Positions 1-36,290 of a stretch of 36,290 bases of DNA are shown here, one piece after another. The position numbers were made by a program, and so were the translations under genes. Under the pieces are notes generated by a model. That model did no database searches. It was not told the origin of the DNA and worked only from the letters and a program-made list of their open reading frames with translations. This DNA is from Kiritimatiellia bacterium (GTDB lineage: Bacteria; Verrucomicrobiota; Kiritimatiellia; CAIQIC01; Lenti-01). Position 1 is the stretch's first letter; each line of letters starts with the position of its first letter. The DNA is taken from assembly GCA_017527155.1 (NCBI GenBank), contig JAFXQI010000011.1, forward strand, positions 1 to 36,290, given 5' to 3'.

Positions 1-73
1 ATCTGAAGTTTGCACCTGCAAACGGGTCGTCCGCGGAAACCTAGACAATTTCCACAACCCGATGACCGTTGCG

Positions 74-100
74 AGGGCGCGCAAGCGCCTTTCTTCTGGT
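74..100 (+). terminator. Probable intrinsic terminator of an upstream gene
   Basis: AGGGCGC (74-80) and GCGCCTT (85-91) pair around a GCAA tetraloop with one G-U pair, and a T-rich stretch (TTCTTCTGGTTTT) follows. GNRA loops are common in bacterial hairpins. This would end a + strand transcript that enters from the left of the window. The T-tract is interrupted, so confidence is moderate. A separate short inverted repeat, GTTTGC/GCAAAC at 8-23, lies upstream of it. Confidence 0.4.
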
Positions 101-109
101 TTTGGGTTA

Positions 110-137
110 TTGGCAGTCTAGGGCCACCGCGAAAAAT
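110..137 (+). promoter_or_regulatory. Candidate sigma-70-type promoter of the giant surface protein gene
   Basis: TTGGCA (110-115) is a good -35 element. Sixteen bases further lies AAAAAT (132-137), which matches 4 of 6 positions of the -10 consensus. Transcription would start near 144, exactly where a strong stem-loop begins. The -10 element is weak, so this is a candidate only. Confidence 0.3.
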
Positions 138-144
138 CAGTTGA

Positions 145-173
145 GAGGCTTTTCCATGCCCCGGAAGGGCCTC
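145..173 (+). other. Stem-loop in the 5' leader of the giant surface protein mRNA
   Basis: GAGGCTTTTCC (145-155) pairs along its full 11-base length with GGAAGGGCCTC (163-173), counting two G-U pairs, around the 7-base loop ATGCCCC. It ends 32 bases before the start codon at 206, leaves the ribosome binding site free, and has no T-tract after it. This makes a structured leader more likely than a terminator. It may be a 5'-end stabiliser or a protein-binding hairpin. Confidence 0.5.
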
Positions 174-205
174 CCTGGAACGGAACATGGGGCGGAGGTC
201 GAGTC

Positions 206-3200
206 ATGGACATTCGAATCGCGAAGAAGTGCCTGGAAATGCTGGCGGCGGGTGCCGTGTTGCTCGGAACGGTGGCGGAGAGGGTTTACGGCCTGGAGTG
301 GCAGTATGTGGTGTCCGATGGCAAGGCATCCGTCGAGGGCTCCTGGGATGAGTGGTACGATGATTACAGCCCAGCCATTCCGAGTTCCACCAGCGGCGCC
401 ATCAGCGTCCCGTCCAGACTGGGCGGCTATCCCGTGGACAACATCGGGGAATATGCATTCTCCTGGTGCGACAGGTTGACCGAAGTGACGATTCCCAATG
501 GCGTGACGAACATCGGTGACTGTGCGTTTGAGTACTGCACGGGGCTGACGAACTTGACGATTCCCAGTGGGGTGAAGAGCATTGGATACTTGGCATTTGA
601 CAACTGCACAGGGCTGACGGAGATAACGATTCCCGGAAATGTGGAAAATATAGGGACCTATGCATTTTCGTGTTGTGGCGGATTGACTTCGGTGATTCTT
701 TCAAACGGCGTTTTGAGCATCGGGCACCGTGCCTTTGACTATTGCGACGCTTTGACGTCAGTAATCATTCCGGACAGCGTGACAAACATCGGGGCGGGCG
801 TGTTTGCCGGATGCCTTAGGCTGGAAACGATTGGGGTCGCGGACGGGAACACACGATACACGAGCGAGGACGGGGTGCTGTTCACCACGGACAAGAGCCT
901 CCTCGTCGGTTTTCCCGGCGGCCGGATTGGGGCATACGAGATTCCCGGGAGCGTGACCAGTATTTGGGATTCGGCATTTTCGGGCTGCATCAATTTGTCG
1001 GCGGTGGCGATTCCCGGGAGCGTGACGAGCATTGGAAGCTATGCGTTCAGTGGGTGTAGTGGCTTGACGGAGGTGACGCTTCCCGGGAGCGTGACGAACA
1101 TTGGAAGCTCTGCGTTCAGTGGTTGCAGGGGCTTGACGGAGGTGACGATTCCCGAGAGTGTGACGAGCATTGGAAGCTCTGCGTTCAGTGGTTGTAGTGG
1201 CTTGACGGAGGTGGCGATTCCCGGGAGCGTGACGAGCATTGGACGCTATGCGTTCGGTGGGTGTAGTGGCTTGACGGAGGTGACGATTCCCGGGAGCGTG
1301 ACGAGCATAGAAAGCGCCGTGTTCAGTGGTTGCAAGGGGTTGACGGAGGTGATGATTCCGGACAGTGTGGTGGACATCGGGAGTGATGCGTTTTCCGGAT
1401 GCAGTACACTGACGAACGTGACGATTCCGGACAGCGTGACCAACATCGGGGGGTACGCGTTCCAAAATTGCGGAAGGCTGACGGCTGTCGTGATACCCGA
1501 CAGCGTGGCGGGCATCGGGACCGGGGCGTTTGCCGGGTGCGGCGGATTGGCCTCGCTGGAAGTGCCGGCAGCGTGGTGGGGGACGCCGAAGGTGCTAAAC
1601 GCACAGGTCCCGGCCGCTTGCACGGTAACATACCGGGGAATCGGACCGTTGGTGGTGGCGACGGAGGTCTTGCCCACGGGGGTGTTGGGGGTGGCATATG
1701 AAGCGGTGCTTGCGGCATCGGGGGGAGTGGCCCCCTACGCGTGGAACGTGCCGGGCGGCAACGGCACGGGCGACTACAGGGAAAACGAGAGGACAACCAC
1801 TTTTGCCCAAACAGGGCTGGCCAGGGGATGGCAGGCCGACGATGAGTGTTGGGACTTGGCGTTGCCGTTCGCGTTCCCCTACTTCGGAAACACCTACACG
1901 AACGCGAAAATCAACAGCAACGGGACGATTTCATTCGGGCCGGACGACTTTTCATACAATTCCCGATGGGAATGGGATGAGTATGAGGGGGAAGACTACT
2001 GGGACATTTTCCCCCTGAACCCCGTCATTGCGGTTCTGTGGAAGGATTTGAAGACGACGGGCGGAAACATCTATGTGGAGTGCGGGGAAGATGCCGTGAC
2101 GGTGCGGTGGGCGGGGAGCTACTATTCCTCGGGGGATGTGAATTTCTCGGCGACGCTCAAGGCCGACGGCACCATCGTGCTTTCCTACGGGCCGGGGAAT
2201 GCCGCAGGGGGCACCATCGGCATCAGCGCCGGAGACGGCAAGACGGTGCTGTATTCGTCAAGAAGCGACAACGGGGACATGGCGAACGCGCCGGACATCG
2301 TGTTCGCGATGCCCCAGGCCTTGCCTTCCGGGATGGAACTGACAAGCGCCGGCGTGCTGCGGGGGACGCCGCAGAAAACGGGCGAATTCTCGTTCACCGC
2401 AGCGCTGACGGACGCGGCAGGGGTGAAGGTGGAGAAGGAACTGACGCTGGTGGTGGGCGAGACGGCGATGGAAGGACCGCGGGAGGAGACGGTGGATGGG
2501 ATGACGTGGCGGTACGTGGTGACGAACGGAACGGCCATGGTGACGGGTGGGCCGACGAACGGGCCGATTTCCATCCCGGCGGTGCTGGGCGGAGTCCCGG
2601 TGACGGGAATCGGGGACGAGACGTTCCAAGGATGCGGCGGGTTGACGGCGGTGGAAATCCCCGGGAGCGTGACGAACATCGGATGGGGGGCCTTCAGGAA
2701 TTGCGGCGGGTTGGAGGAGGTGGAGATACCGGATGGCGTGGAGGAAATCGGGGGTGGGGCATTTCAAGGATGCGAGGGAGTGGTTTCGGTGTCGATGGGC
2801 ACGGGGGTGCGGGACATTTTCGAGTATGCGTTTGCGGGGTGCGGAGCGCTGTCGGGGTTCGATGTCGCGGAGGGAAATGGGGCGTTTGCGGACGTGGACG
2901 GCGTATTGTTCAGCAAGGACTTGAAGATTCTGGTGTCGTATCCGGGGGGGAAGACCGGGGAATATGCGGTGCCGGAGGGGGTGGAGTGCATTGTGTCGGG
3001 GGCGTTTTACGGGTGCACGGAGTTGACGCGGGTTGAGTTGCCGGACAGCGTGGAGAGCGTCGGGATGGATGCGTTCATGGGGTGCACGTTCACGCTGGTC
3101 GTCCCGGGGGACTGGGAGGGGACGAGCATGCTGTCGGATGCCTGTGCAGAAGGATGCGAAATCGTATACCGGCGGGTGACGGAGCAGCGGACGGTGTTCC

Positions 3201-6200
3201 ACGGGAACGGGGGCGATCCGGAGGAACAGGTGCGGACGAACGCGGTGGGGGAGGCGTACGGGGAGATGCCGACGGCGACGTGGGCGGGGCATGCGGTGTT
3301 CGCGGGGTGGTGGACGGAAGCGGCGGGGGGCGAGCAGGTGACGTCGAACAGCACGGTGACGGCGGAGGCGGAACGGGAGCTGTGGGCGCAGTGGAACACG
3401 AAACAGGTGACGACGTTCAAGGGGAACGGGGGGACGCCGGCGACGCAACGGACGACGAACACGATTGGGGCGGCCTACGGGTGGTTCCCGGAGGTGGAGC
3501 GGGACGGATGGGAGTTCGCTGGATGGTGGACGAAAACGAACGGGGGATCGCGGATCCGGGCGACGAACACGGTGACGACGGCGGCAAAACGGACGCTGTA
3601 CGCGCGGTGGACGGAGATCCCGAAGACGCTGGCGCTGGAGTTGGCGTCGGATCGGGTCGCCGAGGGGGCTCCCGGGGTGCGGTGCCTCGTGCGGCGGACG
3701 GGGCCGCTGGCGTCGGCGCTGGAGGTGGCGGTCGCGAGTTCGCGTCCGGGTGACGTGGCGGTTCCGGAGACGGTGACGATTCCGGCGGGGGCGAAGGTGG
3801 GGGCGTTCACCGCGGTGCCGACGGACAATGACGCGTTGGACGGAGAGCGGACGGCGGTGCTGTCGGTTTCGGCGGCGGGGTACGAGGGGGCGGACGCGGA
3901 GTTGACGGTTGTAGACGACGAGGTGCCGGGGCTGACCCTGGAAGCGGACGCGGCGAGCGTCCGGGAGGGGGGAACGCTGCAGGTGTTGGTGTCGCGGGAT
4001 TTGGCGGGGTCGGAAGCGCTGACGGTGAACCTGGCGGGGTTGCCAGCTTCGCGGTTGCAGGGGCCTTCTACGGTGGTGATTGCGGCCGGGGAACGGAGCG
4101 CGCTGTTCGAAGTGTCGGTTCCGGACGACGATGTGGCGCAGGCGGAAACGGCGTACACGCTGCGGGCCAGCGCGGCGGGGCACCGGCCGGCGGCGCTGGA
4201 GTTCATGGTCCTGGACGACGATGTGCCGGGCGTGCGGCTGGAGTTGTATCCGGAATCGGTGAGCGAAGGTGCGGGGCCGAACGCGGTGTACGCAACGCTG
4301 ACGCGGACGGACACGACGAACCGGCTCGGGCAGGCCATCAAGGTGCAGCTGGCGGCATCACCGTCTGGGGCGGTGGTGGTGCCGAACACGGTGACGATTC
4401 CGGCCTACACGCTGTCGGTGCGGTTCGGCATCACGCCCGTGGACAACGGGACCGTGGACGGGGAGCGGGAGGTCGAGATCACGGGGCAGATCGCGATCGC
4501 GTCGTGCGGTTGCGGGGGGCAACCGTCGAGCGGGGAGGCCATCCGTGCGGTGCTGACGGTGGTGGACAACGACGTTCCGGCGCTGACCCTGAAGGCGGAA
4601 CCGGCGACCATGAAGGAAGGCCTGGAAGAAGCGGGCTGGCTGGTGTTGGGGCACAACTCGGCCCTGGAGTCGGACCTGACGGTGGCGCTGAGCTTCGACA
4701 CGGCCGGGGAGATTTCGATTCCGGCGACGGCGGTGATTCCGGCGGGGGAGACCGTTGTGCGGGTTCCGGTGCGCACGCTGGACGACGGCGCGGAGGACGG
4801 GGCGAAGCTGGTGAGCATGTACGCGGAAGACCCGTCGGGGGCGTTCGCGGGGGCGTCCACGTGGCTCCAGGTGAGCGACCAGAACCTGCCGGACCTGGCG
4901 GTGGCGTCGGTGGATGCGCCGGCGTCGGTGGTGGCCAAGAAAGCGTTCACGGTGCGGTTCGCGGTGACGAACTCGGGCTTCGCGGCGTGCGGGAGAGCGG
5001 TTCCGTACGCAGTACACGTGCTGCGGTCGCAGGGAGCGGCATTGGGGACGAACACGCTCGCGACGACGGGGACGTTGCCGGTCGGTGACGGACTCGTGGT
5101 CGGCGGCACGCTGTCGGCGACGGTGGACGTGGCGGCCCCGGAGTTGCCGGGCGATGTGTGGGTGGCCGTGGTGTTGGACCCGGAGGGGACGGTTTCCGAA
5201 CTGGACAACGCGAACAACACGGGTTGGAGCGGGGCGGTGGGCGTCGCAGCCGCGTGGACGGCGGCGGTGGCGGCGGACGCCGAAACGGTTCTCCCGGGCG
5301 GGCGGATTGCGTTGGCGGGGACTGCAACGCTGGCGGAGGGTGGTCCGGCGGCCGGGGTGGATGTGGATGTGTACCTGCTGCGTGACGGGATGCGGCGGAC
5401 GCTGAAGGCCGTGACGGGCGAGGACGGTTCGTTCGCGGCCGATTGGGAGCCTTCGGATGGCGAGGCGGGGCACTACGGCGTCGGCGCGTGCTATCCGGGG
5501 GCCGGGAGCGCGGCGGTGCAGGACGAGTTCGACGTGCTGGGGATGCGGCGGATTGGGTCGGAGCCGGTGACGTGGGACATCGCCCTGGGGGACGAAGCGG
5601 CGCGGACCCTCACGCTGCGCAACGCGAGCGGCACGGCGCTGACGGGGCTGGCGGCGGAGTTCGAGGGCGTGCCCGCGGAGTGCGGTCTCTCGTGGGAACT
5701 GCCGGAAACGCTGGCGGGGAACGGGAGCGTTGCGCTGAAAATCACGGCGACGGCGACAGGGTTGACCGAAGGGTGGGAATACGCGAAATTCTTGGTGCGG
5801 GTTGTGTCGGCGGAAGGAGCCGCGCTGGAAATCCCGCTGTACTTCCACTCGCAGACGCAGCAGGCGCACCTGCGGGCGATGCCGGGGAGCGTCGCGACGA
5901 CGATGGCGGTGGGGCACGAGCGGTACATCGACGTGACCGTGGCGAATGACGGCAAGGGGGACAGCGGGACGGTGACGGCGGCGGTGCCGGACGTGCCGTG
6001 GCTGAAAATCGCGGCGGGGGCGCGGGCGGACAACCTGGCGCCGGGAGAGAGCATGACCGTGACGCTGCTGCTGTGCCCGGAAGCGGAAGACGGGCTGGCG
6101 CTGAACGCACCGCTTCGTGGCGGAACCTTGGCGGTGAATTGCGAGAACGGACGGGGATGTACGGTGGCGCTGGAATTCACACCGGTGTCGGAAGCGACGG

Positions 6201-9200
6201 GGAGCGTAGTCGTGGATGTAGTGGACAACAACACGTACTACCTGGAATCGGCACCGCATCTGGCCGGGGCCACGGTCAAGGTGAACAACCCGTACACGGG
6301 CGCGGTGGTCGCGCGGGGGACGACGGACGCGGACGGGACATGGCGCGCGGACGGGCTGTCGGAGGGCCGGTACCAGCTGTGGGTGACGGCACCGAAGCAC
6401 GAAACGTTCGCGGGCGAACTGGTCGTGGAGCCTGGGAGGACGGCGCGGAAGACGGTCTTCCTGCAGTACCAGCTGGTGTCGGTGACGTGGGAGGTGGTTC
6501 CAGTGGATATCGAGGACAGCTACCAGGTGAAGCTGGTGCTGGAGTACGAAACGAGCGTGCCAGCACCCGTAGTGAAGGTGACGGTGCCCGAAGAGTTGCC
6601 GGTGTTGGCAGAAGGGGAGTCGTGGGCGTTCAACATCGTGGCCGAGAACGTGGGCTTGATAACCGCGGAACGGGTGAGGGTGACGATGCCAAGCATTCCG
6701 GGACACCAATTCAAGCTGGCCAAGAATGATTTCAGCCTGGCCGCGAAATCGGCCGTGGAAATTCCTGCAATTTACCGCCGGACTGCATCGGGCGGGACAT
6801 CGGGTGGTGAAGAAGGCAGTGGGGCGGGCGACGGAAGCGGCAACAGCGGCGGTGACGGGAACGGAGGAGGAGGAAACGGAGGAGGAGGAAACGGTGGAGG
6901 GGGAGGAAACGGCGGAGGAGGGGGCAGCGAGGAAGGGAAAGACACCGTTTCGGAAGAGGAAGGGGAGCCCCCCATCGACGAATGCTGGGCCTGGGTCCAC
7001 TCCAGCTGGGAATACATTTGCGGACCGGAGAAGGGGCGCGAAGACTATCGGGTACGGATCAAATACGGGCCATGCGAAGACAAGTACATCCACCGGGTCA
7101 TCGATGACTCATTCCATCAATCAACCAACCGATGGGCAGGGTGGCCGGGACCGAGCCGCACGGGAGATAGCGGCGGAGGAGGAACAGGAGGCTTCGGAGA
7201 GCCGGGACTGAGGCTCACAGAAGTCAACAACGGCCCCTGCGATCCCTGTGTCGCTTCGATACTGCAGGCGATGCAGAGGGCATTCGAGGAGGGCAACTGG
7301 GAACTGTACAAGATGCTTCGGGAGATGCTCTACGCGCAAATCCCGTTTTCCGCGTGCGTGGATCTCGTGGTCAACGGAACAATGACGATTTCGCCCAATA
7401 TCCGGGACGCGGTGGAGAGGGCATCGACGCGACCGGAGCTTGCCTGGCTGCTGCGGGAGCATTTCGAGTCATACGGCGAAAGAAGGACGCCGATCCACGG
7501 AATCATTTCGGGGCTTTCGGACGGGTTGAGTTGCGGCGCGGACGTAGGGGCGGCCGTGGTGGCGGCGGGATCAGCAGGAACGCTTTCATTACCGGCGTTC
7601 ATGACATCGAATCAAGCGAAACGCTTTATCAAGGGGCTCGAAGAGTTTGCGAAAAGGTTCTCCACACTCTGGGATACCTACCAGGACGCCGAGGAACTCT
7701 ACGACGAGGTCGTATCCGGGGGATTGGATTCGGACGACGAACTGCAGGCTGCGGTGCTGACCTCGTGCGACGCGCCGGTTTCCCGAACGGCGAGAAGAGA
7801 CGTGCGAGACATGACGGTGGTCTGCCGCTACTATGATTATGCGGAAGACCTCGTTGGAAACGTGGGGGGAAACCTGTGGACGAACGGGTATACACTGAAC
7901 CAGATCATTGCGGTGGTGACGAACGGGTTTGCCTCCGCGGCGAAGTCCGAGGATGGATTCGCCGACGAGGAAGAAGTGGCGGCGGGCGGCGATTGCGGAG
8001 GGGTGGACGACGCGCATCTGCGGCAGTGGGTCCGGGAGTGGAACGAGGCGGTGGCGAAATTCCTGGCGGGGGAGGACGAAGGGACGGACGCCATATCGAT
8101 TTCCTCGATGTATTACGACATTGGTCGGATGCAGGCGGGAATCGAGTGGGTCCACGGACGCGGATACACGGACATGGTCGACCTGCTGGACCACGTACTG
8201 ACGGACATGCGGGCCATTGTCGACGGGACCGGGAAGGAGGTCTGCGCGTCGGTGACGATGGAGCTGAGCCAGACGGTGGCGATGACGCGGGAGGCGTTCG
8301 ACGGGACGCTGACGATGTACAACGGGAACGAAGAGACGGCGCTGACGGACCTGAGGTTCGAGCCGTCGATTTTGGACGAGGACGGGAACGAGTGCCGGGA
8401 CCTGTTCGTGGCATTCGCGAACGGGACGGGCGGGGCCATGTCCGGGGCGGACGTGCTGGAGGGCGGGATGACGGTGGCGGCGGGTGGGACGGGATCGGCG
8501 GTGGTCCGGTTCGTGCCGGAACGGGGAGCGGCGCCGGAGGAGGCGAAGCTGTACCGGTTCGGCGGGACGGTGACGTACACGGATCCGTTCAGCGGGGAGG
8601 CGGCGCGGATCGAGCTGACGCCGGTGGCGCTGACGGTGAATCCGTCGCCGTACCTGCATCTGGACTACTTCGTGCAGCGCGACGTGTACGGGGACGATCC
8701 GTTCACGGCGGACGCCGTGGAGGCGAGCCTCCCGGCGGAGCTGGCAGTGCTGGTGCGGAACACCGGCGCGGGGGAGGCGCGGAACGTGACCATCGACAGC
8801 GTGCAGCCGGAAACCGTCCTCAACGAGAAGGGGCTGGCGGTCGCCTTCCGCCTGAGCGACTACAGCCTGGACGCGATGGCGCTGAACGGGGCGACGGGGC
8901 ACTTGGGGCTGGAGCAGGTTTCGCTAGGGAACATTCCGGGCGGGGAATCGCGGGTGGCGCAGTGGTGGCTCACGGCGTCGCTGCAGGGGCACTTCACGGG
9001 GATGCGGGCGACGGTGGTGCCGGTGAACTCGTGGAACACGCCGGACACGGCGCTGGTGGATCCGGACGCGAAGGTCCACATGCTCGTCCGCAGCATCGTG
9101 GCGGACGGAGACGGGCTGCCGGACTTCCTGACGAGCGAGGAGCCGGACTTGTACGGGCTGGCGGACACGATCTGGACGTCGGCGGGGGATGTGCTGGACG

Positions 9201-12200
9201 TGGCACCGGCGGGGAACGTGGCGGTTTCGGGAGCGTTGGCGGGCGGCACGGTGACGGTACGGATGACGGCGACGCGGGGTGGCTGGACGTACGGTTGGAA
9301 GGCGGTGCCGGGGGCGGAGCAATACGAGATCGCGCAGGTGGTGCGGGGCGACGGAAGCGAGGTTCCGTTGCGGAATGCGTGGATTACCGACCGGGTGTTC
9401 CGGGACGGCGGGGACCCGAAGTGGGAAACGAGGCTGCACATCGTGGATGATTGCGCGCAAGGGGAACAAACATACACCGTTGCGCTGGTTGCGAAGGCGG
9501 GAGACGGGCCGGAGGTCGTGTCGTTCGGCGGGGTGGAAGCCGGTATGGTGCTTGCGGCATCGCCGAATGCGGTGACGGTCGAGTTCTCGGCGGACGTGGA
9601 CGGGGCGACGTTCGGAACGGAGGATTTGGTGCTGTGGTACCAGGGGGCGACGGTGGGCGACCTTTCGGGGCTCTTCATCTCGGGCGCGGGCAAGAACTGG
9701 ACCATTTCGGGCGTGGGGAACGTGTGCAGTGCGGATGGGCGGTACGAACTGGTGGTGCAGACGGCGGGCATCGTGGGGGTGGACGGGGCGCTGGGACGGA
9801 ACGGCCGGATCGTGTCGTGGATCGTCTGCGGCGACACGACGGGGCCGGCGGTGCTGGGCGTGGAACGCGTGGCGGGGCTTGCGGGGGAATCGTTCCGGGT
9901 GGCCTTGAGCGAATCGGCGGACGTGGCAGCGGTCGCTGCGGGGGCGGTGACGCTGACGCGCGACGGGGCGGCGGTGGCGCTGCCGGGCGGCTTGGCCTGG
10001 ACGGACGACGGACGGGGCGGGCTGGTGCTGTCGGGACTGGCAAGCGTGACGGCGGCGGACGGGGCATACGTGCTGACGGTGATGGGGAACGGATTGCGGG
10101 ATGCGGCGGGGAACGCGGGAAGTGGACGGGCGTCGGTGTCGTGGACGGTGGACACGGTTCCGCCAGCGGCTGTGGCGGGGTTGCGGATCGAGCCAGACCT
10201 CGGCGAGTCGGACGCGGACGGCGTGACGTGCGAGGCGGAGGTGACGGTGCGGGGGACATTGCCGGCGGACGCGGCGTCGGTGACGGTGTTGGCGCGGTAC
10301 GGAAGCGGGGCGGAAACGGTGCTGGCGGGGCCATTCGCGCCAGCGGGGGCAGAGCTGGCGTGCGCGGTGACTCTGCCGTGGTCCGGGGCGCTGGAACTGG
10401 TTGTCCGCTGCGCGGATGCGGCAGGGAACGCGTCGGAGACGGAGATGGGTGTGTATCTGGACGCGATTCCGGCCACGGCGGCGTGGGACGCGGTGGCGGA
10501 CGGACGGGTGTGCGAGTTGGCCGTGCTGCGGTTCACCGCGCCGGTGGAGGCGGCGGACGTGACGGCGGCGAGGCTGTCGCTGTTGCGGGACGGTGTGGAA
10601 GTGCCGCTTGGCGGGGTCGAGGTGACGGCGCGGGCCGGGGGGCTGGCGTTTGAGGTGACGGGGCTTGGGTCCGTGTGCGCGGGGACGGGGGCGTACGAAC
10701 TTTGCTTCAATGGAGAGGGAGTACGCAAGACATCCTCGGGGGTGCCGATGGGAGCCGGAAGCATCTCCGCAGGGTGGAAATACGAATCGGCGAAGATTGC
10801 CTCAGTGGAGGCGCGCCAGCGGTATCCGTGGAACGGACTGGTGGACATCGACTACGTGCTGGCGGGGGACGACCCGGAGGCCGATTCGTGGGTCGAGATC
10901 GCCGTGCGCGATCTGGGGACGGGGTCCCTCATGCCGGCCTGGAGCCTTTCCGGCGAGGGTGCGGACGGTCCGGTGAAGGCCGGTACGCACCGGATGGTCT
11001 GGGACATGGCGGCGGACCGGGGGAACGGATTCACGGCGGACGCGCTATCGGTGGAGTTGACGGCGCGGAGCGGGGATGCGACGTACCTGGTGGTGGACAT
11101 GGGTGGTGGGGCGGCGGCGGCGAGCTGGCCGATGGAGAGGCTGTCGGGCGTTCCAGAGGGCGGCTGGACGGACGAATACAAGACGGACAAGCTGGTGTTG
11201 CGCTGGATTGACGCGGGGACGTTCACGATGGGGTCGCCGACGAACGAGCCCGGGCGCAACCTGGACGAAGTGCAGCACGAGGTCACGCTGACGGAAGGTT
11301 TCTGGATGGGGGTGTTCGAGGTGACGCAGCGGCAGTGGGAACTGGCGACGGGGAGCAATCCCGCCTACTACGTGGGGGCGGCACGGCCGGTGGAGCGCGT
11401 TTCATACGACATGATCCGCGGGAACGGGGCGGGAGCGGGGTGGCCGGCCTCGGCGGCCGTTGATGCGGGGAGCTTCCTCGGGGTGTTGCGGGCGAAGACG
11501 GGGCTGGCATTCGACCTGCCTACGGATGCGCAGTGGGAGTATGCGTGCCGGGCGGGATCGCTCGGGACATTGAACAGCGACAAGGAAATCACCGTGACGG
11601 AAGAAGCCTCCCCGGCGGTGGCGGAGGTGGCGCGATACCGGTTCAACAACGGATTGAGCGCGGAAAGTGACGGTAGGGGCGGTTACGGCACGGCGCACAC
11701 GGCGGTGGGCAGCTACCAGCCGAACGCGTGGGGACTCTTCGACATGCACGGGAACGTGGCGGAATGGTGCCTGGACTGGTATGACGGGATTCCCACCGCC
11801 GGGGCCGTGACCAATCCCGTTGGCGCCGCGTCGGGGACGAACCGCGTGTACCGCAGTGGCCACTGGGACGGCTTGCCCCGGTACGTACGGAGCGCCGACC
11901 GCGGACTCCGGGCGCCGGACAGCGCGGAAACGGCACTGGGATTGCGCTTGGCCGCGAACGGAGAGAATGCTGCGGGGGGAATGAGCGAGGGGGCGGTTTC
12001 GGAGTCGTTCCGTGCGGACACCCGTGTCGGGGAGGGGAAGGTACTCTCCCCCGCAGAAACGGAATGGGCAACGTGGGACACGGCGTGGGAGGGGGCGGCG
12101 AGCGTGGAAGTGGCATTGACGCGGCCGGACGGCAGCACGGAGCGGCTGGGAGGCGCGTCGTCGTCGTGGGGGGCGGGGCGCGGGAGCGCGGAGTGGATTG

Positions 12201-13465
12201 CGGGAGAAGGGGAGTACGGGCGGTTCGTCCTGACGCACACGTCGCGGGATGCGTCCGGGACGGAGCTGGGACGGCTGGAGGCGGCGTTTGTCCGGGAATC
12301 GCCGGTGGCCACGCACCAGCGCGTGACGTTCGACGCGAACGGGGGGACGTGCGGGACGGCGGAAGAGACGTACGTGGTGGGGGAGGCGTACGGGGCACTG
12401 CCGACGCCGCAGTGGTCGGGTCATGCTTGGCTGGGTTGGTTCACGAAGAAGGAAGGGGGAGAGAGGGTCACGGAGGAGAGCGTGGTGCCGACCGTGGCGG
12501 AACGCACGTTGTACGCCCGCTGGACGGACCGGCAGACGGTCTTGTTCGACCCCAATGGCGGGAGCTGCAAGAAGGCGTCGGTGGCCTGCCCCATCGAGGG
12601 AACCTACTCGGGGTTCACGACCGCCTCCCGGGCGAACCACAAGTTCCTGGGCTGGTACACCGCCCGCGATGGCGGCAAGCGAGTCAAGAACGGCATGGCC
12701 GTGTCGGGCGGCGCGGAACGGACCCTCTACGCCCACTGGGAGGAACTGACCGAGCAGGTGGTGAAGTTCGACGCCAACGGCGGAACGTGCAAGAAGGCCT
12801 CGGTGACCTGCCTCTTCGGCGGAACCTACTCGGGGTTCACGACCGCCACTTGGGCGGGCCACTCGTTCCAGGGGTGGTACGACGACCCCGAAGGCGGAAA
12901 GCGCGTCAAGAACGGCATGGCCGTGACGGGCGGCGCGGAACGGACCCTCTACGCCCACTGGGAGGAACTGACCGAGCAGGTCGTGTGGTTCGACGCCAAC
13001 GGCGGGACGTGCAAGAAGGAGTCGGTGACGTGTCGATTCGGCGAGACCTACTCCGGGTTCACGACGGCCACTTGGGCGGGCCACTCGTTCCAGGGGTGGT
13101 ACGACGACCCCGAAGGCGGAAAGCGGGTCAAGAACGGCATGGCCGTGACGGGCGGCGCGGAGCGAATCTTGTACGCGCACTGGAAAGAGGCGGCCTCCGT
13201 CCTGTCCATCACGGGCTTCTCGCGCTCGCCCCGCCCCGTTTCCTCCGCCCGCGACGCCCAGGCGTCCGCAACGGAATACACGCTCCGTGCCGAAACCAGC
13301 GCCGGTGTCTCCTACGAAATCCAGTGGACTCCCGCCCTGGACGGCGGCTGGACGGTTGTGAAGCGCTGGACCGCCCCCGCCGAGGGCGAAACCGCCGTGC
13401 CGGTCGTCCTCCCCGCCGACTCGCCCGCCGGCTTCTTCCGTCTGGTCGAAACGGACACGGAATAG
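206..13465 (+). CDS. Giant secreted modular surface protein (BspA-type LRR, InlB_B, Calx-beta, CARDB, FGE-like domains)
   Basis: This 4,419-residue protein is probably an adhesin or surface-binding protein. ATG 206 has GGAGG seven bases upstream, and residues 1-29 look like a signal peptide. Approximate order: BspA-type leucine-rich repeats (75-455); an Ig-like module interrupted by a nidogen-like segment (479-752); a second LRR block (765-988); two InlB-type repeats (992-1138); four Calx-beta repeats (1140-1558); CARDB (1561-1680); NEW3-like segments; a carboxypeptidase-regulatory-like domain (about 1997-2090); a Gly/Asn linker (about 2195-2249); a unique Cys-containing region (about 2250-2675); a segment with LDYFVQRDVYGDDPF, typical of large bacterial extracellular proteins; three Ig-like modules (3112-3512); an FGE/SUMF1-like domain (3666-3922); four InlB-type repeats (4039-4329); and a tail ending FFRLVETDTE. 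No LPXTG motif or C-terminal membrane helix is visible, so the mode of attachment is unknown. Domain names are from motif reading; the exact function is unknown. Confidence 0.93.
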   Translation: MDIRIAKKCLEMLAAGAVLLGTVAERVYGLEWQYVVSDGKASVEGSWDEWYDDYSPAIPSSTSGAISVPSRLGGYPVDNIGEYAFSWCDRLTEVTIPNGVTNIGDCAFEYCTGLTNLTIPSGVKSIGYLAFDNCTGLTEITIPGNVENIGTYAFSCCGGLTSVILSNGVLSIGHRAFDYCDALTSVIIPDSVTNIGAGVFAGCLRLETIGVADGNTRYTSEDGVLFTTDKSLLVGFPGGRIGAYEIPGSVTSIWDSAFSGCINLSAVAIPGSVTSIGSYAFSGCSGLTEVTLPGSVTNIGSSAFSGCRGLTEVTIPESVTSIGSSAFSGCSGLTEVAIPGSVTSIGRYAFGGCSGLTEVTIPGSVTSIESAVFSGCKGLTEVMIPDSVVDIGSDAFSGCSTLTNVTIPDSVTNIGGYAFQNCGRLTAVVIPDSVAGIGTGAFAGCGGLASLEVPAAWWGTPKVLNAQVPAACTVTYRGIGPLVVATEVLPTGVLGVAYEAVLAASGGVAPYAWNVPGGNGTGDYRENERTTTFAQTGLARGWQADDECWDLALPFAFPYFGNTYTNAKINSNGTISFGPDDFSYNSRWEWDEYEGEDYWDIFPLNPVIAVLWKDLKTTGGNIYVECGEDAVTVRWAGSYYSSGDVNFSATLKADGTIVLSYGPGNAAGGTIGISAGDGKTVLYSSRSDNGDMANAPDIVFAMPQALPSGMELTSAGVLRGTPQKTGEFSFTAALTDAAGVKVEKELTLVVGETAMEGPREETVDGMTWRYVVTNGTAMVTGGPTNGPISIPAVLGGVPVTGIGDETFQGCGGLTAVEIPGSVTNIGWGAFRNCGGLEEVEIPDGVEEIGGGAFQGCEGVVSVSMGTGVRDIFEYAFAGCGALSGFDVAEGNGAFADVDGVLFSKDLKILVSYPGGKTGEYAVPEGVECIVSGAFYGCTELTRVELPDSVESVGMDAFMGCTFTLVVPGDWEGTSMLSDACAEGCEIVYRRVTEQRTVFHGNGGDPEEQVRTNAVGEAYGEMPTATWAGHAVFAGWWTEAAGGEQVTSNSTVTAEAERELWAQWNTKQVTTFKGNGGTPATQRTTNTIGAAYGWFPEVERDGWEFAGWWTKTNGGSRIRATNTVTTAAKRTLYARWTEIPKTLALELASDRVAEGAPGVRCLVRRTGPLASALEVAVASSRPGDVAVPETVTIPAGAKVGAFTAVPTDNDALDGERTAVLSVSAAGYEGADAELTVVDDEVPGLTLEADAASVREGGTLQVLVSRDLAGSEALTVNLAGLPASRLQGPSTVVIAAGERSALFEVSVPDDDVAQAETAYTLRASAAGHRPAALEFMVLDDDVPGVRLELYPESVSEGAGPNAVYATLTRTDTTNRLGQAIKVQLAASPSGAVVVPNTVTIPAYTLSVRFGITPVDNGTVDGEREVEITGQIAIASCGCGGQPSSGEAIRAVLTVVDNDVPALTLKAEPATMKEGLEEAGWLVLGHNSALESDLTVALSFDTAGEISIPATAVIPAGETVVRVPVRTLDDGAEDGAKLVSMYAEDPSGAFAGASTWLQVSDQNLPDLAVASVDAPASVVAKKAFTVRFAVTNSGFAACGRAVPYAVHVLRSQGAALGTNTLATTGTLPVGDGLVVGGTLSATVDVAAPELPGDVWVAVVLDPEGTVSELDNANNTGWSGAVGVAAAWTAAVAADAETVLPGGRIALAGTATLAEGGPAAGVDVDVYLLRDGMRRTLKAVTGEDGSFAADWEPSDGEAGHYGVGACYPGAGSAAVQDEFDVLGMRRIGSEPVTWDIALGDEAARTLTLRNASGTALTGLAAEFEGVPAECGLSWELPETLAGNGSVALKITATATGLTEGWEYAKFLVRVVSAEGAALEIPLYFHSQTQQAHLRAMPGSVATTMAVGHERYIDVTVANDGKGDSGTVTAAVPDVPWLKIAAGARADNLAPGESMTVTLLLCPEAEDGLALNAPLRGGTLAVNCENGRGCTVALEFTPVSEATGSVVVDVVDNNTYYLESAPHLAGATVKVNNPYTGAVVARGTTDADGTWRADGLSEGRYQLWVTAPKHETFAGELVVEPGRTARKTVFLQYQLVSVTWEVVPVDIEDSYQVKLVLEYETSVPAPVVKVTVPEELPVLAEGESWAFNIVAENVGLITAERVRVTMPSIPGHQFKLAKNDFSLAAKSAVEIPAIYRRTASGGTSGGEEGSGAGDGSGNSGGDGNGGGGNGGGGNGGGGGNGGGGGSEEGKDTVSEEEGEPPIDECWAWVHSSWEYICGPEKGREDYRVRIKYGPCEDKYIHRVIDDSFHQSTNRWAGWPGPSRTGDSGGGGTGGFGEPGLRLTEVNNGPCDPCVASILQAMQRAFEEGNWELYKMLREMLYAQIPFSACVDLVVNGTMTISPNIRDAVERASTRPELAWLLREHFESYGERRTPIHGIISGLSDGLSCGADVGAAVVAAGSAGTLSLPAFMTSNQAKRFIKGLEEFAKRFSTLWDTYQDAEELYDEVVSGGLDSDDELQAAVLTSCDAPVSRTARRDVRDMTVVCRYYDYAEDLVGNVGGNLWTNGYTLNQIIAVVTNGFASAAKSEDGFADEEEVAAGGDCGGVDDAHLRQWVREWNEAVAKFLAGEDEGTDAISISSMYYDIGRMQAGIEWVHGRGYTDMVDLLDHVLTDMRAIVDGTGKEVCASVTMELSQTVAMTREAFDGTLTMYNGNEETALTDLRFEPSILDEDGNECRDLFVAFANGTGGAMSGADVLEGGMTVAAGGTGSAVVRFVPERGAAPEEAKLYRFGGTVTYTDPFSGEAARIELTPVALTVNPSPYLHLDYFVQRDVYGDDPFTADAVEASLPAELAVLVRNTGAGEARNVTIDSVQPETVLNEKGLAVAFRLSDYSLDAMALNGATGHLGLEQVSLGNIPGGESRVAQWWLTASLQGHFTGMRATVVPVNSWNTPDTALVDPDAKVHMLVRSIVADGDGLPDFLTSEEPDLYGLADTIWTSAGDVLDVAPAGNVAVSGALAGGTVTVRMTATRGGWTYGWKAVPGAEQYEIAQVVRGDGSEVPLRNAWITDRVFRDGGDPKWETRLHIVDDCAQGEQTYTVALVAKAGDGPEVVSFGGVEAGMVLAASPNAVTVEFSADVDGATFGTEDLVLWYQGATVGDLSGLFISGAGKNWTISGVGNVCSADGRYELVVQTAGIVGVDGALGRNGRIVSWIVCGDTTGPAVLGVERVAGLAGESFRVALSESADVAAVAAGAVTLTRDGAAVALPGGLAWTDDGRGGLVLSGLASVTAADGAYVLTVMGNGLRDAAGNAGSGRASVSWTVDTVPPAAVAGLRIEPDLGESDADGVTCEAEVTVRGTLPADAASVTVLARYGSGAETVLAGPFAPAGAELACAVTLPWSGALELVVRCADAAGNASETEMGVYLDAIPATAAWDAVADGRVCELAVLRFTAPVEAADVTAARLSLLRDGVEVPLGGVEVTARAGGLAFEVTGLGSVCAGTGAYELCFNGEGVRKTSSGVPMGAGSISAGWKYESAKIASVEARQRYPWNGLVDIDYVLAGDDPEADSWVEIAVRDLGTGSLMPAWSLSGEGADGPVKAGTHRMVWDMAADRGNGFTADALSVELTARSGDATYLVVDMGGGAAAASWPMERLSGVPEGGWTDEYKTDKLVLRWIDAGTFTMGSPTNEPGRNLDEVQHEVTLTEGFWMGVFEVTQRQWELATGSNPAYYVGAARPVERVSYDMIRGNGAGAGWPASAAVDAGSFLGVLRAKTGLAFDLPTDAQWEYACRAGSLGTLNSDKEITVTEEASPAVAEVARYRFNNGLSAESDGRGGYGTAHTAVGSYQPNAWGLFDMHGNVAEWCLDWYDGIPTAGAVTNPVGAASGTNRVYRSGHWDGLPRYVRSADRGLRAPDSAETALGLRLAANGENAAGGMSEGAVSESFRADTRVGEGKVLSPAETEWATWDTAWEGAASVEVALTRPDGSTERLGGASSSWGAGRGSAEWIAGEGEYGRFVLTHTSRDASGTELGRLEAAFVRESPVATHQRVTFDANGGTCGTAEETYVVGEAYGALPTPQWSGHAWLGWFTKKEGGERVTEESVVPTVAERTLYARWTDRQTVLFDPNGGSCKKASVACPIEGTYSGFTTASRANHKFLGWYTARDGGKRVKNGMAVSGGAERTLYAHWEELTEQVVKFDANGGTCKKASVTCLFGGTYSGFTTATWAGHSFQGWYDDPEGGKRVKNGMAVTGGAERTLYAHWEELTEQVVWFDANGGTCKKESVTCRFGETYSGFTTATWAGHSFQGWYDDPEGGKRVKNGMAVTGGAERILYAHWKEAASVLSITGFSRSPRPVSSARDAQASATEYTLRAETSAGVSYEIQWTPALDGGWTVVKRWTAPAEGETAVPVVLPADSPAGFFRLVETDTE
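1010..1354 (+). repeat. Five tandem 69-bp units coding 23-residue leucine-rich repeats
   Basis: Units start at 1010, 1079, 1148, 1217 and 1286 and are nearly identical as DNA. The encoded pattern is IPGSVTSIGSYAFSGCSGL followed by TEVT, with small changes. The flanking LRR units (430-1009 and 1355-1570) follow the same 23-residue period but have diverged. The central block therefore looks recently duplicated or homogenised. Confidence 0.9.
6858..6925 (+). repeat. GGA-rich low-complexity tract coding an Asn-Gly linker
   Basis: Runs of GGAGGAGGAGGAAAC-like units encode repeated Asn-Gly4 and Asn-Gly5 blocks. This forms a flexible spacer between the regulatory-like beta domains upstream and the unique Cys-containing region downstream. 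Slippage in this tract would change linker length in frame when whole codons are gained or lost. Confidence 0.85.
12527..13192 (+). repeat. Three tandem 222-bp units coding InlB-type (Listeria-Bacteroides) repeats
   Basis: Units at 12527-12748, 12749-12970 and 12971-13192 each encode 74 residues. The typical features are FDANGG near the start, GW(Y) in the middle and the closing LYAHW. The last two units are almost identical as DNA, the first is more diverged, and a fourth, different copy lies just upstream (about 12320-12526). The high identity points to recent duplication. Confidence 0.9.
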
Positions 13466-13510
13466 TACACAGTCCGGCTCAAACCGTCGCTTTTGCGAGG
13501 CGCCCGGGAA

Positions 13511-13530
13511 GGCCCGGCTCCGTCCGGGCC
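13511..13530. terminator. GC hairpin between convergent genes, possible terminator
   Basis: GGCCCGG (13511-13517) and CCGGGCC (13524-13530) form a perfect 7-bp stem with loop CTCCGT. It lies in the 222-base gap between the giant + strand gene (ends 13465) and the - strand gspM-like gene (ends 13688). It has no T-tract on either strand, so it would work only as a factor-assisted terminator or as an mRNA 3'-end block. I see nothing else in this gap. Confidence 0.4.
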
Positions 13531-13687
13531 GTGTCCGTGGAATTCGCCAGGAGCGATGCCGGAACGACTTTTCCGCACGGGCTCGACGGAGCGCGGCCCG
13601 CCCGGACAGACCCGGAAGATGAAGCGGTACGCTGCATGCTTGTCTTCCAGGCTGTGTCCTGATGCTTTCGCGTCCGACAGGCCCCTT

Positions 13688-14170
13688 CTATGGTTTTTCG
13701 AGGGACTCGAAGAGGAGGACGGCGTCGCCGGTGGCGGGGGTGGAGGAAGGGCGGAGGTCGGCTTCGACCAGGCGCCAGGGGGGACGCTGGCGGGCGGCTT
13801 CGTCGCAGAAGGCGGGGAGGTCGGCGTAGGGGATGGCGGTGAGGGTCAGGAGGGTTTCGCGGCGCTGCCAGCCGTCGGCGAGGGGCACGGCGGTGCGCGG
13901 GGCGGCGGTGGCGGCACCGTCGGGGAAGCGTCCGGCGGCCAGACGATCGAGCGGCGGCGGGGTGCGGGCGCCGGAGGCTTCGAGGGCATCGATCCAAGCG
14001 CGGTCGGGGGCACGGGTCGCGGCGAGGCGGTGGAGGGCGCGGATGGCGTCCGTCTTGCGGTCGAGGCGCGCGCGGCGGCGTGGCGCGGAAAGCGCGGTGT
14101 CGAGCGTCCATGCGAGCGCGGCGACGGCCAAGGCGAGGGCCAGCCAGCGGAGGAGGCGGTCAGAGTCCAT
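13688..14170 (-). CDS. GspM-like inner-membrane component of a type II secretion-type system
   Basis: The protein has 160 residues. One N-terminal membrane helix (about residues 7-27, LRWLALALAVAALAWTL) is followed by a charged, probably helical segment and a C-terminal part (about 105-158) with the alternating pattern of the small ferredoxin-like fold of GspM and PilO proteins. Its start overlaps the end of the gspL-like gene by 11 bases, which implies translational coupling. In type II systems GspM pairs with GspL in the inner membrane and helps connect the ATPase to the pseudopilus. Sequence conservation in this family is low, so the call rests mainly on size, topology and position directly after gspL. 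It is the last gene of the - strand run. Confidence 0.65.
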   Translation of the reverse strand: MDSDRLLRWLALALAVAALAWTLDTALSAPRRRARLDRKTDAIRALHRLAATRAPDRAWIDALEASGARTPPPLDRLAAGRFPDGAATAAPRTAVPLADGWQRRETLLTLTAIPYADLPAFCDEAARQRPPWRLVEADLRPSSTPATGDAVLLFESLEKP

Positions 14171-15476
14171 CGGGCCACTCTCCTTTCAGGCGGAAGGTGA
14201 CGCGTCCGGCATCGGGGGAAGGCTGGACGGTGGCGTTCGGGGTCCACCCGGTCAGGTTTTCGACGGCGCGCGCAGAGGGGGCGTCGCCCGCGATGTCGAG
14301 TCCGGCCGGCGACCAGGTGACGCGGGAGAATCGGACATCGCGCCCGGCGAGTTCCCGGAGGACGGCGAGGGCGTACGGGGCGCGCGGGTCTGCCGTGCGG
14401 GCGGCGTGCACGGCATCCCAGGCGGAGGCGTCGGCGGCAAGAGCGCGTTCGGCCATGAGGACTTCCTGGCCGGGCACGAGGGGGGCGTCGGTGAGGGCGG
14501 CGGCGGCTTCGGAGAGCTGGGCCTGCAGGCGGGCGTCCTCGGCGCGGAAGCGGCAGCGGACGGCGGCGTTGAGGGCCAGCACGAGAATCGACGCGGCGGC
14601 GGCGACGGCCCAGACGGCGCGAAGGCGGCGTTGTCTGCGGCGCACGATGGCGGGCGGAAGGCGGTCGGGCGGGAGGAGAGCGGCGCATTGGCCGTCGGCG
14701 GCGCGCCGGGCGAGGGCGCGCGCGAGGAAGGTGGCCGGATCGCGGTGGGTTTCGTGGCGAAGGCCGGGCTCGCCGGAGAGGGCATCGCGAAGGGCGGCGG
14801 CATCGGCGGAACCGCTCCACCAGACGTCTGTCGGGGCGTCTCCGGAGGAGGAGGCGATCTGGCGGAAACGGGCGCGCCATTGGGCCGCGGGGAGCGCGGC
14901 GGGAGCGGAGCGCAGGACGTGCACGGTCCCGAGTTCGCGACCGCGTCCGCGCAGGACGGTCACGTGGTCGCCGGCGGCGTGGACAAGCAGGCGGATGCGG
15001 TCTGCACCGGACGGCGGGGCGTCGCGCAGGTGTTCGTTCCACAGGGCGAGGGCTTCGGCGTCGCAGAAGGCGGGCACGGCACCGGCTTCCGCGGCATCGT
15101 CGAGGAACGCGTCGAGATCGGCGCGGCGCACGGAGCAGGCGAGGGCGCGGGCTTTCCCGGCGGCGGGAGGCAGGGGAGCGTAGTCGCACCGCGCGGCTTC
15201 GACGGGGAACGGCAGGTCCATGTCGAGCAGCGACGCCCACACGCGGGCCGCCTTCCGAGCGGAGGCGAAGGGAGCCTCCAGTTGCCGCACCACCGTCGCG
15301 CGCGCCGGGGCGGCGATGGCCAGCGCGGCCGTGCCCTTGGCGAGTTCGCGTCGGATGGCTTCGTCGGGCGGCCACGCGACGGCCTTGGCGGTACCGCGCG
15401 CCGGCTCGCGCCAGCAGACGGGCGGCGAGGCCGAGAGGTCCAGTCCGTATGCCACGGGATAGCGGTCCGCGCTCAT
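14160..15476 (-). CDS. GspL-like (actin-fold cytoplasmic domain plus membrane helix) secretion platform protein
   Basis: The protein has 438 residues. The cytoplasmic part (about 1-285) begins VAYGLDLS and contains LLDMDLPFPVEAA, close to the pattern of GspL and related PilM-type actin-like proteins. One membrane helix follows (about 288-307, VWAVAAAASILVLALNAAV), then a periplasmic segment with a predicted coil and a final ferredoxin-like part (about 385-435). GspL recruits the secretion ATPase GspE and binds GspM. The start at 15476 (MSADRYPV) overlaps the gspK stop by four bases (ATGA). No gspE, gspF, gspD or major pseudopilin gene is present in the window, so this set must work with parts encoded elsewhere. 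Confidence 0.75.
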   Translation of the reverse strand: MSADRYPVAYGLDLSASPPVCWREPARGTAKAVAWPPDEAIRRELAKGTAALAIAAPARATVVRQLEAPFASARKAARVWASLLDMDLPFPVEAARCDYAPLPPAAGKARALACSVRRADLDAFLDDAAEAGAVPAFCDAEALALWNEHLRDAPPSGADRIRLLVHAAGDHVTVLRGRGRELGTVHVLRSAPAALPAAQWRARFRQIASSSGDAPTDVWWSGSADAAALRDALSGEPGLRHETHRDPATFLARALARRAADGQCAALLPPDRLPPAIVRRRQRRLRAVWAVAAAASILVLALNAAVRCRFRAEDARLQAQLSEAAAALTDAPLVPGQEVLMAERALAADASAWDAVHAARTADPRAPYALAVLRELAGRDVRFSRVTWSPAGLDIAGDAPSARAVENLTGWTPNATVQPSPDAGRVTFRLKGEWPDGL

Positions 15477-16480
15477 GCGCCGCCTCCCGATTCGATCCAT
15501 TGCAGGATGCGCACGCCGCCGTCCGTGCCGCGCTCGACCCACGCGGTCACCGTCGCCGATGCACCGGGCAGCGCGGCCTGGACCGTGATGCGGAAATACG
15601 GGCTCGCGACGGCGGTCCAGGGCTCGAGCTCCTCCACCGCGGACGGGTCCACTGCCGCGAGCATCGCGGCGGATTCCAGCGGTTGCACGGCGCGGAGGGC
15701 GAGCAGGGCGCTGACGGCCGATTCGCGTTCGGGACCGAAGACGCCCATCAGCACCGCGCGGGAGGCGGTGTTGAGGTTGACGGGCAGCGGCGCGGCGCGC
15801 GTGGCGCCGACGGCGGCCGGCACGAGCGCGCAGGAGGCGGCGAGGTCGCCGTCTGTCCAGCCGCCGGCGCGCGGTGCGGCGCCGCGGCGGGGCAGGAAGA
15901 GGTCGGGCGGGAAATCGTGCACGTCGAGCAGTTCGTCGGGCGCCCGGAGGGGGCGGTCCGGCGGGGAGAAGGGGCGGTCGGCGAAGCGGTAGAAGGCGGT
16001 TTCGTAAGGGCCTTCGGAGTCGGCGTCCACGTAGTCCCGGAGGGCGTCGGTGCGCGCGTCGGCGTCGAAACGCCCGCAGGCCGCCATGAGGTCGAGGAGC
16101 ACGGTGCGGGGCGTGCGGGAGAGGTCGTTGGTGGCGGCGAGGTTGTTCCAGTCGAACCAGCGTCCGGCGTCTTCGGTGACGGTGCGGAGGGCGATGCCGT
16201 CTTCGGTGGTCCAGGATCGGGGTTCCGCCCAGGCGTCGGCTTCCGAATCGACGGCGTAGTCGTCGTCCTCGCGGAGCGTCAGCATGGCGAGGCGTACCGC
16301 TTCGGCACCGGCCAGGCGCAGGCGTTCGACCGCCAGGTCGCGTTCCGCGGCGCGCAGGGCGCCCAGCGAACGGGCCTGCATCCAGAACGCCAGCCCGCCC
16401 GCCAGCGCAATCGCCCCCAGCGCCAGGATCAGCGCCATGCCCGAGCGCGACGATTCGGCTTGCGCCGGGCGCGCGGGCAT
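15473..16480 (-). CDS. gspK: GspK-like minor pseudopilin of a type II secretion-type system
   Basis: The protein has 335 residues, the usual size for GspK. A short basic leader ends in SRSG before MALILALGAIALAGG, matching a prepilin-peptidase site followed by the hydrophobic pilin helix. As in other GspK proteins, the Glu normally at position +5 of pilins is absent. The large globular domain contains VNLNTASRAVL, the helix-hairpin-helix-like signature of the family. GspK is thought to cap the tip of the pseudopilus together with GspI and GspJ, which are not encoded here. The start codon directly abuts the stop of the upstream small membrane protein (TGAATG), and the 3' end overlaps gspL by four bases, so the genes are almost certainly cotranscribed. 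Confidence 0.85.
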   Translation of the reverse strand: MPARPAQAESSRSGMALILALGAIALAGGLAFWMQARSLGALRAAERDLAVERLRLAGAEAVRLAMLTLREDDDYAVDSEADAWAEPRSWTTEDGIALRTVTEDAGRWFDWNNLAATNDLSRTPRTVLLDLMAACGRFDADARTDALRDYVDADSEGPYETAFYRFADRPFSPPDRPLRAPDELLDVHDFPPDLFLPRRGAAPRAGGWTDGDLAASCALVPAAVGATRAAPLPVNLNTASRAVLMGVFGPERESAVSALLALRAVQPLESAAMLAAVDPSAVEELEPWTAVASPYFRITVQAALPGASATVTAWVERGTDGGVRILQWIESGGGA

Positions 16481-16921
16481 TCAGCCCTCCTTGGACGAAG
16501 GCGCGGCGGCGGCGTCCGCCGCTTCCGCGGCCTGCTGTTCGGCGCGGCGCTTGGCGGCCAGCGCTTCGCGCTCGCGCTGGAGCACTTCGTGCTGGTGCTG
16601 GTGGCGCAGCGCGCGGTTGCGGTCGGAGATGGCCTGGCGGCGCTTCTTTTCCGACCGCGCCCAGAGGTAGCCGAGCAGGAAGACCATGCCGACCATCACG
16701 AACTTCAGCGCCAGCTGGTTGTACGGCGCGCGTTCCGCCTTCAGGACGAACAGCGACATGATCCACACGAACAGCGCCGCCAGCGGGCACATCACGGTAC
16801 CCACTTCCAGCACGTGCCGGATTTGCGCGCGGGTCTTGCTCTTGCTGTGCCGGCGCGACGTATCCGCCTTGAAGCGGCCTTCGCGGATTTCCTGTTTGTG
16901 GTCGTGGTCGTCGGCGGACAT
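16481..16921 (-). CDS. Small two-helix membrane protein with a basic coiled-coil tail, function unknown
   Basis: I do not recognise this 146-residue protein. It has a hydrophilic His/Lys/Arg-rich N-terminus (1-38), two predicted membrane helices (about 40-60 and 70-88), and a charged helical tail (about 90-138) rich in Arg, Glu, Gln and Ala that could form a coiled coil; it ends PSSKEG. Both termini are probably cytoplasmic. A GAGGT motif six bases before ATG 16921 overlaps the galE stop region and supports this start. It sits between galE and gspK with gaps of nine and zero bases, at the place where pseudopilin genes usually precede gspK. A link to the secretion platform is inferred from position only. 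Confidence 0.8.
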   Translation of the reverse strand: MSADDHDHKQEIREGRFKADTSRRHSKSKTRAQIRHVLEVGTVMCPLAALFVWIMSLFVLKAERAPYNQLALKFVMVGMVFLLGYLWARSEKKRRQAISDRNRALRHQHQHEVLQREREALAAKRRAEQQAAEAADAAAAPSSKEG

Positions 16922-16930
16922 GGCGCGACC

Positions 16931-17905
16931 TCAGGCCTTGCGGTATCCGTGCGGATGCGCCTGGTGCCAGGCCCACGCGTCGGAAACCACCGTGCGGATG
17001 TCGGAACGTACCGGCTCCCAGCCGAGGATTTCCTTCGCCTTCGCCGCGCTCGCGACGAGGCAGGCGGGGTCGCCGGGGCGCCGCGGGGACATCTTGACGG
17101 GAATCTCGTGGCCGGTCACTTCGCGGCAGGTGTCGACGATCTGCTTGACGGAGAAGCCGGTGCCGGTGCCGAGGTTGAAAGGACCGGTCACATCCTTCTC
17201 CAGCGCCAGGATGTGCGCGCGGGCGAGGTCGACGATGTGGATGTAGTCGCGGATGCACGACCCGTCGGGCGTCGGGTAGTCGTCGCCGAAAACCGGCACC
17301 GCGTCCGCCTGTCCCAGCGCCACGCGCAGGACGTTCGGGATGATGTGCGTCTCGGGATCGTGGTCCTCGCCGTACTTCGCCGACGCGCCGCACGCGTTGA
17401 AGTAGCGCAGGAAGACCGGCTGGATGCCGCGGCGCTGCTGCTCCCAGCGGAGTGCGGTCTCGAACATCAGCTTGGATTCGCCGTAGGGGTTGGTCGGGCG
17501 CTGCGGGAGCGTCTCGTCCATCGGCATCTTGTCCGGCTGGCCGTAGGTGGCGCAGGTGGAGGAGAAGATGATCTTCTTCACGCCGACCTTGAGCATCGCG
17601 TCCAGCAGGTGCAGGCCGCCCGTGGTGTTGTTGTGGAAGTACATCATCGGGTCCTGCATCGACTCGCCGACCAGCGCGTACGCGGCGAAATGGACCACCG
17701 CGTCCGGCTTGACGGCGCGCATCGCGTCGAGGATGCCCGTCGGTTCGCGCAGGTCGCCGATGACCAGCCGCGCCCGCGGGTCCACCGCCTCGATGTGCCC
17801 GCGCTCCAGATTGTCGAACACCGTGACGTCGTGCCCGCCGTCGCACAGCAGCTCCGTCGTCACGCTCCCGATGTAGCCCGATCCGCCTGTAACAAGTATT
17901 TTCAT
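16931..17905 (-). CDS. galE: UDP-glucose 4-epimerase
   Basis: The protein has 324 residues and is a short-chain dehydrogenase/reductase-type epimerase that interconverts UDP-glucose and UDP-galactose with bound NAD. Visible motifs are the Rossmann glycine motif GGSGYIG (7-13), the SSTCATYG strand (115-122) with the catalytic Ser/Thr, and the catalytic Tyr141 and Lys145 in YGESK. RYFNACGA and the late PRRPGDPA segment are also typical of GalE. Length is normal for the bacterial enzyme. Its start overlaps the stop of the upstream unknown gene by four bases (ATGA). With the ABC exporter genes further upstream it suggests supply of galactose units for surface polysaccharide; it could also serve sugar catabolism. 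Confidence 0.97.
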   Translation of the reverse strand: MKILVTGGSGYIGSVTTELLCDGGHDVTVFDNLERGHIEAVDPRARLVIGDLREPTGILDAMRAVKPDAVVHFAAYALVGESMQDPMMYFHNNTTGGLHLLDAMLKVGVKKIIFSSTCATYGQPDKMPMDETLPQRPTNPYGESKLMFETALRWEQQRRGIQPVFLRYFNACGASAKYGEDHDPETHIIPNVLRVALGQADAVPVFGDDYPTPDGSCIRDYIHIVDLARAHILALEKDVTGPFNLGTGTGFSVKQIVDTCREVTGHEIPVKMSPRRPGDPACLVASAAKAKEILGWEPVRSDIRTVVSDAWAWHQAHPHGYRKA

Positions 17906-18828
17906 GGTTTCGTTTTCTTACCAAACCCCCGCTTCCCCCGCAATGCCAATTCCACGGTGTGCGGGACCTCGCAACAGGGGAGGGAAGGTATCAAGAGCCG
18001 GGCCACCATCTCCCCCCTCAATGCCTCCAGCTTCGGTGTCAGATCGTGGGCCTGCACGAGTTCAACCAGTTCGCGCCGGATGTTTTCCGCCAGGACCCCG
18101 TCGAGCGGTTTACCGCCGGTGTGCCCAGGACGCGGCAGGCGCCGCAGGCCCAGTGCGTCGTCCACGTGCGATTGCAGGCGGCTGAAATTCCAGTGCGCCC
18201 GCATCAAGCGCGCAAGACGGCGTTTCGCGGCCGAGTATTGCGTTTGCAGCGCCGGGGGAAGCGCCGCGGTCGCCGCTGCGCCCGGCAGCAGCCATTCCAG
18301 CGGAATCCGGTCGTCGAGTTCCAGCAGGGTGCGGAGGCGGATTGCGAGGCGCATGTACCGCATGAGGGTCGAGTAGTTCATCCCGACGCGGTGGTCCTCC
18401 AGCCACCCCCGGACCCCACGGCCGCGGCCGCGGATGCGTTTCGCGCCCGTCGGGGAGATGTCGTAGTGGTTGCCGCGGTCGAGGGTCGGGGCCAGATCGG
18501 CCAGACGCGACCCGATCCGCAGGCGCACCGACAGCGTGCGGGGGGACTCCGCCGCATCGGCGGCGAATTCCTCCGGCGTCGGCGTCCCGCGCAACGATGG
18601 CGAGGGCGCCCGCGGCACCCGAAGACGCTTCCGGCGGCGCAGTTCGGAAAGGATGGCCTGCCCGCTGCCGGCGATCCAGGTGCCGATGGCGGCCGCCGAG
18701 AGCGCGGCGATGCCCGCGACGGCGACGGGCAGGACCACGGGCAGGGCCAGGGGCATGGTGTAGGCGCGGGCGACATCGCCGGCAATCCCGGCGGCTTCGC
18801 GGAGGGCGTGTTTGAGGTCGTTGTTCAT
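17902..18828 (-). CDS. Unknown membrane-anchored protein upstream of galE
   Basis: I do not recognise this 308-residue protein. One or two hydrophobic segments (about 24-54, MPLALPVVLPVAVAG onward) follow a short amphipathic N-terminus. A basic hinge (64-73, RRRKRLR) leads to a mostly helical soluble part containing RIRGRGRGVRGWLEDH (131-146), the region MNYSTLMRYMRLAIRLR (150-166) and a PCCEVPH motif near the C-terminus. The basic, helix-rich middle could bind nucleic acid or other acidic partners, but this is only a guess. I chose ATG 18828; ATG 18840 and TTG 18864 are in-frame alternatives, and none has a clear ribosome binding site. The gene overlaps galE by four bases, so the two are probably coupled. 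Confidence 0.75.
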   Translation of the reverse strand: MNNDLKHALREAAGIAGDVARAYTMPLALPVVLPVAVAGIAALSAAAIGTWIAGSGQAILSELRRRKRLRVPRAPSPSLRGTPTPEEFAADAAESPRTLSVRLRIGSRLADLAPTLDRGNHYDISPTGAKRIRGRGRGVRGWLEDHRVGMNYSTLMRYMRLAIRLRTLLELDDRIPLEWLLPGAAATAALPPALQTQYSAAKRRLARLMRAHWNFSRLQSHVDDALGLRRLPRPGHTGGKPLDGVLAENIRRELVELVQAHDLTPKLEALRGEMVARLLIPSLPCCEVPHTVELALRGKRGFGKKTKP

Positions 18829-18924
18829 GGGGGGGAGCATGGGGGAGAAAGGATGGAAAGTCAATGGTTTTTCCTGTTTTCAAAAGTGAAAGGGACCGAG
18901 CGCGGAGAGGGGGGCGGGGAAAGG

Positions 18925-19710
18925 TCAGCGGAATTCGGCGCAGAGGGGGACGTGGTCGGAGGGGCGGGGGAGGGAGCGGGGGGAGATGTCGATGCGGGTG
19001 GAGAGGAGACGGGAGGATTGCGGGGGCGTGGCGAGGATGTAGTCGATGCGCCAGCCGCGGCGGCGGGCGGGGTCGAAGGGGGCGCGGTAGTCGTAGAAGG
19101 TGTAGTCGGCGTCGTCGGGGTGCTGGGTGCGCCAGACGTCGTCGAAGCCGAAGGAAAGGACGCGCTCGAAGGCGTCGCGGGCGGCTTGGTGGTAGCAGAC
19201 GTGGTCTTTCTTGGTGGCGGGGTTCGTGACGTCGATGGGGTGCCGGGCGACGTTGAGGTCGCCGCACCAGAGGATGCGGTCGGCGGGGGTGAAGCGGGCG
19301 TCGAGGAAGGCGCGGAGGCGGTCGAACCAGCGGAGTTTGTAGGCGTACATGGGGTGGTCGATGGCGCGGCCCTGCGGGACGTAGGTGTCCAGGATGTGCA
19401 GGTCGCCGTAGCGCGCGAGGACCAGACGGGCGGGATCGGTGGGGGCGGACGGGGCGGCGGGGTCGGGGTCGAGGCCGAAGGCGGCTTCGTCGGCGGGCGC
19501 GAGGGAGAGGATGGCGACGCCGTTGTAGGATTTTTCGCCGCGGAAGGCGGCGTGGTAGCCGTGTTCGAGGAGGGCGTCGGCGGGAAAGGCGTCGTCGGTG
19601 GCCTTGGTCTCCTGCAGGCACATGAAGTCGGGGCGGTTGGCGTCGAGCCACGGCAGGAGGATGTCGAGGCGGGAACGGATGGAGTTGCAGTTGAAGGTGG
19701 CGATTTTCAT
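18925..19710 (-). CDS. xthA: Exodeoxyribonuclease III (AP endonuclease family)
   Basis: The protein has 261 residues and is a DNA repair enzyme that cuts at abasic sites and removes 3' blocking groups. The endonuclease/exonuclease/phosphatase fold signatures are all present: ATFNCNSIRSR with Asn7, LQETK with metal-binding Glu34, Tyr110 in DTYVPQG, catalytic Asp151 and Asn153 in GDLNVA, Asp223 in RIDY, and the terminal SDHVPL with His253. Length and spacing match E. coli ExoIII. It is not functionally related to its neighbours. A run of 8-bp tandem repeats separates it from the ABC ATPase upstream, and 96 bases without a clear terminator separate it from the next gene. Confidence 0.96.
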   Translation of the reverse strand: MKIATFNCNSIRSRLDILLPWLDANRPDFMCLQETKATDDAFPADALLEHGYHAAFRGEKSYNGVAILSLAPADEAAFGLDPDPAAPSAPTDPARLVLARYGDLHILDTYVPQGRAIDHPMYAYKLRWFDRLRAFLDARFTPADRILWCGDLNVARHPIDVTNPATKKDHVCYHQAARDAFERVLSFGFDDVWRTQHPDDADYTFYDYRAPFDPARRRGWRIDYILATPPQSSRLLSTRIDISPRSLPRPSDHVPLCAEFR

Positions 19711-19723
19711 TTTTCGGGAGGCC

Positions 19724-19763
19724 GGGTTTTCGGGTTTTCGGGTTGCCGGGTTGCCGGGATGCC
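19724..19763. repeat. Five tandem 8-bp units in a short intergenic gap
   Basis: On the + strand the units read GGGTTTTC, GGGTTTTC, GGGTTGCC, GGGTTGCC, GGGATGCC. They fill most of the 66-base gap between the ABC ATPase stop (19777) and the xthA start (19710). The leader of xthA therefore consists mostly of this repeat, and no Shine-Dalgarno motif is visible there. Confidence 0.85.
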
Positions 19764-19776
19764 GCCGAAGCGGGGG

Positions 19777-20988
19777 TTACGGCGGCGGGGGCGTGCGGTC
19801 GGTGGCGGGGGGGACGTCCCAGGCGGTGCGGAGGCGGAAGAGGCCGGGTTCGCCGGTGTCGTTGCGGACGGCGAAGGGCCACCAGTCTTCGCGGCGGTGG
19901 AACTGTTCCTTGTGGTCCCAGGAGTGGATGGCGAGGGACAGGAAGTAGTTGCCGCGCATGAGCTGGAGGGGCGCGAGGGAGAAGCGGACGGCGCCTTCGC
20001 CTTCGATGGCGGGCAGGTCGCGTCCGGCGAGCTGGGTATTGGTGCCGTAGACGTACTGGCCGTTGCCGGTCTTGAGGGAGTAGCCGAAGACGGGATGCTC
20101 GACGCGGCGGTGGGCGATGTACGGGACTTCGACGGTCAGGGGCCCGCCGGTGCGGAAGACGGCGCTCTCCCGTCCGTCGCCGTCGAGGAGCCGGACGGGG
20201 CCGAATTCGACGGCGCGCGTGCCGAATTCCTGCGTGTAGAGGCCGCCGCCTTCGCCCATGTAGGAGCGGATGAAGGATTGGATGACGTCCGGCGGGTCGC
20301 CGCGCTCGACGAGGCGGCCGTGGTGGACGAGGAAGGCTTCGTGGCAGAATTCTTCCACCGTCTGGAGCGCGTGGGAGACGAAGAGGAGGGTCTTGCCGCG
20401 GCGCTGGAAGTCGCGGATGCGGTCGAGGCACTTGAGCTGGAACGCGATGTCGCCCACCGCGAGCACTTCGTCCACGAGCAGGATGTCGGGGTCCACTTCC
20501 ACCGCGACGGAGAAGCCGAGGCGGACGTACATGCCCGAGGAGTAGTGCTTGACCGGCATGTCGATGAATTCGCGCAGTTCCGCGAAGTCCACGATCTGGT
20601 CGAACTTGCGCCGGATGTCCTCGCGCGGGATGCCGAGGAGGGCGCCGTTGAGGTAGACGTTCTCGCGGCCCGTCAGGTCGGGATGGAAGCCCGCGCCGAG
20701 CTCCAGCAGCGAGGAGATGCGGCCGCGCGCGGTGACGGAGCCTTCCGTCGGGGAGATGGTCCCCGCGACCAGTCCCAGCAGGGAGGATTTGCCGGCGCCG
20801 TTGGGGCCGATGACGCCGACCGTGCGGCCCGGCGGAATCCCGAACGTGGCCCCGCGGATGCACCAGAACGGGTCCGGCTTCTTGCGGAATCCCGCGGTGA
20901 GCGCGCCGAAGAGGGTGGGCGCGCCGAGGCCGCGGCGGATGTAGCACTTGCCGAGGTTTTCGGCTTGGATGGCGTAGTCTTGGGTCAT
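19777..20988 (-). CDS. Polysaccharide ABC exporter ATP-binding protein (Wzt-like, with C-terminal carbohydrate-binding-type domain)
   Basis: The protein has 403 residues and powers export of a lipid-linked polysaccharide (O-antigen or teichoic-acid type) across the inner membrane. The ATPase domain (about 1-245) shows Walker A GPNGAGKS (61-68), signature SSGM (150-153), Walker B DILLVDEVLAVGD (168-180) with Glu174, and switch His206. The segment LGAGFHPDLTGREN is typical of this exporter class. An extra C-terminal domain (about 255-400) is the size of the Wzt domain that selects the capped end of the glycan. Start 20988 lies five bases after the permease stop, so the two are coupled. The substrate cannot be read from the sequence; no glycosyltransferases lie nearby. 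Confidence 0.9.
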   Translation of the reverse strand: MTQDYAIQAENLGKCYIRRGLGAPTLFGALTAGFRKKPDPFWCIRGATFGIPPGRTVGVIGPNGAGKSSLLGLVAGTISPTEGSVTARGRISSLLELGAGFHPDLTGRENVYLNGALLGIPREDIRRKFDQIVDFAELREFIDMPVKHYSSGMYVRLGFSVAVEVDPDILLVDEVLAVGDIAFQLKCLDRIRDFQRRGKTLLFVSHALQTVEEFCHEAFLVHHGRLVERGDPPDVIQSFIRSYMGEGGGLYTQEFGTRAVEFGPVRLLDGDGRESAVFRTGGPLTVEVPYIAHRRVEHPVFGYSLKTGNGQYVYGTNTQLAGRDLPAIEGEGAVRFSLAPLQLMRGNYFLSLAIHSWDHKEQFHRREDWWPFAVRNDTGEPGLFRLRTAWDVPPATDRTPPPP

Positions 20989-20993
20989 GGCGG

Positions 20994-21797
20994 TCACAGC
21001 AGGTCGGCGAAGTTGCGCTGGAGTTTGTGGTAGACGGCGAGGCCGAGGACCAGCACCGCGGGGACGAGCCAGAAGCCGACCCAGGCGGCGGGCGGCATGT
21101 CGAAGGGGGTGCCCGCGAGGAGGGAGGCGCGGTAGCCGTTGAGGATGACGGCGGCAGGGTTGAGGTAGTAGAGCTTCAGGGCGAGCGGCCACTGGGAGGC
21201 GAGGTTCTTCGCGAAATCCATGTTGTACATGACCGGGCTCATGAAGAACCACGCGCTCATGAAGACGCCGATCAGGTGCTGGGTGTCGCGGAAATGCACG
21301 TTCAGGGCGCCGACGAGGGCCGCGAGGCCGAGGTTGAAGAGCGTCTGCCAGACCATCCAGAAGAGGAACAGCGGTGCCGTGGCCGGGGAAAAGGCGGCGG
21401 ACGGGTCGCGCCAGAGGAGGACGGCCAGCACGGGGAACTGGACCAGCAGGGAGAGGAGGTAGCCGATGCCGTTGGCGCAGATCTGCGAGACGGGGAGGAT
21501 TTCGCGCGGGAAGGCGACTTTCTTGACGAGGTTGGCGTTGCCGGTCACGGAGGTCATGCCGCCCATGACGCATTGGGTGGTGTATTGCCAGGCGAAGACG
21601 CCGATGAGGATGTCGTGCATCGGGACGCCGCGCGCGAGGAGGCGCAGGAAGACGACGTACACGACCGCCATGAAGAGGGGCGTCAGGACGCTCCAGAGGA
21701 AGCCGAGGGCGGAGCCCTTGTAGCGCTGCTTGAGCTCGCGGGCGGTGAGGTTCCAGAGGAGCTCGCGGCGGGTCCAGATGGTGCGGAGCAATGTCAT
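20994..21797 (-). CDS. Polysaccharide ABC exporter permease (Wzm/TagG-like, ABC-2 family)
   Basis: The protein has 267 residues and is the inner-membrane channel partner of the adjacent ATPase. It has the family layout: a cytoplasmic amphipathic N-terminus with RELKQRYKGSALGFLW, then about six membrane helices, including MAVVYVVFLRLL and a segment ending in the conserved YNMDFAKN and YLNPAAVILNGYR motifs. I chose ATG 21797 because AGGA lies eight bases upstream; ATG 21806 is an in-frame alternative. It is the first gene of the long - strand run. Only 113 bases separate it from the end of the amylase gene, and that gap contains the amylase terminator and no clear promoter. Confidence 0.9.
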   Translation of the reverse strand: MTLLRTIWTRRELLWNLTARELKQRYKGSALGFLWSVLTPLFMAVVYVVFLRLLARGVPMHDILIGVFAWQYTTQCVMGGMTSVTGNANLVKKVAFPREILPVSQICANGIGYLLSLLVQFPVLAVLLWRDPSAAFSPATAPLFLFWMVWQTLFNLGLAALVGALNVHFRDTQHLIGVFMSAWFFMSPVMYNMDFAKNLASQWPLALKLYYLNPAAVILNGYRASLLAGTPFDMPPAAWVGFWLVPAVLVLGLAVYHKLQRNFADLL

Positions 21798-21849
21798 GCC
21801 GTGCATCCTACGCCCTTGTGGCCGGGTTTGCCAGCCTGTTCCGCGTCCG

Positions 21850-21881
21850 GGGGAAAAGAAACCGCCCCGTTTCCGGGGCGG
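21850..21881 (-). terminator. Intrinsic terminator of the giant amylase gene
   Basis: CCGCCCCG (21862-21869) and CGGGGCGG (21874-21881) form a perfect 8-bp stem with a 4-base loop. On the - strand it is followed by TTTCTTTTCCCC (21861-21850). It lies 29 bases after the amylase stop codon. The stem plus T-rich tail fits a Rho-independent terminator that would separate amylase transcription from the permease gene. Confidence 0.8.
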
Positions 21882-21910
21882 CGCGGGACGGAGAGGGATG
21901 GGAGGGGAGG

Positions 21911-24900
21911 TCAGGGGATGGTGACTTGGAGGCCGCCGAACCAGGAGGTGTTGGTGGGGAAGGGGAGGAGGGCGGTGGGGGCGCCGCGGCCGAGGGCGTT
22001 GGTGGTGAAGGATTGGGTGAGGTCGGTGGTCCAGAGGAGGGTGTAGAGGCGGTTGGTGGAGGCGGCGGGGATGGTGTAGGTGCTGGTGGCGGGGTTGGTG
22101 ATGACGATCTCCAGCGGGGTGTCGTTGGTGGGGTGGATGTCGGTGGCGTAGTGCCAGCCGTAGGTCTGGCCGGTGGCGGCGCTGGTGTTGGTTGCGGGGG
22201 TGGTGCCGGGGTAGCCGCGCTCTTCCATCCAGGTTTCGTACGGGGTGACGGAGGTGACGGAGACGGTGAGGGTGGCGTCGGCGCTGCCGGCGGTGTTGGC
22301 GGCGGTGAAGACGAAGGTGTAGGCGCCGGGGGCCAGGGGGGTGAAGGTGAAGAGGCCGTTTTCGAAGGTGTAGCCGGTGGCGGTGGTGGCGAGGGTGATT
22401 TCGGGTTCGGGGTCGCCTTCGAGGATGTGGGTCGCGGGCTCGAAGCTCCAGATGTCGCCCAGGACGAGGGCAGGGGCCGGGAGTTCGGACCAGACGGGGA
22501 GGACGGAGGCGGATTCGCCGGCGGTGAAGGTCAGGGTGTAGGCGAGGCTGGAGGTGGAGGTGACTTCGACGTCGCGGACGTGGGCGGCGTTGCGCATGTT
22601 GACGGTGTCCCAACCGGATTCGCTGTCCTTGGCGGAGGTGTTGATGCTGCCGGTGGTGACGGAAAGGGCGGCGGTGAGGGTACGGGTGCCGGAGTCGGTG
22701 GTGACGGCGAGGGTGTTGCCAGTGGTTTCTTCGGTCATGGGGGTCTGGCCGCGGAGGAGGAGGGTGGAGAGGTCGGGGGAGAGGCCGTTGCGGACGTACA
22801 TGGCCTTGCCGGAGGCGCTGTAGTTGATGGCGAAGGTGCCGCTGGCGGCGTCGGCAAGAGTGACGGTCTTGGTGAGGGAGCCGCTTGTGAAGGTGAGTTT
22901 GCCGCTGCCGGTGGTGACGGTGAACTTGGTGGCGGTCATGGGTTCGCCGCCGATGGATTTGTCTTTCATCGCGGCGCCGCGGATGGAGGTGGTGTCGCCG
23001 GTTTCGTGGGTCTCGTAGCCGGTTTCGGGCTGGGCGGGGAAGTTGCCGACCATCTGCCAGACGTTGGTGCCTTCCTTGAGCCAGGCGCCGGTCATGAGGC
23101 CGCCTTCGGCTTCGAAGATGGCCATGACGGCGTCGTTGCGGAGGATGTATTCGTGTTCGCCGTCGAGGTCGATGTCCTGGGAGTAGGCGCGGAGGCCGTC
23201 GGTGGCGGAGGCCCAGGCGTCGACTTCGGCGTAGACGGCGGCGAGGCGGGTGCGGGACTGGGCGCGCCAGGACATGGACATGAGGCCTTTGTCGCGGTCG
23301 GTGGCGGGGTACATGTATTCGCCGAAGGACCAGCGGGAGAGGTCGTTGTTGTCTTCGTCGTGGAAGGCGGTCTCGAAGGCGGAGGCGAAGATGGTGGCTT
23401 CGGCGAGGCGGCGGACGTCGGGGTTCGCGATGCCGGCGACGGCGGCCCAGGCGGCCTGGACGATGCCGTTGGTGGCGTCGCCGTAGGCGATGCCGGAGGG
23501 GAGGTTGGTGCCCTGGCGGACTTCGAAGACCTTGGCGGCGAGGGATTCGAGGTTGCGGGAGGCGTTGCCGCGGGAGGCGTCGCCGTAGTACCAGTTGTCG
23601 TAGTCGCCGTTGCAGGCGTGGTGGACCCAGTCCTGCATGCCCATGCCGTTGGTGGCGCACAGGTCGTTGTAGACGAGGGCGGAGGAGAGGGTTTCGTCGG
23701 CGAGGGCGCGGTCGAGGGTGACGACCTGGATCCAGGGGTGGTTGGCGATCCAGCGGAGGTTGAGGTCGTAGCCGTCGGCGTTTTCGGAGGAGGTGAAGTC
23801 TTCCCAGCGGTAGAAGATGGAGGAGATGGCGGCGTCGCCGGTGCGGGCGCGGCGGAGGAAGAGGTGGCGGAGGTCGCTGGAGAGGCCGGAGTCGGTGTTG
23901 GCGAAGCGGAATTGGTCGGCGGCGGAGGAGAGGACGAAGGCCTTGATTTCTTCGCCCCGGGCGGGGTCGGAGCCGTAGGCCCAGAAGCGCTGGATCTTGT
24001 AGGCGTCGTTGCCGAGGGCGGTCTGGCGGCCGAACCATTCGAGGAGGTGGGGGGTCTGGTCGATGACGGTGGCCTGGTAGCCCATGCGGGCGAGTTTGCC
24101 GAGGATGTCCCAGTCGGCGACGCGCTCGGAGAGCCAGAAGACGTTGGTGGAGACGACGGGGTTGCCGTTGCCGTAGATGGCGTCGAGGGTTTGGGCGGCG
24201 AGGGCGGCGTTGGCGGCGTTGAAGGCGTCGGGGTAGTATTTGAGGACGTGGTCGGAGTAGGTGGAGCCGAGGAGGGCGAAGGCGCCCTTGGCGATGCCCT
24301 GGCGGATGGCGTCGTTGAAGGCGGGGCCGGAGTACCAGGTGTTGGCGGTGCCGACGGCGGCCCACTCCATGGCCATGGCGAGGGTCGGGGTGATGTGGAG
24401 GTTCATGGGGCAGTTGGTGTAGATGTTGTGGATCTTGACGGGGCGCTGGTAGCCGGCGCCGGCGCCGTTGTCGACGAGGCCGTGCATGGTGTGGGCGGGC
24501 TCGACGGCCTGGTTGCCGTGGGCGACGATGGCGAGTTTGGCGTGGGCGTTTGCGTTGTTCCAGCCGTAGTTGGGGTTGCCCTTGGTGACGCAGGTGGTGA
24601 ATTTGCCGTTCTGGGCGATGTTGTTGTAGTCGTTCCAGTAGTCGGAGCAGAGCCAGTCGTCGCCGATGGTGTCGGTGAAGTCGTTGAGGCCGCCCTTGTC
24701 GCCGGAGCCGCCGTCGTCGGCGGTGAAGTCGCGGGTGGTGTAGACCTGGAAGAGGAGGTTGTCGCCCATGCCGTTCCAGCCGGCGTCGACGAGGACTTTG
24801 CGGTCGATGGACCAGGCGACGGTGTCGAGTTCGGAGTTGAAGAAGGCGCCGTGGAAGCCGGAGGTGCGGTCGAAGTCCTCGGAGGTGCCTTTCTGGACGT

Positions 24901-27900
24901 AGAGGCAGCCGTTCTGGGAGTCGTAGACGCCGGAGACGGCGTTCCACTTCATGTCGGACTTGCAGTTGACGTCGTCGGGGAGCCAGGTGATGCCGTTGCC
25001 GTAGTTGCCGAAGTTCATGGCGACGTAGATGTTGAGGGCGGAGTCTTCGGCGAAGGCCTTGAGGTCGTCGAAGTCGACGCGGAAGTAGAGGGTGCCGTCG
25101 CCGCCCTGGGAGGGGTCGCCGCCGTCGCGGAAGTAGAAGGCGACCATGTCGCGGGAGGAGTCGAAGCCGTCGCCGAAGCGGTAGATGTCGGCGGAGTTGC
25201 CGCCCTGGTTGTAGTCGTCGAGGGCGACGAGGTCGTCGAGGGTCCACTGGGTGTATTCGGCGAAGTATTGTCTGCCGTTGACTTCGCCGATGATGTCGCC
25301 GGCGCCGATGGTGATGGAGCCGGGGTTGTCGCCGGGGGAGGAGCCGTTGTCGGAGGAGCGGGGGTTGGTGCCGCCGAGGAGTTCGGCGGCGTTGTCGTAG
25401 GGGACAACTTCGCCGCCCTGGATGTAGGTGTCGGCATCGGGGTTGCCGGCGGGGCCGTGGGTGGGGTCGTCGGTGAACTGGCCGGTGCGGAAGTCATACG
25501 TACCGTTGTTGAGGGGGTCGAGGGAGTAGTTGACTTCCCAGCCGTCGGGGAGGCCGTCGTGGTCGGTATCGGTGCAGAGGGGGTCGGTCTCGGTGATGAG
25601 GAGGCGGGGCCAGCCGTTGGTCTGCTTGGTGCCGGAGGCGACGGGGTCGGTGACGTTGAAGGCGGCGAAGAGGGCGTCGTAGTTTATGGCGCGGGAGGTG
25701 TAGGGTTTTTGCGCGAGGGTGGAGGCGGAGTTTTCGCTGCTGAGGGTGTCGATGCCGATGCCGAGGGCGGCGTAGTCGGCGGGGGTGATGGGGACGAGGG
25801 TGCCGTCCTGGTGGAGGAGGGCCATGTCGGTCCAGCCGTTGGCGTTCTTGTCTTCGCCGTAGCCGTCGGAGAGGCCGTCGGCGTCGGAGTCGGCGACGGA
25901 GGGGGAGGTTTCTTCCCAGGTTTCGCCGGTCATCTTGCCGTCGGGCCAGGCGCGGTCCCACCAGGGATCCCAGTCGGCGGGGATGATGGCGCCGTCGCCG
26001 TCGGTCCAGCCGTTGCGGTTGGCGTCTTCGACGCCGTCGGGGATGCCGTCGAAGTCGGAGTCGGGGTTGCGGGGGTCGGTGACGGAGCCTTTGACGATGG
26101 CGGTGCGGTCGCCGCCTTCGGTGGAGGAGGTGACGCCGGGGACTTTGCCGGAGTTGCTTTCGCAGGAGTTGAAGAAGGGGGGATCGCGGTCCCAGATCCA
26201 GTTGGGCCAGCCGTCGCCGTTGGTGTCGGCGGAGGCGTCGGTGCCGGTGGAGGGGGAGCGGTAGCCGAGTTCGAGGGCGTCGGGGAGGCCGTCGCCGTCG
26301 GAGTCGGGGCAGGCGGGGTCGGACTTGCCGGTGGACCACCAGTCGAAGACTTCGTCCTGGGTCCAGTATTCGGACTGTTTTTCGGGGAGGGGGATGGAAT
26401 CGCTCTCGCGGAGGTTGGCGATGCCGTCGTCGTCCCAGTCGACGTCGTTGGTGTCGGCGACGCGGACGAGCTGGCGGAAGCGGACGGTGGCGGAGCGGCC
26501 GGCGGAGTTGGTGGGGACGGAGTATTTGCGGGCGGTGTTGTCGGCGGTGACGCGGGCCTCGAAGCGGTAGGCGCCGGCGTTGGTGACCTGCCAGGCGAAG
26601 GTCCAGGTCATGGTGGTGCCGTTGCTGGCGACGTCGGTGAGGCGGAGGCAGTCGTTGGTGGGCCAGAGGGAGGGGGTGGCGGAGATGGCGGCGGGGTAGT
26701 TGGTGGGGGAGAGGAAGGCGATGTCGAGGCGGGTGGCTTCGGCGTCGGTGAGCACGACGATGGGGGTCTCGCGCAGGGCGCGGTTGGTGGCGGCGGCGGT
26801 GGAGTCTTCCATGGTGATGACCCACTTGACGCCGTCGGAGTCGGTCTCGGGCGGGGTGGTGACGATGCAGGTGGGCAGGAGGGCGCCCTTGTGGCGGACG
26901 AGGCGGGTGGCGGACTTGGAGTAGGTGCCGTTGGCGTTGGCGTTGTCGAAGTCGACGGTGAGGGCGTAGCGCCAGGTGTCGATGCCGTTGTAGACGTTGG
27001 GCATGCGGAAGGTGAGGGTGTTGAGGCCGCTGCCGTCGCCGCCCCAGTCCCATTCGTGGCGCATGTCGAGCTCGGAGGCGGGCTGGAGGTCGCCGCGGAC
27101 GGTGGAGCCGTCGTTGGTGGAGTTGACGTAGACTTTGAACTTGGAGAAGATTTCGTCGTCGGTCAGGTCCTGGGCCATGCGGGCGGTGTATTTGACGCGG
27201 ATGTCCCAGCCGGCTTCGACGAGGGTGCCGTCGGCGTCGGGCCAGTCGATGAAGAAGCGTTCTTCGGGGCCGCGGGTGTTGGCGGTCTTGAGGAGTTCGG
27301 TGACGTGGAGGGCGGCGGGGTCGTCGAGGGCGGGGTCGGAGGTGGACCAGTCTTCGACGGGGGCGGAGGAGACTTCGCAGAGGCGGACGCGGATGGTGGC
27401 GGTGCCGGCGTGGGGGATCTGGGAGTAGTTGAAGCGCCAGATCTTGGTGGTGGTGGTGTCCTGCGCCATTTCGCGGGTCCAGGGGGAGAGCTGGACGGCG
27501 GGGGCCCATTCGACGACGCCGTTGGTGGTGAAGCCGTTGCCGACGCCGTCGTTGGAGGGGTCGGAGTCGGTGATGTGGACCCAGACGTGGTCGACGGTGT
27601 TGTCGGTCTTGATGACCATGCCGTATTCGCTGTCGCCGAAGGTGGGGGTGTCCTCGGAGGGGTAGAGGAAGAAGCCTTCGGGGGTGTGGCGGTCGAGGTA
27701 GAAGGTCTGTCGGAAGGTGTTGGCGACGGGGGCGCCGTCGTTGCGGTTGAGGAAGAGGCGGGCGGTGAGGAGGTGGTAGCCGTCCTCGAAGCCGGTGGTC
27801 CAGGAGTTGTAGTCGAGGTGCTTGTGGTAGGACTGGGTGGTGAAGTCGAGGCCGGGGATGGTCCAGAGGCTCATCATGACTTTCTTGTTGGCGATGGCTT

Positions 27901-30900
27901 CGCCGTTGCCGGGCCAGATGGTGCCCCAGCCGTTGTCGCCGTAGCCCATTTCGCGGAAGGCGGAAATCTTGTAGCGGAGGGTCGCGCCGGAGGGGATGGA
28001 GCCGGAGGGGAGGTCGAAGCGCCACCAGGAGCCGGTGTCGCTGTCGGCTTTCCAGGTGCCTTCGACGGCCTTGGTGGCGGGGTTGGCGGGGACGCCGCCG
28101 CCGCCTTCGGGCCAATGGACGCCGTCGGTGGTGTAGTAGAGGTAGGCGCGGGCGCCCTGTTCCTTGGAGGTCTTGGCCCAGACGGTCGCGGAGGTGCCGT
28201 CGCGGGTGAATTGGTCGGCGATGCCGGAGCCGGAGGGGGTCTCGGTGACGACGGCGGTGTAGGCGAGGTTGTCGAAGTAGAGCTGGCGGTTGGCGTTGTC
28301 GTCGGTGGCGTTCATGTACGCCTTGAAGGAGGCGATGGTCGCGGAGGTCGTGACGGTGGCGCCGGCGAACGTGCCGCCGTCGCGGGTGGTGCCGCTGACG
28401 GTGTAGCCGCTGGCGGTGCGGGTGAGGGTAACGTTGAAGGCGGAGGTGCCGTAGGCAGTGCTCCAGGTTCCGGAGAGGTTGCCTGCGCCGTAGTAGGTGA
28501 CGGTGGCGGACCCGCCCATCTGGACACCGAAGACGGCGTTGCCGGAGGCATCCATGAACTCGATGCCCTTGTATTTGCTGCCATTGTTGCTGTCCCAGAG
28601 CATCCCGACATCGACGCTGGCGGCGGTCAGGGTGGCGCCGTGGGAGAGGGGACGGACGAGGATGGCGTTGGCGGAGTCGTCGTTGTTGGCGTAGAGGCCG
28701 AACGCCTGGTTGCCGGAGAAGCCGGTGATGCCGCAGCCGGAGGCTTCGGTGCCGGCGAAGTAGCCGGCGTTGCCGTTGCTGTTGTCCTGCCAGTTGCCGA
28801 AGCCGTCGGCGGCGCCGTCGCGGCCGTTGACGGAGGCCTTGAGGGTGTAGGTGTTGGTGGTGGTGACGGGCTTGCCGGTGTCGACGGGGACGGTCTCGGT
28901 CTCGGCGGTGGGGCTGTGCCAGACGAAGGACGGGGCTTCGATGGAGGCGCCTTGGTAGGCGTCGGCCGGGTCGTAGACGTTGGTTTCGGCGGGCTTGATT
29001 TCGTAGGTGGTGGCGCCCTGGGTGCCGATCTTGCAGTAGGCGGTGTCGCCGGCGGCGAATTTTTCGCTCCAGATGCGGCGGGTGAACCACTTGGTGGTGT
29101 CTTCGAAGCCGAGCCAGAAGTCTTCGGAGACGCCGGGCGGGGCGTCGCGCCAGTCGCCGTTCTGGTCGTTGGAGATGCCGTTGCCGAAGTCCATGCCGCC
29201 GTCGAGGCGGAGCTTGAGGGTCTCGGCGGAGCCGTCGGCCTTGACGGCGAGGGTGACGTTGGTGCCGCCGGTCACGCGCGGGATGGCGATGGTGTAGGAG
29301 AAGTCGGTGTTGTTGGTGTCGGCGACGCCGTAGGGGTTGAAGTCGGGGTCGCCGTCGACGCCGTCCTTGCGGACGACCATGACGGGGTCGACGACGTGGC
29401 CGTCTTCGAGGATGGTGATGACGCGGGAATCGGGCGCGATGACGCGGTCGTCGGAGTTGACGAAGCAGTCGGGGTAGGGGGAGGGGTAGAGGCCGGAGGG
29501 GTCGGGGTTCTTCGGGGCCCAGATGGCGTAGGAGTTGGGGGGGATTTCGACGTAGCCGGAGGCGAGTTCGGAGCCGTAGACGTAGGGGGCCTCGGACCAG
29601 TTGTCGTCGTGGCGGTGGGGCATGTACATGTCGCTGGCGTAGTCGTAGAGGTAGAAGTCGTCGCTGCCGAAGTCGCCGCCCGTGGTGGAGTCCTGCCAGA
29701 AGTCCCAGCCGGAGTTCAGCTGGAAGAGCATCGTCGCCCAGCTGCCTTCGCCGCCGCGCTGCCAGGCGACGAAGTTGCCCTGCGACCACTTGCCCCACTG
29801 GCCGCCGCGCGCGAAGTTCTCGTGGGCGTGGAGAAGGGTGGGGATCTGCTTCTGGCCCCACTGGCCGAGGAAGTCCGTCTGCGCCCAGCGCGGGAACGCG
29901 CCGCCGGAGCCGGAAAGCGTCGCGGCGTGGTTGTTTCCGTCGGAATAGACGAGGCCGAGGCCGCGGCGCATGAAGTACATGGCGTGGTGGAGGGGCTTGC
30001 GGTCCACGAAGTCGTTGTCGTGGCTCTGCGCGTGCATGACGCCGCAGTCGGGGCCGAGCTCGCTGCCCGCGTACTCGCCGTCGAAGCCTTCCAGCTGGTT
30101 GGCGCTGAAGCGCCAGTTGAGTTCGTTGCGGAGGCGGTCGTCCACGAGGCGCATGCCGGTGGCGACGTAGGGGCCCTGGGCGGGGGGCGCGCCGAGGTGC
30201 TCGCCGAAGGCCATCAGGTCGTCGCGGGGGGCGTCGATGTTGAACACGCTGTCGCGGTGGTTGCCCCAGTCCTGGAAGCCGCGGGTCATGTTGAACTGCC
30301 ACTGGGCCTGGCCCATGTAGCCGTAGTTCGAGCCGTCCTTGTCGTCGCCCCAGCTGGCGCCGTAGAAGTCGTAGGGGACGTGCTTGACGGCGTCGAGGCG
30401 GAGGCCGTCGACCTTGGTGCGGTCCACGAGCCAGCGGACGGCGCGGTTGAGGTAGTCGTCCACCTGCTCCTTGTAGAAGTTGGGGAAGTCCTCGATGAGC
30501 TTCATCGAGACGCCGCCTCGGGCGTCGTGCTCGTCGAACCAGGCGGCGTTGGCGGAGATGAGGGCGGCGGTGGCCGGGTCGTCGGGGTTCCAGGAGACGT
30601 TCTCGAAGCCGGTGTAGAGGTTGACGCCGTTGTCGCCGTCGGTGTTCTGGAGGGCGCCGTCGCCCTGGCGGTAGTCGTCGTTCGTCTTGCCGGGGTAGGG
30701 CATGCGGTCGAAGAGCTTCCAGGTGTCCTCCTTGTGGTAGGCGTAGCGGACGATGTAGGGCTTGAGGTGCCAGCCGCCCTCGGTGGGGCCGAAATTCGCG
30801 TTGTAGGGGCCGTTGCCGCCGTCGTCGTAGTAGTTCTCGTGGGCGATGTCGAGCAGGTCCGAGAGGCCCAGGAACATCACCTGCCACTCGTCGTCCCAGC

Positions 30901-31417
30901 TGCGGACGTTGTCCCACTTGCGGTAGAAGCCGTCGGACGTGGTGCGGACGTGGAAATCCTCGGGGCACATGCCGGGGTAGACGTCGGTGGGGGTGGACTC
31001 GTTGTAGCCGGGGATGTCGTAGGACCGGTGGTTCATGACGTTGTCGAAGTAGACGCGCATGCCGAAGCGGTGGCACATGGCGATGAGGTTGTGCAGGTCG
31101 GCCTCGGTGCCGTAGCGGGTGCTCCAGGTGCCGCGCAGGTCGCTGTTGCCGAGGTCGAAGGGGTCGTTGAGGTCGTAGCCCACGCTCATCCCGCCGTTGG
31201 CCTTGGTCGGGGGCGGGACCCAGAGGGCGGTGTAGCCGGCCTCGGCGATTTCGGGCAGGCGCGCCGCGATCTCGTTGTGGCTCTGGTTGAACACCTGGAG
31301 GATGGCCTCCGCGCGGGCGGCGGCCGGGGAAAGGAATGTGCAGGCGGCCGCGAGGAGGGCGCCCCCGAAGGCGATGCCGCGGCGGTTCCAGGCGAAGAGA
31401 CTGGCTGTCGTTGTCAT
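21911..31417 (-). CDS. Giant secreted amylase: N-terminal GH13 domain and a distant GH57/GH119-like domain
   Basis: The protein has 3,168 residues. A signal peptide (about 1-36, ending AAARA) is followed by a GH13 domain (about 37-640) with all four regions: DNVMNH (125-130), GLRLDAVKH with nucleophile Asp342, acid/base Glu406 in FGEHLG, and HDND with Asp467. Residues about 640-1690 hold beta-rich, carbohydrate-binding-like modules. Four acidic DSDGDGLPD-type calcium-binding (thrombospondin type 3) repeats lie at about 1690-1970. A second enzyme-like domain (about 2290-2700) has HGNQAVE (His2300), LLGSTYSDHVL (His2390), FWLSER (Glu2431) and RWEDF (Asp2540), which resemble the GH57/GH119 conserved regions. 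An Ig-like segment and a tail domain close the protein. It should hydrolyse starch or glycogen outside the cell. GH13 is clear; the second domain is a motif-level inference. AAAGGA eight bases before ATG 31417 supports the start. Confidence 0.92.
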   Translation of the reverse strand: MTTTASLFAWNRRGIAFGGALLAAACTFLSPAAARAEAILQVFNQSHNEIAARLPEIAEAGYTALWVPPPTKANGGMSVGYDLNDPFDLGNSDLRGTWSTRYGTEADLHNLIAMCHRFGMRVYFDNVMNHRSYDIPGYNESTPTDVYPGMCPEDFHVRTTSDGFYRKWDNVRSWDDEWQVMFLGLSDLLDIAHENYYDDGGNGPYNANFGPTEGGWHLKPYIVRYAYHKEDTWKLFDRMPYPGKTNDDYRQGDGALQNTDGDNGVNLYTGFENVSWNPDDPATAALISANAAWFDEHDARGGVSMKLIEDFPNFYKEQVDDYLNRAVRWLVDRTKVDGLRLDAVKHVPYDFYGASWGDDKDGSNYGYMGQAQWQFNMTRGFQDWGNHRDSVFNIDAPRDDLMAFGEHLGAPPAQGPYVATGMRLVDDRLRNELNWRFSANQLEGFDGEYAGSELGPDCGVMHAQSHDNDFVDRKPLHHAMYFMRRGLGLVYSDGNNHAATLSGSGGAFPRWAQTDFLGQWGQKQIPTLLHAHENFARGGQWGKWSQGNFVAWQRGGEGSWATMLFQLNSGWDFWQDSTTGGDFGSDDFYLYDYASDMYMPHRHDDNWSEAPYVYGSELASGYVEIPPNSYAIWAPKNPDPSGLYPSPYPDCFVNSDDRVIAPDSRVITILEDGHVVDPVMVVRKDGVDGDPDFNPYGVADTNNTDFSYTIAIPRVTGGTNVTLAVKADGSAETLKLRLDGGMDFGNGISNDQNGDWRDAPPGVSEDFWLGFEDTTKWFTRRIWSEKFAAGDTAYCKIGTQGATTYEIKPAETNVYDPADAYQGASIEAPSFVWHSPTAETETVPVDTGKPVTTTNTYTLKASVNGRDGAADGFGNWQDNSNGNAGYFAGTEASGCGITGFSGNQAFGLYANNDDSANAILVRPLSHGATLTAASVDVGMLWDSNNGSKYKGIEFMDASGNAVFGVQMGGSATVTYYGAGNLSGTWSTAYGTSAFNVTLTRTASGYTVSGTTRDGGTFAGATVTTSATIASFKAYMNATDDNANRQLYFDNLAYTAVVTETPSGSGIADQFTRDGTSATVWAKTSKEQGARAYLYYTTDGVHWPEGGGGVPANPATKAVEGTWKADSDTGSWWRFDLPSGSIPSGATLRYKISAFREMGYGDNGWGTIWPGNGEAIANKKVMMSLWTIPGLDFTTQSYHKHLDYNSWTTGFEDGYHLLTARLFLNRNDGAPVANTFRQTFYLDRHTPEGFFLYPSEDTPTFGDSEYGMVIKTDNTVDHVWVHITDSDPSNDGVGNGFTTNGVVEWAPAVQLSPWTREMAQDTTTTKIWRFNYSQIPHAGTATIRVRLCEVSSAPVEDWSTSDPALDDPAALHVTELLKTANTRGPEERFFIDWPDADGTLVEAGWDIRVKYTARMAQDLTDDEIFSKFKVYVNSTNDGSTVRGDLQPASELDMRHEWDWGGDGSGLNTLTFRMPNVYNGIDTWRYALTVDFDNANANGTYSKSATRLVRHKGALLPTCIVTTPPETDSDGVKWVITMEDSTAAATNRALRETPIVVLTDAEATRLDIAFLSPTNYPAAISATPSLWPTNDCLRLTDVASNGTTMTWTFAWQVTNAGAYRFEARVTADNTARKYSVPTNSAGRSATVRFRQLVRVADTNDVDWDDDGIANLRESDSIPLPEKQSEYWTQDEVFDWWSTGKSDPACPDSDGDGLPDALELGYRSPSTGTDASADTNGDGWPNWIWDRDPPFFNSCESNSGKVPGVTSSTEGGDRTAIVKGSVTDPRNPDSDFDGIPDGVEDANRNGWTDGDGAIIPADWDPWWDRAWPDGKMTGETWEETSPSVADSDADGLSDGYGEDKNANGWTDMALLHQDGTLVPITPADYAALGIGIDTLSSENSASTLAQKPYTSRAINYDALFAAFNVTDPVASGTKQTNGWPRLLITETDPLCTDTDHDGLPDGWEVNYSLDPLNNGTYDFRTGQFTDDPTHGPAGNPDADTYIQGGEVVPYDNAAELLGGTNPRSSDNGSSPGDNPGSITIGAGDIIGEVNGRQYFAEYTQWTLDDLVALDDYNQGGNSADIYRFGDGFDSSRDMVAFYFRDGGDPSQGGDGTLYFRVDFDDLKAFAEDSALNIYVAMNFGNYGNGITWLPDDVNCKSDMKWNAVSGVYDSQNGCLYVQKGTSEDFDRTSGFHGAFFNSELDTVAWSIDRKVLVDAGWNGMGDNLLFQVYTTRDFTADDGGSGDKGGLNDFTDTIGDDWLCSDYWNDYNNIAQNGKFTTCVTKGNPNYGWNNANAHAKLAIVAHGNQAVEPAHTMHGLVDNGAGAGYQRPVKIHNIYTNCPMNLHITPTLAMAMEWAAVGTANTWYSGPAFNDAIRQGIAKGAFALLGSTYSDHVLKYYPDAFNAANAALAAQTLDAIYGNGNPVVSTNVFWLSERVADWDILGKLARMGYQATVIDQTPHLLEWFGRQTALGNDAYKIQRFWAYGSDPARGEEIKAFVLSSAADQFRFANTDSGLSSDLRHLFLRRARTGDAAISSIFYRWEDFTSSENADGYDLNLRWIANHPWIQVVTLDRALADETLSSALVYNDLCATNGMGMQDWVHHACNGDYDNWYYGDASRGNASRNLESLAAKVFEVRQGTNLPSGIAYGDATNGIVQAAWAAVAGIANPDVRRLAEATIFASAFETAFHDEDNNDLSRWSFGEYMYPATDRDKGLMSMSWRAQSRTRLAAVYAEVDAWASATDGLRAYSQDIDLDGEHEYILRNDAVMAIFEAEGGLMTGAWLKEGTNVWQMVGNFPAQPETGYETHETGDTTSIRGAAMKDKSIGGEPMTATKFTVTTGSGKLTFTSGSLTKTVTLADAASGTFAINYSASGKAMYVRNGLSPDLSTLLLRGQTPMTEETTGNTLAVTTDSGTRTLTAALSVTTGSINTSAKDSESGWDTVNMRNAAHVRDVEVTSTSSLAYTLTFTAGESASVLPVWSELPAPALVLGDIWSFEPATHILEGDPEPEITLATTATGYTFENGLFTFTPLAPGAYTFVFTAANTAGSADATLTVSVTSVTPYETWMEERGYPGTTPATNTSAATGQTYGWHYATDIHPTNDTPLEIVITNPATSTYTIPAASTNRLYTLLWTTDLTQSFTTNALGRGAPTALLPFPTNTSWFGGLQVTIP

Positions 31418-31443
31418 GATCCGTTCCTTTCCGGTCCGTTGTC

Positions 31444-31453
31444 GAAACGTTCT
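31444..31453. promoter_or_regulatory. Weak candidate LacI-type operator in the amylase leader
   Basis: GAAACGTTCT has the AACGTT core common in LacI-family operators and lies between the predicted transcription start and the amylase start codon, where a repressor could act. Only the inner six bases are symmetric, so this is a weak candidate. Confidence 0.2.
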
Positions 31454-31472
31454 ACCGGGGCGGTAAACCCCT

Positions 31473-31486
31473 TGACGGACGCGTCA
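31473..31486 (-). other. Small stem-loop at the predicted 5' end of the amylase mRNA
   Basis: On the - strand TGACG, loop CGTC, CGTCA form a 5-bp stem that begins at the base where transcription from the candidate promoter is expected to start. It resembles the placement of the stem-loop ahead of the giant surface protein gene. The stem is short. Confidence 0.35.
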
Positions 31487-31492
31487 GAAGCG

Positions 31493-31521
31493 TTTTTACG
31501 CCATGTGCAGGCGATTGGCAA
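31493..31521 (-). promoter_or_regulatory. Candidate sigma-70-type promoter of the giant amylase gene
   Basis: On the - strand TTGCCA (31521-31516) and TAAAAA (31498-31493) are separated by 17 bases. They match 5 of 6 and 4 of 6 consensus positions. Transcription would start near 31486, giving a leader of about 69 bases. This is the best-spaced promoter candidate in the divergent intergenic region. Confidence 0.5.
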
Positions 31522-31620
31522 GCCCCGTTTATGGGCGACGGAGCGCGGCGTTGGGCGACGTCCACCGCGCGCCCGGTGCAGTGCCCGGAAACCACCGGCC
31601 GCCGGACGGGGAAGCGGGAG

Positions 31621-31722
31621 TTTTCCAATGATTGGAAAACTTTTTTCCAATGGTTGGAAAATTTGGGCCGATTTTTCCAATGATTGGAAAAAATTTTCGG
31701 CAGTTTTCCAATGATTGGAAAA
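31621..31722. promoter_or_regulatory. Array of four 19-bp palindromes (TTTTCCAA-N3-TTGGAAAA)
   Basis: Copies lie at 31621-31639, 31643-31661, 31673-31691 and 31704-31722. Each has perfect 8-bp arms TTTTCCAA/TTGGAAAA. The centre is TGA in copies 1, 3 and 4 and TGG in copy 2. Start-to-start spacing is 22, 30 and 31 bp, close to two or three helical turns, so bound dimers would sit on roughly the same DNA face. The AT-rich array stands out from its GC-rich surroundings. It lies about 100 bp upstream of the amylase promoter and about 480 bp before pheA. It looks like an operator cluster for a dimeric protein; neither the protein nor the regulated gene can be read from the window. Confidence 0.85.
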
Positions 31723-31823
31723 ATATTTCGGGGCGGGGCGCGGAAGGGGAATGGGCGCGCCCGGAAGGCGGGGCACCGGATGGGACTGCGTCAAGAAAGG
31801 GTGTGGCCTCGATCCGTTGTCCA

Positions 31824-31905
31824 GTCCACAGCGGACGCGCAGAAGCGCGTCCCTCCCCGAGGAGAGCGCAACGGGAGGGGCGCGCTTCCGCGCGACCTTG
31901 TGGAC
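31824..31905. repeat. 82-base nested inverted repeat, REP- or MITE-like palindromic element
   Basis: The outer arms are GTCCACA (31824-31830) and TGTGGAC (31899-31905). Inside them, GGACGCGCAGAAGCGCGTCC and the rest of the left arm match the right arm at about 22 of 25 positions in inverted orientation. The left arm is itself a hairpin (GGACGCG/CGCGTCC), and the right arm contains CGCG-CTTC-CGCG. The whole can fold as one long stem or as a branched structure. It codes for nothing I can see. Confidence 0.75.
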
Positions 31906-31909
31906 GGGA

Positions 31910-31924
31910 AACTTCCGGGAAGTT
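31910..31924. promoter_or_regulatory. 15-bp perfect palindrome, possible operator
   Basis: AACTTCCGGGAAGTT has 7-bp arms around a central G. It begins four bases after the 82-base inverted repeat and is followed by an A-rich stretch. It could be a protein-binding site or part of the adjoining repeat element. No second copy is visible in the window. Confidence 0.4.
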
Positions 31925-31944
31925 AAAGAAAAGCTTAAAACCGC

Positions 31945-31981
31945 TCCCTGGCCGCGCCCCCGCGGGAGGGACGTCCAGGGA
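31945..31981. repeat. Second nested GC-rich inverted repeat
   Basis: The outer arms TCCCTGG (31945-31951) and CCAGGGA (31975-31981) enclose an inner hairpin CCGCG-CCCC-CGCGG (31952-31965) and the sequence GGGAGGGACG, which echoes the GTCCCTCCC part of the 82-base element upstream. It may be a partial copy of the same family. The rest of 31982-32200, up to pheA, shows no further structure that I can support. Confidence 0.45.
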
Positions 31982-32200
31982 AGGGCGGGAAACAGTTTTG
32001 AGATTACGGAAAAACAATGGATTTTGGCGGACTTTTCCACATGCTGATGCCCATGAAAACAAGGGGCGGACGGGGACGGCCGGTGCGCTGCACGTCCAGC
32101 CAGAGGGCGGCGGTGGGCGGAGCGGACGACGGCGGGGGAATCCAGGGGGCGGCGAGGAATGGCTTGCATGGGGAGGGGGAGGTGGTGCAGGGTAGGGGAC

Positions 32201-33175
32201 ATGAACGAGAACTCGATGGACAACGGACAAACGGATGCGGCACGGCGCGAGGACGCGGCACGGACGCGGACGGAGGAGCGGCTGGCGCGGGAACGACGGT
32301 ACGATGCCGCGGGCGCGGTGCCGCCGTGCGGGCTGCCGCCGGCGGCGGACGGGGGGCTGGCGGAGGTGCGGCGGATTTCGTACGGGGGGACGGCGGGGTC
32401 CTTCTCGGAGATGGCGGCGAAGCGGATGTTCCCGGCGGCGGAGCGGGTGGCGCGCCGGACGTTCCCGGAGGCCTGCGACGAGCTGGAGGCCGGAGGATGC
32501 GGGGCGGCGGTGCTGCCGCTGCGGAACACGACGGGCGGGGCGGTGGACACGGTGTACCGGCTGCTGGAACGGGGGCTGTCCATCGCGCGCTTCACCGACC
32601 TCTACGTGGAGCACTGCCTCGCGGCGCTGCCGGGGGCGCGGACGGAGGACGTCCGCACGGTGGTGAGCCATCCGCAGGCGTTCGCACAGTGCTCGAAGGC
32701 CATCGGGCAGCACGGCTGGCGGATGGAACCGGCCGACAACACGGCGTTCGCGCCGGGCATCGTCCGGGCGGCCGGTGACCCGTCGAAAGCCGCGATCTGC
32801 TCGCGGGAGGCGGCGGCGCTGAACGGGCTGGCGGTGCTGGCGCCGAACATCTGCGACACGCCGCGGAGCGACATCACGCGGTTCGTGGCGGTGACGAGGG
32901 GACTGATCGTGACGCCGGACGCATCGCGGCTGTCGGTGCTGGTCCATCTGGCCCACCGCACGGGGGCGCTGGCGGACGTGCTGGACGTGCTGGCGGACCG
33001 GGGACTGAACCTGTCGGCGATCGCGGCCCGGCCGGTGCCGGAGAAGCCGTGGGAGTACTCCTTCTTCCTCGACATCGAGGCCCCGGCGATGGCGCCGTCC
33101 GCGCTGGCGGCCCTGCGCCAGTTCGGGGAGGAGCTGCCGATGGTGCGGGTGGTGGGCTGGTACGGGGAGGGGTAG
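32201..33175 (+). CDS. pheA: Prephenate dehydratase with C-terminal ACT domain
   Basis: The protein has 324 residues and converts prephenate to phenylpyruvate in phenylalanine synthesis. The dehydratase domain (about 57-232) has TAGSFSEMAA near 64, NTTGGAV (109-115), SHPQAFAQC (156-164) and the catalytic ITRF (225-228). The ACT domain (about 243-318) is the usual phenylalanine sensor; its GAL motif is kept (255-257), but the usual ESRP reads AARP (275-278). There is no chorismate mutase domain; the first 55 residues are a charged, Ala/Arg-rich extension of unknown role. I chose ATG 32201, just after GGTAGGGGAC; an upstream in-frame start at 32159 and an internal ATG at 32216 are possible. No gene for another step of the pathway is next to it. 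Confidence 0.95.
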   Translation: MNENSMDNGQTDAARREDAARTRTEERLARERRYDAAGAVPPCGLPPAADGGLAEVRRISYGGTAGSFSEMAAKRMFPAAERVARRTFPEACDELEAGGCGAAVLPLRNTTGGAVDTVYRLLERGLSIARFTDLYVEHCLAALPGARTEDVRTVVSHPQAFAQCSKAIGQHGWRMEPADNTAFAPGIVRAAGDPSKAAICSREAAALNGLAVLAPNICDTPRSDITRFVAVTRGLIVTPDASRLSVLVHLAHRTGALADVLDVLADRGLNLSAIAARPVPEKPWEYSFFLDIEAPAMAPSALAALRQFGEELPMVRVVGWYGEG

Positions 33176-33294
33176 CGGCGGCGGCGGGGGCGCGGGCGCG
33201 GACGTTTTTGCGTGCCATGCGGGGGCGGGTGTGGTTGAATGGATGGAAAAGAGGCCGCACGGGAAGGTCCCGGCGGCGCAAAGGAGCAAGAAAG

Positions 33295-33882
33295 ATGATG
33301 AAGAAGCTTACGATCGCCATCGTGCTCGCCCTGTCGTTCGCGTGGACGGCGGCGGCGGAACTGCGCATCGCCACCGTGGACCTGGACAAGGTGTTCCAGT
33401 CGCATCCCAAGACCCAGAAGGCCGAGGAAGGGCTGAAGGCCGCCGAGGTGCGCATCAAGGCCGACATGGAGAAGATGGCCGGCGAGGCGCGCGCCCTCCA
33501 GGAAGAGGCGCAGAAACTCAAGGAAGCCGCGAACACGCCGATGCTCAGCGAGTCGGCCCGGATGCAGAAGAAGCTGGAGGCCGAGGACAAGCTGACCGAG
33601 CTCGAAGAGCTGCAGCTGCGCATCCGCCGCACCCAGGAGTCGCGCCTCAAGCAGCTGCGCGACCAGCTGATGAAGACCCGCCAGGGCATCGTCGACGAGC
33701 TGATGGGCGCGCTCAAGGCGTTCGCGCAGGAAGAGGGGTACGACCTGGTGTTCGACACGTCCGGGCTGACGATGAACGCGGTGCCGCTGGCGGTGTACGC
33801 GGACGAGTCGCTGGACGTGACGGAGCGGATCGTCGAACGCATCGGCGGGAAGCTGCCGGAAGCCAAGGCGAAGGAAGACTGA
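33295..33882 (+). CDS. skp: Periplasmic chaperone of the Skp/OmpH family
   Basis: The protein has 195 residues and holds unfolded outer-membrane proteins in the periplasm. A signal peptide (1-21, MMKKLTIAIVLALSFAWTAAA) precedes the family start IATVDLDKVFQSHPKTQ. Residues about 38-130 form a long charged helical hairpin, the tentacles of Skp, and the C-terminal part returns to the trimer-forming body with GYDLVFDTSG. AAGGAG eight bases before ATG 33295 fixes the start. lpxD follows after 46 bases, the classic skp-lpxD order, but bamA, which usually precedes skp, is absent and pheA stands in its place. The 119-base gap after pheA holds no convincing promoter or terminator. Confidence 0.92.
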   Translation: MMKKLTIAIVLALSFAWTAAAELRIATVDLDKVFQSHPKTQKAEEGLKAAEVRIKADMEKMAGEARALQEEAQKLKEAANTPMLSESARMQKKLEAEDKLTELEELQLRIRRTQESRLKQLRDQLMKTRQGIVDELMGALKAFAQEEGYDLVFDTSGLTMNAVPLAVYADESLDVTERIVERIGGKLPEAKAKED

Positions 33883-33928
33883 GGGACGGCGGACGGATGA
33901 CGGCGCGCGGCGCCGCGGAGGTACGGTC

Positions 33929-34984
33929 ATGAAGGAAATCACGGCGGGCGAACTGGCGCAGCGGCTGGGGGCGGACCTGGAGGGCGACGCGTCGCTGCTC
34001 CTGCGGGGCGTGGCGGACCTGGAAAGCGCGGGCGAGGGGCAACTGGCCTTCGCGGGCGGCCCGAAGTATTTCGCGGCGGCGGCGGCGTGCGGGGCTTCGG
34101 CGGTGCTCGTGCCGCGCGGGGCCGACCTCGGGGCGGCGCATCCCGCGCTGATGCGGACGGACGACGTGGGCAAGGCGTTCGTCGCCGCGTGCCTGCTGTT
34201 CGCGCCGGAGACGCCGGCGCGGCCGAAGGGCATCGATCCGCGGGCGTGCGTGTCGCCGTCGGCGAAGATCGGCCAGGACGTGTCGATCGGGCCGTTCGCG
34301 GTCGTGGAGGCGGAGGCGGTGGTCGGCGACGGGACGGTGCTGTATCCGCAGACGTACGTCGGCTACGGCGCGGCGGTCGGGAAGAACTGCCTGCTGTACC
34401 CGTTCGCGATGGTCCGCGAACACTGCCGTCTCGGCGACCGCGTGATCCTGCACGGCGGGGCCGCGATCGGCGCGGACGGGTTCGGCTACGACGTGGATGC
34501 GCGCGGGGTGCGCACGAAGATCCCGCAACTGGGCATCGTCGTGCTCGGCGACGACGTGGAGGTCGGCGCGAACACGACGATCGACCGCGCCCGCTTCGGC
34601 GAGACGCGCGTGGGGCGCGGGACGAAGATCGACAACCTCGTGCAGATCGCCCACAACTGCGTGATCGGCGAGGATTCCGTGATGTGCGCCCAGTCGGGGA
34701 TGGCCGGGACATGCACGCTCGGCAAGCGCGTGATCTGCGCCGGGCAGGCGGGTCTGGCCGGGCACCTCAAGCTCGGCGACGACACGGTGGTCGGCGCGCA
34801 GGCGGGCGTGCCCAAGAGCCTGCCGGGGGGACAGGTGTACCTGGGGTCGCCGGCGATGCCGCGGCTGGAGTTCGGCAAGCAGGTGGCCATGGTCAATGCC
34901 CTGCCCAAGCTCAAGGAGCAGCTCAAGGCCTTGTCCAAGCGCGTGGCGGAGCTGGAGACGGCATTGGAGCGGGCAGGGAAATAG
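33929..34984 (+). CDS. lpxD: UDP-3-O-acylglucosamine N-acyltransferase (lipid A synthesis)
   Basis: The protein has 351 residues. It adds the second acyl chain in lipid A synthesis, using acyl-ACP and UDP-3-O-acylglucosamine, in the cytoplasm. The N-terminal uridine-binding domain (about 1-100) with KYFAAA is followed by a left-handed beta helix of hexapeptide repeats (about 103-320). Conserved GADGFGY (181-187) and QIAHNCVIG with catalytic His242 identify LpxD rather than LpxA. A C-terminal helix (about 325-348) forms the usual trimer cap. GGAGG seven bases before ATG 33929 supports the start. fabZ and lpxA, which often follow lpxD, are replaced by holA. The gene indicates an outer membrane with lipid A. 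Confidence 0.98.
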   Translation: MKEITAGELAQRLGADLEGDASLLLRGVADLESAGEGQLAFAGGPKYFAAAAACGASAVLVPRGADLGAAHPALMRTDDVGKAFVAACLLFAPETPARPKGIDPRACVSPSAKIGQDVSIGPFAVVEAEAVVGDGTVLYPQTYVGYGAAVGKNCLLYPFAMVREHCRLGDRVILHGGAAIGADGFGYDVDARGVRTKIPQLGIVVLGDDVEVGANTTIDRARFGETRVGRGTKIDNLVQIAHNCVIGEDSVMCAQSGMAGTCTLGKRVICAGQAGLAGHLKLGDDTVVGAQAGVPKSLPGGQVYLGSPAMPRLEFGKQVAMVNALPKLKEQLKALSKRVAELETALERAGK

Positions 34985-35004
34985 GGGGCGCTTGGTGGGG
35001 GGGG

Positions 35005-35020
35005 GGCGGGGCTCCCCGCC
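35005..35020. terminator. GC hairpin after lpxD, weak terminator candidate
   Basis: GGCGGGG (35005-35011) and CCCCGCC (35014-35020) are perfect inverted repeats separated by two bases, so part of the stem must open to form a loop. There is no T-tract. It lies in the 92-base gap between lpxD and holA, just before the holA promoter candidate. Confidence 0.3.
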
Positions 35021-35040
35021 GTCCATCCGGGACTGGATGC

Positions 35041-35069
35041 TTGGCGGGGGGACGGGGGGGTGGTATAAG
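35041..35069 (+). promoter_or_regulatory. Candidate sigma-70-type promoter directly ahead of holA
   Basis: TTGGCG (35041-35046) and TATAAG (35064-35069) are separated by the ideal 17 bases, and each matches the consensus well. Transcription would start near 35076, at or next to the holA ATG (35077), so the message would have almost no leader. The purine run AGGGAGGG (35068-35075) lies only one base before the ATG, too close for a normal ribosome binding site. Confidence 0.5.
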
Positions 35070-35076
35070 GGAGGGC

Positions 35077-36222
35077 ATGGCGACGAAGAAAGAACAGGGT
35101 GGCGCGAAGGCGCCGGTATATCTGGTGTGCGGGAGCGACGACCTGACGGCGTTGCGGAAAGCGGAGGAGATCGTCGCGGGGCTGTGTCCGCCGGAGGAGC
35201 AGGCCTTCGGGCTGGAGACCATCGTGCCGGGCGGGGAGGAGAAGACGGCGGATGTCGTGGCGGGGATTCTCCAGGACACGATGCAGGCGCTGCTGACGGC
35301 GCCGTTCCTGGGCGGCCGCAAGACGGTGTATTTGAAAGGGGCGCCGTTCTTCGATCCGCTGACCGATCCGGGGCGCTTCGCGGACGTGAAGGCGGCGACG
35401 GCGCGGATGGCGGAAATCATCAAGGCGGGATTGCCGGAAGGGGTGTCGTTCGTGCTGCTGACGAACAAGATCAACAAGAGCACGACGTTCTACAAGACGT
35501 TCCAGTCGCTGGGACAGGTGTGGGAGTTCAACGAGGCGACGCAGGCTCGGGAGGCCACGGCGACGTTCCTGCCGGCGCTGGAGGAGTTGCTGGAAACGAA
35601 GGGGCTGAAGATGCGCGGGGATGCGCACGCGGCGTTCGTGGGGCGGGTGGGGTACAACCTGCGGCTGGCGGAGAGCGAGATCGAAAAGCTGTCGCTGTAC
35701 CTGGGAGACCGGACGGAGGTGACGGTGGCGGACGTGCAGCGGATGGTGGCGTCGTACAAGACGAGCGCGTTCTGGGAATTCGCGAACGCGTTCTGCACGA
35801 CGAACCTGACGGCGACGCTGGACGTGCTGCGGCGGTTGCTGGCGCAGAACGAGAGTCCGGTGGCGCTGCTGGTGAATCTCCAGAATTCGCTCCGGGACAT
35901 GACGGTGCTGTCGGACTGCCTGGCGCGGGGCTGGGCAAAGCTGTCGGGGGACAAGTTCCTGCGCTGGCAGGTCCCGCCGGAAGGGGAGGCGGTGCTGGGG
36001 CGGATGGCGTCGGACCCGCGGAAGATGGTGCCGTTCCGGGCGGCGCAGATGGCATCGCGGGCGGCGCGGTTGCCGGCGGGGCGGTGGTTCCGCTGGTACA
36101 ATGCCGCGGTGGACCTGCAGGTGGCCATGACGGGCGGGGAGAACATGGACGCGGGGGCGTTGCTGGAGCTGTTCACGATCCGCACGCTGGCGGAGTTGAA
36201 GGCGGGGCGGAGCGGGGGGTGA
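35077..36222 (+). CDS. holA: DNA polymerase III, delta subunit
   Basis: The protein has 381 residues and is part of the clamp loader that opens the sliding clamp and places it on DNA. The N-terminal ATPase-like fold (about 12-160) starts VYLVCGSDDL and includes PFLGGRKTVYLKG and FVLLTNKINKST; it has no working Walker A motif, as expected for delta. A lid region with the LAESEIEKL helix precedes the C-terminal collar (about 235-370), which carries FWEFANAFCTTNLTATL and ALLVNLQNSLRDM, typical of HolA. ATG 35077 is the only sensible start, since the conserved fold begins 13 residues later. The unusual promoter spacing suggests a leaderless or nearly leaderless mRNA. It is independent in function from lpxD upstream. 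Confidence 0.93.
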   Translation: MATKKEQGGAKAPVYLVCGSDDLTALRKAEEIVAGLCPPEEQAFGLETIVPGGEEKTADVVAGILQDTMQALLTAPFLGGRKTVYLKGAPFFDPLTDPGRFADVKAATARMAEIIKAGLPEGVSFVLLTNKINKSTTFYKTFQSLGQVWEFNEATQAREATATFLPALEELLETKGLKMRGDAHAAFVGRVGYNLRLAESEIEKLSLYLGDRTEVTVADVQRMVASYKTSAFWEFANAFCTTNLTATLDVLRRLLAQNESPVALLVNLQNSLRDMTVLSDCLARGWAKLSGDKFLRWQVPPEGEAVLGRMASDPRKMVPFRAAQMASRAARLPAGRWFRWYNAAVDLQVAMTGGENMDAGALLELFTIRTLAELKAGRSGG

Positions 36223-36235
36223 GGGGGAGGGGGAA

Positions 36236-36255
36236 CCCCGCCGCACGCGGCGGGG
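36236..36255. terminator. Strong GC hairpin after holA
   Basis: CCCCGCCG (36236-36243), loop CACG, CGGCGGGG (36248-36255) form a perfect 8-bp stem 13 bases after the holA stop. No T-tract follows on the + strand, so it may be a weak terminator or a 3'-end block. The last 35 bases of the window hold nothing else that I can name, apart from a purine-rich end (GGGGGAAAGGAGGGAGAGA) that could contain a ribosome binding site for a gene beyond the edge. Confidence 0.45.
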
Positions 36256-36290
36256 CGCAGGACCTCTTGGAGGGGGAAAGGAGGGAGAGA

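What the first reader, a model, noticed from the sequence alone, without database searches (positions are those of the whole stretch)
31621..31722. Four helically phased copies of a 19-bp palindrome in a divergent intergenic region
TTTTCCAATGATTGGAAAA or its TGG-centred variant occurs four times with perfect 8-bp arms and spacings of 22, 30 and 31 bp. The array is AT-rich inside very GC-rich DNA, and no other full copy is visible elsewhere in the window. Perfect symmetry and phasing suggest cooperative binding of a dimeric protein, either as an operator of the giant amylase or as a wider chromosomal site such as a domain-organising or replication-linked element. I cannot tie it to a known regulator.
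Basis: seen in the sequence. Interest (0 to 1): 0.7.

Follow-up and report, generated by a model that had tools for sequence, protein, structure and literature searches.

The report
Genome-wide phased palindrome arrays in Kiritimatiellota
The four short palindromes are one of many similar arrays scattered through this uncultured bacterium's chromosome, spaced so that a still unknown DNA-binding protein would sit on one face of the helix; the same arrays occur patchily across its class, so this looks like a chromosome-wide feature and not the switch of one gene.

Summary
In detail: four exact TTTTCCAA-N3-TTGGAAAA palindromes at 31621, 31643, 31673 and 31704 (chance expectation 0.01). It is not a local operator. 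The genome (3.23 Mb) holds 356 exact copies (control pattern 0), nearly all in arrays of 2-7 with steps of 22, 30 or 31 bp. All site distances share a 10.4-bp period (R = 0.85). Across class Kiritimatiellia, 76 of 346 genomes have the motif, very patchily; in other families sites stand 31 or 32 bp apart with unrelated spacers (49 of 49 distinct in one genome). The 7-bp arms are almost invariant; between two species arms differ at 2/320 positions, spacers at 12/106. Mismatches are almost never compensatory, so the DNA sequence, not a hairpin, appears to be recognised. Arrays lie next to unrelated genes, avoid divergent promoter regions, and sometimes sit in-frame inside enzymes. In the sister species the orthologous amylase and pheA both lack an array. 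Best reading: cooperative same-face binding sites of an unidentified dimeric protein with a chromosome-wide, probably architectural, role; arrays can be gained, lost and inserted like REP/RPE repeats. The protein was not found; Y1 transposase and Fis/NtrC-type (HTH_8) counts do not track the sites.

The parts
31621..31639 (+). Site 1, centre TGA (A-type)
   Evidence: Exact palindrome arms
31643..31661 (+). Site 2, centre TGG (B-type), 22 bp after site 1
   Evidence: genome-wide a 22-bp step nearly always ends at a TGG-centred site (82 of 88)
31673..31691 (+). Site 3, centre TGA, 30 bp after site 2
   Evidence: genome-wide a 30-bp step nearly always starts at TGG (52 of 54)
31704..31722 (+). 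Site 4, centre TGA, 31 bp after site 3
   Evidence: 31-bp steps link TGA/CGA-type sites with spacers resembling A[AT]TTTTCGSCRK
31621..31722 (+). Whole array, spacing word A-22-B-30-A-31-A, one of 66 clusters (59 with two or more sites) found in a 0.99-Mb sample of the genome
   Evidence: + is the polarity given by G in the centre
21911..31417 (-). Giant secreted alpha-amylase gene (3168 aa), left neighbour; the array is 203 bp upstream of its start
   Evidence: Pfam Alpha-amylase E 9e-16; ortholog in G001 lacks the array
32201..33175 (+). Prephenate dehydratase (PheA-like) gene, right neighbour; ortholog in G001 (86% aa) has no array
   Evidence: Pfam PDT
31530..32156 (.). Stretch not shared with G001 that contains the array (synteny breakpoint between the amylase block and the pheA block)

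Best explanation
The array is a cluster of cooperative binding sites for a sequence-specific dimeric DNA-binding protein that marks many places along the chromosome. Each dimer reads TTTCCAA-N3-TTGGAAA (7-3-7). Neighbouring dimers sit 2 or 3 helical turns apart on the same face and touch or bridge each other, giving a local nucleoprotein complex with a chromosome-wide role (nucleoid folding, bridging, anchoring or insulation) and not control of one regulon. Arrays are gained, lost and change unit number over time and can land inside genes. Shown: sequence, copy number, phasing, arm conservation, lack of a regulon, placement away from 5' ends, patchiness. Inferred: that a protein binds, that it is a dimer, that binding is cooperative, that the role is architectural. 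The protein is unidentified.
For: 356 exact copies vs 0 control. Own-genome site distances peak at a 10.4-bp period, R 0.85. In G019, with allowed steps of 20-50 bp, every listed pair is exactly 31 bp apart and all 49 spacers differ; in G041 the core motif alternates 31/32 bp, i.e. 31.5 = 3 x 10.5. Inner 7 bp of the arms nearly invariant over 288 sites; only 1 of 69 mismatched sites has a compensatory change, at the free outermost base. G000 vs G001: arms 2/320 changed, spacers 12/106, flanks 16/480; arms vs spacers p = 2e-6, arms vs flanks p = 0.013. 8 of 9 arrays with both flanks found are kept in G001. Flanking genes are unrelated (AlaRS, GyrA, EF-G, S1, MreC, AcrB). Divergent regions avoided, 5 of 52 vs 12.9 expected; median distance 174 bp to 5' ends vs 75 bp to 3' ends. 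No paired sites in IMG/VR viral contigs.
Against: No binding protein identified. Counts vary from 0 to over 1000 per genome, even inside genera, odd for an essential chromosome-organising site. Arrays occur inside ORFs and are absent at the window's orthologous loci, which looks like a mobile repeat. In the own genus the spacers keep a family consensus, so part of the uniform spacing there could be copying. The substitution test rests on four alignable arrays, and some flanks are coding. Intergenic positions are not conserved between genera beyond chance (p = 0.23). No regular spacing along the chromosome was shown.
Confidence: 0.5

Rival explanations
1. A mobile, essentially selfish palindromic repeat (REP/BIME- or RPE-like) that spreads into intergenic regions and in-frame into genes; phased sites serve its own mobilising protein.
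For: Very patchy copy number across and within genera; arrays in surface loops of TatD (own genome), OppB and TrpF, as RPEs do in Rickettsia (PMC2229807); absent at the orthologous amylase and pheA loci and at L171/L232; unit-number turnover.
Against: Y1 transposase (RAYT family) counts do not correlate with site counts (Spearman 0.19, p 0.17); no conserved GTAG/CGTC-like tag beside the arrays (REP/RPE tags in PMC3733652); arms are kept while spacers diverge; exact 31-bp steps with unrelated spacers are not explained by copying alone.
Confidence: 0.28
2. Operators or enhancers of a global transcription regulator (for example an NtrC/Fis-type enhancer-binding protein) acting on neighbouring promoters.
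For: 7-3-7 symmetry and 31-32-bp spacing resemble NtrC and Fis upstream sites (from memory); the window array lies 203 bp upstream of the amylase start.
Against: Convergent placement in 13 of 52 arrays, depletion of divergent regions and of the first 75 bp before starts; neighbours share no function; no excess of sigma-54-like promoters near arrays; HTH_8 is in all 56 genomes whether or not they have sites; amylase keeps its near-upstream DNA without the array in G001.
Confidence: 0.1
3. Bidirectional transcription terminators or RNA hairpin elements at gene ends.
For: The array folds as RNA far better than shuffles (z -6.3); arrays lie closer to 3' ends than 5' ends; in relatives several pairs just fill convergent gaps.
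Against: Mismatches are almost never compensatory and the arm sequence is fixed across the class; helical phasing is not needed for hairpins; arrays also lie inside open reading frames and in some tandem gaps only 20-30 bp before called starts; the terminator scan does not flag the array.
Confidence: 0.08

Closest known systems
REP/BIME elements (GTAG- or CGTC-tagged palindromes, PMC3733652)
   Same: Short palindromes in hundreds of copies, mostly intergenic, clustered, variable between strains
   Different: No GTAG/CGTC-type tag, palindrome identical across families of a class, fixed 2- and 3-turn spacing, no correlation with Y1 transposases
Rickettsia palindromic elements (RPE)
   Same: Palindromic insertions that stay in-frame inside conserved proteins (PMC2229807)
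   Different: RPEs are single 105-146-bp units forming one long stem-loop; here arrays of 19-bp sites with phased spacing, mostly intergenic
Noc (NBS), SlmA and MatP (matS) chromosome-organising sites (from memory)
   Same: Palindromic sites at tens to hundreds of chromosomal places not tied to a regulon
   Different: Those are mostly single sites of other sequence; here multi-site helically phased arrays, and the protein is unknown
NtrC enhancer sites and Fis upstream sites (from memory)
   Same: 7-3-7 symmetry (NtrC) and spacing of about 3 turns on one face
   Different: Different half-site, not tied to promoters, far more sites than such regulators usually have

Membership tests
REP/BIME | GTAG/CGTC (or similar) tetranucleotide tag at one end of the palindrome | tested here: not met
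   Flanks of 54 arrays show no fixed tetranucleotide, under 0.75 bits per position
REP/BIME | Association with a REP-associated tyrosine transposase (Y1_Tnp) | tested here: not met
   Y1 counts vs site counts over 56 genomes: Spearman 0.19, p 0.17; adjacency of sites to each Y1 gene was not examined
RPE-type coding palindromes | In-frame insertion in conserved protein genes | tested here: met
   TatD (L164), TrpF (L100, L130), OppB (L152, L084, L123)
RPE-type coding palindromes | One 105-146-bp element folding into a long stem-loop | tested here: not met
   Unit is a 19-bp site repeated at 22/30/31 bp with variable spacers
Nucleoid/chromosome-organising sites | Recurrent sequence-specific sites across the chromosome independent of a regulon | tested here: met
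Nucleoid/chromosome-organising sites | Bound by an identified protein that affects nucleoid structure or segregation | not testable with these tools
   No candidate found; needs pull-down and Hi-C
NtrC/Fis-type enhancer | Linked to sigma-54 or other promoters | tested here: not met
   Sigma-54-like scores not higher near arrays than in control intergenic regions; arrays avoid 5' ends
NtrC/Fis-type enhancer | Cognate HTH_8 protein distributed with the sites | tested here: inconclusive
   HTH_8 in 56 of 56 genomes, rho 0.23, p 0.09
Intrinsic terminator | Stem maintained by compensatory change, GC-rich stem plus U tract | tested here: not met
   1 compensatory pair among 69 mismatched sites; array not flagged by the scan

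The most novel reading that the evidence does not exclude
A class-wide chromosome-organising system in Kiritimatiellota: an unknown dimeric protein polymerises or bridges on phased palindrome arrays, and its site arrays multiply and insert even into coding sequences, a cross between a nucleoid-protein site and a mobile palindromic repeat.
Probability: 0.3. Interest if true: 0.8.

Novelty: new variant of a known kind. Interest (0 to 1): 0.62.

Why it matters
It points to an unknown, probably abundant DNA-binding protein in a widespread, poorly cultured bacterial class, with a recognition site and spacing rule precise enough to find it by DNA affinity. It also offers a natural case where the same DNA signal is kept both between genes and inside enzymes, which would let selection on DNA sites be separated from selection on proteins. 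No paper describing such arrays was found in the library searched, though that library lacks most subscription journals.

Tried and rejected
Amylase operator: rejected, the array is absent upstream of the 98% identical amylase N-terminus in G001. Regulon: Pfam scans of 39 genes with an array at their 5' side and 53 with one at their 3' side show no common function. RAYT/REP: Y1 counts uncorrelated and no tag. Fis/NtrC-type binder: HTH_8 present everywhere, no sigma-54 enrichment. RNA hairpin or terminator: no compensatory changes, not flagged. Phage origin: no paired sites in IMG/VR. Conserved intergenic neighbourhoods between genera: no excess over permutation, 9 vs 6.8, p 0.23. A first gene caller was fooled by antisense ORFs and was retrained on amino-acid composition. 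Exact-sequence literature search gave only unrelated papers.

Full report
OBSERVATION. The window holds four exact TTTTCCAA-N3-TTGGAAAA sites at 31621, 31643, 31673 and 31704, steps 22, 30 and 31 bp, and no further copy within three mismatches; shuffles give 0.01. They lie between the divergent giant amylase (start 31417, minus) and a prephenate dehydratase gene (called start 32201, plus).

GENOME SCALE. The genome (3.23 Mb, 114 contigs) has 356 exact copies, with 0 for the reversed control pattern. In a 344-kb first sample, 63 of 65 CCAANNNTTGG occurrences carried array-type TTT/AAA flanks. In a 0.99-Mb sample (partly chosen around arrays), 66 clusters hold 279 sites, mostly 4 to 6 each. Adjacent steps are almost only 21/22, 29/30 and 31 bp, and all within-array distances share a period of 10.4 bp with R = 0.85. 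There is a grammar: a TGA- or CGA-centred site (A) is followed by 22 bp to a TGG-centred site (B) or by 31 bp to another A; B is followed by 30 bp to A (52 of 54 such steps start at TGG). The window array, A-22-B-30-A-31-A, follows it.

TAXON AND DISTRIBUTION. The sister genome G001 matches the rumen MAG RUG11196 by contig numbers and lengths. I therefore place the window in class Kiritimatiellia by inference. Of 346 class genomes, 76 have exact sites, in 31 of 121 genera. With the shorter core TTCCAANNNTTGGAA counts reach 1339 (G017) and 853 (G020), while most of the window's own family has none. Paired sites were not found in IMG/VR.

SPACING IS GENERAL. With steps from 20 to 50 bp allowed, every listed pair in G019 and G026 is exactly 31 bp apart and G022 uses 31 or 32; in G019 all 49 spacers are different. 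G041 alternates 31 and 32 bp over its longer arrays, i.e. 31.5 = 3 x 10.5. For 31-bp steps, spacers are AT-rich at the edges and GC-rich in the middle in all lineages checked; the 32-bp spacers do not show this clearly. Unrelated spacers of exactly fixed length are hard to explain by copying and point to same-face protein contacts.

WHAT IS RECOGNISED. Over 288 sites in the own sample the inner seven bases of each arm are nearly invariant, the outermost base is free, and only one of 69 mismatched sites has a compensatory change, at that free base. Most sites were seeded on intact inner arms, which biases this somewhat. Between G000 and G001, four alignable arrays show 2/320 arm changes, 2/60 centre, 12/106 spacer and 16/480 flank; arms vs spacers p = 2e-6, arms vs flanks p = 0.013. 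The RNA folds well (z -6.3), as any palindrome array must, but the pattern of change argues for sequence recognition in DNA.

CONTEXT. Of 52 multi-site arrays between two called genes, 34 are tandem, 13 convergent and 5 divergent; the length-weighted null gives 28.8, 10.3 and 12.9. Median distance is 75 bp to 3' ends and 174 bp to 5' ends, null about 160 for both. Neighbours are functionally mixed, including alanyl-tRNA synthetase, gyrase A, EF-G, S1, MreC and AcrB. Sigma-54-like promoters are not enriched. This is not the pattern of an operator set.

DYNAMICS. Eight of nine own arrays with both flanks found in G001 are kept there, but unit number differs in some, one is missing (L171 vs L232), and the window array is missing: in G001 the amylase (98% identical N-terminus, upstream DNA 96% identical to about window 31530) lies next to a gene that reads as pdxA (my reading of the sequence), and pheA lies elsewhere, both without sites. 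The array thus lies in a 0.6-kb stretch at a synteny breakpoint. In L044 vs L231, spacers changed strongly in DNA otherwise about 99% identical, which suggests exchange between array units.

IN-GENE ARRAYS. Arrays also occur in-frame inside genes, read as FSNDWK, FPMIGK or FQSLEK depending on frame. TatD of the own genome has about 11 extra residues at the array compared with solved TatD-family enzymes; a relative's TrpF has its array at an alignment break after the VQxHG motif, and a second genus has one at the same place. OppB-like permeases of three genera carry arrays in the same loop. Rickettsia palindromic elements are the known precedent for in-frame palindromes (PMC2229807). Whether shared positions mean common descent or repeated insertion is open.

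MECHANISM. The favoured model is cooperative same-face binding of a dimer to arrays scattered along the chromosome, with an architectural role, on sites that can spread. Binding, dimer state, cooperativity and architecture are inferred; the protein is unknown. The main rival is a purely selfish repeat. RAYT-type Y1 transposases and HTH_8 proteins do not track the sites.

KNOWN SYSTEMS. REPs carry GTAG or CGTC tags (PMC3733652), absent here. Noc, SlmA, MatP, NtrC and Fis comparisons rest on memory. No description of these arrays was found in the open-access library.

Noticed in passing
window 31830-31899: A GC-rich inverted repeat (CAGAAGCGCGTCCCTCCC ... GGGAGGGGCGCGCTTCCGCGC) next to the array belongs to a second, REP-like dispersed family; related 18-mers occur in 20-30 places of the 0.99-Mb sample.
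   Followed up: no
window 206-13465 (+): An open reading frame of 4419 aa, with good coding score, besides the 3168-aa amylase: two giant proteins in one 36-kb window.
   Followed up: no
window 21911-31417 vs G003:C17, G001:C185, G001:C221: The amylase is 89% identical (aa) to a copy in another genus (G003), while G001 has one copy at 64% and an N-terminal piece at 98%; this suggests transfer or paralogy.
   Followed up: partly
L140:11231-13743 vs L230:17695: A gene plus array is tandemly duplicated in the own genome and single in G001, with arrays of different unit number.
   Followed up: partly
L164, L100, L130, L152, L084, L123: Palindrome arrays translated in-frame inside TatD, TrpF and OppB-like proteins, at homologous loops in different genera for TrpF and OppB.
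   Followed up: partly
G041, G054, G020 contig ends: Many sites lie within 150 bp of contig ends, so the arrays or adjacent repeats probably break short-read assemblies.
   Followed up: no
L097 (JAEEIJ010000041.1): A MAG record labelled Bacteroidales carries the own genus' 22/30/31 array grammar and a near-identical GyrA N-terminus next to an array; the record is probably mislabelled.
   Followed up: no
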